Origin: Salinicola acroporae
GTDB taxonomy: Bacteria > Pseudomonadota > Gammaproteobacteria > Pseudomonadales > Halomonadaceae
NCBI RefSeq assembly: GCF_003206615.1
Contig: NZ_PZJW01000005.1
Span: 1 to 64,000, forward strand
Reading direction: 5' to 3'
Length of the DNA stretch: 64,000 bases
The translations under genes were made by a program, and so were the position numbers. Below are positions 1 to 64,000 of this stretch, in pieces. Within the stretch, counting starts at the first letter, position 1; every line of letters starts with the position of its first letter. Below the pieces are notes generated by a model. It searched no databases. It had not been told where the DNA came from and saw only the letters and a program-made list of their open reading frames with translations.

Positions 1-2759
1 CCGTCGCTGACGGTGTAGCTGACCTGGGTCTTGTCGGTCTGCCCTACAGCCAAGCGATCGAACGCCGTGCCCGGGTTGAAGCTGTAGCTGCCATCGGCGT
101 TCAACGTGAAGGTGCCGCCGTTGGAGCCGGCAATCGACTGCCCCACGCTACCTGACACGCCATTGACCGCACTCACCGTCAGTGTCCCGCCATCGATATC
201 GCTATCGTTGGCCAGCACACCTTGAGCGGCGGCGACGTTGAGGGTGGCGTTTTCACCGGTGCTACCGGTATCGGCGCGGGCCACCGGGGCATCATTGGTG
301 CCGATGATATTGATAGTGATGGTCTGACTCGCAGAGCCATCAGCCGATTTCACCGTAAAGGTTTCGGTCCTAACCTGGCCTTCACCAAGGTATTGAACCT
401 TGCTGTTATCGACATTGAAGGTCCAACGGCCATCAGCTGTGATGGAAAGCGAGCCCAGCGAGGAGGTCACACCGTCAGTCGCGCCACTGGCGCCCGTGAA
501 GATCGCGCTACCCGGATTGAAACTCGACTGCCCGGTATCGACGTCTGTCACCGAGAGCAAACCTGTCGTCGCGAGTTTTCCACCGCTAACGCCGCTATCT
601 TCCACGACGCTGCCAACAGCGGGGCCGCTGATGATAGCCACATCGTTCGTACCGACGATCGTCACAGTCAATGTGGCCACTGAAACATTGCCATGGCCAT
701 CACTGACGGTGTAACTGATCTGGGACGTGGTTTGTTCGCCCGCTGCGAGAGAGTTGTAGGTATTTCCCGGCAGGAATCGATAACTGCCGTCGGATTGCAC
801 GATGAACGTTCCGCCGTTGGAACCGGCGACAGATTTCCCAACGTTCTCCGAGTTGCCATCGATGGCAACGACATGCAGCGCCAACCTGTCACTACCCAGG
901 TCAGAATCATTGGCTAGAACACCGTGTGCCGCATCGATGCTCAGCGTCTGCTCTTGCTGGGTGGAGCCAGTATCGGCAATCGCCGTTGGTGGCGTGGTGT
1001 CGACACCATAAGCGTGGGTGGTCGTTGCAGTGCCGGTGTTACCGGCCCCGTCGGTGTGGCTGACCGTGGCATTGACCCGATCAGTACCGGCGTTGGCCAG
1101 CACCGACCCCGGGACAGAGACGCTGAAGATGCCGTTGGCACCCACCGTCGTGGTGTAGGTCTGGCCGCCTACCTCGATCGTCACCGTGTCGCCGCTGACC
1201 GCATCGCCGCCGGCCCTGCCGCTCAGAGTGACATTCTGCCGCGCTTCTGTGGCATTGATCACGTCGTCGCTGGCTACGGCGTTCAGACTGATCGTGACGA
1301 CCGGCGCATTGGTATCGACAGCATAGCTGCCGGCAGTATTGGCGGTGCCGGTATTACCAGCAGCATCGGTGTGGCTGACGACGGCCTGGATCGAACCGTT
1401 CTGGGCCAGCTGACTGCCGGGCACGGTGATGCTGAACGAGCCATCGGCTTTGACGCTGCCGCTGTAGGTCTGGTTGCCCACGGTCAGCGTCACGCGATCA
1501 CCGGCGGCATACTCGCCGCTGACCTTGCCAGTCACCGGCATCGGTTGGCCGGCTTCGGCGGCATTGACGACATTATCGCCAGCGATGGTGTCCAGGGTGA
1601 TGCCAAGCGTCGGTGGCACGGTGTCGACGCCATAGGCGTGCGTGGTGGTGGCAATGCCTGTGTTGCCGGCCGTATCGGTGTGACTGATCACCGCTGTCAC
1701 CGTCGAGCCCTTTGCGGCCGCCAGCAGACCGCCCGGCACGACGACGCTGAAGGTCAAATCGTCGGCGACAGCCACCTGGTACTGCTGGTCACCGATCGCG
1801 ATCGTGACAGTATCGCCCGCAACGGCATCGCCGCCAGCGCGTCCCGTCAAGGTGATGGACTCCCCGGACTCGGCAGCGTTGATCACGTCGTTACCGGCGA
1901 TGGTATCCAACTGCACGGTCGGCGCAGGCGCATCGAGGTCGACACTGTAGGGCCGGATCGAGGTCGCAGTGACCACGATACCGTCACCGACATGTGTCAA
2001 CGTCGCTGTCGCCGAGGGGAATTGCGCCAACACGCTGCCCGGGACGACGACCGCAAAGCTGAGATCCTCGTTCAGCACCGTGCTATAGGCAATACCACCG
2101 ATGGTGATTGTCACCTGGTCACCTGCAACGGCATCGCCACCGCCTTTGCCGCTGAGCGTGATGTTCTGGTCCGACTCCGCGCGGTTGACGATGTCATCGA
2201 TGGCGATGGCATCGAGGCTGACACTGACGACCGGGGGCGCCGTGCCTCCGCCGCCCGCCGCGCCATCGCCCGTCGTCGTGTTCGCCTCGGGATTGAAGCT
2301 GGCAGGCGTCACCGTTACCCGTTCGGGACTAGCCTGCGCCGCCGTATAACGGTAGGTGCTGGACTCTTCGCGCCCGGTCCGGGCGATATCGAAAGGCGCG
2401 GAGAAACCACCGCCGCCTGCAATCGTCCCGCCACCTTCTCCGGCACCGGCCGCCGGAGCTTCCTGAATGGCCGTGGGGTCCTGTCCTGAAGCGATGGCCG
2501 CTTGAAGTGCCGCTACCTCCGGATCCGCCGCGGCCGGATCCGCCATAGCGACCGTGGCGATGCCTTCGATAATCTGCAAGGTAAACGGTTGCCCTGCGCT
2601 CAACGGCAGCACGGTGCCGTCGGCAAGAACGAGTCGACCGCCATCCGGTGAGAAGAGGGTGGCGCCTTCCGGAACCGCCATCCCCTGAACCAGGGGCTTT
2701 TGGGGATCCATCAAAAAGACATTGCCATCGACTCGAACGATAACGACGAGAGCAGCCAT
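1..2759 (-). CDS. LapA-like giant surface adhesin, N-terminal part (cut by window edge)
   Basis: About 919 residues are visible, running off the left edge. Residues 1-100 resemble the retention module of LapA-family type I-secreted adhesins, which plugs the outer-membrane pore and holds the adhesin at the surface. Positions 96-107 read TAIQEAPAAGAG, and the Ala103-Ala104 pair (bases 2448-2453) is where LapG-type proteases cut such modules. A Gly/Ala-rich linker follows. Then come four Ig-like repeats of about 103 residues (about bases 2240-1000), each ending near a YxVD(T/L)xxP motif. Cadherin/VCBS-like units with VLANDSD and VGTND motifs follow. The ATG at 2759 has the Shine-Dalgarno GAGGTG. 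The C-terminal RTX secretion signal and any LapBCE, LapD or LapG genes lie outside the window. The family call is firm; cleavage by LapG is inference from the motif. Confidence 0.85.
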   Translation of the reverse strand, partial: MAALVVIVRVDGNVFLMDPQKPLVQGMAVPEGATLFSPDGGRLVLADGTVLPLSAGQPFTLQIIEGIATVAMADPAAADPEVAALQAAIASGQDPTAIQEAPAAGAGEGGGTIAGGGGFSAPFDIARTGREESSTYRYTAAQASPERVTVTPASFNPEANTTTGDGAAGGGGTAPPVVSVSLDAIAIDDIVNRAESDQNITLSGKGGGDAVAGDQVTITIGGIAYSTVLNEDLSFAVVVPGSVLAQFPSATATLTHVGDGIVVTATSIRPYSVDLDAPAPTVQLDTIAGNDVINAAESGESITLTGRAGGDAVAGDTVTIAIGDQQYQVAVADDLTFSVVVPGGLLAAAKGSTVTAVISHTDTAGNTGIATTTHAYGVDTVPPTLGITLDTIAGDNVVNAAEAGQPMPVTGKVSGEYAAGDRVTLTVGNQTYSGSVKADGSFSITVPGSQLAQNGSIQAVVSHTDAAGNTGTANTAGSYAVDTNAPVVTISLNAVASDDVINATEARQNVTLSGRAGGDAVSGDTVTIEVGGQTYTTTVGANGIFSVSVPGSVLANAGTDRVNATVSHTDGAGNTGTATTTHAYGVDTTPPTAIADTGSTQQEQTLSIDAAHGVLANDSDLGSDRLALHVVAIDGNSENVGKSVAGSNGGTFIVQSDGSYRFLPGNTYNSLAAGEQTTSQISYTVSDGHGNVSVATLTVTIVGTNDVAIISGPAVGSVVEDSGVSGGKLATTGLLSVTDVDTGQSSFNPGSAIFTGASGATDGVTSSLGSLSITADGRWTFNVDNSKVQYLGEGQVRTETFTVKSADGSASQTITINIIGTNDAPVARADTGSTGENATLNVAAAQGVLANDSDIDGGTLTVSAVNGVSGSVGQSIAGSNGGTFTLNADGSYSFNPGTAFDRLAVGQTDKTQVSYTVSD

Positions 2760-3030
2760 CGACTTTCACCTCAGCAGACCGAAGACACGGGGAATCGGGG
2801 AAGCCCCATTATTCGCGAAAAGTAACCGTTTGGTATCCAGATGCAACAAAATTCTATTAATCATCCTGAAGAACTTTGATTAATCGTAGCTCAGTTTTTA
2901 CAAACCTTAGTAAATCCAGCGTGTTATAAAATGTTAGCGCGATAGGGCTCGACCAAAGAGACGATTAGCACCTCAAATCGATCGCGTTATAAGATTGGGC
3001 GGGCCCACTTCCTCCCCGTGCGAGATCGCC
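2760..3030. promoter_or_regulatory. AT-rich divergent region with an inverted repeat upstream of the adhesin
   Basis: This 271-bp region separates the minus-strand adhesin from the plus-strand aminotransferase. It is distinctly AT-rich at 2815-2945. It contains a perfect 8-bp inverted repeat, ATTAATCA at 2856-2863 and TGATTAAT at 2877-2884, with centres 21 bp (two helical turns) apart. That spacing suits a dimeric regulator of the adhesin promoter, but no regulator can be named. Confidence 0.4.
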
Positions 3031-4263
3031 ATGCTCGATGCCATACCCGCCAACCTGAGCCACTCCTGCTCTTCCCGTGTTCAAGCGATGCCCGACAACC
3101 AGATCGTCGCGGTCGCCGATCTCGCCCGGCACGACGCCTCGGTCGTCAGGCTCTGGATCGGTGAGGGTGACCTGCCGACACCTGAATACATCAAACAGGC
3201 GGCAATGGATGCATTGACGGACGACGATACCCGCTACAGCTACTCTCAAGGGTTGCCCGAGCTTCGCCAGGCACTGGCCGACTACCATCGTCGCCATTGG
3301 CAGGTGGACGTCTCCAGCGATCGCTTCTGCGTTACCATCGGTGGCATGAATGCCGTCACCATGGCGATGCAGGCGATTCTCGATGAAGGAAGCGAAGTCA
3401 TCATGCCCACCCCGGCCTGGCCCAATGCCAGGCAGATGATCGAGATCGTGGGAGGGGTCAACGTGCCGGTTGCCTTCGACTTCTACCCGGATGGCAATAT
3501 CGAGCTCGACCTGGACAAGCTGTTCGCTAGAGTGACCGAGCGCACCCGTGCCGTCTTCATCAACTCACCGTCCAACCCGACGGGCTGGCGCATGCCGCTT
3601 GAGGATATGCGGCGGTTGAGAGACTTCTGCCGAGAGAAAGGGCTCTGGATCGTGGCAGACGAGGTCTACAATCACTTCGTCTATGACGGTGAAGGCCCAG
3701 CCTCCTCTTTCCTGCAGATCTGCGAGCCTGATGACAAGTTGCTGGTTACCAACACGTTTTCCAAGAACTGGTGCATGACCGGCTGGCGTGCGGGATGGAT
3801 CACGTTCCCGGGCGGCATGGATCAATTGTTCGCCCGACTCTGCCAGTACAACACCACCGGCGTGGCATCGTTCATTCAGCGGGCCTGCATCGTCGCTCTC
3901 GAGGAGGGCGATGAGTTCATCGTCCAGCAGGTCGCCCGCTGCCAGGCATCGCGGGACGTCCTGGTCGACGGGCTGACCGCGCTGGACAACGTGACCGTAT
4001 TCTCACCCGAAGGTACCTTCTACCTCTTCTTCAAGGTTCACGGGCTCGATGAATCCAGCCTGGAGACGGCCAAGCGGATTCTGCGGGAAGCCAAAGTCGG
4101 CGTAGCCCCGGGCAGCGCCTTCGGTCCGGAGGGTGAAGACTACCTTCGGATCTGCTTCGCCATCGATCCCGAGCTTGCCAAGGAAGCGCTCGACCGGCTG
4201 ACTCCGTTCCTTACCGATCTGGCCGACGCGTCACGGGACACTACCGCCTATCTAGAGGGCTGA
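3031..4263 (+). CDS. PLP-dependent aminotransferase, class I/II
   Basis: A 410-residue fold-type I aminotransferase, normal length for the aspartate-aminotransferase superfamily. Visible motifs are SPSNPTGW from residue 179, which contacts cofactor and substrate; DEVYNHFVY, holding the Asp that pairs with the pyridine nitrogen; and TFSKNWCMTGWRAGW, where Lys245 should form the internal aldimine. The C-terminal GEDYLRICFAI carries the arginine that binds the substrate carboxylate. The frame stays open back to a TTG at 2995, but the ATG at 3031 fits the family N-terminus better. The gene stands alone, divergent from the adhesin, and context does not give a substrate. It could be an Asp/Ala-type or a catabolic enzyme. 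Confidence 0.85.
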   Translation: MLDAIPANLSHSCSSRVQAMPDNQIVAVADLARHDASVVRLWIGEGDLPTPEYIKQAAMDALTDDDTRYSYSQGLPELRQALADYHRRHWQVDVSSDRFCVTIGGMNAVTMAMQAILDEGSEVIMPTPAWPNARQMIEIVGGVNVPVAFDFYPDGNIELDLDKLFARVTERTRAVFINSPSNPTGWRMPLEDMRRLRDFCREKGLWIVADEVYNHFVYDGEGPASSFLQICEPDDKLLVTNTFSKNWCMTGWRAGWITFPGGMDQLFARLCQYNTTGVASFIQRACIVALEEGDEFIVQQVARCQASRDVLVDGLTALDNVTVFSPEGTFYLFFKVHGLDESSLETAKRILREAKVGVAPGSAFGPEGEDYLRICFAIDPELAKEALDRLTPFLTDLADASRDTTAYLEG

Positions 4264-4412
4264 ACGAGGGAAACACCGCATAAATGCCTGCGCAGGCGAA
4301 TCGCTGCGTTGCGCGGTGCTCGAAGACTCGCCTAACCCCATGTTATGTCTCGTCTTCTGTGCTCCGTGCGCCTTGCGCTTCATCCTGCTCGTCGATTTAT
4401 TCAGCATTTCCC

Positions 4413-4444
4413 GAGACTGCCCGCCATCTTCGGCGGGCAGTCTC
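4413..4444. terminator. Perfect 13-bp hairpin between convergent genes
   Basis: GAGACTGCCCGCC (4413-4425), a 6-nt ATCTTC loop, and GGCGGGCAGTCTC (4432-4444) form a perfect stem. It sits 19 nt past the stop of the minus-strand deaminase and about 150 nt past the plus-strand aminotransferase. No clear T-run follows on either side, so it may act as a bidirectional transcript end or processing signal rather than a classical intrinsic terminator. Confidence 0.6.
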
Positions 4445-4463
4445 GCGCGGCATCCGAAACCGT

Positions 4464-5456
4464 TCAGCAGGTCGACAGCCTTGCCAAGAGCTCGCTGCGG
4501 CGAGCCTCCGACATGAACGCGACTTCGATCGCGTTGCCCGCCAACTGCTTGAAAAGCTCCCGATCCCAGTCGAAGGCCTCGAAACACGCCAGGTAATTAT
4601 TCAGCACGCCGCCACCGAAATAGGCCGGATCGTCCGAATTGAGCGTGACTTTCACCCCCTGCTCGAGCATCGCCGGCAGCGGGTGATCAACCATCGTCTC
4701 CACGACCTTGAGCCGCACATTGGACAGCGGGCAGACCGTCAGCGGAATCTGCGAATCTCGCAAGCGCTCGATCAGCGCCTCGTCCTGCAGACAGGCGACG
4801 CCATGGTCGACCCGACAGATATCGAGCACGTCCAATGCCTCACTGATATAGGCCGCCGGCCCCTCCTCCCCTGCGTGCGCTACGCGAGGAATGCCCAGCG
4901 CCTTGGCCCGTTCGAATACCGCCGCGAACTTGGCCGGCGGATTGCCCACTTCCGCGCTATCGAGCCCCACGGCGTCGATCGACTCGTAGAAGGGTGCTGC
5001 TTTCTCGAGCACGTCCATCGCTTCGCTCGCATCACGATCGCGCAGGAAGCTCATGATCAGTGCCGTGGTCATGCCCCAGCGGCGCTGTGCGTCTCGCATG
5101 GCACGGCGCAACCCCTCGAACGGGATCGCCAGCTCCACTCCCCGGTTCAGATGCGCCTGGGGATCGAATGACAATTCGACATGCACCACGCCCTCTTCGT
5201 GGGCACGCTCGAGGTACGCCATCGCCAGATCATGGAAATCCTGCTCGGTGTGCAGCACCCGCATACCCTGGTAGTAGAGATCCAGAAAAGATTGCAGATC
5301 ACTGAAATCGTAGGCCGCGCGCACTTCATCTACCGTGTCGTAAGGCAGCGCCACGTTATTGCGCGCCGCCAGCGCGAACATCAGTTCCGGCTCCAGTGAA
5401 CCCTCGATATGCAGATGCAGTTCGACCTTGGGCAGGCCCCGCAGCCAAGTCTTCAT
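4464..5456 (-). CDS. Adenosine/adenine deaminase family (probably adenine deaminase)
   Basis: A 330-residue TIM-barrel metal-dependent deaminase that hydrolyses the purine 6-amino group. The N-terminal HLHIEGSLEPE supplies two zinc-binding histidines (residues 14 and 16). HAGEEGPAAY supplies the third His and catalytic Glu, and LNSDDPAYFGG the Asp pair. Its length and the HAGEEGP and NSDDPAYFGG forms match, from memory, the Pseudomonas PA0148-type adenine deaminase better than classical adenosine deaminase, so a call of add may be misleading. The start at 5456 was chosen because GAGGAA lies 7 nt upstream and the family starts just before the KVELHLH motif; an upstream ATG at 5522 lacks such support. 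It stands alone, outside the nucleoside operon at 13318-19256. It would send adenine into the hypoxanthine pool. Confidence 0.85.
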   Translation of the reverse strand: MKTWLRGLPKVELHLHIEGSLEPELMFALAARNNVALPYDTVDEVRAAYDFSDLQSFLDLYYQGMRVLHTEQDFHDLAMAYLERAHEEGVVHVELSFDPQAHLNRGVELAIPFEGLRRAMRDAQRRWGMTTALIMSFLRDRDASEAMDVLEKAAPFYESIDAVGLDSAEVGNPPAKFAAVFERAKALGIPRVAHAGEEGPAAYISEALDVLDICRVDHGVACLQDEALIERLRDSQIPLTVCPLSNVRLKVVETMVDHPLPAMLEQGVKVTLNSDDPAYFGGGVLNNYLACFEAFDWDRELFKQLAGNAIEVAFMSEARRSELLARLSTC

Positions 5457-5669
5457 GTGCGTTCCTCGCCAGTTGATGGAATGCGATTCAGGATGCCGAA
5501 AATGAGTCGGCGAGGAAAGCATCGGCGGGGATGCCGACGGACGTCACGAGCGATACCCCTGGAGGCAAACTCCGTCGAAGAAACACCGTTCACGGGCAGT
5601 AAACGAGCATTTTGAGCCGGATTTCAACGCAATGTGGGCGAGCGCAGCTGTGTGCCGGCATTGTCGGGA

Positions 5670-6302
5670 TCACACCCGCGTCGTCAGCACCTTGATACCC
5701 AACGCCACCATCGCCAGCCCCAGCACCCGGTCGATCCAATGACTGAAGCGTTTGAACGCACGATGAATTGGCGGAGTCGAGAGCAGTAGCGCTACCGCCG
5801 AGAACCAACCCAGTTGGATGAGCATGATCCAGGCGCCGTAGATGGCAATCTGGTATAGCGGCATCGACGGCGACAGCACGATGGTGAACAGCGAGACGAA
5901 ATAGATGGGTGCCTTGGGATTGAGCGCGTTGCAGAGAAACCCGGTGCCGATGGTGCGCAGCGCCGAGCGCGCCACCACCACCGGGGCATCACCGATGTTA
6001 GCCGTCACGGCAGCCGGCCGTGAGCGCAACCCCTTGATCCCGAGATAGAGAAGGTAGGCCCCGCCCAGCAGCTTGATCGCCCACAGCGCTTCGGCGGAAT
6101 TGGCGATCACCGCGGCGAGCCCGAAGGCGGAATAGACGATGTGGATCGACAGGCCCAACGCGATGCCCAGGCTGCACAGCAGGCCGATGCGCTTGCCGTG
6201 GTTGAGCGTCTGTTGGGTGACGAGGACGAAGTCCGGCCCCGGCGAGGCGGCCGCCAGCAGATGCACGAAGGTGATGACGACCAAACCGTGTAGGATTTCC
6301 AT
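5670..6302 (-). CDS. LysE/RhtB-family amino-acid exporter
   Basis: A 210-residue inner-membrane protein with the usual six hydrophobic segments. The N-terminal VHLLAAASPGPDFVLVTQQT is the LysE/RhtB signature, with the SPGPDF motif. The loop LGGAYLLYLGIKGLRS matches the family's second conserved region. These carriers export amino acids such as lysine, arginine, homoserine or threonine by proton exchange; the substrate cannot be read from the sequence. It is divergent from the DinB-family gene, leaving only 44 bp between starts, so the two promoters must overlap. No regulator is adjacent. Confidence 0.85.
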   Translation of the reverse strand: MEILHGLVVITFVHLLAAASPGPDFVLVTQQTLNHGKRIGLLCSLGIALGLSIHIVYSAFGLAAVIANSAEALWAIKLLGGAYLLYLGIKGLRSRPAAVTANIGDAPVVVARSALRTIGTGFLCNALNPKAPIYFVSLFTIVLSPSMPLYQIAIYGAWIMLIQLGWFSAVALLLSTPPIHRAFKRFSHWIDRVLGLAMVALGIKVLTTRV

Positions 6303-6346
6303 GACGACTCCTGCGATGCCGAAGAGAAGCGTGAGGTAATCCTGTC

Positions 6347-6904
6347 ATGATCCAACACTTTCGCCATCAGGCCTACTGCAATCTGTGGTCGAACCATCGC
6401 CTGCTGAAGGCCTGCGCCAGATTGTCGGTGGCCGAGCTACAGGCCCGGCGCAGCAGCTTCTTCCCGTCGATCCATGCCACGCTCAACCATATCCTGGTCG
6501 TCGACGCCTACTACATCGACGCGCTCGAGGGGGGCACGCTCGGTCAGCGGGCGTTCGAGGACGAGACACCCCATGCGCGCATCGATACGCTTCTGCCGGC
6601 GCAGGAGATGCTGGACCGACGACTGATCGCTGTCTGCGACGAGCTGAAGCCTTCGACGCTCGCCGACAACGTCACGCTCGAGCGGGCCGACCGTCGACAG
6701 CTCGAGCCAGCACATCGCGTGCTGGCGCATCTCTTCGTCCACCAGACGCATCACCGTGGCCAGGTTCACGCCATGCTTTCGGAGACCGACGTCGCCCCGC
6801 CACAGCTAGACGAATTCTTCCTGCTCGACGAAGCACCGCTAAGGCAGGCGGAATTCGAGGCGCTGGGCATCAGCGAAGCGCAGGTGTGGGGGGCACTTCG
6901 CTGA
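6347..6904 (+). CDS. DinB-family four-helix metalloprotein
   Basis: A 185-residue protein of the DinB/YfiT-like fold. The metal triad is clear: His48 in LNHILVVDAYY, and His132 and His136 in the HQTHH stretch, which has the family's His-X3-His spacing. Members bind a divalent metal. Some are thiol-dependent transferases (mycothiol- or bacillithiol-type S-transferases); most are uncharacterised, and the old link with DNA damage is only historical. The ATG at 6347 lies between two divergent promoters. It ends 6 bp before the convergent HAD gene. Confidence 0.85.
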   Translation: MIQHFRHQAYCNLWSNHRLLKACARLSVAELQARRSSFFPSIHATLNHILVVDAYYIDALEGGTLGQRAFEDETPHARIDTLLPAQEMLDRRLIAVCDELKPSTLADNVTLERADRRQLEPAHRVLAHLFVHQTHHRGQVHAMLSETDVAPPQLDEFFLLDEAPLRQAEFEALGISEAQVWGALR

Positions 6905-6910
6905 AGGCGA

Positions 6911-7627
6911 TCACGCCAACTCGCGATGCGCCTCGGCGAGCGCCGCCATGCTGTTGAAGCGAAAGTCGACCGTCGGCATGTCGCCGGGATTCATGGTCGC
7001 GCCGAAGCCTTCCTTGTCGTGGCGACGATAGATCCAGCAGTTGGCCAGTCCATAGCGGTTGGCCGGCTGGTGATCGTGGAACATGCTCTCGGCGGTATGC
7101 AGGATTTTCGACTTGTCGATCCCGCGCTCACCGAGTTTTTCCAGCATATAGTCGAAGTTGCGCGCCGCCGGCTTGTAGGAACCGATGTCCTCCGCCGTGT
7201 AGACCGCATCGAACTCGACGCCAAGCTTGCGTTGGCTGTAAGCGAAGCTCTCGTTGTCGACGTTGGATAGCACCACCAGCTTGTAGTGCTGCTTGAGATA
7301 ACCAAGCGCCTCCGCCGTGTCAGCGAAAGCCGGCCACTGCTTGACGAAGTCACCGTAGGCCAGGCACTCGTCATGGTTGACCGCCACGCCCCACTCTTCC
7401 GCCAGGCGCTTGTAGACGACCGCCAACAGCAGCCGATACTGCAGGTGTGGCGTGTAACGCTGCTGGGTCGATTCATGTCGGGCGTGCGCCTCGAGCACCT
7501 GGTCGCGGCTCAGGCTCAGCCCGGTGCGCTGCAGCAGCGGCTGCAGCCCGGCGACCATGCCGCTCTCCCAGTCGATCAGGGTGCCGTAGACGTCGAAGGT
7601 CAGGGTGGTGAAATCCGTCAATTGCAT
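6911..7627 (-). CDS. Haloacid dehalogenase type II family hydrolase
   Basis: A 238-residue HAD-superfamily subclass IA hydrolase. The nucleophile Asp12 lies in LTFDVYGTLIDW, and the aromatic at position 14 is typical of the type II haloacid dehalogenase group. Motif II is VVLSNVDNES, and motif III/IV includes the lysine of SYKPAARNFDYML. These enzymes hydrolyse 2-haloacids or phosphate esters; many relatives have no known substrate, so dehalogenase activity is not assured. It lies 64 bp downstream of the PucR gene on the same strand and may be co-transcribed with gabD-pucR. Confidence 0.8.
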   Translation of the reverse strand: MQLTDFTTLTFDVYGTLIDWESGMVAGLQPLLQRTGLSLSRDQVLEAHARHESTQQRYTPHLQYRLLLAVVYKRLAEEWGVAVNHDECLAYGDFVKQWPAFADTAEALGYLKQHYKLVVLSNVDNESFAYSQRKLGVEFDAVYTAEDIGSYKPAARNFDYMLEKLGERGIDKSKILHTAESMFHDHQPANRYGLANCWIYRRHDKEGFGATMNPGDMPTVDFRFNSMAALAEAHRELA

Positions 7628-7691
7628 GGTGTTCTCTCGGGTAGTGTCGAAATGCGTTTCCAGAGTCGTATGTCGATGCTTCAGCTGGCGT

Positions 7692-9272
7692 TCAACCGGA
7701 CTCCGTGTTGAGCAGGCGTATGGCGACCTGGAGCTGCAGTCTGGCGTCGGCGTCGTTCAGGGGCATGCCCAGCGCCGTCTCCAATCGCTCGATCCGGTAA
7801 CGCAGCGTGCTGATGTGGATATCGAGCGCCCGGGCGGTCTGCGCCAACTGGAAGCCGCTGTCCGCCAGCGCCGAGAGCGTCTCGACAGCACTCTGCCGCC
7901 GCGCGCCTTGCCCCAGGGCACGGGAGATGCGTTCGAGGAACAGCCGTCGCGCCTCGGCATCGCCTTCCAGCACCCGGTCGAACAGCAAGGCTTCGAAATC
8001 CCGGCGCTCCCCCGGCTTGAGGGAGGGCAGCAGACGCGCCACGTCGCCGACGCCCTCGGCAATGGCTGCCGTCCCCTGCGCTTCGCGACTGACCGCCATG
8101 GCCGCGGCGCCATCGTTGAGTTCGCGCCATAGCAGTGCCGTCGAGATATCGGTGCGAACCAGAAACAGCAACTGGTTGAGCGAGACGGAAATCAACGGCG
8201 GCAAGCCTTGGGTCTCGAGCTGCTCCCTCAGGCGACGCTCCCATTGCTCCCGACGCAGCAGCCCGTCCCGGCTCAGCGGGACCGGCTCGTTGAGCAGGAT
8301 GGCGCAGACATGGTAGCCGGCTCGGGGGTCCCACCCCTGCAGCGACGCCCGCTCCAGCGCGGCCGGGGTGGGCTCGAACCGCCCTTCCAGCAACGAGTCG
8401 ACGAAGGCGTAGCCGAGCCGGGTCTCCTGTGCCTGCAGCGCCCGCTGGTGGGACAGGTGCAGTGCAGAGATCAGGGCAGCCTGCTCGGCGGCGCGCCGTT
8501 CCAGCTCGCCGACGGGAGACGCCGTCTCGTCGATCCACAGCGTAGCGGCCGGCACCTCCAGGATCCGTACCGGACAGGCCAGCATCCGGCCACCGCCCTC
8601 CTCGCCCAGGGAGCGAGCCGAGACCGAGGTCAGAAACTGGGCATCGGCTAGCATGGCCGATGTCGGCAGGCGCATCGTCTCAAGCCCGGCGCTGCCTCCC
8701 AGCCATTCGCCCTCCAGACCGGTAAAGAACACATCCCGCTCGAGCAACAGGCTCAACGCCGTAGCGATATCGCCCAGACTGCGCGCAGTCAGCGCCGACC
8801 GGGTGAGGTCGCGATGAATCCTTTCCGCCTGGGCGATCAACTGCCCCTGACGAGCGATCAGCCAGGCGTGCACCTCTTCGGTGATCTGGCTGAACGGTAC
8901 ATCCCAGGGAATCTCCAGGAGCGGGAAGTCCAGCGATTCGGCGACGCGACGGCTGGTCTCGGGGAACGCAGTGAGAAACCGCGGCACCGCCAGCGCCACG
9001 CCGGCCAGCCTCTTCTTCACCAGCGCCTCGATCAGCGAGCGCTCGGCGGCCGGTTCGTCGGGCCAGTGGTAACCGGTGGTCAACAGCAGTTGACCCTCGC
9101 GAACCCAGGCGACGATATCGGGATGATCGACCATGTGCACCCAGCGCAACGGCCGACCCAACGAGCGCTCGCCGGCCACCACGCGAGCGTGACGCAGGTT
9201 GGTCTCGCGCAGCGCCGTGGCCAGGTCGAGCTCGACCGGCGGCCGCTTCAGGTCGGTTTCGTCAACCGACAC
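7692..9272 (-). CDS. PucR-family transcriptional regulator
   Basis: A 526-residue regulator. The N-terminal PucR domain (about 20-160) contains VHMVDHPDIVAWVREGQLLLTTG. A GGDEF-like degenerate middle domain follows. The C-terminal PucR helix-turn-helix contains FQLAQTARALDIHISTLRYRIERLE. PucR proteins activate purine, amino-acid, GABA or nucleoside catabolic genes in response to a metabolite. The start is a GTG at 9272, 5 nt after the stop of the upstream dehydrogenase, so the two are almost certainly one transcript. This makes control of succinate-semialdehyde or GABA metabolism the simplest inference; the inducer is unknown. Confidence 0.85.
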   Translation of the reverse strand: MSVDETDLKRPPVELDLATALRETNLRHARVVAGERSLGRPLRWVHMVDHPDIVAWVREGQLLLTTGYHWPDEPAAERSLIEALVKKRLAGVALAVPRFLTAFPETSRRVAESLDFPLLEIPWDVPFSQITEEVHAWLIARQGQLIAQAERIHRDLTRSALTARSLGDIATALSLLLERDVFFTGLEGEWLGGSAGLETMRLPTSAMLADAQFLTSVSARSLGEEGGGRMLACPVRILEVPAATLWIDETASPVGELERRAAEQAALISALHLSHQRALQAQETRLGYAFVDSLLEGRFEPTPAALERASLQGWDPRAGYHVCAILLNEPVPLSRDGLLRREQWERRLREQLETQGLPPLISVSLNQLLFLVRTDISTALLWRELNDGAAAMAVSREAQGTAAIAEGVGDVARLLPSLKPGERRDFEALLFDRVLEGDAEARRLFLERISRALGQGARRQSAVETLSALADSGFQLAQTARALDIHISTLRYRIERLETALGMPLNDADARLQLQVAIRLLNTESG

Positions 9273-9277
9273 GGCGG

Positions 9278-10762
9278 TCAGCCATCCAGCCGCGTCGAGA
9301 CGAACTTGGTGTCGAGATATTCGTCGATGCCGTAACGACCACCCTCGCGACCCAGCCCGCTATCCTTGACGCCACCGAACGGCGCCTGGGGCACGGAAGG
9401 CGCACCGTCATTGACACCGACGATACCGTAGTCCAGCGCTTCGGAGACGCGCGCCGCCCGCCCCAGGTTGCGGGTCCACAGATAGGCGGCGAGACCGAAC
9501 GGGGTGGCATTGGCGGCGGCGACCGCCTCCTCTTCGCTGTCGAAGGCGATCAGCGGAGCGACGGGACCGAAGGTCTCCTCCTGCATGATCTGCATGTCAT
9601 TGGTAACGTCCGCGAGCACCGTCGGCGCAACGAAGAACCCGTCGACCTCACGCTCGGCCGTCAGGCGACGGGCTCCCTTGGCCAGGGCATCGTCGATATG
9701 AGACTGCGCCTTGTTGCGCCCCGCCTGGCTGACCAGCGGACCGATCTGGGTCGTCTCGTCGTCCGGCTGCCCCACGCGCAGTTCGTCGACCGCGGCCGTC
9801 AGACGCTCGGAGAAGGCGTCGAGAATGCCACGCTGAACGTAGATGCGGTTGGCACAGACGCAGGTCTGGCCACCATTGCGGAACTTGCTCGCCATCACTT
9901 CGGCCACCGCGGCCTCGATGTCGGCGTCGTCGAAGACCAGAAACGGCGCATGCCCACCCAGTTCCAGCGACATGCGCTTCATGGTGGCGGCGGATTTGGC
10001 GTAGAGATGCTTGCCGACCGGCGTGCTGCCGGTGAAGGTCACCTTGCGGATGCGTCGATCTTCCATCAGCACGTCGCTGACCGCTGCCGGCCGTTCGGCG
10101 GTGATCACCTGGAACACCTCCGCCGGCCCACCGGCCTGCTGCCAGAGCTGAGCCAGCAGCAGCGCCGTGACCGGCGCCTGCTCCGCCGGCTTGACGATCA
10201 CCGAGCAGCCGGCCGCCAGCCCCGGCGCCACCTTGCGGGTGATCATCGCGGCCGGGAAGTTCCACGGCGTGATGGCGAGTACCGGGCCGACCGGCTGACG
10301 CAGCACGGCAAGGCGCTTGTCCGGATGCTGGCTGGGCAGAATGTCGCCATCGACACGCTTGGCCTGTTCCGCGTACCACTCCAGAAAGCTGGCGGCGTAG
10401 TCCACTTCACCCCGGGCTTCGCGGATCGGCTTGCCCATCTCCCGGGACATGGTGACGGCGAGGACTTCCTTGGCTTCCATCATCGCCTGGTGCCACGCCT
10501 TGAGCAGAGCTGACCGTTCGAAGGCGGTGGTCTTGCGCCACGCCTCGAAGCCGCGCTGGGCGTTGTCGGCGGCCAGCTTCGCCTGCGCCACGCCGCAGTC
10601 GGCGACCTCGGCGATCACCTCCCCGGTGGCGGGGGAACGCAAGGCGTAGCGGCTGGCATCAGCGGCATCGAAGCCGACGATGGAGGCGGCGTAGTAGCTG
10701 GCGTCGGCGGGAGGGCAAAGCGGCACGGCGGGATTCTGAGAAGATGATGAGGTAGCAGACAT
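9278..10762 (-). CDS. gabD: NAD(P)-dependent succinate-semialdehyde dehydrogenase
   Basis: A 494-residue aldehyde dehydrogenase oxidising succinate semialdehyde to succinate, the last step of GABA breakdown. Seen motifs are ITPWNFPAAMITRKVAPGLAA (NAD binding), FTGSTPVGKHL, MSLELGGHAPF with the general-base Glu, and GGQTCVCANRIYV with the nucleophile Cys. Family resemblance is to GabD rather than betaine-aldehyde dehydrogenase. The ATG at 10762 has AGGTGA 8 nt upstream and is preferred to an in-frame GTG four codons earlier. No gabT or GABA permease is adjacent; the aminotransferase at 3031-4263 is too distant to assign. The pucR gene follows after 5 nt. Confidence 0.85.
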   Translation of the reverse strand: MSATSSSSQNPAVPLCPPADASYYAASIVGFDAADASRYALRSPATGEVIAEVADCGVAQAKLAADNAQRGFEAWRKTTAFERSALLKAWHQAMMEAKEVLAVTMSREMGKPIREARGEVDYAASFLEWYAEQAKRVDGDILPSQHPDKRLAVLRQPVGPVLAITPWNFPAAMITRKVAPGLAAGCSVIVKPAEQAPVTALLLAQLWQQAGGPAEVFQVITAERPAAVSDVLMEDRRIRKVTFTGSTPVGKHLYAKSAATMKRMSLELGGHAPFLVFDDADIEAAVAEVMASKFRNGGQTCVCANRIYVQRGILDAFSERLTAAVDELRVGQPDDETTQIGPLVSQAGRNKAQSHIDDALAKGARRLTAEREVDGFFVAPTVLADVTNDMQIMQEETFGPVAPLIAFDSEEEAVAAANATPFGLAAYLWTRNLGRAARVSEALDYGIVGVNDGAPSVPQAPFGGVKDSGLGREGGRYGIDEYLDTKFVSTRLDG

Positions 10763-10881
10763 CGATCCGGTCACCTGTTCGAAACGTAGGAAGTCTGGCC
10801 ATCCTACCCCTAGGCCGACACGAATTCCTCCTACTGAAAACAGGTATTATCCGTCAGATATCTCTACCAAAAACAGGATGA

Positions 10882-11658
10882 TTAGACCACGTCGATCTTC
10901 GCGCCCACTTCTGCGGGCATCCGGTCGCGCCAGGTCCGGCCGGGATCGCCACTGGTCAGCAGGGTGTCGAAATCCGACAGCTCGGCAAAAAATGCCGCAC
11001 GCATCACGTCGAGCTTGCTCTCGTCGGCGACCAGGATCCTGCGCTCCGCATGCTCGATGGCGGCCTGCTTGGGCGCCACTTCATGGAAGTGGAAACAGCT
11101 GGCTCCCTTTTCGGCATGGACGCCGGCGGCGGAGATCAACGCCTTGTTGATGCCCAGGCGTCGAATCGCCGTGGTGACGTCCTGCCCGCCGAAGGAGTCG
11201 GAAGCGGCGTAGTAGAGTCCCCCGAGCACCACCAAGCGCATGTTGGGCATGTCGCGCTGGCTGAACGCGTTGGCAACGTTGAGGGCGTAGGTCACGATGG
11301 TCACGTTCATCTCGCGCGGCAGCAACGCGCAGAACGGCATCAACGTCGTGCCGCAATCGACGAAGACGGTATCACCCTCCTCGATCATCGACACGATCGC
11401 CTCGCAGAGACGTTGCTTGGCCTTCGCGTAGCGGTCTCTCTGCGCATCGAGATTGTAGGCGACCGCGAATTGGGGGTTATCGGCCATCACCAGATGGCCA
11501 CCGAAAGAGACGATAGCGCCATTGCTGGCGGCGATATCCCGCCTCACCGTCATTTCGGAGACATCGCACAGCGTCGCCGCGTCCGCCAGCGGAAGCGCAC
11601 CGTGACGCCGGATCGCTTCACGGAGTCTCTCGAGCCTTACGGCGCTGCGGCCATTCAT
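10882..11658 (-). CDS. deoR: DeoR repressor of nucleoside catabolism
   Basis: A 258-residue regulator aligning along its length with E. coli DeoR. The N-terminal helix-turn-helix contains DAATLCDVSEMTVRRD; the effector domain contains FVDCGTT and the diagnostic SAAGVHAEKGASCFHF. In E. coli this protein represses deoCABD and nupG/tsx and is released by deoxyribose-5-phosphate. Here it lies next to tsx (same strand, 174 bp away) and near nupC-deoCABD-cdd, so the same job is likely. Candidate operators like the E. coli site are at 13121-13136 and 13162-13177. Ortholog status is judged by recalled sequence, not a search. Confidence 0.88.
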   Translation of the reverse strand: MNGRSAVRLERLREAIRRHGALPLADAATLCDVSEMTVRRDIAASNGAIVSFGGHLVMADNPQFAVAYNLDAQRDRYAKAKQRLCEAIVSMIEEGDTVFVDCGTTLMPFCALLPREMNVTIVTYALNVANAFSQRDMPNMRLVVLGGLYYAASDSFGGQDVTTAIRRLGINKALISAAGVHAEKGASCFHFHEVAPKQAAIEHAERRILVADESKLDVMRAAFFAELSDFDTLLTSGDPGRTWRDRMPAEVGAKIDVV

Positions 11659-11832
11659 GAGGTTCTCCCGACATCATCTTCCAGACCAGGGTGTCGCGAC
11701 AGCATCTCGCGTGGCATGCCTCCTCCTTGGAGGCACAGCAGGCAGCGCGGTATTGCCCTCGGTCGATGATCATACCCTGTCACGCAGCGAGGAGCCCGCA
11801 GGCTCCCCGTCGACGAATCCCTTCCCGCCAGG

Positions 11833-12840
11833 TTAGAACTGCCAGCCGACGCCGAAGTAGTAACCCCAGCCGGTGGAGCGCAACCCGAAACTGTCGCCGT
11901 GACTGTTGGGGAACGGCGCCATCTCGCCATCGTTCCACTGACCGCCGTTGTGGAAGTAACGCGCCACCGCCATGAACCGCAGGTGCGTGAACTGATACAG
12001 CAGCACGTTGGTCGCCACGGTCGATTCGTTGGTACGGGTCGGGTCGTTGTCGCCCAGGTCCGAGCCGAAGTCGTGGTTGGTGAAACCGACGTAGACCAGC
12101 GACGCACCGTTATCGAAGCTGCCCAGCGGATAGGAGTAGTTCAACTGGGCGCGATAGCCGTCCCAGGAGTGCTCGTTGGCGGCACCGTAGTTTTCCCACT
12201 GGCGACGCTTGTAGAGATTGAACGAGAGCCCGAGCGGTGAGCCGGTGTCGATATCGGTACCCAGGCCGGCGTAAAGCGTGTTCTGGCGGCTCTCGGTGGT
12301 GTGCCCCCAATCGAAGATATAGTCGAAGGCGACGAACCACTCCTTGAACGGACCGAAACTCAGGTCCTGGCCGGTCATGTCGTCGATGGAGAGACGCGGT
12401 TCCAGTTCCATGAACACCGGCGACCCCTTGTCGAAGATGCCGCTGTCGGCGGCGTTGCCAACGCCGAAGAACTTCGGAAAATCGATATAGCCGTAGAGAT
12501 CCAGCGGCCCCTTGCGACCGAAGAACTCGTACTCCAGATAGATATCGTCGACCTGCTGCGGCCCGAAGCGGATGTTCTTGCTGCCAATGACGGTAAGGTT
12601 CTGATGGTACCAGTCGGAAAGATAGGGGCCATCGGCGGTTTGCCCTTCGGCGGTCGGCCCCTCGTCCGGCGTCTCCTGCTCGATGACCGGCGCATCGCCC
12701 TGGTCATCGGCGGCCCAGGCCGGAGACACGGCGAGCAGCATCGCTCCCACCCCCGCTGCCAGTGTCAGCCGCGAGTGACGAATGCCCCCGTCTGCCGGCC
12801 GCGCCGAATCCACCCTCGGCCATGCAAGTCGCTCTATCAT
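11833..12840 (-). CDS. tsx: Tsx nucleoside-specific outer-membrane channel
   Basis: A 335-residue outer-membrane beta-barrel for nucleosides. A signal peptide ends near residue 43 (AVSPAWA before ADD), after an unusually long N-region of about 25 residues. An acidic Asp/Glu/Gly-rich linker follows, then the Tsx barrel: SDWYHQNLTVIGSKN, DIYLEYEFFGRKG and DLYGYIDFPKFFG are family hallmarks. The last residue is Phe, as the BAM complex prefers. The start has GGGGGA upstream. It is divergent from nupC, with a 477-bp shared regulatory region. A GGAGCC/GGCTCC stem at 11791-11806 lies 27 nt past the stop but has no T-run. Confidence 0.88.
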   Translation of the reverse strand: MIERLAWPRVDSARPADGGIRHSRLTLAAGVGAMLLAVSPAWAADDQGDAPVIEQETPDEGPTAEGQTADGPYLSDWYHQNLTVIGSKNIRFGPQQVDDIYLEYEFFGRKGPLDLYGYIDFPKFFGVGNAADSGIFDKGSPVFMELEPRLSIDDMTGQDLSFGPFKEWFVAFDYIFDWGHTTESRQNTLYAGLGTDIDTGSPLGLSFNLYKRRQWENYGAANEHSWDGYRAQLNYSYPLGSFDNGASLVYVGFTNHDFGSDLGDNDPTRTNESTVATNVLLYQFTHLRFMAVARYFHNGGQWNDGEMAPFPNSHGDSFGLRSTGWGYYFGVGWQF

Positions 12841-12993
12841 GCGATCCCCCTACCTTGTTTGTTGTGACATCGTTGTTCGCTGCGTCTGAAAAATGCCTGC
12901 GCTCACCCACACGGCGTCTTCGCGCCGATTCTTGCCTTGCCTGGCTGTCGCTTATCGATTTTTCAAACAGAGCCTAGAGCACGGCCGTCTTGA

Positions 12994-13015
12994 TTTTGTG
13001 ACTATTTTTTCATTT
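12994..13015. promoter_or_regulatory. Candidate CRP/Vfr site
   Basis: Read on the minus strand, the 22-mer keeps AAATG at its left end and a perfect TCACA right half. The left core is TGAAA instead of TGTGA. It lies 154-175 bp upstream of the tsx start and about 300 bp upstream of nupC. One good half-site only. Confidence 0.3.
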
Positions 13016-13120
13016 ACACTGTCGACCGACGCTGACTAGACACAAGCAGGTCTGGTAACGCCGCAGTGTAAAAAGCACCATATATAGGCCTACTCAAAGC
13101 TCAAAACTACTTTATGGGCT

Positions 13121-13136
13121 TGTTAAAAGAAAAACA
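13121..13136 (+). promoter_or_regulatory. Candidate DeoR operator 1
   Basis: TGTTAAAAGAAAAACA matches the E. coli DeoR operator TGTTAGAATTCTAACA at 11 of 16 positions, including both outer arms (TGTTA and AACA). It lies 182-197 bp upstream of the nupC start. Confidence 0.4.
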
Positions 13137-13161
13137 ATAAGTGACGAACAAAACCTAGAAA

Positions 13162-13177
13162 TGTTAAAAATATCTCA
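13162..13177 (+). promoter_or_regulatory. Candidate DeoR operator 2
   Basis: TGTTAAAAATATCTCA also matches the E. coli DeoR operator at 11 of 16 positions, with an intact left arm and a weaker right arm. It starts 41 bp (about four helical turns) after candidate 1, on the same face of the helix. Confidence 0.35.
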
Positions 13178-13317
13178 GGAATTGCGATATCCGGGTGTCG
13201 ACCGACGTCACTTCGGCCCATGATCGCAGGTGCCAGGCCGCGAGGTATTTTCTCTCGCTCGCCGATGCCCTTCATGCGCACTTCCTACCCACAAAGGCCA
13301 ACACCAAGGACAACAAC

Positions 13318-14589
13318 ATGACACTCCTCATGGGTCTGGTCGGCGTCATCGTGCTGCTGCTGATCGCGCTGATCTTCTCGAGCGACCGCAAGGCGATTCG
13401 CTTGCGGACCGTCATCGGAGCTTTCGCCATTCAAGCCGGTATCGGCGCCTTCGTGCTCTACGTGCCTATCGGCCAGAGCGTGCTGGGCTCCGTCTCCAGC
13501 GCCGTCAGCCAGGTCATCAGCTACGCCAACGACGGCATCGGTTTCCTGTTCGGCAACCTGGCCGATCCGACCAATGTCGGCTTCGTCTTCGCCATCAAGG
13601 TGCTGCCGATCATCATCTTCTTCTCGTCGTTGACGGCGGTGCTCTACTACCTGGGCATCATGCAGTGGGTCGTGCGCATCCTGGGTGGCGCGTTGCAGAA
13701 AGTGCTGGGCACCTCGCGCACCGAATCGCTTTCCGCCACGGCCAACATCTTCGTCGGCCAGACCGAGGCGCCGCTGGTCGTAAGGCCATTCCTGGCCAGC
13801 ATGACGCGCTCCGAGCTGTTCGCGGTCATGTGCGGCGGCCTGGCATCCGTCGCCGGCTCGGTGCTCGCCGGTTACGCCGAACTCGGCATCCCCATGGAGT
13901 ACCTGATTGCCGCCTCGTTCATGGCGGCGCCCGGCGGCCTGCTGTTCGCCAAGATCCTGATGCCGGAAACGGAAACGCCCGACGACCGCACTCAGCAAGC
14001 CAAGGAGGTTCTGGAAGCCGAGGACAAACCGGCCAATGTGCTGGATGCCGCCGCTTCCGGCGCCTCGTCGGGGCTGATGCTGGCCGCCAACGTCGGCGCG
14101 ATGCTGCTGGCCTTCATCGGTCTGATCGCCCTGATCGACGGCATCCTCGGTGGCGTCGGCGGCTGGTTCGGGATGGATTCGCTGAGCCTGTCGATGATCC
14201 TCGGCTGGCTGTTCTCCCCGCTGGCGTTCGTGCTCGGCATTCCCTGGCATGAAGCGACGCTGGCAGGTTCGTTCATCGGCCAGAAGCTGGTGGTCAATGA
14301 ATTCGTGGCATACATCAACCTGGCCCCTTATATCAGCGGGGATACCGTGGTCGAGTCGACCGGTCAGGCGATGTCCCCTCACACCGCCGCGATCCTGTCG
14401 TTCGCGCTGTGCGGCTTCGCCAACCTCTCGTCGATCGCGATCCTGCTCGGCGGCCTCGGTACGCTGGCGCCCAGTCGCCGGCCCGAGATCGCCCGCTACG
14501 GCCTCAAGGCCGTACTCGCCGGCACCCTGTCCAACCTGATGTCGGCCACCCTGGCCGGGATCTTTCTGTCGCTGGCCGGTACCGCCTGA
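13318..14589 (+). CDS. nupC: NupC-type concentrative nucleoside transporter
   Basis: A 423-residue inner-membrane nucleoside/cation symporter of the CNT family, normal NupC length. It begins with a hydrophobic helix, [19 protein letters not shown], and carries the family motifs [26 protein letters not shown] and [10 protein letters not shown]. The ATG at 13318 has AAGGA 7 nt upstream; the frame extends to an earlier ATG at 13195, but that stretch is hydrophilic and unlike the family. It is first in the nupC-deoC-deoA-deoB-deoD-cdd operon and supplies that pathway with nucleosides that entered through Tsx. Confidence 0.9.
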
Positions 14590-14703
14590 CCCGGAGTGCT
14601 TGACGCACAATCACCACGAAGCCCCGGCAGACTGGACGGAATCGCGCCGGCAGCCGGGCCCGGCAGGAAACCGGCGCAAGACGCCGGACAAGGAGATAAA
14701 TGG

Positions 14704-15477
14704 ATGAGCAGTCTCGAGCACGCCGCCAGCCAGGCGCTGGCAATGATGGACCTCACCTCGCTCAACGATGACGACGACGAGGGTGCCATTCGAGCCCTGT
14801 GTCGTCGTACCGACACGCCATACGGCGCCCCTGCCGCGGTCTGCCTCTACCCCGCCTTCATCGACGCGGCGGATCGCGAGCTGACGGCGATGGGAATCCG
14901 CGACCGGGTGCGGATCGCCACGGTGACCAATTTCCCCGACGGCAGCGTCAACGTCGAGCGCGCCTGCCGGGAGACCCGGGCAGCCGTCGCGGCTGGCGCC
15001 GACGAGGTCGACGTGGTCTTTCCCTACAAGGCGCTGATCGGCGGCGATGCCGAGTCGGGACGCGCCCTGGTCTCCGCCTGCCGCGACGCCTGCGGCGACC
15101 GCCTGCTCAAGGTGATACTGGAAACCGGCGAGCTCAAGAACCCGGCGCTGATCCGCCAGGCGGCGGACATCGCCCTCGAGTGCGGTGCGGACTTCCTCAA
15201 GACCTCCACCGGCAAGGTGGCGACCAACGCCACGCTGGAGGCCGCCGAGATACTGCTTGGCGCCATTCGCGACAGTGGCCGTGACGTCGGATTCAAGGCC
15301 GCCGGCGGCATCCGCTCCAGCGACGATGCCAAGGCCTATCTGGACCTGGCCGCCAACATCATGGGCGAGGCGTGGCTCACGCCCGCGCACTTCCGCTTCG
15401 GCGCTTCCGGTCTACTCGACGCGCTGCTCGCGACACTGTCGGGCGATGACATCCAACCGACCCGCGGCGGATACTGA
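14704..15477 (+). CDS. deoC: Deoxyribose-phosphate aldolase
   Basis: A 257-residue class I aldolase that splits 2-deoxyribose-5-phosphate into glyceraldehyde-3-phosphate and acetaldehyde. GADFLKTSTGKVA holds the Schiff-base lysine, VGFKAAGGIR the second lysine, and DEVDVVFPYKALIGG the phosphate/active-site region. The N-terminus LMDLT-like (AMMDLTSLNDDD) and length match E. coli DeoC (about 259 residues). The ATG at 14704, 8 nt after AAGGAG, replaces an upstream in-frame ATG at 14596 whose extra 36 residues look like leader. It follows nupC by 114 bp and precedes deoA by 27 bp. Confidence 0.93.
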   Translation: MSSLEHAASQALAMMDLTSLNDDDDEGAIRALCRRTDTPYGAPAAVCLYPAFIDAADRELTAMGIRDRVRIATVTNFPDGSVNVERACRETRAAVAAGADEVDVVFPYKALIGGDAESGRALVSACRDACGDRLLKVILETGELKNPALIRQAADIALECGADFLKTSTGKVATNATLEAAEILLGAIRDSGRDVGFKAAGGIRSSDDAKAYLDLAANIMGEAWLTPAHFRFGASGLLDALLATLSGDDIQPTRGGY

Positions 15478-15504
15478 CACGGTCGATCATGAGCGGAGAG
15501 TGCC

Positions 15505-16836
15505 ATGCTGACGCAGGAAATCATTCGACGTAAGCGCGATGGACAGACCCTCGACCGCAAGATGCTCGACCTGGTCATGGGCGGCATCGCCGACGGCAGC
15601 ATCGGCGACGCGCAGATCGGCGCGTTCGCCATGGCCGTCTATCTCAACGGCATGAACCGGGACGAGGCGGTGGCGCTGACCGAATCGATCCGCGACTCCG
15701 GGCAGGTGATGCGCTGGAACGACCTCGCATTTGACGGCCCAGTGCTCGACAAGCACTCCACCGGCGGGGTCGGCGATCTGGTGTCGCTGGTCCTCGGCCC
15801 CTGGGTCGCCGCCTGCGGCGGCCACGTGCCGATGGTCTCCGGTCGCGGCCTGGGCCATACCGGCGGCACCCTGGACAAGCTCGAATCGATTCCCGGCTAC
15901 GACGTGACCCCGTCCGACGCCGTTTTCCGCCGCCTGGTGAAAGAGGTCGGCGTGGCGATCATCGGCCAGACCGGGTCGCTGGCGCCGGCCGACAAGCGTC
16001 TCTACGGCGTTCGCGACGTCACCGCCACGGTGGAGTCGATCCCGTTGATCGTGGCCTCGATTCTGGGCAAGAAGCTCGCCTGCGGCCTCGAGACGCTGGT
16101 GATGGACGTCAAGGTCGGCAGCGGCGCCTTCATGCCGACACAGGAAGCGTCCCGCGAACTGGCCGAGGCGATCGTCACCATCGGTTGCGGCGCGGGCACC
16201 CGGACCAGCGTATTGCTGACCGACATGAACCAGCCGCTGGCCGACTGCGCCGGCAATTCACTGGAAGTCTTCGAGGCACTGCAGTTGCTTGGCGGTCATG
16301 GCAAGGAGAGCCGCCTCTATCGGGTGACGCGGTCATTGGCCCGGGAAATGCTGCTCCAGTCCGGCCTGGCCAGCGATGCCGCAGATGCCGATGAACGGCT
16401 GGACCGCTCGCTCGACTCCGGCGAGGCACTCGAGCGCTTCTCGCGCATGGTGCAGGGTCTCGGCGGCCCTGGCGATCTGGCGGAGCGTGCCGGCCACTAT
16501 CTTCCTACCGCCCCGGTCACTGTCGATCTCGACGCGGATCGGGCAGGTTTCCTCAGCGCCATCGACACGCGCGCGCTCGGCCTCGGCGTGGTCGAGTTGG
16601 GCGGCGGCCGGCGTAACGCGGGTGATGCCATCGATCACCGAGTCGGACTGTCACACATCGTCCCGCTCGGCCAGCGCATCGAATCGGGACAGCCGCTGGC
16701 ACGCATCCATGCCGTGGATCGGGCCGATGCCGATGCCGTCAGCCAACGCCTGCGTCGCGCCTTCGACCTGAGCGAGGCGCCCGTCGAGCCGCCGCCGCTG
16801 GTTCATGCCACGCTGCGTCAGGAAGACCTGTCATGA
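15505..16836 (+). CDS. deoA: Thymidine phosphorylase
   Basis: A 443-residue phosphorylase that converts thymidine and phosphate to thymine and deoxyribose-1-phosphate. The glycosyltransferase-family-3 signature is present as [17 protein letters not shown], with the phosphate-binding [13 protein letters not shown] before it and [10 protein letters not shown] after. The length is close to E. coli DeoA (440). It starts at 15505 with GGAGAG upstream. It is the third gene of the operon; deoB begins 13 nt after its stop, so the two are probably translationally linked. Confidence 0.93.
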
Positions 16837-16849
16837 ACGAGGAAAAGAG

Positions 16850-18094
16850 ATGAAACGCGCGATTCTGCTGGTCCTCGACTCCTTCGGCATCGGCAATGCG
16901 CCGGACGCCGCGGAATTCGGCGACGCCGGTTCCGACACGCTCGGCCATATCGCCCGCTATCGCACCGATGCCGGCCGGCCGCTCGAGCTACCCAACCTGG
17001 CTCGCCTGGGGCTCTATCATGCCCATCGGCTGAGCACCGGCGACTGGGCGGCCGGCGTCGACGTTCCCGACACCGTCACGGGCGCCTGGGCCTGTGCCCG
17101 CGAAATCTCCTCCGGCAAGGACACCCCTTCCGGTCACTGGGAAATCGCCGGCGTACCGGCACTGTTCGAATGGGGCTACTTCACCGAACGCGAGAACAGC
17201 TTTCCACCAGAACTGCTCGAGACGTTGATCGAGCGTGCCGACCTGCCCGGCGTGCTCGGTAACTGCCACGCCTCCGGCGTGCCGGTGATAGAGGCGCTGG
17301 GCGAGGAGCACATCACCAGCGGCAAGCCGATCGTCTACACCTCGGCGGATTCGGTATTCCAGATTGCCGCCCACGAGCACCACTTCGGCCTCGAGCGCCT
17401 CTATCGGCTGTGCGAGATCGCGCGTGAACTGCTGATGCCCTACAACATCGGCCGCGTCATCGCCCGGCCTTTCGTCGGGGAAACGGCTTCGGGTTTCATG
17501 GGAGAAACGGCTTCGGGTTTCGAACGCACCGGCAATCGCCGCGACTATGCCATCGAACCGCCGACCCCGACCGTGCTGCAGAAGCTGCACGACAGCGGCG
17601 GCACGGTGCTCGGTGTCGGCAAGATCAGCGATATCTACGCCCGCTGCGGCATCAGCGAGGTACGCAAGGCGCACGGCTTCGAGGCACTGTTCGACGCCAC
17701 GCTGAAGGCGATCGACGACGCCGGAGACCGGACGCTGGTGATGACCAATTTCGTCGACTTCGACACGCTCTACGGCCACCGTCGCGACCCGGAAGGCTAT
17801 GCCGGCGCCCTGGAAGCCTTCGACCGGCGTCTGCCGGAAGTGATGGCCAGGCTCGAGCCCGGCGACCTGCTGATCCTCACCGCCGATCACGGCAACGACC
17901 CGACCTGGCGCGGGACCGACCACACCCGTGAGCAGGTACCCATCCTGATCGCAAGTGACGGGCTGGCGCCGGGCGGCTATGGCCGCCGTGAGAGCTACGC
18001 CGATATCGGCCAGACGCTGGCCGAGCATTTCGGACTGAACCCGATGGATCATGGGCGTTCACTACTGACGGAATCGCCCCAGGGAGACAAATGA
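16850..18094 (+). CDS. deoB: Phosphopentomutase with an 8-residue internal duplication
   Basis: A 414-residue Mn-dependent mutase interconverting (deoxy)ribose-1- and 5-phosphate, linking DeoA/DeoD to DeoC. Alkaline-phosphatase-superfamily motifs are visible: [32 protein letters not shown] and [13 protein letters not shown]. The start at 16850 follows GAGGAAAAGAG. E. coli DeoB is 407 residues; part of the excess here is a tandem copy of GETASGF just before [10 protein letters not shown], made by a 24-bp in-frame duplication (17480-17521). The reading frame and all catalytic motifs are intact, so activity is expected. The stop overlaps the deoD start by 1 nt (TGATG). Confidence 0.92.
17480..17521 (+). 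repeat. 24-bp-period tandem duplication inside deoB
   Basis: GAAACGGCTTCGGGTTTC occurs at 17480-17497 and again, identically, at 17504-17521, a period of 24 bp. It duplicates the peptide GETASGF in frame. Perfect identity implies a recent slippage event. Confidence 0.9.
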
Positions 18095-18822
18095 TGGCAA
18101 CCCCGCATATCGATGCCCAGCCGGGCGCCTTCGCCGACACCGTGTTGATGCCTGGCGACCCGCTGCGCGCCCAGTTCATCGCCGAAACCTTTCTCGACGA
18201 TGTCGAGTGCGTCACCCGGGTGCGCAACATGCTCGGCTTCACCGGCACCTACCAGGGTCGCAGGATCTCGGTGATGGGCAGCGGCATGGGCATTCCTTCC
18301 TGCTCCATCTACGCCAAGGAGCTGATCACCGAATACGGCGTCGAGCGACTGGTTCGGGTCGGCTCCTGCGGTGCGGTGCGCGACGACGTCGCGGTCAACG
18401 ATATCGTCATCGGCATGGGGGCGAGCACCGACTCCGGCGTCAACCGGGCGCGCTTCGGCGGTCACGATTTTGCCGCCATCGCCGATTTCGACCTCGTCCG
18501 CCATGCAGCGGACGCCGCCCGCGAACGCGGTACGAAGATCAAGGTCGGCAACCTGTTTTCGGCGGATCTGTTCTACACGCCGAACGTCGAGTTCTTTCAG
18601 ACCATGAAGCGCCACGGCATTCTCGGCGTCGAGATGGAGGCTGCCGGCCTGTATGGTGTCGCCGCCGAATTCGGCGCCCGCGCACTGACCGTGTGCACCG
18701 TCTCCGACCATATCCTCGCCGGCGAAGCCCTCGATGCCCAGGCGCGCCAGACCGGCTTTTCCGAGATGATGGCGATCACCCTGGAAGGGTTGTTGCGCGA
18801 TGATCGGGAGACGAATCGATGA
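18094..18822 (+). CDS. deoD: Purine nucleoside phosphorylase, DeoD type
   Basis: A 242-residue hexameric-type phosphorylase for purine (deoxy)nucleosides. It matches E. coli DeoD (about 239 residues) over its length: MATPHI start, [14 protein letters not shown] (phosphate Arg), [30 protein letters not shown] (ribose-binding Glu) and CTVSDHI (purine Asp). Two ATGs lie at 18091 and 18094; the second gives the canonical MATPHI and overlaps the deoB stop by 1 nt. cdd overlaps its own end by 4 nt, so the last genes of the operon are translationally coupled. Confidence 0.93.
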
Positions 18823-19256
18823 AACCGGCCGTGACCGATATCCAGGTGTCCGATGAAGTCCGACGAACGGCGCTGAACGTTCGCGACAACGCCTACGTGC
18901 CCTATTCCGGCCATCCGGTGGGCGCGGTGCTGATCAGCGAGAGCGGCGAGACCTACGCGGGTTGCAACGTCGAGAGCGCCAACTACAAGGGCCTCTGCGC
19001 CGAGGCCAGCGCCATCGCCGGGCTGGTTTCCAGCGGCGAGCGCGAGATACGCGAGATCTACGTCATCGGCCCCGGCGAGCACCTCTGCACGCCCTGTGGC
19101 GACTGCCGTCAGCGCATTCGCGAATTCGCCACGCCGGAGACCCGGATCGTGGTCCTCGACGGCGAGGGCCGCCCGCTCAAGCGCTACACCATGGACGAAC
19201 TGCTGCCCGACTCCTTCGGTCCGGAAAACCTGGACAAGACCTCAGGGATGCGCTGA
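18819..19256 (+). CDS. cdd: Cytidine deaminase (short tetrameric type)
   Basis: A 145-residue zinc deaminase converting (deoxy)cytidine to (deoxy)uridine, the form taken by pyrimidine phosphorylases. Motifs are [18 protein letters not shown], with the Cys-Ala-Glu catalytic set, and TPCGDCRQ, with two zinc cysteines. The size fits the tetrameric B. subtilis-like class, not the about 294-residue dimeric E. coli enzyme. The ATGA overlap with deoD marks it as the last gene of the operon; GNAT starts 3 nt later. It completes the pathway by feeding cytidine into it. Confidence 0.92.
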
Positions 19257-19259
19257 GCG

Positions 19260-19757
19260 ATGTGCGACGAGCTCGCCTTTCGCGTGGCAGCGCCCGACGA
19301 CCTGCCGACGCTCTGGTCGATTCGTAACCGGGCGGCAAGGGTTCAGTGCGCGAGGCACTACCCGCCCGCCGCATTGGAGACCTGGCTCGCGGCCGCACCG
19401 AGCGACGGCTTCCGACACTTTCTCCAACAGGGTCACGCGATCGTGGCGGAACGGAGGCGGAACATCGTTGGCTACACCGTCGTCGACGTCGGCGAACGGG
19501 AGCTGGAGGCGCTGTTCGTCGCGCCGAACCATTTCCGGCGCGGTTGTGGTTCGCAGTTGCTGGCACGAGCCGAGGAGTTGGCCAGCCAGGAAGGCATCGT
19601 CACCTTGACGCTCTCCGCCGCGCTCAACGCCATCGACTTCTATCTCGCCCACGGTTACGAACTGGTCACCATCGATGACCACGCTCATCGCAGCGGGGTG
19701 AGGTTGGCGCGCGGCATGATGCATAAGTCGCTCAAGATCTCACGCCGATCGTCCTGA
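19260..19757 (+). CDS. GNAT-family N-acetyltransferase
   Basis: A 165-residue acetyl-CoA-dependent acyltransferase domain. The coenzyme-A-binding motif A is VAPNHFRRGCGSQLLARAEE, giving the R-x-x-G-x-G/A pyrophosphate loop. The C-terminal NAIDFYLAHGYELV is the usual beta-hairpin after motif B. The substrate cannot be read. It starts 3 nt after the cdd stop and probably rides on the deo transcript, but nothing ties it to nucleosides. Its last 26 bp overlap the convergent FGE gene. Confidence 0.8.
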   Translation: MCDELAFRVAAPDDLPTLWSIRNRAARVQCARHYPPAALETWLAAAPSDGFRHFLQQGHAIVAERRRNIVGYTVVDVGERELEALFVAPNHFRRGCGSQLLARAEELASQEGIVTLTLSAALNAIDFYLAHGYELVTIDDHAHRSGVRLARGMMHKSLKISRRSS

Positions 19758-20694
19758 ACCCGATATTGCTGCTCGAAGCTGCCGGTGTGTTCGAGGTACG
19801 CGCCGCGTTCCGGTAGCGATTGCAGTACGAGTCGTGGCAAAGAAACGAGCCGCCTCGCATCACGCGGCGCGCGACGTCGGGTGGTCCCGGCGGGTTGCTC
19901 AACGGCGAGCGCGCGTAGTACTCGGGATCGAAGCCATCGCCGCACCACTCCCAGACATTGCCGACCGTCTGATACAGGCCGTAACCATTGGGCGCGAAGG
20001 CCTCGACCGGCGCGGTGAAGCGCCAGCCATCCTCGATGAGATTGGTGTGGGGGAAGTCGCCTTGCCAGATGTTGCAGCGCCATGCCCCGCAGTCGTCCGT
20101 CACGTCGTCACCCCAGGGATAGCGGCATCCCGCCAGTCCGCCACGCGAGGCGTACTCCCATTGTGCTTCACTGGGCAACCAGCGCCCCGCCCATTGACAG
20201 TACGCCACGGCATCGCGCCAACTGACGTGAACGACCGGATGATCCAGCAGGTCATCCACCGTCGACAACGCCCCGCCCGGGGCGCGCCAATACGCACCCC
20301 GTACCGCGACCCACCACGCCATGCCGTCAAGGGAGTCGAGCACGTCCTCCGTCGGTGCCTGGACCTGATGGCGAAACACCGCCGAGACTCTCCACCGCTC
20401 GGCCTCCGTGCGATATCCCGTGGCGTCGACGAAACGCGCGAAATCGCGGTTGGTAACGGTGGTCGCATCGATGACGAACGCGTCGAGATAGACCGCATGC
20501 GTCAGGTGTTCGCCATCGCGACGGTTGGCGATGTCGGTACCTTCCCCCATGACGAACGAACCGGCGGGAACGGCCACCTGCTCGATCGGATGGCTACCGG
20601 CTCCCGCCAGTCGACGCGAAAGCCCGTCGGCCCCGGCCTCCGGGTTCTTGCGCGCCGACGTCGGGGTACAGCAGGCACGACCGTTCGATACCAT
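19732..20694 (-). CDS. Formylglycine-generating enzyme (sulfatase maturase)
   Basis: About 320 residues of the SUMF1/FGE family, which oxidises a Cys in CxPxR motifs of sulfatases to formylglycine using copper and oxygen. The C-terminal GGSFLCHDSYCNRYRNAAR contains the Cys pair (C-x4-C) that binds copper in true FGEs and matches the human enzyme closely, so this is not one of the many FGE-like proteins lacking the pair. VPAGSFVMG begins the fold, and NVWEWCGDGF is conserved. The N-terminus ACCTPTSARK resembles other bacterial FGE starts. I chose ATG 20694, 14 nt after the sulfatase stop; ATGs at 20730 and 20763 remain possible. It is downstream of its evident client sulfatase. Confidence 0.88.
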   Translation of the reverse strand: MVSNGRACCTPTSARKNPEAGADGLSRRLAGAGSHPIEQVAVPAGSFVMGEGTDIANRRDGEHLTHAVYLDAFVIDATTVTNRDFARFVDATGYRTEAERWRVSAVFRHQVQAPTEDVLDSLDGMAWWVAVRGAYWRAPGGALSTVDDLLDHPVVHVSWRDAVAYCQWAGRWLPSEAQWEYASRGGLAGCRYPWGDDVTDDCGAWRCNIWQGDFPHTNLIEDGWRFTAPVEAFAPNGYGLYQTVGNVWEWCGDGFDPEYYARSPLSNPPGPPDVARRVMRGGSFLCHDSYCNRYRNAARTSNTPAASSSNIGFRTIGVRS

Positions 20695-20708
20695 TCGAAA
20701 CGCCCCAT

Positions 20709-22145
20709 TCAGCGCCAAGGCGCCGCCCATGTCGACGTATGGGTCGCGCTTTCGGCCCGCCAACGTGCGATCACCTGCTGAAGGTGATCGCGCAGCGCTC
20801 GGCAGGAGGGGTCATCCCAGCGGTTGTCGAGCTCGTCGGGATCGCTTTCCAGGTCGAAGAGCTGCCCCTCGTCACTGTCGACGAAGGTCACCAGCTTCCA
20901 GCGATCGTCACGCACCATGGTCATCAACTCGGTGTCGGTCAGGATGAAATCGCGGGCGTGCTCGGCGAAGACGTGCTCGCGACCCGCCCACGCCTTGCCC
21001 TGCAGTGCCGGCAAAAGTGACTGCGCTTCCATCCAGACCGGCGGTTCGACACCCGCCAACTCGAGAACGGTCGGCCCCAGATCCATGAGCGAAGTCAAAC
21101 CTTCGATGCGCTGGTTCCCTCGCACGAACTTCGGCCCCCAGACGATCGCGGGGACATGCACACTCGCCTCGTACATATTCCATTTCTGGCTATGACCGTG
21201 GTCGTTGAGGCAATCGCCATGATCCGAGGTGAACACGATGATGGTGTCCTCGAGGACGCCCCGCCGCTCCAAGGCGTCGAGCAGCCGCCCGACTTGCGCA
21301 TCGATCATCGTCACGTTGGCATGATAGTGGCGCCGCTGGCGGACCATCTGCTCGGGGGTCGGATGCTCCAGATGCTTGACCGCATCATGATCGTTGTCGA
21401 GATGGTTCCGGCGCAGCGCCCTGAGCGGCGCCGGCTGACTGGCGATGTCGTCCGCGCCGCCGACCGGCATCGGCACGTCACGCGTCTCGAACGGTCGGAG
21501 GTATTCAGGCGTGGGATCGTAGGGGGGGTGCGGTCCGGGAAACCCAATCTGCAGAAAGAACGGCTCGTCACCGGGGTAACGCTCGAGCCACATGGCCGCG
21601 AAGTCACCGACGAAGTTGTCGGCATGCAGCTCGGCGGGCGCCTCCCAGACGAAAGCTCCCAGGCGATCGTCATAGTCGGCGCGGTGACGGTAGGTCACCC
21701 GGCTCGGCTTGTCGACGCCCCGGGCCCACAACGCCTTGTCCCACTGGTCGAGGAAGAACGGCAGGTTGGGATGGTCGCGATCCTTGTTCTCGACCACGTG
21801 GCGCTCGTGGAAGCCGAGCGGCGTCTCGTACGGGAAGGTATGCATCTTCCCGATGTTGGCGCAGCGGTAGCCAGCCTGCGCCAGTTGTTCGACCCACGAA
21901 TGCCGCCACGGCTCGTCGTTTCGGAACACACCGGTGCTGTGCGGATAGAGGCCCATGAACAGACTGGCTCGTGACGGTGCGCAGGATGGCGCCGTGACGT
22001 AGGTTCTCGCGAAGGTAGTGCCCTCCTGGACCAGCCGATCAAGATTCGGAGTGATCGCGTGCTCATGTCCCAGTGCGTGGATCGTGTCGAATCGCTGCTG
22101 GTCCGTGATCACGAACATGATATTGGGAACTTTCCTCTCTGACAT
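20709..22145 (-). CDS. Formylglycine-dependent sulfatase
   Basis: A 478-residue sulfatase that hydrolyses a sulfate ester. The maturation motif CAPSR lies at residues 55-59 (Cys55 becomes formylglycine). ITDQQRFD near the N-terminus supplies a metal aspartate, KMHTFPYETPLGFHERHV a catalytic region, and IIVFTSDHGDCLNDHG the second metal site. No signal peptide is seen, so it is probably cytoplasmic and acts on imported substrate. The start at 22145 follows AAGGAG by 8 nt; two upstream ATGs are unsupported. It lies 32 nt after the MHS carrier and just before FGE, forming one unit. The substrate is unknown; choline sulfatase is possible but not shown. Confidence 0.88.
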   Translation of the reverse strand: MSERKVPNIMFVITDQQRFDTIHALGHEHAITPNLDRLVQEGTTFARTYVTAPSCAPSRASLFMGLYPHSTGVFRNDEPWRHSWVEQLAQAGYRCANIGKMHTFPYETPLGFHERHVVENKDRDHPNLPFFLDQWDKALWARGVDKPSRVTYRHRADYDDRLGAFVWEAPAELHADNFVGDFAAMWLERYPGDEPFFLQIGFPGPHPPYDPTPEYLRPFETRDVPMPVGGADDIASQPAPLRALRRNHLDNDHDAVKHLEHPTPEQMVRQRRHYHANVTMIDAQVGRLLDALERRGVLEDTIIVFTSDHGDCLNDHGHSQKWNMYEASVHVPAIVWGPKFVRGNQRIEGLTSLMDLGPTVLELAGVEPPVWMEAQSLLPALQGKAWAGREHVFAEHARDFILTDTELMTMVRDDRWKLVTFVDSDEGQLFDLESDPDELDNRWDDPSCRALRDHLQQVIARWRAESATHTSTWAAPWR

Positions 22146-22177
22146 GGACGCGGCTCCTTGCTCCATTGATGGCGATT

Positions 22178-23479
22178 TCACAGCTCGCTGCGATAGGTTT
22201 CGGTGATCGCGATGACGCAGGCGAGGCTGACCAATGTCATGGCAAACAGATAGAGCGCCGGCCCCCAGTAACTACCGGCGAAGGCACTGGCCAGCGCGGC
22301 GGCGATCAACGGCGTCGGTGCACCGCCCAACAGCGCCGAGCCCTGATAGATCATGCCGAGCGAGGTGTAGCGTACGCGCGTCGAGAACATCTCGGCGAAG
22401 AAGGTGCCCTGAATGGTGAACATCAGCCCAGTGCCCACCGCCTGCACCACGATGATGGTCGGCCAGACGACCCAGGCCTCTCCGGTGGACAGCAGGGGAA
22501 AATAGGCCAGCCCCCCGATGGCGCAGACGACGATGCCCGCCATGTAGACCGGACGGCGCCCCACCCGGTCGGAGAACATGCCGATCAGCGGTGTCAGGAA
22601 GACCTGTACCGCGGCGGACATGACGAAACCGGTCAGCATCATCTGCTGCGACAATCCCAGCGTCGACGTGGCGTAGGCGATACCGAACACGTTGATGACG
22701 TTGAAGGTCACCGCATCGGCCATGCGCGCGCCGAGTCCGAGCAACAGATGGCCCGGTTGCTCGCGAAGCAGGCTCATCAACGGGATGTGACGCGCGGGCT
22801 CTTGTGTCTTTCGCTTGCGGAAGACTTCCGTCTCTGGCAGCGAACTGCGAAGGAACAGTGCGAAGACGAGAAAGACACCGCTCAGCAGAAACGGAATCCG
22901 CCAGCCCCACGCCAGAAAGCTCGACTCCGGCAACAGTTGGACCAGGGAGAAGACCCCGGTAGAGACCAGCAGCCCCATCGGCGTACCCAACTGGTGAAAG
23001 CTGCCCATCAGCCCGCGCTTTCGGCTCGGCGCGTTCTCCAGCGCAACCAGCGCACCGCCGCCGAACTCACCGCCTATTCCCAGCCCCTGCACGATACGAA
23101 GGGTAATCAGCGCCGCGGGCGCCCACCAGCCGATCGATTCGTAAGTCGGCACGAGCCCCATCAACAGCGTGCATACGCCCATGATGAGAACGGTGATGAT
23201 CAGCATCGTCTTGCGACCGTGCCGGTCTCCGAAGTGGCCGAACAGCAACGCACCAATGGGGCGGGCGATGAAACCGGCGGCGAAGGCGCCGAACGAGGCC
23301 ATCAGGCTGACGGAAGCGTCGGCATCGGCGAAGAACAGTTGCGGAAACACCAGCGCCGAGGCGATGCCGTAGAGATAGAAGTCATACCATTCGATGAAGG
23401 CACCGCTGAACGCAGCAAATGCCGCCTTCCTGGATTTGCCCTCTGACCGCGTGGGGTCCTGCAGATCATCGACGCTCAT
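22178..23479 (-). CDS. MHS-family MFS transporter
   Basis: A 433-residue 12-helix carrier of the metabolite:H+ symporter family (ProP, KgtP, ShiA type). Typical features are SGAFIEWYDFYLYGIASAL in helix 1, RPIGALLFGHFGDRHGRKTML, and RIVQGLGIGGEFGGGALVA. The start has GAGAGG upstream. First gene of the carrier-sulfatase-FGE unit, so uptake of the sulfated substrate, or another small organic acid or zwitterion from the same pathway, is the natural inference. It lacks the long C-terminal coiled coil of ProP, so osmosensing is unlikely. It is divergent from the SorC-type regulator. Confidence 0.85.
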   Translation of the reverse strand: MSVDDLQDPTRSEGKSRKAAFAAFSGAFIEWYDFYLYGIASALVFPQLFFADADASVSLMASFGAFAAGFIARPIGALLFGHFGDRHGRKTMLIITVLIMGVCTLLMGLVPTYESIGWWAPAALITLRIVQGLGIGGEFGGGALVALENAPSRKRGLMGSFHQLGTPMGLLVSTGVFSLVQLLPESSFLAWGWRIPFLLSGVFLVFALFLRSSLPETEVFRKRKTQEPARHIPLMSLLREQPGHLLLGLGARMADAVTFNVINVFGIAYATSTLGLSQQMMLTGFVMSAAVQVFLTPLIGMFSDRVGRRPVYMAGIVVCAIGGLAYFPLLSTGEAWVVWPTIIVVQAVGTGLMFTIQGTFFAEMFSTRVRYTSLGMIYQGSALLGGAPTPLIAAALASAFAGSYWGPALYLFAMTLVSLACVIAITETYRSEL

Positions 23480-23686
23480 GACATTCCTCTCGTTTGGCGA
23501 ACCCCGTCAGGAGGCAGCGGGCCCATGACCCAAGTTGTCGTTGGTGATCCAGTCACGATGAGACGGCGCATGCCAATGCTCTTATGAGCGCCATGAGTCT
23601 CAAACGAGCAAGAGCGTATGCTGGTACTATCGCCCGGGGCAAGTTTTCGACCGACGACTACAACTAAGGATGTAGAGGGAGGCTTT
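23480..23686. promoter_or_regulatory. Divergent control region of the sulfatase unit
   Basis: This 207-bp region lies between the MHS carrier and the SorC-type regulator. CTCGTTTG at 23489-23496 is mirrored by CAAACGAG at 23601-23608, and ATGAG occurs twice in tandem at 23584-23597. These could be regulator sites bridging the two promoters, but the repeats are short. Confidence 0.3.
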
Positions 23687-24673
23687 ATGACGGATGCCAG
23701 CAAAACTCGGCCACAAAGGGCTTCTGTCGGCGAGGATCAGATATTTGAGATGGTTCGTCGTTATTTCCTGGAGGACGAATCCAAGAGCGATCTGGCGCGT
23801 CACTTCGGTATCAGCCGTTTTCAGGTCGCGCGACTGTTGAAGGAGGCCCGGGAAACGGGATTGGTCATGATCAGCATTCGCCATCCCGCGCAACTGTCAC
23901 CGGAGATGGGCTTGGACGTGGCCGCGGCCTTGGGAATCGAACACGCCATCGTGGTGGACCGCATACCTGGCAGCGACCAATCCACCATCGAAGCCGTCGC
24001 CCACCGCCTTGCCATAGTGCTCGACGACGAGATCAAACCCGGCCAGACCGTCGGCATGACCTGGAGCCGTGTGATCGAGTCGATGGCACGCCAGATTCGC
24101 CAGTTGCCCACCTGCGAGGTCGTGCAGCTCGCCGGAGCCATCCACCTCACCGGCAACCGACTCGGATCGGTCGAGACCATCCGCATCATCGCAGAAGCCG
24201 CCAATGGCACGGCATACCCCATCTATGCCCCCCTGGTACTGCAGGAGGCCGAAACAGCGAGGGCGTTGGCGCGCCAACCCGATATCGCCCGCTCGTTGGC
24301 CCGAATCGAGGAGTTGGATATCGCGGTCGTATCAGTCGGTGCCTGGCGCCCCTCCGGCTCGGCGCTCTACAACATGCTGACAGCGAGCGAGGCCGAGGAG
24401 ATAGCCGACAAAGGCGCCTGCGGCGAAATCAGTGGTCGACTCTTCGATCAGCATGGACAGGCCATAGAAAGCGAGCTGGACCGTCGCGTTCTCGGTATCT
24501 CAGTGGACCAATTACGCAGGGTTCCCCGGGTCATCGGTACCGGTGCCGGTGCTTATCGAGCCCAGGCAACGATCGCCGCTGCCAAGGCTGGGCTGTTCAA
24601 TACCCTCATCGTCGACCGCAGTCTGGCCCAGGCCATTCTCGACCTTACCGGGTCGTTCACCGCCAACGCATGA
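23687..24673 (+). CDS. SorC/DeoR-like sugar-binding transcriptional regulator
   Basis: A 328-residue regulator. The N-terminal helix-turn-helix contains KSDLARHFGISRFQVARLLKEARE, and the long C-terminal effector domain of the SorC/sugar-binding family starts near residue 60. Elements such as VGMTWSRVIESMA and YAPLVLQ fit the phosphosugar-isomerase-like fold. The ATG at 23687, 5 nt after GGGAGG, is preferred to an ATG at 23618. These proteins usually bind a phosphorylated sugar or polyol. Divergent from the carrier-sulfatase-FGE genes, it probably controls them, which hints that the sulfated substrate carries a sugar or polyol part. That last step is inference. Confidence 0.85.
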   Translation: MTDASKTRPQRASVGEDQIFEMVRRYFLEDESKSDLARHFGISRFQVARLLKEARETGLVMISIRHPAQLSPEMGLDVAAALGIEHAIVVDRIPGSDQSTIEAVAHRLAIVLDDEIKPGQTVGMTWSRVIESMARQIRQLPTCEVVQLAGAIHLTGNRLGSVETIRIIAEAANGTAYPIYAPLVLQEAETARALARQPDIARSLARIEELDIAVVSVGAWRPSGSALYNMLTASEAEEIADKGACGEISGRLFDQHGQAIESELDRRVLGISVDQLRRVPRVIGTGAGAYRAQATIAAAKAGLFNTLIVDRSLAQAILDLTGSFTANA

Positions 24674-24821
24674 GCAGCTCGATATATCGACTTGCAGCAC
24701 TGGCCTATGCTTCAGCGGAACCTATCGGCGTGGCGCAACGGTGAAGACTCTTCGTCGAGTTTGGGTATACTCGGAATCCAACCAATGACGACAACAACCC
24801 TTTCTCCGCTTGGATTCATCG

Positions 24822-25841
24822 ATGGCCCCAGCGCGCTTTTCCGCTTTCGAGCTTCTGCTGCTGAAAAGTCGTTACCCTCCGGATACCGCGGCCCTGCTGC
24901 TGTTGACGTGGGTCTACGTCAACAAGCGCGCCGTGCTTGCCGAGGACCGGCGCTATCTCGAAGTGCTGGCCAACGGCTATCGCCATTCCCGGGATCTCGA
25001 CACGTTGCTGGCGATCGCCAGAGCCGACCTCAAGGCCATCCAACTGGCCGCCGAGGTGGTGTTACGCGAACGCGTCGATGAACAGTCGCATCCCTTCCTG
25101 CGGCGCGCGATCGGGCTGGCCACGAGCGAGGGCGATCTCAGCCCGCGCAATCACCACATCCTGCGCTTTCTCTCCGATCTTTCAGGCGTGACGCCGGCTG
25201 CTTTTGCACGGCTGTTCCGCGAGGTGGCCGGCCGCGCTCTGACGCCTCCCAGCGACCCCAGCCGACAGGCGTATTGGCAGCAGCAAGAGCAAGCCGAGCC
25301 GGCAACCGAGGCAGACACCGACACCACGGCTCCCTCCCCACGCAGGACTCAGCGTTGGCTAGGCTGGCGAGCCCGAATCCTGTCCGCGCATGCGCGGCGA
25401 CGGGAGAATCGCCTTGAGCGTGACCGCCTGCGCCAGCAGGCACGTCAACGAGCGGAGCGGCGGCGCCAGGAAGAAGAACGCCTGCAACGGGCACGCCAGG
25501 CCGAGGCCCAGCGCCAGGAAGAGGAGCGCCAGGCCGACGCCCAGCGCCGGGAGCGAGCGCGTCAGGAAGAAGCCTCACGTCAAGAACAGCAGCGACGACA
25601 ACGCCAGTGGCAGCAGGCGGCCGACATCCCCCAACCCCACTACCGAATCCGGCTGGCCTTGCAGGTCCTGGAACTCGACGAGCATGCCTCCTCGACCGAT
25701 ATCAAACGCGCCTACCGCCGCCTGGCACAGCGCCATCATCCCGATCGCTTCCACGGCCAGGGCGACTTGCGAATATCCCTGGCTTCGCAGCGTTTCCAGC
25801 GGATCAAGAACGCCTACGACCTGTTGATGCAACATGCGTGA
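24822..25841 (+). CDS. J-domain protein with long charged coiled coil
   Basis: About 339 residues. The C-terminal 70 form a J domain: LQVLELDEHASSTDIKRAYR, then HHPDRFHG with the HPD motif that stimulates DnaK ATPase. The middle (about 185-265) is an unbroken Arg/Gln/Glu-rich coiled coil. The N-terminal 130 residues are helical and lack a motif I recognise. An in-frame TTG four codons earlier (24810) is possible. J domain at the C-terminus, with no G/F or zinc-finger region, makes it a type III co-chaperone that probably directs DnaK to a specific partner. It overlaps the next gene by 8 nt. Confidence 0.8.
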   Translation: MAPARFSAFELLLLKSRYPPDTAALLLLTWVYVNKRAVLAEDRRYLEVLANGYRHSRDLDTLLAIARADLKAIQLAAEVVLRERVDEQSHPFLRRAIGLATSEGDLSPRNHHILRFLSDLSGVTPAAFARLFREVAGRALTPPSDPSRQAYWQQQEQAEPATEADTDTTAPSPRRTQRWLGWRARILSAHARRRENRLERDRLRQQARQRAERRRQEEERLQRARQAEAQRQEEERQADAQRRERARQEEASRQEQQRRQRQWQQAADIPQPHYRIRLALQVLELDEHASSTDIKRAYRRLAQRHHPDRFHGQGDLRISLASQRFQRIKNAYDLLMQHA

Positions 25842-26241
25842 TCTCTATCGCCGACTCGGCATCGCCAAGGACGCAACGCCCAGAGCCATCGTCAGGGCTG
25901 CAGAACGCTGCAACAATCGGACGCTGAAGGCCGATGCGCTGAGCGCTCTCGGCGACGCGGCGCATCGCGAAGCCTATGACGACCTGCATGCACTGCTGGA
26001 CGACCTCGGCAGGCTGCGGGCGGGTCTGGGCATGACCCATGCCCCCCACTGGCAAGGGGACACCGCCAACGATTTTTCCTCGTCCCCCGAACGCATCGTG
26101 ATTCGCCAGGAACTGCTGACGCAACAGCTGCAGATCGCACTCAGCCGCCATCAGACGCGCTGGCGACGCTGGTCCTGGCTTGCCCTGGCCGTACTGATCG
26201 GATGGCTCGCCGCTTATGGCATCGGCCGCTGGCTGAGTTAG
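25834..26241 (+). CDS. Degenerate J-like protein with C-terminal membrane helix
   Basis: A 135-residue protein of no named family. Its start, MRDLYRRLGIAKDATPRAIV, resembles helices I-II of a J domain. ALGDAAHREAYDDL resembles the end of one (compare ..R..YD). The HPD tripeptide between them is absent. The C-terminus RWSWLALAVLIGWLAAYGIG is a single hydrophobic anchor, with a basic flank (RTRWRR-like, seen as QTRWRRW) on the presumed cytoplasmic side. It begins inside the last codons of the upstream J-domain gene (8-nt overlap), so the two are produced together. It may anchor or modulate its partner; that is inference. Confidence 0.65.
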   Translation: MRDLYRRLGIAKDATPRAIVRAAERCNNRTLKADALSALGDAAHREAYDDLHALLDDLGRLRAGLGMTHAPHWQGDTANDFSSSPERIVIRQELLTQQLQIALSRHQTRWRRWSWLALAVLIGWLAAYGIGRWLS

Positions 26242-26287
26242 CACAACGCCGATCTGGCACTTCCGCTCGAACGTATGACGGACATCA

Positions 26288-26494
26288 TCAGCGCAACGGC
26301 TCGAGTAGCGAACTCAAGCCGTTGTGATCGATCTCGTGCATCAACGCCAGCAGACGCCCGATCTCCCCGTCGGGAAAGCCTTCCCGGGCGAACCAGTTCA
26401 GGTATGGGCCAGGCAGGTCGGCGATCAGCCACCCCTCGTACTTGCCGAAAGGCATCTTGCGGGTGACCAGTCTGGTGAGGTCTTCAGGCTCCAT
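26288..26494 (-). CDS. DUF3820-like small protein
   Basis: A 68-residue protein. The core MPFGKYEGWLIADLPGPYLNW and the following FPDGEIGRLLALMHEI match the DUF3820 family (sometimes called quorum-sensing-regulated virulence factor) from memory. The start at 26494 has AAGGAG 5 nt upstream. An earlier in-frame start at 26605 would add a stretch unlike the family. Function is unknown. It converges on the J-like gene with 46 bp between. Confidence 0.7.
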   Translation of the reverse strand: MEPEDLTRLVTRKMPFGKYEGWLIADLPGPYLNWFAREGFPDGEIGRLLALMHEIDHNGLSSLLEPLR

Positions 26495-26683
26495 TGCGTC
26501 TCCTTCGTCGATTCCCGGCCGCATTCTACAGGGTTCGATGACAGTCGCCGCCACCACCCCATGAGCCAGAGGCATACCGTCATTCCCAGCGGCCGCTTGC
26601 TCCACCGGACAGTAAAGGCGTTAGGTTATAGCGCCATAAGCACGGCGCCTCGACGCCTACGACAATCATAACGGGAGACGGGT

Positions 26684-28249
26684 ATGCAGACTTCGCTGCG
26701 GCCACTGGTATTCTGGCCGACCTTTTTGATACTGCTGGTCGCGGTCATTGCCAGCTATGTCGACCTGGACGGGTTTCTGGCCACGGCCAGCGCGCTCAAC
26801 GATGCGGTCCTAACCAATTTCTCATGGCTGTTCAGCCTGGGCAGTCTCTATCTGCTGGCCATGGCGGTGATCGTCTATTTCTCTCCGCTCGGGCGTATTC
26901 GCATCGGCGGCCGGGACGCCACGCCACTGCTGTCGCGCCTGCGCTGGTTCTCGATCACCTTGTGCACCACCCTCGCCGTGGGTGTGCTGTTCTGGACCAC
27001 CGCCGAGCCGCTCTACCACTACATGGGCCCACCCGACTCCAGTGGCCTGGAGGCCGGTTCCAGCGACGCCATGCTGTTCGCCATGTCGACCATGTTCCTG
27101 CACTGGTCGTTCACGCCCTACGCGATCTACGCCGTGCCGGCGCTGATCTTTGCGCTGGCGTTCTACAATCTTCGACTGCGCTTCTCGATCTCGAGCATGC
27201 TGGAGCCGGTCTTCGGTCCCAGGATCAAGCGCTTCGGCGGCCTGATCGATGCGATCTCGCTCTACGCGCTGGTGGCCGGCATGGCATCCTCGCTGGGTAC
27301 CGGCGCACTGACCCTGGCGGGGGGCGCGGGCCAGTATCTCGGCGGCGAGACCAGCCCGCTGCGACTCGGCGTGATCATCGCCATCATCGTGGTGACCTTC
27401 GTGATTTCAGCCGCCAGCGGCCTGCAGAAGGGCATCGCCCGGCTGTCGTCGTTGAATGCCGTGCTGCTGGCGATTCTCGGCGTCTTCATGTTCATCGTCG
27501 GCCCGACCGTCTTCTGCCTGGCCCTGGGCGTCGAATCGTTCGGCGTCTATCTCGACAACTTCTTCACCAAGAGCCTGTTCACCGGCGCCGCGGGCAACGA
27601 CCCGTGGCCGCAGTGGTGGTCGATCTTCTACTGGGCGGTGTGGTTCGCCTGGGCACCGGTGGCGGCGCTGTTTCTGGGCAAGATCTCCCGCGGCTACACG
27701 GTGCGCGAGTTCCTGCGCGTCAATCTGCTCTATCCGGCACTGTTCGCCAGCGTCTGGATCCTGATCTTCTCCGGCACCGCGCTCTACTTCCAGGCTCATG
27801 CCGGCACGGGCGGTGCCGACCTCTATGCCGTGCTCAACGATCGTGGCGTCGAAAACGTGCTCTATGCGCTGTTCCGTCAGTTGCCATTCTCCCAGGTGTG
27901 GATACCGCTGCTGCTGTTCATCGCCTACATATCCTACGTCACCGCGGCGGACTCCCAGACCGACGCCATCGGCAACCTCTGCACCCGCGGCCTGACCGCC
28001 GATTCCGACCTCAATGCCGGTGTCCCGATGAAGGTGATCTGGGGCGTGATCGTCGGCGTGGTCTCCTGGATCATGGTCAGTTTCGTGGGAATCGACGGCA
28101 TCAAGATGCTCTCCAACCTCGGCGGCCTCCCGGCGATGCTGATCGTGCTGCTGGCCACCGGCTCGCTGTGGGCCTGGCTCAAGCATCCCGAGCGACTCGA
28201 CAGCGTACCGACATCTCCAACCCCTTCCACAGCCAAGGACAAGGCATGA
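26684..28249 (+). CDS. BCCT-family transporter
   Basis: A 521-residue carrier of the betaine/carnitine/choline family with 12 predicted helices and short tails. Conserved elements are VLFWTTAEPLYHYMGPP and FYWAVWFAWAPVAALFLGKISRG, the latter the family signature around the tryptophan box in helix 8. The helix-3 glycine motif reads AVGVL rather than the MGIGL of betaine carriers or GIGTT of CaiT (recalled), so the ligand may not be glycine betaine. The short tails argue against BetP-like osmosensing. It is coupled by a 4-nt ATGA overlap to the hydrolase that follows, so imported solute is probably that enzyme's substrate. Confidence 0.87.
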   Translation: MQTSLRPLVFWPTFLILLVAVIASYVDLDGFLATASALNDAVLTNFSWLFSLGSLYLLAMAVIVYFSPLGRIRIGGRDATPLLSRLRWFSITLCTTLAVGVLFWTTAEPLYHYMGPPDSSGLEAGSSDAMLFAMSTMFLHWSFTPYAIYAVPALIFALAFYNLRLRFSISSMLEPVFGPRIKRFGGLIDAISLYALVAGMASSLGTGALTLAGGAGQYLGGETSPLRLGVIIAIIVVTFVISAASGLQKGIARLSSLNAVLLAILGVFMFIVGPTVFCLALGVESFGVYLDNFFTKSLFTGAAGNDPWPQWWSIFYWAVWFAWAPVAALFLGKISRGYTVREFLRVNLLYPALFASVWILIFSGTALYFQAHAGTGGADLYAVLNDRGVENVLYALFRQLPFSQVWIPLLLFIAYISYVTAADSQTDAIGNLCTRGLTADSDLNAGVPMKVIWGVIVGVVSWIMVSFVGIDGIKMLSNLGGLPAMLIVLLATGSLWAWLKHPERLDSVPTSPTPSTAKDKA

Positions 28250-30270
28250 AGATCAAGCAGGACTTTCCGCACCGCGTGCGCGAAATCGAGAACCAGTGGA
28301 TCGTGCTGGCCGACGGTACCCGCCTGGCTGCCAGAATCTGGCTGCCGGAGGATGCCGAAACGACCCCGGTGCCGGCGATCCTCGAGTATCTGCCCTACCG
28401 CAAGCGGGACGGCACGGCGGTGCGTGACGAGCTGACCCACCCCTACTTCGCCGGCCACGGCTACGCCAGCGTGCGCGTCGACATGCGCGGCAACGGCGAA
28501 TCGGACGGACTGATGGAGGATGAGTACGCGGCGCAGGAGCAGGCCGACGCGCTGGAAGTGATCGACTGGATCGCCGCACAGCCGTGGTGCAGCGGCAAGC
28601 TGGGCATGATGGGTATCTCCTGGGGGGGGTTCAACAGCCTGCAACTGGCCGCGCTCAGACCCGCCCCCCTCAAGGCGATCATCACGCTGTGCTCCACCGA
28701 CGACCGCTACGCCGACGATATTCACTACAAGGGCGGCAATATGCTGCTCGAGAACCTCGGCTGGGCCGCCACCATGCTGAGCTTCTCCGCCGCCGTGCCC
28801 GATCCGCTGCTGGTCGGCGAACGCTGGCGAGAGATGTGGAAGCATCGTCTCGACAACATGCCGCTGCTGGCCGAGCCCTGGCTGCGCCACCAGCAGCGCG
28901 ACGCCTATTGGCAGCATGGCTCGATCTGCGAGAACTACGGCGACATCGAAGCCGCGGTCTACATGATCAGCGGCTGGGGTGACTCCTACGTCAATACGAT
29001 CCCGCGGATGATGGAGAATCTCTCCTGCCCGAAGAAGGCGCTGCTCGGGCCCTGGATGCACAAGTACCCCCACTTCGCGATTCCCGATCCGGCCATCGGC
29101 TTTCTGCAGGAGGCGCTGCGCTGGTGGGACTACTGGCTCAAGGGCATCGACACCGGAATCATGGACGAGCCACCCTGCACCTTCTATCTGCAGGATGGTG
29201 TCCCGCCGGCGCCCAAGTATCTGGAACGGCCGGGCGAGTGGGTACGCACCTCGAACTGGCCCGCGCCAACCGACGAGATCGAGACGACGATCCTGGCGCT
29301 GAGCGAGCGTGGCCTGAACCCCGACGGCGAATTGAGCGGCGATCGTCTGATCGCCTCGCCGTTGACGGCAGGCTCGCTGCAGGGCGAGTACATCCCGCTG
29401 TGGTTCGGCGCCGACTTTCCGCCGGATCAGCGTCGCGACGATGGCCTGTCGCTGACCTTCGACTCCGAACCCTACGCCGAGGGCCTGGATATCCTGGGCC
29501 AGCCGACGGTCACCGCGACGATCGCCAGCGCCGAAGCTTGCGGTCAGTTCCACGTGCGTCTGTGCGATGTCGCGCCGAGCGGCGAAAGCGCGCTGATCAC
29601 CTACGGCACGCTCAACCTCAATCTTCGCGACGATGCAGGCAGGATCACTCCGCCGATTCCCGGCGAGCCGATGGACGTGAGGCTACCGCTGGACCTGATC
29701 GGCTACCGCCTGCCCAGGGGACACCGCCTGCGTCTGGCGCTCTCCAGCGCCAGTTTTCCGCTGATCTGGTCACCCCAAAAGCGTGCCGACCTGACGCTCA
29801 AGGCTGGCAACCCGACACTGGAACTGCCGCTATGCCGGGCCGAAACCATCCCGATGCCTTTCGAACCGCCGGAGAGCGCCACGCCGTGCCGGGTCGAGAC
29901 GCTGCGCGCCGGTCAACCCAGGCGCACGATCCATGAAGATGTGGGCAGCGGCGAGGTGACCGTCACCATCGAGGACGACATGGGCGACATGCGCTTCGAG
30001 AGCCACGGCCTGCGTGTCGAGCAGCGCGCGAAAGAGGTCTATTCGAGCCACCCCACCGATGCCACCCGTACCCGTGCCGATATCGAATGGGTCTATCGTG
30101 CCAGCCGTGAGCAGGGCGAGGGTCGGTTCTCCGTGGAAGTGACCAGCCGCTATCACCTGCATTGCGACGAGACCACCTTCTACCTGAGTGCCGAGCAGCG
30201 TGCGTTCGAAGGTGAAACGTTGATCAGCGATAGATCATGGGAGCGGGAGATTCCGCGAACCGCCATCTGA
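28246..30270 (+). CDS. CocE/NonD-family hydrolase (S15-like)
   Basis: A 674-residue alpha/beta hydrolase of the Xaa-Pro dipeptidyl-peptidase/cocaine-esterase type. The nucleophile elbow is GISWGGFNS. SGWGDSYVNTIPRM holds the acid Asp, and LLGPWMHKYPHF the catalytic His. A C-terminal beta-sandwich (about 300-600) follows, with YRLPRGHRLRLALSSASFPL. No signal peptide is seen, so it acts in the cytoplasm. The ATG at 28246 overlaps the BCCT stop by 4 nt; the same frame is open far upstream inside the BCCT gene, but that part is a shadow. An ester or amide of a quaternary amine delivered by the carrier is a plausible substrate. No direct evidence fixes it. Confidence 0.85.
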   Translation: MKIKQDFPHRVREIENQWIVLADGTRLAARIWLPEDAETTPVPAILEYLPYRKRDGTAVRDELTHPYFAGHGYASVRVDMRGNGESDGLMEDEYAAQEQADALEVIDWIAAQPWCSGKLGMMGISWGGFNSLQLAALRPAPLKAIITLCSTDDRYADDIHYKGGNMLLENLGWAATMLSFSAAVPDPLLVGERWREMWKHRLDNMPLLAEPWLRHQQRDAYWQHGSICENYGDIEAAVYMISGWGDSYVNTIPRMMENLSCPKKALLGPWMHKYPHFAIPDPAIGFLQEALRWWDYWLKGIDTGIMDEPPCTFYLQDGVPPAPKYLERPGEWVRTSNWPAPTDEIETTILALSERGLNPDGELSGDRLIASPLTAGSLQGEYIPLWFGADFPPDQRRDDGLSLTFDSEPYAEGLDILGQPTVTATIASAEACGQFHVRLCDVAPSGESALITYGTLNLNLRDDAGRITPPIPGEPMDVRLPLDLIGYRLPRGHRLRLALSSASFPLIWSPQKRADLTLKAGNPTLELPLCRAETIPMPFEPPESATPCRVETLRAGQPRRTIHEDVGSGEVTVTIEDDMGDMRFESHGLRVEQRAKEVYSSHPTDATRTRADIEWVYRASREQGEGRFSVEVTSRYHLHCDETTFYLSAEQRAFEGETLISDRSWEREIPRTAI

Positions 30271-30344
30271 TCGTGCCTCTCGGGGCGTCGCACGACGCCC
30301 ATGTTATGCTCCGCAGCCGTCATTCCACGGTTGCGGAAGCCTCC

Positions 30345-31250
30345 ATGTCCACGCGCGATGCCCTGCCACCCCTCACCTGCCTGCGCGCTTTCGAAGCGGC
30401 CGCCCGTCATGGCAGCTTCACTCAGGCGGGGAGCGAACTCAGCCTGACCCAGAGCGCCGTCAGCCGGCAGATCAAACGGCTCGAGGAGGACCTGGGGCGC
30501 CCGTTGTTCGAGCGCCACTACGACGGCCTGCGCCTGACCCCGGCCGGCGAGCACTATTTCCGCGTGGTACAACGCCTGTTGCGTGAGCTCCGCGACGAGA
30601 CCGCTCGCCTGCGGCGTCGCGGCGACGATCGTCAGTTGACGCTGGCGTCGAGCCCGACCATCGCCTCGATCTGGCTGGCCCGTCAACTGCCAGACTTCCA
30701 GCGCGCCCATCCCGATATCGAGATCCGCATTCTCACCGTCGAGGACCCTCACCGCCTCGACCTGGCCGAATTCGATCTCGGCATCTACTACCACGTGCCC
30801 CGGGAGGTCGACCCGCCGGGCCTCACCGCCGATGCCATCTTCGCCCAGGAAGACGTCGCCGCCGTCTGCAGCCCGATCTATCTCGAGCGTCACGGGGGCA
30901 TCGCCGATCCGCGGGACCTGCTGAACCGACACACCTTGATGGTGGTCGAGGATCACTATCACGACTGGTTGACCTGGGAGCTCTGGTTTCAGGCGCTGGA
31001 ACTCGACTGGCACCCCCCCCTCCATACCCTGCGCGCCAACAGTTTCCAGCTGCTGATGAACGCGACACTGGCCGGCCAGGGCGTCACGCTCGGCTGGACC
31101 CGCCTTCTCGCTGCCGAGATCGGCCAGGGCAATCTCGTTCACGCCCTCGCGCACAAGATCCCCAGTCGCGGCCGGCTCTCATTGCTGACGCCGCAGCACC
31201 GACATCTTACCGAACCGATGCGCGCGTTCCGGGAGTGGGTGCTGGGCTGA
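30345..31250 (+). CDS. LysR-family regulator, GcvA type
   Basis: A 301-residue LysR-type regulator. The winged helix-turn-helix opens with PPLTCLRAFEAAARHGSFT and TQSAVSRQIKRLEEDLG, the form typical of GcvA-like members. The effector-binding domain follows from about residue 90. The start at 30345 is supported by family alignment. It follows the hydrolase by 74 bp on the same strand and probably regulates the BCCT-hydrolase pair. Its last 10 bp are part of a direct repeat (31241-31285) that recurs 4.16 kb away. Confidence 0.85.
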   Translation: MSTRDALPPLTCLRAFEAAARHGSFTQAGSELSLTQSAVSRQIKRLEEDLGRPLFERHYDGLRLTPAGEHYFRVVQRLLRELRDETARLRRRGDDRQLTLASSPTIASIWLARQLPDFQRAHPDIEIRILTVEDPHRLDLAEFDLGIYYHVPREVDPPGLTADAIFAQEDVAAVCSPIYLERHGGIADPRDLLNRHTLMVVEDHYHDWLTWELWFQALELDWHPPLHTLRANSFQLLMNATLAGQGVTLGWTRLLAAEIGQGNLVHALAHKIPSRGRLSLLTPQHRHLTEPMRAFREWVLG

Positions 31251-31285
31251 GCGTCACCCGCGGAGTCAGTCGACGATGAACAGCT
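31241..31285 (+). repeat. 45-bp direct repeat, left copy
   Basis: It matches 35400-35444 at 42 of 45 bases. This copy spans the LysR 3' end (stop at 31248-31250) plus an orphan copy of the last codons of the cupin gene (Leu-Phe-Ile-Val-Asp-stop on the minus strand). The orphan is the scar of a junction that once joined LysR directly to the convergent cupin gene. Confidence 0.85.
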
Positions 31286-31419
31286 GTCGGATCCACGACC
31301 TATCGATGACATGCAGATCTGCATAACGCTTGGCAGAACTTGGCGAAGACAGTACCCAACTACCGCCTTAGACTTTCGTTGCAATCAATAACAACATCAA
31401 TGGCAACGAAGGTACTCTT

Positions 31420-32481
31420 ATGCTCCCTACAGTTCGCGTAGTCCTGGCACAAGTGGCCCCCGTCTTTCTCGATCTCGAGCGGACCATCGACAAGGCCTGT
31501 CAAATCATCGAAGAAGCCGCAGGCCTCGGCGCCGACCTCATCGTCTTCCCCGAAACCTATCTTCCAGCCTTTCCGCTATGGTCGGCAATTCACGCCCCCA
31601 TCGACAACCATGTCTTTTTCACGCGGCTGGTCAATAACAGTCTGACGATTGACAGCCAGTCAATGAGAAAAATTGCCTCTGCGGCAGAACGTCACGGAAT
31701 CTTCGTGTCTATCGGTTTCAATGAATCCACACCCGCCAGCATCGGCTGCCTATGGAACAGCAATGCGATCTTCGATGACGCCGGGCGACTCATCAATCAT
31801 CGAAGAAAGCTGGTGCCGACATTCTATGAAAAGCTTGTGTGGGCGCCTGGCGATGCAGAGGGCTTGGATGTAACGGAGACAAGACTCGGCAAGATCGGGG
31901 CCTTGATCTGTGGTGAGAACACTAATCCTCTGGCCCGTTACAGCCTCATCGCCGAGGGCGAGCAGCTACATATTTCCACCTATCCTCCCATCTGGCCGAC
32001 TCACCGACCGGACGAAGATCGCAATTACGATCTCAAAGCCGCGATTCACATCCGCGCCGCGGCCCACGCTTTCGAAGGCAAGGTGTTCAATCTCGTCGTT
32101 GCCGGCGTCCTCGACCAACACACCATCGACGAAGTCAGCCGCGGCAATGACGACATGCGGCAGCAACTGGAAAGATATCCCAGTGGGGTGTCGATGGTAC
32201 TCGACCCGAGTGGCCAGCCAGTCGCGATGTCAGAGGGCGAAGGGGAGCAACTCGTGCAGGCGACGATCGACCTCAACCTGTGCATCGAACCCAAGCAATT
32301 TCACGACGTCGCCGGCAGCTACAACCGCTTCGACCTGTTTCGTCTTCAGCTCGACAAACGTCCCCAGCGGCCACTGGAAACGCTGCTGACGGAACCCGAG
32401 CACGCGAATGTGGCGCCGACGGAGCCCCTACTCTCTCGCCATATCAGCACCTCCGATAACAAGAACCCTGGAGCCTCTTGA
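31420..32481 (+). CDS. Nitrilase-family amidohydrolase (aliphatic/arylaceto-nitrilase type)
   Basis: A 353-residue nitrilase-superfamily enzyme hydrolysing nitriles to carboxylic acids and ammonia. The catalytic triad is visible: Glu45 (FPETYLPAFP), Lys130 (HRRKLVPTFYEKLVW) and Cys164 (LICGENTNPLARYSL). CGENTNPLAR is the signature of true nitrilases rather than amidases. The length is usual for the class. Local composition is 47-53 % GC in sampled 60-base lines, below the flanks. It overlaps the next gene by 1 nt (TGATG) and starts a three-gene operon with a small membrane protein and a Na+/solute symporter. The substrate is unknown. Confidence 0.85.
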   Translation: MLPTVRVVLAQVAPVFLDLERTIDKACQIIEEAAGLGADLIVFPETYLPAFPLWSAIHAPIDNHVFFTRLVNNSLTIDSQSMRKIASAAERHGIFVSIGFNESTPASIGCLWNSNAIFDDAGRLINHRRKLVPTFYEKLVWAPGDAEGLDVTETRLGKIGALICGENTNPLARYSLIAEGEQLHISTYPPIWPTHRPDEDRNYDLKAAIHIRAAAHAFEGKVFNLVVAGVLDQHTIDEVSRGNDDMRQQLERYPSGVSMVLDPSGQPVAMSEGEGEQLVQATIDLNLCIEPKQFHDVAGSYNRFDLFRLQLDKRPQRPLETLLTEPEHANVAPTEPLLSRHISTSDNKNPGAS

Positions 32482-32759
32482 TGAACAGTACCGAACACGA
32501 CCACCTGACGAGCATCTCTCCCTGGATGGGGATCATTCCCCGCTCTCTGGCAGGAAGACTCTTTCTGCTATGGGCGACAGCCAACGTGACATTGACACTG
32601 ATCCCCGTCTTCACGACGTGGCTGGATAACACGGAGATGGTTCTGAATACGGCCCCCACCACGATTTTCTATTCCTTCGTGGCGTTTTTCTCGAACTGTG
32701 TGCTAGGCGTGGCCTTTTACGTCACCCGCGCCATCCATTGGGCAAAGAGCGCCGAATAA
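32481..32759 (+). CDS. Small two-helix membrane protein paired with the symporter
   Basis: A 92-residue protein with two hydrophobic segments: LFLLWATANVTLTLIPVFTT and TIFYSFVAFFSNCVLGVAFYV. It sits between the nitrilase (1-nt TGATG overlap) and the SSS-type symporter (16 nt before its ATG). Small two-helix partners encoded directly before a sodium/solute symporter are known (DUF3311- and DUF4212-like subunits), and this looks similar, but I cannot assign it to one family. An in-frame TTG one codon earlier is possible. Confidence 0.7.
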   Translation: MNSTEHDHLTSISPWMGIIPRSLAGRLFLLWATANVTLTLIPVFTTWLDNTEMVLNTAPTTIFYSFVAFFSNCVLGVAFYVTRAIHWAKSAE

Positions 32760-32775
32760 CCACAGGAGCAGCGGC

Positions 32776-34320
32776 ATGACAATGACAACATTAGTCGCGA
32801 TTATCGGCATCGCCTGTTACATGGCAATCACCTTGGCAGTAGCCTGGCTTGCCTCGCGCCGAAATCAGAAAAGCGATCCCGACGATTGGTTCATCATGGG
32901 GAGAGGTGCCAACCTGTTCTTCCTGGTGGGAACGCTCTTCGCCACCTGGTTCAGTACCTTCGCGTTTCTCGGTGGCCCTGGGACATTCTTCGGCAAAGGT
33001 GCCAACTGGCTGCTGTTCGGCTTTTTCAACTCCATGGGTCCCTTACTGATCATGTTCATAGGTACACGTATCTGGCGACTGGGAAAGGAGTACAACTTCA
33101 TCACGCCGGCGGACCTTCTCAGCTGCTACTACGACGACAGTCGGCGAGTGCGCGTCATCACCGCAGTCATCTGCGTGTTGGCGCTATTTCCCTATGTCGC
33201 CATCCAGTTATCAGGAATAGCGATATCGGTGCAGAGCTTGACCGAGGGTTTTGTCAGCTACTCGACTGCCATCTTCGGCATTGCCGCTTGCGTTGCGATC
33301 TACGCCATCTTCGGCGGCAGCCGTGCGGTCGTGTGGACAGATGCCTTCCAAGGTTTCATCTTTGCCATGCTGCTGATCGGCACGGCGATTCTGGTCATCG
33401 TCTGGAGTGGTGGTTGGGAGAATGGCTGGAACAGCGCGATCGAAGCCCGTCCGGAGCAGTTTCTGATCGATCATGGCCAAGGCGGCAGCTATGTCACTCT
33501 CATGCTGCTATGGACCTTTGGCTGGATTCTGACGCCCCACCTCTGGCAGCGACTTTATATGGCCAACTCAGCCAAGACATTGGTCATGAGCTCCATGATT
33601 GCCTCGTTTCTCTCACTGATCGTCATCGTGATCTGCGGCGCGATCATCGGCTTCTTCGCACTCGGCATGCCACTCCAGTTGCCCACGGGCTTTACGCCTG
33701 ATGCCCTGGTACCGGAGATCTATCGCCAATATCTGCCATTGATGGGCGCGGTCCTGGTGATTGCCGTATTCGCCGCCGGCATGTCGACGGTGGACAGCCA
33801 AGTGATTTCCGCCTCATCGATCTTCACACGGGACCTCTACTCGCCGCTCGTCGGACCGAGCGTGAGTCTCGAGCGCTCGATGTCGGTCGGCCGCTGGTTC
33901 GAACTGGCTTTTCTGATAGCCGTCGTTGCCTTTTCGCTGTCTCCCTCGGGACGACAGCTACTGGTGCCACTGGCTTCCATCGGCGTGGGTATCGCGCTGT
34001 GCTTTTTGATGCCGCTGATCGGTGCTCTATTCTGGCCGCGAGCGACGGAACCGGCGGCATTCTGGAGCATGTTGGCTGGTGGTAGTGTCATGTTGGCGCT
34101 ACAGCTGGGACTGAAGCAGCACTTGCCCAACATCATCGGAGCACCACTGTGGGGATTTCTGGTCTCAGCGATTCTGTTCTACACGATATCCCTGCGCACC
34201 CCCGCCGTCTCGGCTCGCAAGCAGGCCATGTTCCACGGCTTTCTCGCCAGCCGCTTTCCGGAGACGATCAGCGCCGAAAGCCGCCGGGACGCTCCACACT
34301 CCGAAATAAAGACCATCTGA
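32776..34320 (+). CDS. Sodium:solute symporter (SSS family)
   Basis: A 514-residue inner-membrane Na+-coupled symporter with about 13 helices. GRGANLFFLVGTLFATWFST, AIFGIAACVAIYAIFGGSRA and VFAAGMSTVDSQVISASSIF are conserved SSS regions, the last with the Na2-site serines. AGGAG lies 6 nt upstream. It is the third gene after the nitrilase and the small membrane protein, so it likely imports the nitrile or exchanges a related acid. It ends convergently with a LysR gene, separated by a strong hairpin. Confidence 0.87.
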   Translation: MTMTTLVAIIGIACYMAITLAVAWLASRRNQKSDPDDWFIMGRGANLFFLVGTLFATWFSTFAFLGGPGTFFGKGANWLLFGFFNSMGPLLIMFIGTRIWRLGKEYNFITPADLLSCYYDDSRRVRVITAVICVLALFPYVAIQLSGIAISVQSLTEGFVSYSTAIFGIAACVAIYAIFGGSRAVVWTDAFQGFIFAMLLIGTAILVIVWSGGWENGWNSAIEARPEQFLIDHGQGGSYVTLMLLWTFGWILTPHLWQRLYMANSAKTLVMSSMIASFLSLIVIVICGAIIGFFALGMPLQLPTGFTPDALVPEIYRQYLPLMGAVLVIAVFAAGMSTVDSQVISASSIFTRDLYSPLVGPSVSLERSMSVGRWFELAFLIAVVAFSLSPSGRQLLVPLASIGVGIALCFLMPLIGALFWPRATEPAAFWSMLAGGSVMLALQLGLKQHLPNIIGAPLWGFLVSAILFYTISLRTPAVSARKQAMFHGFLASRFPETISAESRRDAPHSEIKTI

Positions 34321-34365
34321 TACGGCGGGACCCGTCACCAACCGAGGCACACAGACCGAGCATGC

Positions 34366-34394
34366 ACGCCTGCCGACCATAAGTCGGCAGGCGT
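34366..34394. terminator. 12-bp hairpin between convergent genes
   Basis: ACGCCTGCCGAC (34366-34377) and GTCGGCAGGCGT (34383-34394) pair perfectly around a 5-nt loop. It lies between the convergent symporter and LysR genes, 1 nt from the LysR stop. There is no T-run, so efficiency is uncertain. Confidence 0.6.
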
Positions 34395-34395
34395 G

Positions 34396-35313
34396 TCACA
34401 AGCCAAATTGGGTATCTTCATGAAAACGACACTGTAGAAACTCGACGAGTGACTTGACCCGAGCCGAATAACGCAACTCACGATGAACATTCATCCAGAC
34501 GTCCCGCATCACGTAGGCCGTCTCCGGCATCACCCTGAACAATCCGAAGCGCTCAGCGTTGGCAAATGAAGGCAGCATCACCAATCCGATACCCTTCGTG
34601 GCCAGAAACATCTGCGCTAACATGCTCGATGAAACACAGATCAAGTGAGGGTCCGGTACGAGATCCTGAAGCCAGCGTACCGCATCGATCTGGATCTGAT
34701 CCTCCACATATCCGATATAGCTGTGCCCGGATAATTGACCGAGATTCCGTGGCAGACCATGGCGCTCTGCGTAGACCGGTGCCGCGTATAGGTAGAGTGC
34801 AAAGCGCCCTATGCGCTCCGCATCCATCCCCCGCCCTAGAGACTCGAAGAATCCGATGAAGATATCGGCTTCCCGCTGGTTGACATGGATTCTCTGTGAG
34901 GAGGTCACCAACTCGAGCAGGATTTCCGGGTGCAGCCGCTGAAATTCCGGCAATACGTCAGTGAGATAAAGAGAGGCAATGCCCTCCATGGTACCTAAAC
35001 GGACACTCTGTCGCTGTTCTGCACCGGGGGCAAATAACTCATCCTTGAGTTTGAAAAACCCGGTCTCCATGGCTTCCGTCGACTTCAGAAATCGCTTTCC
35101 AAATTCACTCAGCGTCAGTCCAGATCGCGCACGGTCAAACAAACTCAAACCAAGCTCATACTCCAACTGCGCGATATGACGACTGACCGTCGACTGATCG
35201 ATGTGCAATGACTTGGCAGCGCGGCTCAAGTTACCGGCCCTGGCGACATGCAGAAATATCCGCACATCATCCCAGCTGACACGCTCCAATGAGGAAACGG
35301 TGAATTCTGGCAA
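34396..35313 (-). CDS. LysR-family regulator
   Basis: A 305-residue LysR-type protein: VSWDDVRIFLHVARAGNLSR and HIDQSTVSRHIAQLEYELG form the DNA-binding domain, and a full periplasmic-binding-like effector domain follows. The start appears to be a TTG at 35313 with GGGAGA just upstream; no nearby ATG fits. It faces the nitrilase-symporter operon and shares its lower GC content, so it is probably the operon's own regulator. The whole group lies between the 45-bp direct repeats. Confidence 0.83.
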   Translation of the reverse strand: MPEFTVSSLERVSWDDVRIFLHVARAGNLSRAAKSLHIDQSTVSRHIAQLEYELGLSLFDRARSGLTLSEFGKRFLKSTEAMETGFFKLKDELFAPGAEQRQSVRLGTMEGIASLYLTDVLPEFQRLHPEILLELVTSSQRIHVNQREADIFIGFFESLGRGMDAERIGRFALYLYAAPVYAERHGLPRNLGQLSGHSYIGYVEDQIQIDAVRWLQDLVPDPHLICVSSSMLAQMFLATKGIGLVMLPSFANAERFGLFRVMPETAYVMRDVWMNVHRELRYSARVKSLVEFLQCRFHEDTQFGL

Positions 35314-35399
35314 GCGCTTCTCCCGAATTATCGTGTCTGGTGCATTGAGAAATACCGCCGCCGATCATGGCATGATTCGCTCGAGTCCTGGCCGTGACT

Positions 35400-35444
35400 G
35401 CTGGGCAGAGCTTCACCCGCGGTGTCAGTCGACGATGAACAGCT
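35400..35444 (+). repeat. 45-bp direct repeat, right copy
   Basis: The right-hand partner of 31241-31285 (42/45 identical). It contains the working 3' end of the cupin gene (stop at 35425-35427) preceded by a degraded copy of the GcvA-type LysR 3' end (CTGGGCAGAG for CTGGGCTGAG). Together the copies bracket the nitrilase cassette. Confidence 0.85.
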
Positions 35445-35754
35445 TGGCGCCGCTCTCGGTCGAGGAGCGGTGCGGTTCGGCCTGATCGGCAACCTGGTAG
35501 CTCTGTCCCGGCAGTAGTCGAAAGACTCGGCCGTCCTCCAGTTCGGTGACGAGCTCACCTTCGAGACACAACAGCACATGGCCCTTGGAACACCAGTGAT
35601 CCGCCAGGTAACCCGGCGTGTATTCGACCATTCGCACGCGGACAGCCCCGAATTGCCGGGTTCTCCAGAGCGCCCTGCCGGTCTCGCCAGCGTGTTCGGT
35701 CGGCGTGATCGTCGACCAGTCCGTCGTAGCGAAAGGTATGTCGTCGAGCTGCAT
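35425..35754 (-). CDS. DHCW-motif cupin-fold protein
   Basis: A 109-residue single-domain cupin. GYLADHWCSKGHVLLCLEGEL contains the Asp-His-Trp-Cys stretch for which the family is named, and FRLLPGQSYQVADQAEPHRS the second cupin motif with a metal-site His. Function is unknown; such proteins are small metal-binding enzymes or sensors. GGAGAG lies upstream. The 3' end forms part of the right direct repeat, and the ancestral neighbour there was the LysR gene that now ends at 31250. Confidence 0.8.
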   Translation of the reverse strand: MQLDDIPFATTDWSTITPTEHAGETGRALWRTRQFGAVRVRMVEYTPGYLADHWCSKGHVLLCLEGELVTELEDGRVFRLLPGQSYQVADQAEPHRSSTESGAKLFIVD

Positions 35755-35938
35755 GGGCTCTGCTCTCTCCTGGAAAGGAATTGAACGAAGAAAGGGGATC
35801 GAACCGGGGACATTGCCACAGCAAAGCCAGGTCGTCTTGCGAATTGCGGCGCCTATCCATGCCTGCTCCGGTTTTCAAGCACGCCTTCGGGAGAGACAAT
35901 CAGCCCATCAGACTACACGAACTTACACTGAGAAACGG

Positions 35939-36334
35939 ATGCGACATCAAAGCGTCAAGCACCTGGCCCGGCTGTTGCTGGAGCCTTGCGACCCCGCCAA
36001 GGGGCAGACTCCCTCGGCTACCGTGACCGCCGACTACCGAGCGCTCACCCGGGGAGAGCGCGGTCACGTCGATCTGTTGGTAACGCGCACCCGCCGTATC
36101 GTCGGATTGCGCTCTCATCGACGCCTGCCGTGCTTCATGCGGCCCTTCATTGCCCTGCGCTGGGGCTGCTTCAACGCCTTCGGCGCCGAGTTCGCCCCGC
36201 TGGCCTGGTTGACCCGCGCATTCATTCGCGACGTGCCGACCTCCCATCGGCAGGAGATCAACGAGGCCGACGCCAGCATTCCGCCGGAATCGCCAACGCC
36301 GGGGCTCACGGCGCCAATCGCGCCCTCCACCTGA
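35939..36334 (+). CDS. Hypothetical protein, 131 residues
   Basis: No family recognised. The codons from 35939 to 36334 are strongly biased to G/C in third position, like neighbouring real genes, which supports coding. The protein is basic, with a conserved-looking core RPFIALRWGCFNAFGAEFAP but no clear membrane helix or signal. The frame extends upstream, but the ATG at 35939 is the first with the correct bias after it. It is followed 30 nt later by a good terminator. Confidence 0.55.
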   Translation: MRHQSVKHLARLLLEPCDPAKGQTPSATVTADYRALTRGERGHVDLLVTRTRRIVGLRSHRRLPCFMRPFIALRWGCFNAFGAEFAPLAWLTRAFIRDVPTSHRQEINEADASIPPESPTPGLTAPIAPST

Positions 36335-36364
36335 ATCGCTCCATGTCCTGGCGCCTGAACGCAA

Positions 36365-36394
36365 AAAACCGGCAACGCTGACGCTGCCGGTTTT
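36365..36394. terminator. Bidirectional intrinsic terminator
   Basis: AAAACCGGCA (36365-36374) and TGCCGGTTTT (36385-36394) form a perfect 10-bp stem with an A-run on one side and T-run on the other. It serves the hypothetical gene on the plus strand and the small membrane-protein gene on the minus strand. Confidence 0.85.
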
Positions 36395-36420
36395 CATCCA
36401 TTCATTCCGCAGATAGCCGA

Positions 36421-36582
36421 TCAGGCGCGGTGCCCGGCGCCCGCCTTGTGCGACGAATTCGGCCCTTGCACGCGGTCTCGCGCCTCGGGCGGGGACTTGT
36501 CGCTGCTGCACAGGCGCAGCGCAACGAACAACCCGAAAGCGACGAAGCCGACGACAATACAACCCAGACTGAATAGACTCAT
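36421..36582 (-). CDS. Small single-helix membrane protein
   Basis: A 53-residue protein. MSLFSLGCIVVGFVAFGLFV ALRLC forms one hydrophobic helix, followed by a polar tail rich in Ser, Pro and Arg/Lys. No family is recognised. GGGG lies 7 nt before the ATG at 36582, and the bidirectional terminator lies 27 nt beyond its stop, both consistent with a real short gene. Confidence 0.5.
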   Translation of the reverse strand: MSLFSLGCIVVGFVAFGLFVALRLCSSDKSPPEARDRVQGPNSSHKAGAGHRA

Positions 36583-37219
36583 TGCGCACCCCACGTATCG
36601 AAATCGTTGTCTACCGGGCTGGACCGCAATGCTCCGAATTCGAGGTTTTAGAGATTCGGTGTCCACTGTCCGGTTTTTCGACGCCGCTCTCGCACGATCG
36701 ACGTCACTTTTTGGTCATGTCTTCTTGGTTCGGAGCGAGCTGCCCTGTCCGTATCGGTCACGCCGGCAGCGTACTTCGAGGATACTCAGTGAATTTACAA
36801 TCGGATTCAAAAAAAATCAATTGATACTTTCTGATTACCTAATAATACAAATTATAAATTAACCAATGCCGATCAGCCATTAGCGATTGGTGGGTCAGAC
36901 CAATGGCTATGGGGCCGCGACGGACAGCCCACGACGCTAGCCGACGGCAGCCGTGACCGCGCCGATGAAGGCAGCTCGAAACGCAGCCCACTCGCCGGGA
37001 CACCGCGCCGGGAACGCCGAACCGCAGCACCGTTTACCGCCATCCGCAAATGCGCCTGGCCGGCAAGCGGTTCAAGCGCGCGCTCCGGCGGCGCTGTCGG
37101 ATGCCAAGCAAGGAGCACTCAACTTCGCGCCGGTGATGATGTCCTCGTGCCCCATCGCTACCCGCGGCGACCGAAAGCCTGTCGTGGAGTCAGACTTCTT
37201 CCGATAAGCGAAGCGCCGC
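36583..37219. other. 637-bp stretch without a convincing gene
   Basis: Short open frames exist on both strands, but none has the local third-position GC bias, a Shine-Dalgarno or a recognisable motif. Bases 36780-36870 are markedly AT-rich (runs of A and TAATA/TAAATTAA), unlike the rest of the window. It must contain the promoter of the small membrane-protein gene and the transcript end of the Amt-GGDEF-EAL gene. Confidence 0.5.
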
Positions 37220-40200
37220 CTAGCGCGGCATGACTCTCACATCGGACAGATTCTCCAGCGGCTGCGGACGATCGATCAGGTAGCCCTGGGCAAAGTCGAT
37301 GCCTAGCCGCGACAACTGCGCCATGACCTCCGGTGTTTCGACGAATTCAGCGATCGTCTTCAGGCCCACGGTGTGTCCCACCGTATTGATCGCTTCCACC
37401 ATGGCCCGATTGATGGGGTCGGTATCGATATCCTTGATGAAGGCGCCATCGATCTTCAGGTAATCCACCGGCAGCTGTTTCAGGTAGGCGAACGAAGAGA
37501 GGCCGGCGCCGAAATCGTCCAGTGCGAACCGACAGCCCCACCGCTTGAGACGATGGATCAACCGTGTCACCGTGGATAGCTGGGAGATCGCCGCGCTCTC
37601 GGTAATCTCGAAGCAGAGCGTGCCGGCCGGCAGCGCCGCCTGCTTCACCCACAGCGCCAGCTCCTTGCAGAAGCGCTCGTCGGAGAGCGATGCACCGGAC
37701 AGGTTCATCGACCAGGTGTCGATGCCAGCGCTCGCCTTGTGACGATAGCGATCCGACAGCCACGCCAATGTGTTGCGTACCACCCAGCGATCGATCCGCA
37801 CGATCAGGTTGTAACGCTCGGCCGAGGGCATGAAACTACCCGGAGCGTATAACCTGCCGTTCTCCTCCAGTCGCACCAGGATCTCGTGATGGTGGATGTC
37901 GCCGGGATTGGCCACCGAGGCGATCGATTGCGCGTAAAGCCGGAGGCGATCCTGGTCCAGCGCCGCCTGCAGGCGCGGCACCCACTGCAATTCGCCATGA
38001 CGATCGAGCAACTGGCGATCGTCCGGCTGGTAGACATGAACGCGGTTGCGCCCCGCCTCCTTGGCGGCATAGCAGGCGGCGTCGGCAGTACTCAGCGCCT
38101 CGCTCAGGACGACCGAGCGGCCCACGTCCAGCGCGACCAGACCGATGCTGGCGCCCAGCGCAAACGTCCGCCCTTCCCAACTGAAACGGAAATCGTCGAT
38201 CGCCTCACGAATACCCTCGGCAACGCGAAGCGCATCATCCAGATCGCACTCGAAGAACACGATGCCGAACTCGTCGCCACCCAATCGCGCCAGCAGGTCC
38301 ATATCCCGAATCTGGGCACGCAGCAGCATCGACAGCTGACGCAGCAGCTCATCCCCCGCCCTGTGGCCGCAGGTGTCGTTGACGATCTTGAACTGGTCGA
38401 GATCCAGATAGCAGAGCACATGGAAACCTCGCGCATCGAGTAGCGCCGCCTGCAGTCGTCGCTCGAATTCACGCCGATTGACCAGCCCGGTCAGCGCATC
38501 GTGACTGGCCTGATGGTTGAGCTTACGGGTCAGCTCTCGGGTCAGCGTCTTGTCCTGGAAGACGACGACTGCGCCCACCGTGTAGCCGCCGCGACTGCGA
38601 ATCGGGGCGGCGGAGTCCTGGACCGGCCAGCGACTGCCGTCACGTGCGACCAGCAGGCGCGTCTCGAGACTGGCGATCGCCTTGCCACTGGCGAGCACCT
38701 GGCGGGCGGTATTGTCGATAGGATTGTTCGACGCCTCGTCGATGAGGCTGTAGATCTGGCCCACCGGCAGTTGCCGGGCGGCCTCCAGCGTCCACCCGGT
38801 CAAACGCTCCGCCTCGGCGTTGAGGAAGGTGACCAGGCCACTGTGATCGGTGGTGATCACGCCATCACCGATCGACGCCAGCGTGACCAGGGCGAGTTCC
38901 CGCTCGCGGCTCAGTTGCTCCTCGATTCGCTTGCGCTCGGTGATGTCACGCACCATACCGGCGAATTCCGCCTCCGAACCGGACGCTCCCTCGCTGACCT
39001 GGATTTCCAATGACCGTGGACCCGCTGCCGTGAGGACGCGTAGCTCGCGTCGCTGGCCGGGAGCCGGAATCCGGCAGCGAATCAAGGCCTCGACGGGAGT
39101 CCCCATCACCGTCTCGGCGCTGACACCGAACAGCGCCTCCGCGCCTGGATTGATCGCGGTAAGAACACCATCGCTTCGCCAGGTCAGCATGCCGTCGCGC
39201 AGGTTGCGCATGATCACCTGGGTACGCGTCATCGCTCGCTCCAGCGCCGCCGACACCCGGTTGTAGCTGGCCGCGATCTGGCCGACCTCGGTGAACGGGT
39301 CGGCCGCGACCCGCGCGCCGATCTCGCCATGCTCCTCGTGCTGACGCATGGCGTCGAGAAACTCGAACAGCTCGGTGCGGGCACCGTGCTCCGCCATGTT
39401 CAGCCCCATCTCCTCAGCCTCGGCCGAGACTCGCAGCGGCAGCCACCGCCCCAGGATACCGAACAGCAGCCAGCTCACCAGAAACGCCCAGAGCCCGCAC
39501 ACCACCACGCCCAAAAGCTGCACGCCACACTGCGCGGCCCAACCCAGGCCGGTACCAAGGCGATCGGCGTCGCCAAACAGCCCCACGGCCAACGTACCCC
39601 AGATACCGGGAGCCAGGTGGGCAGGGATGGCGCCGACGGCATCGTCGATACGCCATCGCAGCAACCATTCGCTCATCAGCACCATCAGCACCCCACCCAC
39701 GGCCCCCGTCATCACCGCCGCATCGACCGAGAGATCATGGGCGCCCGCGGTGATCGCGACCAACCCGGCGATCGCACCGTTCAGGGCATAGAGCACCTCG
39801 GCGAAACCGCGCAGTTTCCAGCCCAGCAGCAAGGCCGACATGACGCCGGAGACCGCCGCGATCACGGTGTTGATCAGGACACCCGGCACGCTGGCATCGA
39901 ACGCCAGCGTGCTGCCGCCGTTGAATCCGAACCAGCCGATGAACAGCACCAGCACGCCCAGCATGGCGAGCGGCAGATCGCCCGCCGGCATCAGCTTGGT
40001 GGCTTGCCCGGAAACGAAGCGCCCACGTCTTGGCCCAATCCGCAATACGGCGGCCAGCGCCACCCAACCGCCGACGCTGTGGACCACGGTGGAGCCAGCG
40101 AAATCGACGAAGCCGAGCGCGGCCAGCCAGCCCGGCTCACCGGTGTAGCCACCGCCCCAGGCCCAATGGCCGAAAACCGGGTAGATCAGTCCACTGACGA

Positions 40201-40585
40201 TCAGGGTGATGAGCAGATAGGACTGGAACGGCATGCGCTCCGCAACCGCACCGGAGACGATGGTCGCCGCGGTGGCGCAGAACATGACCTGGAAGAGAAA
40301 GTAGACCGCCAGCCAGTAGGTGCCCTCTCCCTCGAACTCGGGAAAGAAGAACGTCGTACCAAACCAGCCGCCCTGGCTGCTGCCGAACATGATGCCGAAA
40401 CCGACGCACCAGAACACCAGCATCGCCACCGCGAAATCGCAGACGTTCTTCATCGCCACGTTGATGGCGTTCTTGCTGCGCGTGACGCCAGCTTCCAGGC
40501 AAAGAAACCCGGCCTGCATCATGAATACCAGTATGGCGCCAAGGGTGACCCACAGCGCATCGACCGCCGCCACCGATTCGCTCAT
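37220..40585 (-). CDS. Ammonium transporter fused to PAS-PAS-GGDEF-EAL
   Basis: A 1,121-residue fusion. Residues 1-400 are a full Amt channel with 11 helices: the twin histidines are in STVVHSVGGWVA and AIPAHLAPGIWG. A short helical linker (about 415-450) and two PAS domains follow (about 450-560 and 570-690). The GGDEF motif (residues 769-773, RLGGDEFGI) is intact and has an RDMD inhibitory site five residues upstream. The EAL domain starts near 865: EILVR at 901 replaces EALLR, but NLSG, FEITES, DDFG, LKIDGAFI and AEFVET are kept, so phosphodiesterase activity is likely. The start at 40585 has AGGAG 8 nt upstream. It appears to be a membrane ammonium sensor that sets c-di-GMP. No glnK adjoins it. 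Confidence 0.92.
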   Translation of the reverse strand: MSESVAAVDALWVTLGAILVFMMQAGFLCLEAGVTRSKNAINVAMKNVCDFAVAMLVFWCVGFGIMFGSSQGGWFGTTFFFPEFEGEGTYWLAVYFLFQVMFCATAATIVSGAVAERMPFQSYLLITLIVSGLIYPVFGHWAWGGGYTGEPGWLAALGFVDFAGSTVVHSVGGWVALAAVLRIGPRRGRFVSGQATKLMPAGDLPLAMLGVLVLFIGWFGFNGGSTLAFDASVPGVLINTVIAAVSGVMSALLLGWKLRGFAEVLYALNGAIAGLVAITAGAHDLSVDAAVMTGAVGGVLMVLMSEWLLRWRIDDAVGAIPAHLAPGIWGTLAVGLFGDADRLGTGLGWAAQCGVQLLGVVVCGLWAFLVSWLLFGILGRWLPLRVSAEAEEMGLNMAEHGARTELFEFLDAMRQHEEHGEIGARVAADPFTEVGQIAASYNRVSAALERAMTRTQVIMRNLRDGMLTWRSDGVLTAINPGAEALFGVSAETVMGTPVEALIRCRIPAPGQRRELRVLTAAGPRSLEIQVSEGASGSEAEFAGMVRDITERKRIEEQLSRERELALVTLASIGDGVITTDHSGLVTFLNAEAERLTGWTLEAARQLPVGQIYSLIDEASNNPIDNTARQVLASGKAIASLETRLLVARDGSRWPVQDSAAPIRSRGGYTVGAVVVFQDKTLTRELTRKLNHQASHDALTGLVNRREFERRLQAALLDARGFHVLCYLDLDQFKIVNDTCGHRAGDELLRQLSMLLRAQIRDMDLLARLGGDEFGIVFFECDLDDALRVAEGIREAIDDFRFSWEGRTFALGASIGLVALDVGRSVVLSEALSTADAACYAAKEAGRNRVHVYQPDDRQLLDRHGELQWVPRLQAALDQDRLRLYAQSIASVANPGDIHHHEILVRLEENGRLYAPGSFMPSAERYNLIVRIDRWVVRNTLAWLSDRYRHKASAGIDTWSMNLSGASLSDERFCKELALWVKQAALPAGTLCFEITESAAISQLSTVTRLIHRLKRWGCRFALDDFGAGLSSFAYLKQLPVDYLKIDGAFIKDIDTDPINRAMVEAINTVGHTVGLKTIAEFVETPEVMAQLSRLGIDFAQGYLIDRPQPLENLSDVRVMPR

Positions 40586-40710
40586 CGTAACGCTCCTGGT
40601 CCGCATTCTTGTTGTTGTTGGTCATATGACATTGTTCATCAGAAGCGTTATCGGCCGCCAGGGGCGCGACTGTATCTCGCTCTTCGGGGATCGCACACGG
40701 TATCTCGATT

Positions 40711-42939
40711 CTACTGGGCGTCCGGCTCGCCGGGGGCCGTTACCGACTCCCGGGTCGTCTCGCCACGCGCAGTCACCGGCGTTTGCTCCATCACCACGCT
40801 CATGCGCGGCATTGCCAGATCCAGCCCGTCCTGGTCGAAGCGCTGCTTCAGGCGCAGGTTGAAGGCGCGGGCCACGTCCCACTGCATGATCGGCGCGGTG
40901 CGCATCCGCACGCGCAGAATCGCCGCCCCGGCATCGAAGCTCTCGATACCCTGAACCTCCAGTGCCGACCAGATGTGGTGGCGCATCATCGGGTCGCTGC
41001 GCAGGTCGTCGGCGATCTCGCGCACGATCTCGATCGCATCATCGATCTTCATGTGATGGGCGATCCGAATCCGCAGCAGCGCAATACCGAACTCACGGGA
41101 GTAGTTCTGGATCCCCTGAATCTGACTGAACGGGATGATGTGCACGATGCCATCGAGATCCCGCAGCTTGACGGTGCGAATGCTCAACGCCTCGACCGTA
41201 CCGCTGTGCGTTCCCAGATTGACGAAATCGTCGATCGCCAGCGAGTCCTCGATCAGGATGAACAGGCCGGTGATCAGATCCTGGACCAGCGTCTGCGCCC
41301 CGAAGCCGACCGCCAGGCCGATGACACCGGCACCCGCCAGCAGCGGCGTCACGTTTACGCCCAGATTGGCCAGTGCGATGATCAGCGCGATCACTGCGAT
41401 GGTCACGAACACGGTATTGCGCAGCAATGGCGTGATGGTCTGGGCGCGGGCACTGGCGTTGACCCGTCGGCCGTGGCGACGGCTACTGCGCAGTAGCGCA
41501 TGCTTGATCGCGGTATCCGCCAGAATCCATACCAGCCACGCCAGCAGGAACGTTGCACCCAGCCCGAGCACGCCCTTGACGATCTGCTGCCCGATGCCGG
41601 CGGAGGCGCCCACCGCCCATAGCGACGAGCCCCAGACCCGCATCGCCAGCTCGGCGAAGACCATCCAACTGGCCAGATGTGCCAAGGTGAAGCCGAAGCG
41701 CGCCAGGCGTGCAGCGTATTCCGAGGAGGGGCTCTCACGAACGTTGGCGCCTCGCCGATGTATCAGGCCGGTGACCACCAGGGTCGCGATCATGAGCCCA
41801 GCCGTCACCACCGCCCGGAAGAACGCGCTGCGAGAATCCTCGGCCGACATGATCATCGCGATCAGCGATACCGCCACCATGACCAGAATGGGGATGTGCC
41901 AGACTCGGCTGAATGCCCGAATCAGTTCGGTGGTCGCGCGACGCTGCTGACGTTGAGAATAGGGACGATTGCGAATCAAATGCCGTATGGGTCGCCGGAA
42001 CACCAGAACGAAAGCCCCCAGCAGCGATGCCGCCAACACATTGGCGATCAGCGACAGGAAGGTCGTGACCCCTTCGCCCAGCGGCTTGACCAGCGCCTCG
42101 GCATTGGCCGCATCACCCAGCGCGACCAGCGCTCCCAGCGCAAACAGCCAGCGGGCTCCGCGCCGACGCAGGATGCGTAGCGCGGTGTGGCGATGCCCGC
42201 TGCCGAAAAGCGAGAACACGATTTCGCAAATCGCGGAGAAGACCGCGCCGCAAAGCGTGGCGTAAGCCGCGACCATGGCCAATGTCAGGCCGACCGTGCC
42301 GGTCGTGACCTGATGTACGGTCATCAGCGCGGCAACGAAGCCGATTGCCAGAGGCACCACGCGCCGCACGATATGGCGAATGAGCGTCCAGGTCGTCGGC
42401 TCCGCCGGCAGATGCCACGTCAGCCCCAACTGGCGGATGCCCCAACGCCAGAGCGTTGCCACGAGCAACGTCACGCCGACCCAGAGTGCGGTGACCCAAG
42501 CCAGTTCGAAAAAGACTCTTGGCCAATGCCGTTGTTCGCTGACCAGCGTCGAGAGATCGTCCCCGGCCTGGTCGGCGCGGCTCGACCAGTAGCGGATCGG
42601 ATTGTCGAGCCCGTCGGTTTCCAGGGAAGAGAACGACTGGGCGAGGGCGCCCAGCAATCCTTCCGACCTCCCCTCCTGCCTGGCATCCGCTGCCGTGGCG
42701 TCACGCAGCTGCTTGAGCTGCTCCAGCAGCGACTGGCGCTGGTCGCTGTCCTCGAGCGTGGTGATGATCTGATCGAGCGAGGTACTCAGCTCCTGCGGGG
42801 TAGGGGCGGCTGCCGACTGAGCACCGCTGCTTTGCTTACCGCCCATCAGCGAGGTCAAGGACTGCGCCGATACTGGCGGGCTGACCAGCAATGTCAGGAC
42901 CAACCCCAAGATCCATCCCAGCTTTCTCAATCCCGTCAC
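40711..42939 (-). CDS. ybiO: YbiO-type mechanosensitive channel (MscS family)
   Basis: A 742-residue large MscS homologue (E. coli YbiO: 741). A cleavable signal peptide ends at SPPVSAQ, a periplasmic region of about 100 residues follows, then about 10 helices, and the pore-lining helix GVIGLAVGFGAQTLVQDLI with the Gly/Ala packing face. The C-terminal beta-barrel vestibule begins near SGTVEALSIRTVKLR. It releases solutes on hypo-osmotic shock. I chose GTG at 42939 because AGGAG lies 5-6 nt before it and the length then equals YbiO; ATG 42957 would put charged residues before the signal. It is downstream of no clear partner. Confidence 0.85.
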   Translation of the reverse strand: MTGLRKLGWILGLVLTLLVSPPVSAQSLTSLMGGKQSSGAQSAAAPTPQELSTSLDQIITTLEDSDQRQSLLEQLKQLRDATAADARQEGRSEGLLGALAQSFSSLETDGLDNPIRYWSSRADQAGDDLSTLVSEQRHWPRVFFELAWVTALWVGVTLLVATLWRWGIRQLGLTWHLPAEPTTWTLIRHIVRRVVPLAIGFVAALMTVHQVTTGTVGLTLAMVAAYATLCGAVFSAICEIVFSLFGSGHRHTALRILRRRGARWLFALGALVALGDAANAEALVKPLGEGVTTFLSLIANVLAASLLGAFVLVFRRPIRHLIRNRPYSQRQQRRATTELIRAFSRVWHIPILVMVAVSLIAMIMSAEDSRSAFFRAVVTAGLMIATLVVTGLIHRRGANVRESPSSEYAARLARFGFTLAHLASWMVFAELAMRVWGSSLWAVGASAGIGQQIVKGVLGLGATFLLAWLVWILADTAIKHALLRSSRRHGRRVNASARAQTITPLLRNTVFVTIAVIALIIALANLGVNVTPLLAGAGVIGLAVGFGAQTLVQDLITGLFILIEDSLAIDDFVNLGTHSGTVEALSIRTVKLRDLDGIVHIIPFSQIQGIQNYSREFGIALLRIRIAHHMKIDDAIEIVREIADDLRSDPMMRHHIWSALEVQGIESFDAGAAILRVRMRTAPIMQWDVARAFNLRLKQRFDQDGLDLAMPRMSVVMEQTPVTARGETTRESVTAPGEPDAQ

Positions 42940-43212
42940 GTTGACTCCTATCCGCATCAATATCGAGCCGTCGAGGGCTTGTCGCCAGACATCATGCTAT
43001 CCACGCGAGGCCAGAACAACGCTTCGACTCTTTGGTCCAAAGGTCGAAGCTGCTCTATCTTCAATGGAGACGTTGCCTCGACGGGCGCGCTCGGCACGGA
43101 GGTCTGATCGGCCTCAGCCGCCAGACGCCGCTGTCATCGATTCCGCCATCATTTTCCACACCTCGCTCGGAACGCTTACGCAGGGCCAGCGAAATCAAGC
43201 AAGGAGAGAGAA

Positions 43213-43977
43213 ATGCGCCTTTCAGGCAAGGTCGCCCTGGTGACCGGCAGCACCCAGGGCATTGGTCGCGCCATTGCCGAGCGTCTCGCCCTGGCCGGCG
43301 CCGATGTCGTCGTCAGCGGTAGCCGCCCCTCGGAGCGCGCCGAGGAGACCGCACGCAGGGTCCGCGCCCATGGCAGGCGGGCTGCGATCGTGACCGGAGA
43401 CATCGGCGATGTCGATACCAATCGCCGCTTGATCGCGGAGAGCGTCGAGGCACTGGGCCGCCTGGACATCCTGGTCAACAATGCCGGACTCGAAATAGAT
43501 TCGCCCTTCCTCGACGTCGATGAAGCCGACTACGACAAGGTCATGCGCACCAATCTCAAGGGCGTCTTCTTCACCACCCAGGCCTTCGTCCGCCATCTGC
43601 GCGACGAAGGCCGCGGCGGGCGCGTGATCAATATGAGTTCGGTCCATGAGGATCTGCCCTTTCCAGGCTTCACCAGCTACTGCATGAGCAAGGGCGGCAT
43701 GCGCATGCTGACCCGCAACCTGGCCATCGAACTGGCGCCGCTGGGCATCACTGTCAACAGTGTGGCGCCCGGCGCCATCAAGACCCCGATGAATTCGGCG
43801 CTCGAAGAGGATCCGGAGAAACTGCGCCATCTTCTCGGTAACATTCCACTCAACCGTCTGGGCAGGCCCGAGGACGTGGCGGGCGTGGTCGAATTTCTGG
43901 CATCCGACGATGCCGCCTACATGACTGGCGCATCACTACCAGTGGATGGCGGGCTACTGTGGCAATATGAAGAATAA
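43213..43977 (+). CDS. SDR-family dehydrogenase, glucose 1-dehydrogenase-like
   Basis: A 254-residue short-chain dehydrogenase: TGSTQGIGRA (cofactor), NNAGLE, and the Ser...Tyr-x3-Lys set in MSSVHEDLPFPGFTSYCMSK. The MSSVHE and GAIKTPMN stretches resemble Bacillus-type glucose 1-dehydrogenases, which make gluconolactone. AAGGAG precedes the ATG. The trehalase starts 52 nt later on the same strand, so a pathway trehalose to glucose to gluconate is a good inference. Exact sugar and cofactor preference cannot be read. Confidence 0.82.
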   Translation: MRLSGKVALVTGSTQGIGRAIAERLALAGADVVVSGSRPSERAEETARRVRAHGRRAAIVTGDIGDVDTNRRLIAESVEALGRLDILVNNAGLEIDSPFLDVDEADYDKVMRTNLKGVFFTTQAFVRHLRDEGRGGRVINMSSVHEDLPFPGFTSYCMSKGGMRMLTRNLAIELAPLGITVNSVAPGAIKTPMNSALEEDPEKLRHLLGNIPLNRLGRPEDVAGVVEFLASDDAAYMTGASLPVDGGLLWQYEE

Positions 43978-44029
43978 CCAGGGGGCCATGTCGTCTCCGG
44001 TACGCTCCACGTTATGCAGGGAAACCGAC

Positions 44030-45586
44030 ATGCTCGACAGCTTTCAGATGTCATCCGGGAGCGCCTGCTCGATCGACGACGCGGCGGTCACCCCCCACGA
44101 CCGCTTCGGCGAGCTGTTCGAGGCGGTCGCGCTGGCGCATATCTTCGAGGACTCCAAGACCTTCGCCGACTCGATTCCGAGACAGCCGCCCGCGGAGATC
44201 ATGGAAGCCTACGAACAGCAGCGACGGCAGGTGGGATTCGATCTCGCCGTCTTCGTCTCCGATCACTTCTACAGCGACATGGTTCCGGGCAGGGGCTACG
44301 AAGCCCGCCCCGAGCACGACCTGATCGAACATATCGACAACCTGTGGCCGGTGCTGACCCGCAATTCGCGCCAGCACCCGCGCTGGTCCTCGCTGCTCGC
44401 GCTGTGCCACGACTACGTGGTGCCCGGCGGGCGGTTTCGCGAGTACTACTACTGGGACTCCTACTTCACCATGCTGGGGCTCGCCGCCAGCGGCGAGAAC
44501 CACTTGATGTGCGCGGTCACCGATAACTGCGCCGATCTGATCATGCGCTACGGTCATATGCCCAACGGCAACCGTACCTACTATCTCAGCCGGTCCCAGC
44601 TACCGCTGTTCTCGATGATGGTCGAACTGACCGAGCGCCAGGGTCTGCGCAAGGCGGTCGACTACCTCCCCCAACTGGAGCGCGAGTACGCTTTCTGGAT
44701 GGATGGAGAGGAGATCCTGGCCCCGGGAGAGAGCCATCGTCGCTGCGTGCGCCTAGACGACGAGTGTCGGCTGAATCGGCACTGGGACGATCGCGCCACG
44801 CCTCGTGAGGAATCGTTCCGCGAGGACGTCGAGATATCCCGGCGCGCGGCACGCCCGGCGGAGGCGCTGTTCCGGGATCTTCGCGCCGGCGCGGAGAGCG
44901 GATGGGATTTCAGCGGGCGATGGCTGGAGGATGTGACGGATCTCAGCACCATTCGTACGACTCACTTCATCACGCCGGAACTCAACGCGCTGCTGTTCCA
45001 TCTCGAGCAGACACTCTGTCGCCTCCATACCGCCACGGGTGACGATGCCAGGGCCGGAGAATTCCGCCGCCGCTCGCTGCGCCGGCAAGCGGCAATGGAC
45101 AAGTATCTCTGGAGCGATACCCGAGGCGCGTATTACGACTACGATTTCGTGCGGGGCCAGAGCAGCGTCCACCTGACGGCCGCCTGCGTCGCTCCGCTGT
45201 TCGTCGGCGCGGCCTCCGACGCCCAGGCCGAGCGTGTCGCCAACATCATCGCCAACCGACTCGTGACACCGGGCGGTCTCGCCACCACGGAGATCACCGA
45301 TAGCCAGCAGCAGTGGGATCATCCCAATGGCTGGGCACCGCTGCAGTGGATGGCGATCGAGGGACTACGGCGTTACGGCTTCACCGAACTCGCCGATACC
45401 ATCGCCGATCGCTGGCTCGCCCTGGTCGAGGAGCTCTACCGCCGCGAGAGCAAGCTGGTGGAAAAGTACGTGCTCTACCCTGGCGCGGATTTCGCCACCG
45501 GCGGCGAATACCCGCTTCAGGACGGCTTCGGCTGGACCAACGGCGTCACCCGGGCACTAATCGCCCAGCGCGAAGGGCATCAGTAG
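44030..45586 (+). CDS. treF: Cytoplasmic trehalase (GH37)
   Basis: A 518-residue family-37 trehalase that splits trehalose into two glucoses. Signature 1, [15 protein letters not shown], and signature 2, [11 protein letters not shown], are both present. [10 protein letters not shown] holds the catalytic-acid Asp and [16 protein letters not shown] the base Glu. No signal peptide, so TreF rather than TreA. The ATG at 44030 has AGGGAA 6 nt upstream; ATG 43988 is the alternative. Its last 30 bp overlap convergent glgB. It would degrade the trehalose made by the TreY/TreZ operon transcribed towards it. Confidence 0.9.
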
Positions 45587-47836
45587 TATCACTCCCAGCG
45601 GCGGTAGCGTCAGCACCAGCGACTGACGCTCGCCGTGGGCGGCGACCGCCTCGGTCTGCAAACCGCCACCGTTACCTTCGTTGCTGCCGCCGTAACATGC
45701 CGCGTCGGAGTTGAAGCGCTCCTGCCAGCTCCCGGCGGAAGGCACCCCGATGCGATAGCCGCCGAGCCGTTGCGGCGTCATGTTCGCCACCGCCAGTGCT
45801 TCGCGACCGTGGCGATCCCGCCGCCACCAGGCGAAGACACTGTTGTGGCTGTCGTCGCCGATGACCCATTGAAAGCCATCCGCCTCGCAATCCAGTGCAT
45901 GAAGCGCCGGATGCGAGCGGTAGAGCGCATTGAGATCGCCCACCAAGTGCCGAATGCCGGCGTTGGGCGCTTCCTGCAACAGCCACCAGTCGAGTTCGCG
46001 GTCATGGCTCCACTCCCGCCCCTGGGCGAATTCGCAGCCCATGAACAGCAGTTTCTTGCCGGGGTGCAACCACATGAAGCTAAGGTAAGCCCTGAGGTTG
46101 GCAAATCGCTGCCAGTCATCGCCGGGCATCTTGTCCAGCAGCGACCCCTTGCCGTGCACCACCTCGTCATGCGAAATCGGCAGCATGAAGCGTTCGTTGA
46201 AGGCGTAGATCAGGCCAAACGTCAATTGATCGTGATGATAGCGACGATAAAGGGGATCGTGGCTCATGTAGCTCAGGCTGTCGTGCATCCAGCCCATGTT
46301 CCACTTGTAGCTGAAACCCAGGCCATGCTGCTCGACCGGCGCGGTGACACCGGGCCAGGCCGTCGACTCCTCGGCGATGACGATCGCGCCAGGCACCTCG
46401 TCCTGGACGACCTGGTTGAGATGCTGGAGGAAGGCTACCGCCTCGAGGTTCTCCTGTCCGCCGAGATGGTTGGGAATCCACTCCCCCTCGCGGCGGGAGT
46501 AGTTGCGATAGATCATCGAGGCGACCGCATCGACCCGCAGGCCGTCGATATGGAAGTCGCGCAACCAGTGCAACGCCGAGGCCAGCATGAAGCCGTGGAC
46601 CTCGCGCCGCCCCAGATTGTAGATGTAGGTGTTCCAATCCTGGTGATAGCCCTCGAAAGGATGGGCATATTCGTAGAGTGCGGTGCCGTCGAAACGCGCC
46701 AGGCCGTGAGGATCGGAGGGGAAATGGCCGGGAACCCAATCGAGGATCACGCCAATCCCCGCCATGTGGCAGGCATCGATGAACGCCGCGAATTCCTGCG
46801 GCGACCCGAAGCGTCCACTGGGCGCGAACAGCGATAGCGGCTGATACCCCCACGAGCCACCGAAGGGATACTCCATGATCGGCATCAGCTCGACATGGGT
46901 GAATCCCATCTCGAGCACGTATGGGATCAGCGATTCGGTCAGGTCCCGCCAGCCATAGATTCTGCCCTCGTCGCCGCCATGCTTGCGCCAGGAACCGGCG
47001 TGCACCTCATAGATCGAGATCGGTGCCGAGGGGGCATGGCGTCCAGGTCTTTCGGCCATCCAGGTCTGATCATGCCAGGCAAACGGCGACGCGTCGGCCA
47101 CCACCGACGCCGTCAGGGGCGGCGGCTCGGTGGAGAGCGCAACCGGATCGGCCTTGAGCAGACGCTCGCCATTGATGTCGATCAAGGCATACTTGTAGCG
47201 CTCACCGGCCCCGATCCCAGGGATGAATATCTCCCACACGCCCGAGGGATAACGGCAGCGCATCCCGTGACGACGCGAGTCCCAGCCGTTGAAGTCACCG
47301 ACCACCGCCACCCGCTGCGCGTTGGGCGCCCATACCGCGAAACGTACGCCCTCGATGCCTTCGACCGTCATCGCGCGGGCCCCGAGGCATTCACCCAGGC
47401 GCCGATGGCTCCCCTCGCCAATCAGGTAGAGATCGGTGTCGCCCAGCAACAGCGGGAAGGCGTAAGGATCAGCGACGGTCTGCTCCCCGTCAGGCCACCG
47501 GATATGCAGCCGATAGGCACAAGGCTTTGCCATTTTCCCGACGAAAAATCCTTCGATGGCGCCGAGTGTACACTCCCCCAGTAAGCGATCACTGTCGCGC
47601 TCCACCAGCGATACCGACAGCGCACCCGGCAGGTAGGCACTGACTTCCAGCTCGCCGCCGGCCGTGACATGAGGTCCCAGTACGGCGAAAGGGTTGGCGT
47701 GCGTCGCATGCGCGAGCGATTCCAGATCCGCCACGCCGAGGCGAGAGGCGCTCACCCCCGCCAAGCTGGACGAGGGTGCGACGGGAAGATCGGCATCGTT
47801 CTCACCGACCGTGCCGCGAGCGTGAGTCGATGTCAT
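45557..47836 (-). CDS. glgB: 1,4-alpha-glucan branching enzyme
   Basis: A 759-residue GH13 branching enzyme making alpha-1,6 links in glycogen. An N-terminal beta region and CBM48 ([17 protein letters not shown]) come first. The catalytic barrel has all four GH13 motifs: [19 protein letters not shown] (nucleophile Asp), VIAEEST (acid Glu) and [10 protein letters not shown]. The C-terminal beta domain ends with [10 protein letters not shown]. It is last in the operon, 36 nt after glgX, and overlaps trehalase at its 3' end. It provides an internal control for the degenerate GlgB-like protein at 57375-58724. Confidence 0.93.
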
Positions 47837-47872
47837 GAGCCACCTGCCGGCCGTAAAATATCGAGAGAGCGA

Positions 47873-49996
47873 TCAATCATCCGATGCCTCCTCTTCGATC
47901 AGTTCGAACAGCGAGAGACTACGCGACTTGACCCGGTAGCCACTCTCCATGGGACAGCGAACGTCCCCGGCGGCTGGATCGAAGGTTTCGACGCGTCTCA
48001 GCCACTCGCTCCCCCCCGGGACGTCCGGCAGCACGAAATCGACATCCTGGTCGGAGGCATTGAGTGCCAGAAATACCGTAACGTCGGACCCGAAGCGGCA
48101 GATACCCGTAGGTTGGGCATGCCCGTTGAGGACGACGCCAATCGCCTTGGCCTCCTCGTCGTGCCAATGGTCCACCGTCATCTCCTCCGCGCCCGGGGTG
48201 AGCCACGCGACGTCCTTGATGCCCAGGTTTTCATCCAGCTTGCCGGTCATGAAACGCCCGCGTTCCAGAATGGGATACTGGCGCCGCAGCCGGATCAGTT
48301 GGCGAGTGAACGCCAGCAGACCACGGCCCTCGTCGGACAGGTTCCAGTCGACCCAGCCGATGTTCCCATCCTGACAGTAGGCGTTGTTGTTACCGCCCTG
48401 CGTGCGGCCGAACTCGTCCCCGGCCAGCAACATCGGCGTGCCCTGGGACAGCATCAGCGTGGCGAGCAGGTTGCGCATCTGGCGCATGCGCAGTTCGCGG
48501 ATGCCGGCATCGTCGGTCTCCCCCTCGACGCCATGGTTCCAGGAAACGTTATCGTCATGGCCATCCTTGTTGTCTTCGCCATTGGCCTCGTTGTGCTTGT
48601 TGTTGTAGCTCACCAGGTCACGGAGCGTGAATCCGTCGTGGGCGGTAATGAAGTTGATCGACGAGAACGCCTTGCGCCCGCGGTGGTTGAACAGATCGGC
48701 CGAGGCGGTCAGGCGGTTGGCAAAGGCAGGCAGTCGACCCTCGTCTCCCCGCCAGAACGCCCTCATGTCGTCGCGAAAACGGTCGTTCCATTCCGCCCAA
48801 CCGGGCGGGAACTTGCCGACCTGATAGCCCCCCGGACCGCAGTCCCAGGGTTCGGCGATCAGTTTGCACTGGGACAGCAGCGGATCCTGGCGACAGGAGT
48901 CGAGGAACCCGCCGCCCTCGTCGAAGCCATCGGCCTCGCGCCCGAGAATCGTGGCCAGGTCGAAACGGAAGCCGTCGACACGCATCTCGTCGGCCCAGTA
49001 GCGCAGCGAGTCCGTCACCATCTGCAGGACCCGGGGATGGGAGAGGTTCAACGTGTTGCCGGTGCCGGTGTCGTTGATGTAGAAGCGCGGCTCTTCCGGC
49101 ATCAGGCGATAGTAGGAAGCGTTGTCGATGCCCTTGAACGACAGCGTCGGCCCCATCTCGTTACCTTCCGCCGTGTGGTTGTAGACCACGTCCAGCAGCA
49201 CCTCGATGCCGGCAGCGTGGTAGCGCGCCACCATCTGCTTGAACTCGCTGACGGTCTCGGTCGACATGTAGTTCGGGTGCGGCACGAAAAACGCCAGGGT
49301 GTTGTAGCCCCAGTAGTTGTGCAGGCCCTTCTCCTGCAGGTGCCGGTCGTCGGCAAAGGCGTGAATCGGCATCAATTCGAGCGAGGAGACGCCCAGATCG
49401 ACGAGATAGTCGATCACTTCCGGCACGGCTAGCCCCGAGAACGTACCACGCAGCGCTTCCGGTACCGACGGGTGGCGCATGGTATAACCGCGAACATGCG
49501 TCTCGTAGATGACGGTGTCGCTCCACGGCACCCGGATCTCGGTGGATCGCCCCCAGGTGAACGCGGGATCGATGACGCGACAGCGAGGCATGAACGGCGC
49601 ACTGTCACGCTCGTCGAAGCTGAGATCGCCATCCTCGTGGCCGATGGTGTAGCCATAGAGGGCATCGTCCCAGATCAACTCGCCGACCAGTTGCTTGGCA
49701 TAGGGGTCGATCAGCAGCTTGTGATGATTGAAACGATGGCCGGATTCCGGATCATAGGGGCCGTGTACCCGATAGCCATAGAGCTGGCCTGGACGGGCAT
49801 CCGGCAGGTAGCCGTGCCAGATCTCGTCGGTGTACTCCGGCAGCACGACCCGCTCCAGCTCTTCCTGTCCGGATTCATCGAAGAGGCAGAGCTCGACTCG
49901 AGTCGCATTGGCCGAAAACAGCGAGAAGTTGACGCCGAGCCCATCCCATGTCGCCCCTAACGGGTAGGGAAGCCCCTCCCGAATCCGAGACTGCAT
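47873..49996 (-). CDS. glgX: Glycogen debranching enzyme
   Basis: A 707-residue isoamylase-type GH13 enzyme removing short branches from glycogen. CBM48 at the N-terminus (GLGVNFSLFSANATRV), then VVYNHTAEG, FRFDLATILG (nucleophile Asp), LIAEPWDCGPGGYQVG (acid Glu) and FITAHDGFTLRDLVSYN. The start at 49996 gives the canonical SRIREGLPYPLGATWDG and has AGGAGG 8 nt upstream, with a nearby weak GTTC/GAAC pair around the Shine-Dalgarno; the frame extends back to 50059. The DUF2934 gene is 125 nt upstream. Confidence 0.93.
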   Translation of the reverse strand: MQSRIREGLPYPLGATWDGLGVNFSLFSANATRVELCLFDESGQEELERVVLPEYTDEIWHGYLPDARPGQLYGYRVHGPYDPESGHRFNHHKLLIDPYAKQLVGELIWDDALYGYTIGHEDGDLSFDERDSAPFMPRCRVIDPAFTWGRSTEIRVPWSDTVIYETHVRGYTMRHPSVPEALRGTFSGLAVPEVIDYLVDLGVSSLELMPIHAFADDRHLQEKGLHNYWGYNTLAFFVPHPNYMSTETVSEFKQMVARYHAAGIEVLLDVVYNHTAEGNEMGPTLSFKGIDNASYYRLMPEEPRFYINDTGTGNTLNLSHPRVLQMVTDSLRYWADEMRVDGFRFDLATILGREADGFDEGGGFLDSCRQDPLLSQCKLIAEPWDCGPGGYQVGKFPPGWAEWNDRFRDDMRAFWRGDEGRLPAFANRLTASADLFNHRGRKAFSSINFITAHDGFTLRDLVSYNNKHNEANGEDNKDGHDDNVSWNHGVEGETDDAGIRELRMRQMRNLLATLMLSQGTPMLLAGDEFGRTQGGNNNAYCQDGNIGWVDWNLSDEGRGLLAFTRQLIRLRRQYPILERGRFMTGKLDENLGIKDVAWLTPGAEEMTVDHWHDEEAKAIGVVLNGHAQPTGICRFGSDVTVFLALNASDQDVDFVLPDVPGGSEWLRRVETFDPAAGDVRCPMESGYRVKSRSLSLFELIEEEASDD

Positions 49997-50121
49997 GGTT
50001 CCTGCCTCCTGAACGACCTGCCCCATCGTTCCATCCCGTCCCCATCGCATATCGGTCATCGACTACCCTCCGGGCGAGCCAGGTTCATCCCTGTCACCCT
50101 GTCATACCCAGTGTGGGTCGG

Positions 50122-50589
50122 TTATTCGCTCTTGTCGTCGTTCGTCCCGCGGGGCTTGCGCGGCTTGGCGGCCGTTTTCCTGCTGCTGCCCTCGGTGGCC
50201 TTGGCCGGCCCCCGTTTGCGCGCCGGCGAGGCGCTCTCGTCGCCGCTCGCCGCCTTGCGCCGCAGTGGAGCCCGGGGTCGGGGCTGACTCGGCGGTGCCT
50301 CGATTCCGGTATCCTCTTCCTTGCGCGCCTCGGTCTCTGGATCGTCCAGCGGCAGACGCGGCTCGTCTATACCCAGTTCGTCAGGCTCGGCGGGCGGATC
50401 CTCGCCCTCCAGCGGCGAGGGCTCGTCGGACACCGCACGCCACTCCTGCTCTTCCTCACGGGCGTTCTCGGCTTCGACGATACGTTCGGCCATTTCCCAG
50501 TGGCGCGCCTCCTGACCGTCGGGCCGTCCCTCCGACTCCCATATGCGATAAGCCAGCATCCGTATACGTTGTTCACGACCGGTCATCAT
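50122..50589 (-). CDS. DUF2934-like protein with basic tail
   Basis: A 155-residue protein. The N-terminal RIRMLAYRIWESEGRPDGQE ARHWEMAE block matches the small DUF2934 domain. An acidic, Pro-rich centre follows, then a Lys/Arg/Ala/Pro tail (about 105-155) resembling bacterial histone-H1-like tails, with KRGPAKA and KPRKPRG. AAGGAG lies upstream. Pseudomonas carries a comparable gene between treY and glgX (PA2161, recalled), so conservation of position suggests a real part in the pathway. Function unknown. It lies 107 nt after treY and 125 nt before glgX. Confidence 0.7.
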   Translation of the reverse strand: MMTGREQRIRMLAYRIWESEGRPDGQEARHWEMAERIVEAENAREEEQEWRAVSDEPSPLEGEDPPAEPDELGIDEPRLPLDDPETEARKEEDTGIEAPPSQPRPRAPLRRKAASGDESASPARKRGPAKATEGSSRKTAAKPRKPRGTNDDKSE

Positions 50590-50696
50590 GATGCGCTCCT
50601 TTCTGTTTGCGTGGCTCGAAGGGGCATCCCTGCCCCATCGGATTCGTTCGACACCAGCGCCGACAACACCAGCGCCTCACTCTCAAGATAGCGGGT

Positions 50697-53399
50697 TCAA
50701 GACGCCCACACCCAAACCCCGCAGGGAAAATCCGACAAATGCCGATGCAGCGGCAGTTCCGCTTCGGCTGCTACCGGCGCCGGCGTCAACCAGCCCTGAC
50801 CGACACCTTTCAGGTTCAATGCTTCAAGCGACAGCGCTGTGTCCGACCACTGGAGACGCCCCTCGAGGGTCTCGTCCATCAGCGCCGAAGCGAGCCGGCT
50901 GACGACCACCAGCAAGGTCATGCCTTGTGCTCTGCGTGCAAAGGCAATGACGCGGTCGGCGTGGGTCCCCGTCGCCTGCAGTGGCAGATATTCCCCGCCA
51001 TCGAAAAGTGAGGGGTGGTCACGGCGCAAATTCAACAACCGCTGCAAGATGGCCTGCTTGACGGCGCCGTCCCGCCAGTGACGCCAGGCCGCCACCGGCG
51101 TTTCGGCGTGATCCAGGGCCTCCCGGCGCGCCACCATGTGGACGGGGCGACGATTGTCGGGATCGACCAGGGAAAGGTCCCAGAAATCGGTGCCTTGATA
51201 GAGATCGGGAACGCCCGGTGAGCAGAGTCTGAGAACCGTCTGCGCCAGGCCATTGACCGCGCCGGGCATGTCGAGCACCGTCGCTGCCGAGGCCAGCTCG
51301 CGGGTCAGCGCATCGCCGGTCAACGCACGCCGTATGGCATCCTCGCCGGCCTGTTCGTAGCGCTCGTCAGGGGCCAGCCAGTGACTCGCCAGCTTGGCCT
51401 CTCGCATCGCCTTGCGCTGCCAGGCGACGAGACGATCGGCGTACTCATGCAGTGCCTCCCGCTCGCGGGAAGCGGACTCTTCGCTCCGCGCCTGCGCTGG
51501 CGTCAACTCCAGTGGCCATGCGGCCAGCAGCAGTTGGAGCATCATCAGACGATCCCCGCCGCTGGGTGCGGCGTGACTGTCATAAAGACGCGAGTCCCGG
51601 GCCCAGGCGCGCAGCTTGGGGGCCAGCATGTCGCCCCATTCGCTCAATGCCGCCAAGCGCCCACGGACGTCCTCGCCACGTTTGTGATCGTGTGTCGCGG
51701 TGGTCAGCATGGCATGGGGGAATGTCGCCAGGCGCTGCCGGTTCGCCTGATGAAAGTGCGGGACCGGATAGGCGAAGTGAGCGCCCTCGCAGCCAACGTC
51801 GTTACGCGACAGCAGCACTGCCGAGCGATAGCCGGCAGTATCCTCGACGGCCTTCGCCGCGAGTGGCGATGTCAGTTGTTGGAAGCGGGTGATCGCGCTC
51901 AAGCGCAACTCGCGCTCAGGCTCGTCGAACGCGTCGGGTGCCTCGCCACCGAGCCAGTCATCCAGTAGCGGCAGCCACGAGGCGTCGGCGGCGGACAACC
52001 GCGACCGCGCCACCTGCATGGCATGCTCGAACGCGCCGATATCCACCTCGGGACGACCGTTGCGATCGGTATAGCTGCGATAGACCGGATAGCCGATCGC
52101 CAGCGCCGCCACCACACGTCGAATCGCGGGCAGGCTGAATTCGCGGGTGGCGGGACTAGCGCCGGCCAGGGCCCGCATCGCCCTGACGCAACGCTCGAAT
52201 TCGGCAGTCAGCGGCCCGTGCAGCATTTCCTGACGCGCGATCTCGACCTCGGCGGCGAAATCCGCGCTGCGACCGCTGACCTCCCGCCATAGCCGAGTCA
52301 ACGGCTCGCGACCTGCCGGGTCGTGCTGGATACCCGAGACGAGATCGAGAAATTCGTAGCCGGTGGTGCCGTCAACGCCCCAGTCGGTGTGGAGGCGTTC
52401 GCCCTCACCCAGGATCTTCTCGACATAGATCGGCAATCGCTGGCTCCCCACGCCCTGCCGCTCCGAGATCGCATCGAGACGACCGCGCAGCCGCAGCGCA
52501 TAGCCACGAGGGTCGGCCAGGCCATCGATATGGTCGATACGCAGTCCGTCGATCCAGCCGCGCTCCACCAGTGCCAGGAGATAGGCGTGAGAGAGATCGA
52601 ATACGCTCTCGTCTTCGACCCGCACCCCCGCCAACTCGGTGATGTCGAAAAATCGGCGCCAGTTGAGCGCATCGTTGGCGGTGCGCCAGTGGAGAAGCCG
52701 ATAGGCTTGACGCTCCAGTAGTGCGTGCAGCCGCGAGCAGCCTGCCTGAGTCCTGGCATCATGGTCCGCGATGACCGCCGCGACCAGCGGGTGGTCCTCG
52801 GCCAGTTCCTCCCTCGGCGGGAGGGCGGCTGCCTGACGATCGTCCGTTGATGAAGTCGCCAGCAGCGCCTCGATCTGGTTGGGGTCGATCGGAAACCGGT
52901 GCTCGTGATAGGCGATGAAAAAGACGCCGCGGGTCGCGTCCCAGGCCAGCACCAGCTCGCCACTTTCCAGTACCCTCAGGTAGCGATCCCCCAGAAAAGG
53001 CAGCAGAATCTTGCCGTCGGCACCGGGCTGTTCCCAGTCGATGTCGAAACAGCGGGCGTAGTCACTGGCACGCCCCAGAGCCAGCACGTCCTGCCACCAG
53101 GGATTCTCTGCCCCCACCGCCAGATGATTGGGCACGATATCGGCCACGATCCCCATCTCCGCGGCATGCAGCCCCTCGACCAGACGGGCAAGGCCGGCCT
53201 CGCCACCCAGTTCCGGGTCGATCCGGGTCGGATCGACGCCGTCGTAGCCGTGGGTCGATCCTCTTCTCGAGGCCAGGAAGGGCGATAGATAGAAATGGCT
53301 GACACCCAGCGCGGCGTAGTAATCCACCTGCCGCAGGGCATCATTAAAGGTGAAGTCGGCGTGCAGTTGCAATCTTACGGTGGCGCGAACGGCTCTCAT
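50697..53399 (-). CDS. treY: Maltooligosyl trehalose synthase
   Basis: A 900-residue GH13 mutase turning the reducing end of a maltodextrin into a trehalose unit. ADIVPNHLAVG, GLRIDHIDGLADP (Asp), VEKILGEGE (Glu) and TATHDHKRGED (Asp) are all present. The N-terminal RLQLHADFTFNDALRQV is the usual TreY opening. Its ATG overlaps the malQ stop by 4 nt (ATGA). TreZ, encoded two genes upstream, then releases trehalose. Together they make trehalose directly from storage glucan, without UDP-glucose. Confidence 0.93.
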   Translation of the reverse strand: MRAVRATVRLQLHADFTFNDALRQVDYYAALGVSHFYLSPFLASRRGSTHGYDGVDPTRIDPELGGEAGLARLVEGLHAAEMGIVADIVPNHLAVGAENPWWQDVLALGRASDYARCFDIDWEQPGADGKILLPFLGDRYLRVLESGELVLAWDATRGVFFIAYHEHRFPIDPNQIEALLATSSTDDRQAAALPPREELAEDHPLVAAVIADHDARTQAGCSRLHALLERQAYRLLHWRTANDALNWRRFFDITELAGVRVEDESVFDLSHAYLLALVERGWIDGLRIDHIDGLADPRGYALRLRGRLDAISERQGVGSQRLPIYVEKILGEGERLHTDWGVDGTTGYEFLDLVSGIQHDPAGREPLTRLWREVSGRSADFAAEVEIARQEMLHGPLTAEFERCVRAMRALAGASPATREFSLPAIRRVVAALAIGYPVYRSYTDRNGRPEVDIGAFEHAMQVARSRLSAADASWLPLLDDWLGGEAPDAFDEPERELRLSAITRFQQLTSPLAAKAVEDTAGYRSAVLLSRNDVGCEGAHFAYPVPHFHQANRQRLATFPHAMLTTATHDHKRGEDVRGRLAALSEWGDMLAPKLRAWARDSRLYDSHAAPSGGDRLMMLQLLLAAWPLELTPAQARSEESASREREALHEYADRLVAWQRKAMREAKLASHWLAPDERYEQAGEDAIRRALTGDALTRELASAATVLDMPGAVNGLAQTVLRLCSPGVPDLYQGTDFWDLSLVDPDNRRPVHMVARREALDHAETPVAAWRHWRDGAVKQAILQRLLNLRRDHPSLFDGGEYLPLQATGTHADRVIAFARRAQGMTLLVVVSRLASALMDETLEGRLQWSDTALSLEALNLKGVGQGWLTPAPVAAEAELPLHRHLSDFPCGVWVWAS

Positions 53400-55528
53400 G
53401 ATCGACCTCCCCGGCGGATGCGGTCGATGCGCGTCAGCCGGTGCCGCACGGTCCGGGTCTCGAGCGCCTGGGGCGCCGGGACCGGTAGCCGGCGTCGCCA
53501 GTTGGGATGTTCATCGAGGGTGCCCGGCAAATTGGCCTGCTCCAGCAAGCCCAGCAGATCCTCCAGCGGTAACAGCGCCAACGGCGTCGGTGTTCCCGCC
53601 ACGTGCGCCAGCGCCGCATCGACGACGTCGTTGACCTCCACGGCATCGGAGTCCAGTGACTGGCGGGTGTCGGCGCCAAGACCGCAGACAGCGGCCAGCC
53701 GTCGTCGCTCCTCGCCACGCGCCTGCCTGAGCTTGGGCAGCGTCTCGTCCTCGGCGAGCAGTCCCAGGCGATCGCGCCACCGCAGATCGTTCTCGAGCCA
53801 CCAGCCCGCCACCGTGGGGAGATCGTGGGTGCTGGTCGTCGCCATCGTGCCCTCGCGCCATGCACCGGTCGGGAGGAAGGCGTCGCCCTCGCGCTCGAAC
53901 CACATCACGCTCATGCCCAACACGCCGCGGTCCGCCAGCGCGTCGCGCAGCCCGTCCTCCACCGTCCCCAGATCCTCGCCGATGACGATGGCCCGGTGAC
54001 GCCAGGATTCCAGCGAGACCAGGCGCAGGAGGTCGTCCAGCGGGTAGCGTAGGTAGGCCCCCTGCTGGGACGATTCCCCTTCCGGGACCAGCCACAGCCG
54101 CGATAGCCCCAACACGTGATCGATGCGCAGGCCGCCGGCGTGGGCCAAGCTGGCGCGCAGCATGGCGAGGAAGCCACGATATCCGGAATCGACCAGCCCC
54201 TCCGGCGAGAATGCCGCCACCCCCCAGTTCTGGCCATGGGCATTGAACGCATCCGGCGGCGAGCCGACGCTCAGGCCCCGATGGAGCTCGGCGGGATCGC
54301 TCCAGGCCTGGCTACCAGCGGGATCGACACCCACCGCCAGGTCGGCGATCAATCCCACCGCCATACCGGCGCGCCGCGCGTTTTGCTGCACCCGATCGAG
54401 CCCGGCTGCCACCAGCCACTGCAGAAACACGGCGAAGGTGACCGCCTCCCGGTGCTGCTCGGCGAAGGCCTCGACCGCTTCGCTACCCGGGTCACGCCAC
54501 TCCTCGGGCCACTGGCGCCAATCGGTTTCGTCGGCATGCGCCTGCAGCACTTCGAAGCGGCAGTGGCGCTCCAGCCTCTCCCCGCCGTCGCGCCGGAAGG
54601 CGACCAGTCGAGAGCGCCACTCCAGCGCGCGCTCGTCATGCTCGACATACTGGAATAGCCGCTCCAGCATCGCCAGCTTGAGACGGGCGCTGGCGGGCCA
54701 GTCGATCAGCGCCAGCGACTCCTGCCGCGTCATGCTCTCGACGAAGGGCGCTCTTGCCCGATCCAGTATTTCTTCGTCGAACAGGCCCTCCGGCGAGGCG
54801 TGCCAGACGTTGTAAAAGAGCCGGCTGGAGGGCGAATAGGGGCTAAATCGTTCGGGGTGCGCCGCGAACAGCGCATGCACGGGGCTGATGGCAACGGCAT
54901 CCGCGCCGGCCTGGGCCACCGCGCCACACAGTTCATCGAGCGCGGCCAGGTCCCCAATCCCGGCGTCGCCATCACGCCGAAGCCCGTAGAGTTGCGCGGC
55001 AACTCCCCAGTAGCTGGGACGCGCCTCTCCCCGCTCCTCAGCGATATCGGAGAGTGCGAAGCAACGCGCTGGCGTCACTGCCAGCAGACGGGTGACGCTG
55101 TCGTCGCCCCGGCCGGTGAGGAAGCTGACACGGTGATAGCCGATTTCGTGAACGGCAGGCAGATGGCCACCGGCATCGAGATGACCGTCCAGCGTTTCGC
55201 CGCTCTCGAGCCGGACGACGAAGCCGCATCCGCCCGCCTCGGCGACCGGAACCGGGAACGGCCGTTGCTGGTCGGCGATCAGCAATGGCGGTAACTGATC
55301 GAAAGCGACCGGATGGTGGCGGGCTCGCCAGCGAGCCAGGCTGGCGGCGACCGCCTGGTCATCGGCGGCCGGCCAGCCGAGGCATTCGAGCATGCGGCGC
55401 TGGCGCGCCTCGGAGAGCGACTGGCGCCGATCGTCACTACCGGTCCACTCGACCAGCAGCCCGACCGACTCGGCGAGCTGTTGCAACGCATCTGAACGTT
55501 CGATCAAAGGGTGGCCCTGGTCCGTCAT
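53396..55528 (-). CDS. malQ: 4-alpha-glucanotransferase (amylomaltase)
   Basis: A 710-residue GH77 enzyme that transfers glucan chains between maltodextrins, so short products become TreY substrates again. GGLRIDHVLGLSRLW (nucleophile Asp), VIGEDLGTV (acid Glu) and THDLPTVAGWW are present, and PSYWGVAAQLYGLRRDGDAG fits the family substrate region. The length is that of the longer MalQ type, with an extra N-terminal domain. Both ends overlap neighbours by 4 nt (ATGA), with treZ upstream and treY downstream. Confidence 0.93.
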   Translation of the reverse strand: MTDQGHPLIERSDALQQLAESVGLLVEWTGSDDRRQSLSEARQRRMLECLGWPAADDQAVAASLARWRARHHPVAFDQLPPLLIADQQRPFPVPVAEAGGCGFVVRLESGETLDGHLDAGGHLPAVHEIGYHRVSFLTGRGDDSVTRLLAVTPARCFALSDIAEERGEARPSYWGVAAQLYGLRRDGDAGIGDLAALDELCGAVAQAGADAVAISPVHALFAAHPERFSPYSPSSRLFYNVWHASPEGLFDEEILDRARAPFVESMTRQESLALIDWPASARLKLAMLERLFQYVEHDERALEWRSRLVAFRRDGGERLERHCRFEVLQAHADETDWRQWPEEWRDPGSEAVEAFAEQHREAVTFAVFLQWLVAAGLDRVQQNARRAGMAVGLIADLAVGVDPAGSQAWSDPAELHRGLSVGSPPDAFNAHGQNWGVAAFSPEGLVDSGYRGFLAMLRASLAHAGGLRIDHVLGLSRLWLVPEGESSQQGAYLRYPLDDLLRLVSLESWRHRAIVIGEDLGTVEDGLRDALADRGVLGMSVMWFEREGDAFLPTGAWREGTMATTSTHDLPTVAGWWLENDLRWRDRLGLLAEDETLPKLRQARGEERRRLAAVCGLGADTRQSLDSDAVEVNDVVDAALAHVAGTPTPLALLPLEDLLGLLEQANLPGTLDEHPNWRRRLPVPAPQALETRTVRHRLTRIDRIRRGGRS

Positions 55529-57378
55529 GAATGGGGCGCTCCCGCCACGTCATCGGCTACCCTCTTGGCATCCGACGGGCCAAGCCACACCGCGCTCGCG
55601 TGGGCCGGCAATTGGCCCTCGCCGAGAGCGTCGGTGATACCTGGTCGCGAGCAGGCCAGCGGGTCGCCACGAAGACCCAAGCCAACCGGACGTGACGAGA
55701 GGTTGATCGCGGCGGTCAGGACTTGACCGTCGCCCATCCGCCAGACGGCCTCCACGGCCTTGTCGCCGAGAACCCGAGCGCCGAGAGCATGGCAGCCCAC
55801 CAGGCAGGGGACGATGAAGCGGTGACGCAACGCCAGCCATGTAGCGAAACGCGCCCGATAGTCGAGGTGGTCGGGCATGGCCGCTTCCTGATCGTCGAGC
55901 TGTGAAGCCGCGAAAGTCGCCGCCGCGTTGGGATCGGGAATCCGCTCGCGCTGTGCCGGGTCCTCGAACGCGCTGAAGTCCGCAAATTCACGACGACGGC
56001 CCTCACGCACCGCATCGGCCAGGTCATCTCGATGATCGGTAAAGAAGAGAAACGGTCTGCTCGAACCCCACTCCTCGCCCATGAACAACAACGGGATGGC
56101 GGGAGAGAGCAGCAACAGGAGCGTCGCCGCATCGAGCGCGTCGGGCTCGCTCAATCGTGATAGACGCTCGCCGAGGGCACGATTGCCGATCTGATCGTGA
56201 TTCTGGAGGAAGTTGACGAACGCCGTGGGCGGCAGGTGCCCGCTGGGCTCTCCCCGAGCCTCACCCTTGCGCGAGCGCTGGCCCTGATAGACGAACCCTT
56301 CAGCCATCGCCGTCGCCAACTTCGCCGTGGCGTTCTCGACGAAATCGGCGTAATAGCCTTCGTGCTCACCAGTCAGCAGCACATGCATCACGTTATGCCA
56401 GTCATCGGCCCACTGGGCGTCGAACAGACCCGGTGCCAGCAGGCTAGCCTGGTTGTTCTCGTTCTCCAGGATCAGATGGCAATGGCGGGCCGGACCGATG
56501 TGCTCGCGCAGGGTCTGCCCCAGCTCGACCAGGAAGTCCCGTTCGCTGATGGCGTGGACGGCGTCAAACCGGAGTCCGTCGAAACGGTACTCGAGCAGCC
56601 ACATCAGCGCATTATCGATGAAGAAGCGCCGCACCTGCGGACGACGGAAGTCGATGGCGCCGCCCCAAGGTGTCTGCAGGTCGTCACGAAAGAAAGGCTT
56701 GGCGTAGTGAGGCAGGAAGTTGCCGTCCGGCCCGAAGTGGTTATAGACCACATCGAGAAAGATCATCAGGCCGTGCCCATGAACCTCATCAACCAGCGCT
56801 TTCAGTGTTTCCGGCGAGCCGTAGTAGGACGCGACAGCATAGGGCTGGACGCCGTCGTAGCCCCAATTGCGTTGCCCGGGACACTCGGCGACCGGCATCA
56901 GCTCGATGGCGGTGATGCCCAACTCGACCAGTGCCGGCAGGCGCCGACGCAGGCCGTCGATACCGCCACAGGCGCCCAGATGGACCTCGTAGATCACCGT
57001 CTCTTCCCAAGGGCGGCCCATCCAGTCGTCATGGCGCCAGCCGTGATCGCGACCGACCAGCAGGGACGCGCCGTCGACGCCACCCCGCAGCGCTCTCGAG
57101 GCCGGATCGGGCACCGGCATCCCGTCCTCGTCATCCCCGACGAAGACGCGATAACGGTAGGCCACTTGCGGGGGACACTCGAGCTCGAGTTCGAACCCGC
57201 CCTCGGCAACCGGCTCCATCGGCTGCGGTGCCAGGCCCTCGCACTCCAGCATCACCCGCCGGGCGCTGGGCGCCCACAGCCGAAAGCAAGCGCGGCCATC
57301 GGCCATCGGCGTCGCGCCGTAGAAAGGCGCCCAGGGTGTTCTCGCCTCATCACGGGGCCCCTCGGTTCTGGCGCTCAT
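55525..57378 (-). CDS. treZ: Malto-oligosyltrehalose trehalohydrolase
   Basis: A 617-residue GH13 enzyme that cuts free trehalose from maltooligosyl trehalose. FRLWAPSARRVML begins an N-terminal CBM48-like domain. Catalytic motifs are DVVYNHFGPDGNF, DGLRFDAVHAI (Asp), HLILENENN (Glu) and QNHDQIGNR (Asp). The start overlaps the upstream pseudo-GlgB gene by 4 nt (ATGA), and the stop overlaps malQ likewise. It acts on the product of treY, so both must be made in step, consistent with the tight coupling. Confidence 0.93.
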   Translation of the reverse strand: MSARTEGPRDEARTPWAPFYGATPMADGRACFRLWAPSARRVMLECEGLAPQPMEPVAEGGFELELECPPQVAYRYRVFVGDDEDGMPVPDPASRALRGGVDGASLLVGRDHGWRHDDWMGRPWEETVIYEVHLGACGGIDGLRRRLPALVELGITAIELMPVAECPGQRNWGYDGVQPYAVASYYGSPETLKALVDEVHGHGLMIFLDVVYNHFGPDGNFLPHYAKPFFRDDLQTPWGGAIDFRRPQVRRFFIDNALMWLLEYRFDGLRFDAVHAISERDFLVELGQTLREHIGPARHCHLILENENNQASLLAPGLFDAQWADDWHNVMHVLLTGEHEGYYADFVENATAKLATAMAEGFVYQGQRSRKGEARGEPSGHLPPTAFVNFLQNHDQIGNRALGERLSRLSEPDALDAATLLLLLSPAIPLLFMGEEWGSSRPFLFFTDHRDDLADAVREGRRREFADFSAFEDPAQRERIPDPNAAATFAASQLDDQEAAMPDHLDYRARFATWLALRHRFIVPCLVGCHALGARVLGDKAVEAVWRMGDGQVLTAAINLSSRPVGLGLRGDPLACSRPGITDALGEGQLPAHASAVWLGPSDAKRVADDVAGAPHS

Positions 57379-58724
57379 GGCGCCTCCTCGAACCAGGTCT
57401 CGTGGCGCAGATACAACGCAGCCATGGGCGGTACCGTCACGGCAAGCGACTGGGCATGGCCGTGGCTGGGAATCGCTTCGGTCGTCGCGCCATGGCCATT
57501 ACCCACGTTGCTCCCTCCGTAGAAGACGCTGTCGCTGTTGAATATCTCCCGCCACCGGCCAGCACCGGTAACGCCAAACCGATAGCGGTAATGCACGCAC
57601 GCCTGGAAATTGCAGAGGCAGATCATGCTGGCGTGACCGCTCTCGGTATGGCGGGCGAATATGACAACGCTATTGTCGCTGTCATCGTCGACCAGCCACT
57701 CGAATCCCAGCGACTCGTCGGCACGGATCTGCAGCGCCGGCTCGTTGACGTACAGCCGGTTGAGATCGGCGACGAGACGCAGCATCCCTGCGTGCCGGGT
57801 TTCGAACAGGAGCGGCCAATGCAGCGGCGCCTCCCACGGGCCGGCCAGCACCTGGCCCAGCTCCACGCCCATCGCCAACTGCTTGTCACCGGGCAGCGCC
57901 CACATCAACGCCAGACATGCCCGGAACGCCGCGAAACGCTGCCAGTCATCTCCATGGACTGTCTGCCGCCACTGGCCGAGCGCCGAGCCTTCATCCGGCA
58001 CCTGCTCCAGCAACCCACGCGAGCTCTCGCGCGGAGTCAACGCCTCAACCCAGTCGCGGTGTCGTCGATGCCGTCCGGTGGGCCCCAGAGATAGATAGTC
58101 GGCGCTGGCAACCCGCCATCGCGGTCGACGATGCAACGTCAGCGCCGTCCCGACGGTGTCGCTGCCGAACAACCGACAGCCGCCATCGGCGTCGCGGCCG
58201 CGCTCGTCGATACCATCGAGATGGCAGCGCTCACACCATTCGAGAAACTCGGCCTCGGACATCGGCAACGACGCAGGACGCTGAACCACGACGCCCACGC
58301 CGGCGACATGACAGGTCTCGACGAACTGGCAAACCACCGCGTAAGGCACCGCGATCAGCCCCTCGTCGAGCACGACATGGGTAAATCCCAGGTCGGCGAC
58401 ATAGGGCACCAATTCCTGGGCGAGATGATTCCAGCTCAAGGGCGGAGGGAAGCGGGAGGCGTACCAATCAGCCCCACACAGTCGGTAGAGCGACAACGGC
58501 ATGTCGCCGCCATGACGCCCCGCTCTCGATCGCATCCAGTCTCCGTCGTCCCAGGACCACGCGTCCTCACCCTCACCATCACCGACAGAGCCTCCGGCCC
58601 TTGGCGATGGGGGGGGCGGCGTCCCGTCCTGATCGTTCATGCGAGCGCCTACGCCCCCGAGGCTCGCTCGTGGCATCGAGTTCATGCCAGCGACGGCCCC
58701 GTTGGTTCCTGCGGAGTACTTCAT
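57375..58724 (-). CDS. GlgB-like pseudoenzyme in the trehalose operon
   Basis: A 449-residue protein related to branching enzyme but without an active site. It lacks the N-terminal domains; residues 1-50 are Gly/Pro-rich. DGDWMRSRAGRHG and LVPYVADLGFTHVVLDE match the start of the GlgB barrel, and [20 protein letters not shown] and FYGGSNVGNGHGA match its late barrel and C-terminal beta domain. Compared with glgB in this window, LDWVPGHFP has become VVQRPASLP, and the VDAV, AEEST and ISHDE motifs are absent. The frame is open, codon use is normal, and both ends overlap neighbours by ATGA, so it is kept under selection, not decaying. A glucan-binding or scaffold role is inference. Confidence 0.82.
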   Translation of the reverse strand: MKYSAGTNGAVAGMNSMPRASLGGVGARMNDQDGTPPPPSPRAGGSVGDGEGEDAWSWDDGDWMRSRAGRHGGDMPLSLYRLCGADWYASRFPPPLSWNHLAQELVPYVADLGFTHVVLDEGLIAVPYAVVCQFVETCHVAGVGVVVQRPASLPMSEAEFLEWCERCHLDGIDERGRDADGGCRLFGSDTVGTALTLHRRPRWRVASADYLSLGPTGRHRRHRDWVEALTPRESSRGLLEQVPDEGSALGQWRQTVHGDDWQRFAAFRACLALMWALPGDKQLAMGVELGQVLAGPWEAPLHWPLLFETRHAGMLRLVADLNRLYVNEPALQIRADESLGFEWLVDDDSDNSVVIFARHTESGHASMICLCNFQACVHYRYRFGVTGAGRWREIFNSDSVFYGGSNVGNGHGATTEAIPSHGHAQSLAVTVPPMAALYLRHETWFEEAP

Positions 58725-60328
58725 CGGCTAGGCACCTGCTCGTTGGAGTGGACGACCGTTTCGGTCAGCAGGTCGGCGTAGAGCCGTCGATAGGGAATCA
58801 CGGCCTGTCGCCAGTGCAGACGCCCGGCCATCGCCGCGCGCCGCATGGCGTAGAACAGGTCGGTGGCCCGGAAAAGATCGAAGGCACGTAGCACCGTGGC
58901 GCGATAGCTATCCAGGCTCATGTCGTCGAATAGCAAGCCGTTGATCCCGTCCTGGATCGTATCCGCCAGACCTCCGGTTCGATGCGCGATCGGCAACGAA
59001 CCGAAGCGTTGGGCATAGAGCTGGCTCAGACCGCAAGGCTCGAAACGGGACGGCATCAGCAGGAAATCGCTGCCCGCATAGATCTGACGCGCCTCGCCTT
59101 CGTCGAATCCGATGTTGACGCCCACCTGGCCGGGATAGCGCGACGCCATCTCCACCAGCGACTGCTCGATGGCGTACTCGCCGCGACCGATCACCACCAG
59201 TTGCCCGCCGGCCCGCACGATCGAGTCCGCCACCTGTATGGTGAGATCCAGCCCCTTCTGCGCCACCAGCCGCGAGACGACGGCGAACAGCGGGCCGCTG
59301 CTCGGCTCCAGCCCGAACATGCGGCGCACGCGCTGAATGTTGGCGCGCTTGCCATGCCAGTCGTTGATGCCGAAATTCGGCGCCAGATGAGGATCGGTAC
59401 GAGGATCCCAGCGGTCATCGATGCCGTTGAGCAGGCCGCTGAGCCGACCCTCCAGGGCCCGTTTCTTGAGCAGCCCCTCGAGCCCGCATCCCAGGGCGGG
59501 CGTGGTGATCTCCTGCGCGTAATTGCTGCTGACCGTGGTCACGTGGGAGGCGTACGAGAGTGCCGCTTTCATGAACGAGATCTGGCCGTGAAACTCGACG
59601 CCATCAATGTGGAAGGCGGATGCCGGGATGCCCAGCGCAGGCATGCGCTCCAGCGGAAACACCCCTTGATAGGCAAGATTGTGAATGGTGTAGACCGAAG
59701 GTACATAGCGCTTGCCAAGCCAGCGGACATAGCCCGCCGTCAAACCAGTCGCCCAGTCGTTGAGATGGAGTAGTTCCACCTGCCAGTCGAGCAGCGTCGC
59801 GTCATTGACGATCTCGGCCGCCGCCATCGCCAGCCGGGCGAAACGAATATCGTTGTCCGGCCAGCCCACCCCCAGCTCGTCGCCGTAGGCATTGCCGACC
59901 CGATCGTAGAGTTCGGGGCACAGCACGACGTAGATGATCAAGCCGTCTTCACAGAGCAGACGCCCGATCTCGCAGGCCGGCAAGTCGTGCCGGGCGGGAA
60001 GACTGGCCACGTGAGCGATGGGATGCCCGGCGGTCAGGAGTTGGCGATAGCCGGGCATCAGCACCCGCACGTCATAGTTGGGCTTCAGCGCCCGGGGCAG
60101 TGCCGCGGACACGTCGCCCAGACCGCCCGCCTTGATGAAATCGGCGATCTCGGTGGTGACGAACAGTACACGGCGATTACGGATCGGCGGAGAGGGAAGC
60201 GGGCGTGACAATGCCCCCGCCGGGGCCCTGGACGAGGTTCGACCAGACAGCGACGCGAGCCAAAGGGGGTCCTCCCCATATCTCGCAGCCGTATGACTTT
60301 GCCTCCCACGAACTGCGGCCTGCGTCAT
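58721..60328 (-). CDS. glgA: Glycogen synthase (ADP-glucose type)
   Basis: A 535-residue GT5 glycosyltransferase extending alpha-1,4-glucan from ADP-glucose. IADFIKAGGLGDVSAALP is the KxGGL donor-binding motif; LLHLNDWATGL, YTIHNLAYQG and RLVAQKGLDL follow; SRFEPCGLSQLYAQRFGSLP holds the two catalytic-region glutamates' neighbourhood and HRTGGLADTI closes it. The N-terminus has about 50 extra residues before the fold. I chose ATG 60328 because AGGGAGG lies 7 nt upstream; this Shine-Dalgarno sits in a perfect hairpin (60327-60347). First gene of the operon; no glgC is nearby. Confidence 0.92.
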   Translation of the reverse strand: MTQAAVRGRQSHTAARYGEDPLWLASLSGRTSSRAPAGALSRPLPSPPIRNRRVLFVTTEIADFIKAGGLGDVSAALPRALKPNYDVRVLMPGYRQLLTAGHPIAHVASLPARHDLPACEIGRLLCEDGLIIYVVLCPELYDRVGNAYGDELGVGWPDNDIRFARLAMAAAEIVNDATLLDWQVELLHLNDWATGLTAGYVRWLGKRYVPSVYTIHNLAYQGVFPLERMPALGIPASAFHIDGVEFHGQISFMKAALSYASHVTTVSSNYAQEITTPALGCGLEGLLKKRALEGRLSGLLNGIDDRWDPRTDPHLAPNFGINDWHGKRANIQRVRRMFGLEPSSGPLFAVVSRLVAQKGLDLTIQVADSIVRAGGQLVVIGRGEYAIEQSLVEMASRYPGQVGVNIGFDEGEARQIYAGSDFLLMPSRFEPCGLSQLYAQRFGSLPIAHRTGGLADTIQDGINGLLFDDMSLDSYRATVLRAFDLFRATDLFYAMRRAAMAGRLHWRQAVIPYRRLYADLLTETVVHSNEQVPSR

Positions 60329-60347
60329 GTTCAGCCTCCCTGAACAT
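60327..60347 (-). promoter_or_regulatory. Hairpin enclosing the glgA Shine-Dalgarno (candidate CsrA/RsmA site)
   Basis: On the minus strand ATGTTCAG, loop GGAGG, CTGAACAT: a perfect 8-bp stem whose 5-nt loop is the Shine-Dalgarno and whose last two bases belong to the glgA start codon. CAGGGA, spanning loop and stem, fits the CANGGA core of CsrA/RsmA sites, which lie in hairpin loops at ribosome binding sites. CsrA control of glycogen genes is known in E. coli. Confidence 0.5.
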
Positions 60348-60672
60348 TGAGTCCACCAGTCAAGTTTAACCAGCGTCGACACATCATCCTGCGCCTCGGG
60401 AGCCCGTGACGGCCATAACCGACGTTAATAGAAAAGACCGACGGTTGGTCACTCGTGCCGAAATGCCGGGTAATGATTCGCGGGCGTGATCGGGTGGCGA
60501 GCGTCGCTTGGTGACGCTGCCCCCTCTTACAGATATATGCCACCGGCCGGATAGCGTCAAAGCCTGTTTGGCTCGCCGCCGTAGCCAGCGAAGCGACGGC
60601 CATTAAAAAAGGCAACCTCCGTGGGAGATTGCCTTTGAAAAGCCGATTTCTCGGCAACATCGACACAGCTTG
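60329..60672. other. Intergenic 344 bp between the RND pump and glgA
   Basis: Holds the RND terminator (60608-60636), the glgA leader and presumably the operon promoter. I could not pick -35/-10 boxes with confidence, and no short gene is supported. Confidence 0.5.
60608..60636 (-). terminator. Intrinsic terminator of the RND operon
   Basis: AAAGGCAA (60608-60615) pairs with TTGCCTTT (60629-60636), the inner stem continuing as CTCC/GGAG after one mismatch. On the minus strand it is followed by TTTTTT. It lies 37-65 nt past the RND stop. Confidence 0.85.
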
Positions 60673-63600
60673 CTAGTGACTTTCGTCCGGCATCGACTGG
60701 CGATCGTTGCGTCGCTTGCCGCGGCCTAGTTTCGACTGCAACCCATGGGTGACCTTCATGATCAATACGTAGGTCGCCGGCACGAACACCGTGGCCAGCA
60801 AGGTGATGGAGATCATGCCTCCCACGACCGGCGTTCCGATCTGGTTGCGGCTGGCCGCGCTGGCACCAGATGCCAACGCCAACGGCAGGGTGCCACCGAT
60901 AAAGGCCAGCGATGTCATCACGATGGGCCGGAATCGCTGGCGCGCCGCCACCTTGGCCGCGTCGACCACCGACAACCCGGCGTGCTTGCGCTGCTGCTCG
61001 GCGAATTCGACGATCAGGATGGCGTTCTTGGCGGCCAGGCCGACCACCACCAACAGCCCCACCTGCAGGTAGACACTCGTGCTCAACCCGGCCAGGTAAA
61101 CGGCCAGAATCGCACCGATGAACGCAAACGGGACGGCGGAGACGACGGCCAGCGGCAGGGTCCAGCTCTCGTACTGGGCCGCCAGGATCAGGAACATCAT
61201 GACCACGCCGAAGGAGAGCGCCAGTGTCGCCGCCGTGCCCACGTTGACCTGCTGGTAGGCCTCGCCGCTCCATCCCATCCCGTAATTGGAGCCTAACGTA
61301 TCGGTGACGACCTCCTGCATCGCCTGTACCGCCTGTCCGGAACTGTAGCCCGGTGCCGGCCCACCCGAGAACTGGGCGGCCGCATAGGTATTGTAACGCT
61401 GCAATACCGTGGGTGCCTTGTCGCGCGTGAGCGTGACCAGCTCGGAAAGCGGGATACGCTGGCCCTCGCCACCTCGCACGTAGACCTTGCTCAGGTCATC
61501 CGGGTTGCGGCGGAAGTCGTCTTCCGACTGCAGGTAAACCTGGAAGTTACGGCCCGAGCTGGTGAAGTAGTTGACGAACGAGCTGCCGAAGGTGCTCGCC
61601 ATGGTGGTGTTCAGGTCGGCAATATCGACCCCCAGGCTGCGCGCCTTCTCCGTGTCGACGTCAGCCTTGTAGGACGGCACATTGACATCGAGCGACGTGA
61701 ATACACCTGCGAGTTCCGGACGCTTGGCGGCGGCTTGCATCACCTTGCCGGCAGCCTCCGACAACTGCTGCGACGTGTCACCGCCGAAGGATTGCAGATA
61801 GCCGGTGAAGCCGCCGGTGGGCGACAGGCCCTGAATCGGGGGCAGGTTGAACGCCACGGTCTGCCCTCCCTGGATCTGGGCCCCGATCTGCATGATCTTC
61901 TGGGTCAACTGGTCGACGGTGATATCACGATCCTGCCAGGGTTTCATCGTCACGAAGACCGTGGCCTTGGCGGTATTGGGCGAACTCGACAGGATATCGA
62001 AGCCAGGTATGCCGGTGACGAAATTGATCCCGGGCACCTCGTCTCGCAGGCGCTGGCTAAGCTCCTGCACGTAGGCATCGGTTCGCGCCACCGAGGATCC
62101 TGCGGGCAGATTGACGGCAGCCAGCGCGACGCCCTGATCCTCGGAAGGGAGCAGCGCCGCCGGCAACTGGGCAAAGATCAGCCAGGAAACGATGCCCGCG
62201 GCAGCCAAACCGACGATCACCAGCCACAGCTGGTGGATGAGGAAGTTGGTGATCGCCATGAAGAAATCGGTGATCTTGTCGAAGATCTTGTTGAACCAGT
62301 CGAACGGCTTGCGGATGGCGCGGATGAAACCGGACTGTTGGAGGCGATCCTGGTTCTTCAGGAAGATCGCACTCATGGCCGGGGTGAACGACAGTGCCAC
62401 GATGGCCGAAATCGCTACCGAGATCGCGATGGTGATCGCGAACTGCTGGTACATCTGCCCGGTCAGGCCGCTCATGAAACCGACCGGCACGAACACCGCG
62501 GCCATGATGAAGGCGGTCGCAATGACCGCGCCCGACACCTCTTTCATTGCCTCGAGCGCAGCACTGAACGGGGTCGCCTCCTCATCCTCTTCCATGATGC
62601 GTTCGACGTTCTCGATGACCACGATGGCGTCATCCACCACGATTCCGATTGCCAGTATCATGCCGAACAGCGACAACAGGTTGATCGAGAAATCGAGCAG
62701 GTACATCCCGGCAAACGTCCCCACCACCGAAATCGGCACCACCGACATCGCCACCAGAGTGGAGCGCCAGCTCTGCAGGAACAGGAACACGATCACCGCC
62801 ACGAGCAATAAGGCCTCGATGAAGGTGTGCTCTACCGACTGCACGGAGGCGTCGATGAACAGCGTCGTGTCGTAGGGGATATCGAAATCCAGTCCCGGCG
62901 GGAAACGCGTCTTGAGGTCCGCCATCGACTGCTTGACTTCGTTGGCCACGTCCAGCGCGTTGGCCCCCGGCTGCAAGTAGATGGCGATCGGCGCGATCGG
63001 TTTGTTGTTGACGTAGGCCTGAATGCCGTAGCTGTTTTTGCCCAATTCGATACGCGCCACATCGCTCAAACGCAGCGAAGAACCGTCCGGATTGGTTCGC
63101 AGCACGATCTCGCGAAACTGGTCGACGCTCTCGTAACGGCCCTGAGTGGTAATGGTATAGGTGTAGGGCGTGGGGTCGCTCTGCGGCTCGGCTCCGAGCT
63201 TGCCGCCCGCCACCACCGCGTTCTGCGCCTGTATCGCCGAGGAGACTTCGGCCGGGGTCAGATCGTACTGGGCCAGCTTGTCCGGGTTGAGCCAGACACG
63301 CATCGCGAACTCCTGGCTACCCAGCACTTCCGCCTGCCCCACGCCAGGAAGGCGTGAGAGCTCATCGGTCACGTTGATGTTGGCGTAGTTGGTCAGATAC
63401 AGCGAGTCGTAGGCATCGGAGTCCGAGGTAATGCCCACGAACAGGAGGATGCTCGACGACCGCTGCTCGACCGTGACCCCCTGGGACTGCACCTCGCTGG
63501 GAAGCTGCGACAGCGCTCGCTGGACCCGGTTATTGACGTTGATCGTTGCCGTCTGCGGGTCGGTGCCAATATTGAAATAGACGCTCATGGACATCTGACC

Positions 63601-63861
63601 GCTATCCGAACTGCTCGAGGTCAGATAGATCATGTCCTGAGTGCCGTTGATCTCCTGGGCGATCACCGAGGCGACCGTGTCGGAGACCGTCTGGGCGCTG
63701 GCACCGGGATAGGTCGCGGAGACGCTGATCGTTGGCGGTACGACAGGCGGATACTGCTCGATGGGCAGCGTCCGCATCGCCATCAACCCGATCAGCGTGA
63801 TGATGACCGAGAGGACGGTAGCGAAGATCGGGCGTCTGATGAAAACGCTGGAAAAGTTCAT
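60673..63861 (-). CDS. RND multidrug efflux permease (MexB/AcrB, HAE1)
   Basis: A 1,062-residue inner-membrane RND pump. FIRRPIFATVLSVIITLIG is helix 1; the proton relay is intact, with AIGIVVDDAIVVIENVER in helix 4 and GLAAKNAILIVEF in helix 10. Two large periplasmic loops carry the pore and funnel domains. It exports drugs, bile-like compounds or solvents by proton antiport. The ATG at 63861 overlaps the adaptor stop by 1 nt (TGATG). No outer-membrane channel gene follows, and an intrinsic terminator does, so a separate TolC/OprM partner is probably used. Confidence 0.93.
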   Translation of the reverse strand: MNFSSVFIRRPIFATVLSVIITLIGLMAMRTLPIEQYPPVVPPTISVSATYPGASAQTVSDTVASVIAQEINGTQDMIYLTSSSSDSGQMSMSVYFNIGTDPQTATINVNNRVQRALSQLPSEVQSQGVTVEQRSSSILLFVGITSDSDAYDSLYLTNYANINVTDELSRLPGVGQAEVLGSQEFAMRVWLNPDKLAQYDLTPAEVSSAIQAQNAVVAGGKLGAEPQSDPTPYTYTITTQGRYESVDQFREIVLRTNPDGSSLRLSDVARIELGKNSYGIQAYVNNKPIAPIAIYLQPGANALDVANEVKQSMADLKTRFPPGLDFDIPYDTTLFIDASVQSVEHTFIEALLLVAVIVFLFLQSWRSTLVAMSVVPISVVGTFAGMYLLDFSINLLSLFGMILAIGIVVDDAIVVIENVERIMEEDEEATPFSAALEAMKEVSGAVIATAFIMAAVFVPVGFMSGLTGQMYQQFAITIAISVAISAIVALSFTPAMSAIFLKNQDRLQQSGFIRAIRKPFDWFNKIFDKITDFFMAITNFLIHQLWLVIVGLAAAGIVSWLIFAQLPAALLPSEDQGVALAAVNLPAGSSVARTDAYVQELSQRLRDEVPGINFVTGIPGFDILSSSPNTAKATVFVTMKPWQDRDITVDQLTQKIMQIGAQIQGGQTVAFNLPPIQGLSPTGGFTGYLQSFGGDTSQQLSEAAGKVMQAAAKRPELAGVFTSLDVNVPSYKADVDTEKARSLGVDIADLNTTMASTFGSSFVNYFTSSGRNFQVYLQSEDDFRRNPDDLSKVYVRGGEGQRIPLSELVTLTRDKAPTVLQRYNTYAAAQFSGGPAPGYSSGQAVQAMQEVVTDTLGSNYGMGWSGEAYQQVNVGTAATLALSFGVVMMFLILAAQYESWTLPLAVVSAVPFAFIGAILAVYLAGLSTSVYLQVGLLVVVGLAAKNAILIVEFAEQQRKHAGLSVVDAAKVAARQRFRPIVMTSLAFIGGTLPLALASGASAASRNQIGTPVVGGMISITLLATVFVPATYVLIMKVTHGLQSKLGRGKRRNDRQSMPDESH

Positions 63862-64000
63862 CAATTGGCCCCGTTCTGTCCGTCTTTCGCCTCTTGCGCA
63901 TCGAGGTGAGCGCCCTCGACACCCTCACCACCCTGGGCATCGGCCTCCTGGGAAGGATTCTCGCCGGCGTTGTTTTGCGGTTGCGGCACTTGGCCGTTGA
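63861..64000 (-). CDS. RND periplasmic adaptor subunit, C-terminal end (cut by window edge)
   Basis: Only the last 45 or so residues are visible, a hydrophilic Gln/Asn/Gly/Ala-rich tail ending DGQNGAN and a TGA at 63861-63863. The 1-nt overlap with the permease start and the usual adaptor-permease gene order identify it as a MexA/AcrA-type membrane-fusion protein. The body of the gene is outside the window, so this rests on context. Confidence 0.7.
   Translation of the reverse strand, partial: NGQVPQPQNNAGENPSQEADAQGGEGVEGAHLDAQEAKDGQNGAN

Follow-up and report, generated by a model that had tools for sequence, protein, structure and literature searches.

Between glgA and treZ, Salinicola acroporae carries a gene for a 449 amino acid relative of the branching enzyme GlgB (here called X; 57375..58724, minus strand) whose product is very probably non-catalytic and functional. 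It has the marks of a pseudoenzyme, in that its catalytic residues are lost and it is under purifying selection. GlgA makes linear alpha-glucan, which TreY and TreZ, with MalQ and GlgX, convert to trehalose, and the sequence comparisons below suggest, at what we judge to be about an even chance, that X would be a glucan-handling partner of this GlgA-to-TreY/TreZ route rather than of GlgB.

The stretch of DNA analysed (the window) is 64,000 nucleotides long, and the genes discussed all lie on its minus strand. glgA (glycogen synthase, 553 aa, 58721..60382) is followed by X, treZ (maltooligosyltrehalose trehalohydrolase, 617 aa, 55525..57378), malQ (4-alpha-glucanotransferase, 710 aa, 53396..55528), treY (maltooligosyltrehalose synthase, 900 aa, 50697..53399), a gene for a DUF2934 protein (155 aa, 50122..50589), glgX (debranching enzyme, 728 aa, 47873..50059) and an intact glgB (branching enzyme, 759 aa, 45557..47836) that has the four GH13 motifs as well as the CBM48 and GlgB_N domains. 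The coordinates bear out the earlier note on this DNA, which placed X between glgA and treZ with 4-nt ATGA overlaps (glgA stop and X start at 58721..58724, X stop and treZ start at 57375..57378) and no frameshift; the ORF of X in the window is intact. There are no Rfam matches in 44000-64000, promoter-like sites are at chance (3 versus 2.2 expected), and terminator-like sites are slightly above it (10 versus 6.3, sd 2.7).

Much of what X has lost is a deletion: from the linker onward it has 394 aa versus 508 in the window GlgB, about 110 barrel residues being deleted, and both N-terminal GlgB domains (GlgB_N and CBM48) are missing. In the alignment with the window GlgB, DWVPGHF of motif I is replaced by QRPA and a gap, LRVDAV of motif II by IDERGR, and IAEEST of motif III is not retained; motif IV reads VPDEGS-AL in X, in a region that aligns poorly and in which the Asp-Glu pair is still aligned and the His is gone. 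Thus all four motifs of the window GlgB are gone, as had been claimed, with one motif IV Asp still aligning. The sole Pfam match to X is Alpha-amylase_C (residues 343-442, E 3e-20), no catalytic domain or CBM48 being matched by Pfam in X, and the NCBIfam GlgB models fall far under their cut-offs (best 238 of 1270 bits). The same two Pfam matches are absent from all 27 dead copies (X and its counterparts in other genomes) and from a further copy, in genome G618, and both are present in five of five intact GlgB controls. In GH13 enzymes an Asp is the nucleophile, a Glu the acid/base and a second Asp the stabiliser. Among the 27 dead copies, and in poorly aligned sequence throughout, the nucleophile Asp is aligned in one and the acid/base Glu in two, and the stabiliser position is Asp in 13 (including the window copy) and Asp or Glu in 19; the His residues of motifs I and IV are present in none, and no row has all three catalytic residues together. 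Set against the definition of a GlgB branching enzyme (EC 2.4.1.18, GH13_9), X fails in motifs and domains and agrees only in sharing common descent with GlgB.

The C-terminal domain, by contrast with these losses, is kept, as the Alpha-amylase_C match shows and as had been noted before; the label "glucan-facing" given to it then was the earlier note's own supposition. Residues of X were mapped onto E. coli GlgB by alignment, and a profile of the 27 dead copies aligns with that protein over profile positions 62-443 (E 7e-91). If the columns conserved in 29 intact GlgBs are taken as reference, and those present in at least 24 of the 27 dead copies as kept, then the C-domain retains 18 of its 22 such columns and the stretch matching E. 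coli residues 537-620 retains 17 of 31, whereas none of the 29 around motif III and none of the 11 at motif IV survives. Of the residues that mark glucan sites in E. coli GlgB (sites as defined in Table 1 of PMC10254366), the tryptophans of sites I, VI and V are kept in 27, 27 and 24 of the 27 dead copies, respectively, and the marker residues for sites IV, VIII and XII have disappeared; a statement in that paper has sites I, II and VII conserved only in Enterobacteria. The kept tryptophans are common across GlgBs, so they may have a structural role. Just past the old motif IV, a Trp (W252) stands in place of an aliphatic residue in 26 of the 27.

Constraint on X is unevenly distributed. Pooled dN/dS is 0.40 in the variable N-terminal tail (residues 1-54, 58563..58724), 0.07 in the retained linker and first two barrel strands (residues 55-120, 58365..58562), 0.22 in the degenerate catalytic remnant that spans motifs II-IV (residues 151-252, 57969..58274), 0.07 in the retained block GDDWQRF...DLNRLY (residues 253-342, 57699..57968) and 0.06 (calculated for 343-443) in the Alpha-amylase_C beta domain (residues 343-442, 57399..57698). 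The retained blocks (0.063-0.071) are therefore to be compared with 0.217 for the dead core and 0.085 for active glgB, and the old catalytic core is the fastest-evolving part of X after the N-terminal tail. A gain by X of some different catalysis on alpha-glucan or trehalose intermediates would fit the barrel, which is degenerate but still has some acidic residues; it is very unlikely, however, given this rapid evolution of the old core and the fact that no old catalytic position is invariant.

For X as a whole, dN/dS is 0.092-0.172 in nine within-genus Salinicola pairs, and for genes of the same operon it is 0.110-0.217 (treZ), 0.108-0.189 (malQ) and 0.116-0.172 (treY); glgA, glgX and glgB evolve more slowly than X. 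Values of 0.09-0.17 lack the elevation that decay, as envisaged in the earlier note, would have produced. Of the 17 Salinicola copies of X, 16 have an open frame, and so do those of the other genera examined, bar one copy ended by a contig edge; in a crude stop-codon simulation under neutral mutation 0 of 500 frames stayed open at each of three divergence levels. The copy in G189 has frame breaks; this genome is 93% complete and its treZ is under the family cut-off, so the breaks may be sequencing errors. X is thus without the relaxed selection, stops and frameshifts that characterize pseudogenes. We consider it improbable that X is a decaying remnant or a mere spacer that keeps glgA-treZ translational coupling: the lost active site, the large deletions, the G189 copy and the relatives with nothing in this position (below) agree with such a reading, but the low dN/dS of the retained blocks and the open frames do not, and glgA and treZ are adjacent without X in other genomes.

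Within the family Halomonadaceae 275 genomes were searched, 77 of which bear TreZ. Their glgA-treZ slot is occupied by a GlgB with intact motifs in 16 and by a dead protein in 29, which belong to five genera; in 32 it is empty, so that the operon is kept in these without X. Among the 18 Salinicola genomes, 17 have X, and in the remaining one no X, treZ, full glgA or GlgB was detected by the queries used. This retention in Salinicola and four more genera, with dN/dS like that of treZ, malQ and treY, supports the earlier proposal of a protein both non-catalytic and retained. X is found in genomes without GlgE, TreS or GlgC; four that carry it (G000, G181, G176 and G182) gave no GlgE and no TreS over the cut-off. 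Outside the family, a profile search of 390 sampled genomes of the order gave one extra dead copy among the matches listed, that of G618, which belongs to another family. Two other short frames are likely cut ordinary GlgBs: one lies at the end of a contig with motifs II and IV preserved (G363), the other next to a run of N with motifs I and II preserved (G296). A search of 369 sampled genomes of the class (E cut-off 1e-100) gave no further short frame among the matches listed. All 703 plasmid records matched have less than 60% identity, and among the ten listed, six carry a glgB annotation and the matched part of the other four is unannotated. Among the papers listed in searches of open-licence literature, none describes X in its title or the opening of its abstract.

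The dead proteins form a single clade (support 100/99, 27 rows), and mapping the three slot states onto a TreZ tree with 78 rows takes only four changes. By these trees X is the apparent remnant of a separate branching enzyme that once occupied the glgA-treZ slot. The earlier note called X a branching-enzyme paralogue; an origin by decay of the window GlgB is rejected, since the dead copies and the GlgB clade are separate on the tree and the same slot holds an intact, four-motif GlgB in other genera (the 16 of 77 above). Orthologs with intact motifs had been named beforehand as grounds for rejecting a dead enzyme; they exist, and we read them as its ancestry, the dead copies being a clade of their own. 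Separate inactivation in each genus is not needed to explain a single branch whose members all lack the loop that follows GFTH, although long branches could mislead here.

We propose that the gene between glgA and treZ once encoded an active GH13_9 branching enzyme, the ancestor of X, and that the catalytic part of this protein was lost once, presumably after another GlgB could take over branching, both barrel ends and the C-terminal beta domain being retained. As a non-catalytic subunit, X would then hold or organize GlgA-made chains for TreY and TreZ through the old surface glucan-contact faces of GlgB, its synthesis being matched to that of GlgA and TreZ through translational coupling. We infer the direction of change, the glucan binding, the partner, the coupling and any effect on trehalose flux.

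GlgA, GlgB and TreZ had all been suggested as partners, and of these GlgB is disfavoured because a Salinicola clade with a GlgB of another lineage has kept X, so that GlgA or TreZ/TreY/MalQ remain. In this clade (G178, G180, G184, G185 and G186) the GlgB gene lies at another place; in four of the five its product shares 67% identity with the window GlgB, and in the fifth it is split; other Salinicola GlgBs are 79-97% identical to it. The G184 and G178 GlgBs fall in another lineage on the tree, and X is retained there with similar dN/dS. That X serves the co-resident active GlgB as a regulatory subunit, in the manner of plant ISA2 with ISA1, is hardly to be expected from this, even though a second GlgB gene is present in 29 of 29 family genomes with X (in G186 as two ORFs). 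Moreover, in distance correlations, which linkage confounds, X follows treY (0.950), treZ (0.936) and malQ (0.914), and glgB is the lowest of six genes (0.568). X might instead be a protein-protein partner, allosteric or in assembly, of GlgA or TreZ/TreY, which binds no glucan itself and whose fold has become an interface. We think this possible, if rather unlikely: the fixed position between glgA and treZ, the ATGA overlap with treZ in all 27 dead copies examined, the constraint on the retained blocks, which is on a par with that on active glgB, W252 and the correlations with treY and treZ are consistent with it, but linkage gives operon genes common distances, and the old glucan-site tryptophans are kept too.

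Bacterial storage-glucan enzymes are usually read as one gene, one reaction. If X is indeed kept by selection without an active site, it would show that how such a protein holds glucan or its partners can count independently of catalysis, an argument also made for plant ISA1/ISA2. Relatives with an intact, dead or empty slot, together with the clade that has a different GlgB, offer a ready comparative test. We note that a branching-enzyme label on this gene would give it the wrong function.

Compared with E. coli GlgB (GH13_9; structures 4lpc and 1m7x), X has in common the C-terminal domain and the barrel ends, and differs in having no catalytic motifs, GlgB_N or CBM48 and in being some 110 residues shorter, counted from the linker. 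The slot GlgBs of the 16 family genomes (for example L047 and L050) occupy the same position as X and share with it the FNSDSxFY region, and they overlap treZ by ATGA in six of eight examined (one of the eight, G005, is without TreZ); unlike X they are full length, with longest ORFs of 734-784 aa, and have the four motifs. The closest analogue of X, by functional likeness only, appears to be plant isoamylase ISA2, a GH13 paralogue described in PMC12510319 as without a functional catalytic site and kept by selection, with noncatalytic effects proposed there to act through glucan-binding sites. ISA2 itself, however, is a paralogue of debranching enzymes and has the active ISA1 as its binding partner, whereas X sits with GlgA and TreZ. 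By this analogy X could, somewhat tentatively, be a bacterial counterpart in which catalysis was lost once, which has been retained in at least six genera, and which is a dedicated GlgA-TreY/TreZ subunit that sets chain hand-over whichever GlgB is present. The Waddlia GlgA-GlgB fusion also has a branching-enzyme part tied to GlgA and inactive there, with another GlgB present; PMC7935935 reports that this part was measured as non-functional, ascribes the inactivity to the N-terminal GlgA part and suggests that the pathway is disappearing. That case is a gene fusion, whereas X is a separate gene with its motifs lost and under purifying selection. Finally, the Pseudomonas aeruginosa operon glgA-treZ-malQ-treY-glgX, which makes trehalose from GlgA-made glucan, has genes as here, but no GlgB-like gene is listed in it in PMC8084333, where glgB is listed with glgE-treS; the DUF2934 gene between treY and glgX is placed here as the earlier note gave it for Pseudomonas.

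The minus-strand gene order in the window is glgA, X, treZ, malQ, treY, a DUF2934 gene, glgX and glgB, where X (57375-58724, minus strand) encodes the 449 amino acid branching-enzyme-like protein and shares an ATGA overlap with each of its neighbours, glgA and treZ. The DUF2934 gene (50122-50589, minus strand) lies between treY and glgX, the place that the earlier note gives it in Pseudomonas. Named relatives place the window in Salinicola: of 13 loci found, 9 carry this genus name, the closest one included. Elsewhere the window encodes a 1128 amino acid Amt-linked cyclic-di-GMP protein (37220-40606, minus strand) with ammonium transporter, PAS, GGDEF and EAL domains, and a 749 amino acid protein (40711-42960, minus strand) in which mechanosensitive channel domains follow a long N-terminal part.

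When X is aligned with the GlgB of the window and its relatives, all four GH13 motifs of active GlgB are seen to be gone, and the part that starts at the linker is 394 residues long in X but 508 in the window GlgB. Alpha-amylase_C is the sole Pfam domain matched in X; in the window GlgB it is accompanied by GlgB_N, CBM48 and the catalytic domain. Among 27 "dead" copies (X and its relatives) scanned with Pfam, Alpha-amylase_C is present in all and the catalytic domain or CBM48 in none, while both of the latter were found in five of five control intact GlgBs. When the 27 were aligned against E. coli GlgB, in stretches that align poorly, His340 and His525 are kept in none, Asp405 in one (that of genome G186), Glu458 in two, Asp335 in three and Arg403 in six; the Asp526 position is Asp in thirteen, including window X, and Glu in six more. 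In the E. coli enzyme Asp405 is the nucleophile, Glu458 the acid/base and Asp526 the stabiliser. The dead-copy profile still aligns to E. coli GlgB across profile positions 62-443, so X retains traces of most of the barrel.

Conservation of what is left is uneven. If a column is called kept when it is conserved in 29 intact GlgBs and retained in at least 24 of the 27 dead copies, then 18/22 conserved columns are kept in the C-domain, 17/31 in E. coli 537-620 and 9/16 in 234-291; the corresponding values are 3/27 for 292-345, 2/36 for 346-412, 0/29 for 413-470, 5/25 for 470-523 and 0/11 for motif IV. A new near-invariant residue, W252, occurs in 26/27 dead copies, where GlgBs have Leu, Met or Ile. 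Table 1 of PMC10254366 gives twelve glucan sites for E. coli GlgB. Sites I, V and VI retain their marker tryptophans in 27, 24 and 27 of the 27 dead copies, respectively; the markers of sites IV, VIII and XII are conserved in the family's ordinary GlgBs and lost in the dead copies, and the other six markers already vary among those ordinary GlgBs or differ from E. coli. The kept tryptophans suggest that X may bind glucan. PMC10254366 restricts conservation of sites I, II and VII to Enterobacteria, so the tryptophan of site I may have a structural role.

Selection was estimated as dN/dS (Nei-Gojobori) for nine pairs within Salinicola, from longest ORFs and after removal of poorly filled columns; the pairs share species and are not independent. 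X gave 0.092-0.172, treZ 0.110-0.217, malQ 0.108-0.189, treY 0.116-0.172, glgB 0.055-0.096, glgX 0.043-0.072 and glgA, which is partial in five genomes, 0.006-0.072. Pooled whole-gene values are 0.161, 0.185, 0.165, 0.162, 0.085, 0.060 and 0.069 in the same order. Within X the pooled value is 0.396 in the N-tail, 0.068 for residues 55-120, 0.156 for 121-150, 0.217 for 151-252, 0.071 for 253-342 and 0.063 for 343-443; thus the C-terminal domain and both barrel ends are under about the constraint of an active GlgB, and the remainder is under less.

Query P0001 was run against 275 genomes of the family, and the region upstream of treZ was fetched for all 77 that have TreZ, the window among them. 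The glgA-treZ slot holds a dead protein in 29/77 (Salinicola 17, coded genera g15 8, g8 2, g19 1 and g21 1), a GlgB of full length that retains the four motifs in 16/77 (g10 10, g9 2, g11 3, g18 1), and is empty, with no ORF of at least 80 amino acids matching any query, in 32/77 (g8 14, g23 18). One dead copy (G145) is truncated by a contig end, and one genome counted as empty (G266) is a poor assembly. Judging by the 32 empty slots, the operon can persist without X. Outside the family, at least one dead copy is found among the matches listed, a 543 amino acid protein in the glgA-treZ slot of G618, from another family of the same order; a class-wide genome sample gave no further short frame. 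The X copy of G189 has frame breaks, perhaps an assembly error, since its treZ is also below the family cut-off; at its locus (L064 5223-13073) X is in two ORFs, the treZ frame is short and malQ-treY is one frame of 1498 amino acids, and all these odd frames may be sequencing errors of that assembly. In G147, G153 and G149 malQ and treY form a single open frame of 1675-1682 amino acids (L054 4231-9279, L055 10715-15742 and L056 4304-9337).

In a 55-protein tree one branch (support 100/99) sets off the 27 dead copies and a second (100/98) the 20 ordinary GlgBs; the eight intact slot GlgBs lie between them. On a 78-row TreZ tree (77 family genomes and G618; quick method, SH-aLRT only) the three slot states require 4 changes, versus a mean of 35 with shuffled labels. 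The simplest reading would start from an intact enzyme in the slot, followed by one inactivation and roughly three losses. Because the trees are unrooted, this direction is taken on the ground that regain of four motifs is implausible.

In Salinicola glgB directly follows glgX in 12/17 genomes and lies 5.4-5.6 kb further on in 5/17 (loci L076-L080), perhaps by block replacement. In both tested of these five (G184 and G178) glgE and a treS over the cut-off lie in the gap. In the 55-protein tree their GlgBs group with those of g15, apart from the window type, but their X falls with window X; GlgB, not X, thus appears to have been the part exchanged. The glgB of G186 is in two ORFs of 407 and 385 amino acids (L079 55-2484), a break or an assembly error. 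Distance correlations with X over 120 pairs, which linkage confounds, are treY 0.950, treZ 0.936, malQ 0.914, glgX 0.814, glgA 0.729 and glgB 0.568. GlgC, GlgE and TreS over the cut-off were found in 0, 11 and 11, respectively, of 18 genomes tested. Four Salinicola of the window type, one of them the window genome, carry X but have neither GlgE nor TreS over the cut-off. G175 is the only Salinicola without X; its treZ and GlgB were not found and its glgA-like match is weak. Together these results associate X with the GlgA-to-trehalose genes, not with GlgE or a given GlgB.

According to PMC8084333, the P. aeruginosa glgA operon makes trehalose from linear glucan produced by GlgA, and long insoluble GlgA chains build up in a GlgE-pathway mutant blocked in their conversion. 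X is proposed to help hold or present such GlgA-made chains. A Salinicola genome paper (PMC5518125) reports Chromohalobacter to be without treY/treZ and names otsAB as a second route to trehalose; X is not mentioned in those passages. The nearest precedents are plant ISA2, retained without catalysis (PMC12510319), and the GlgA-GlgB fusion of Waddlia, which has a non-functional branching domain and belongs to a pathway that is, in its authors' view, disappearing (PMC7935935); neither is the same system as X.
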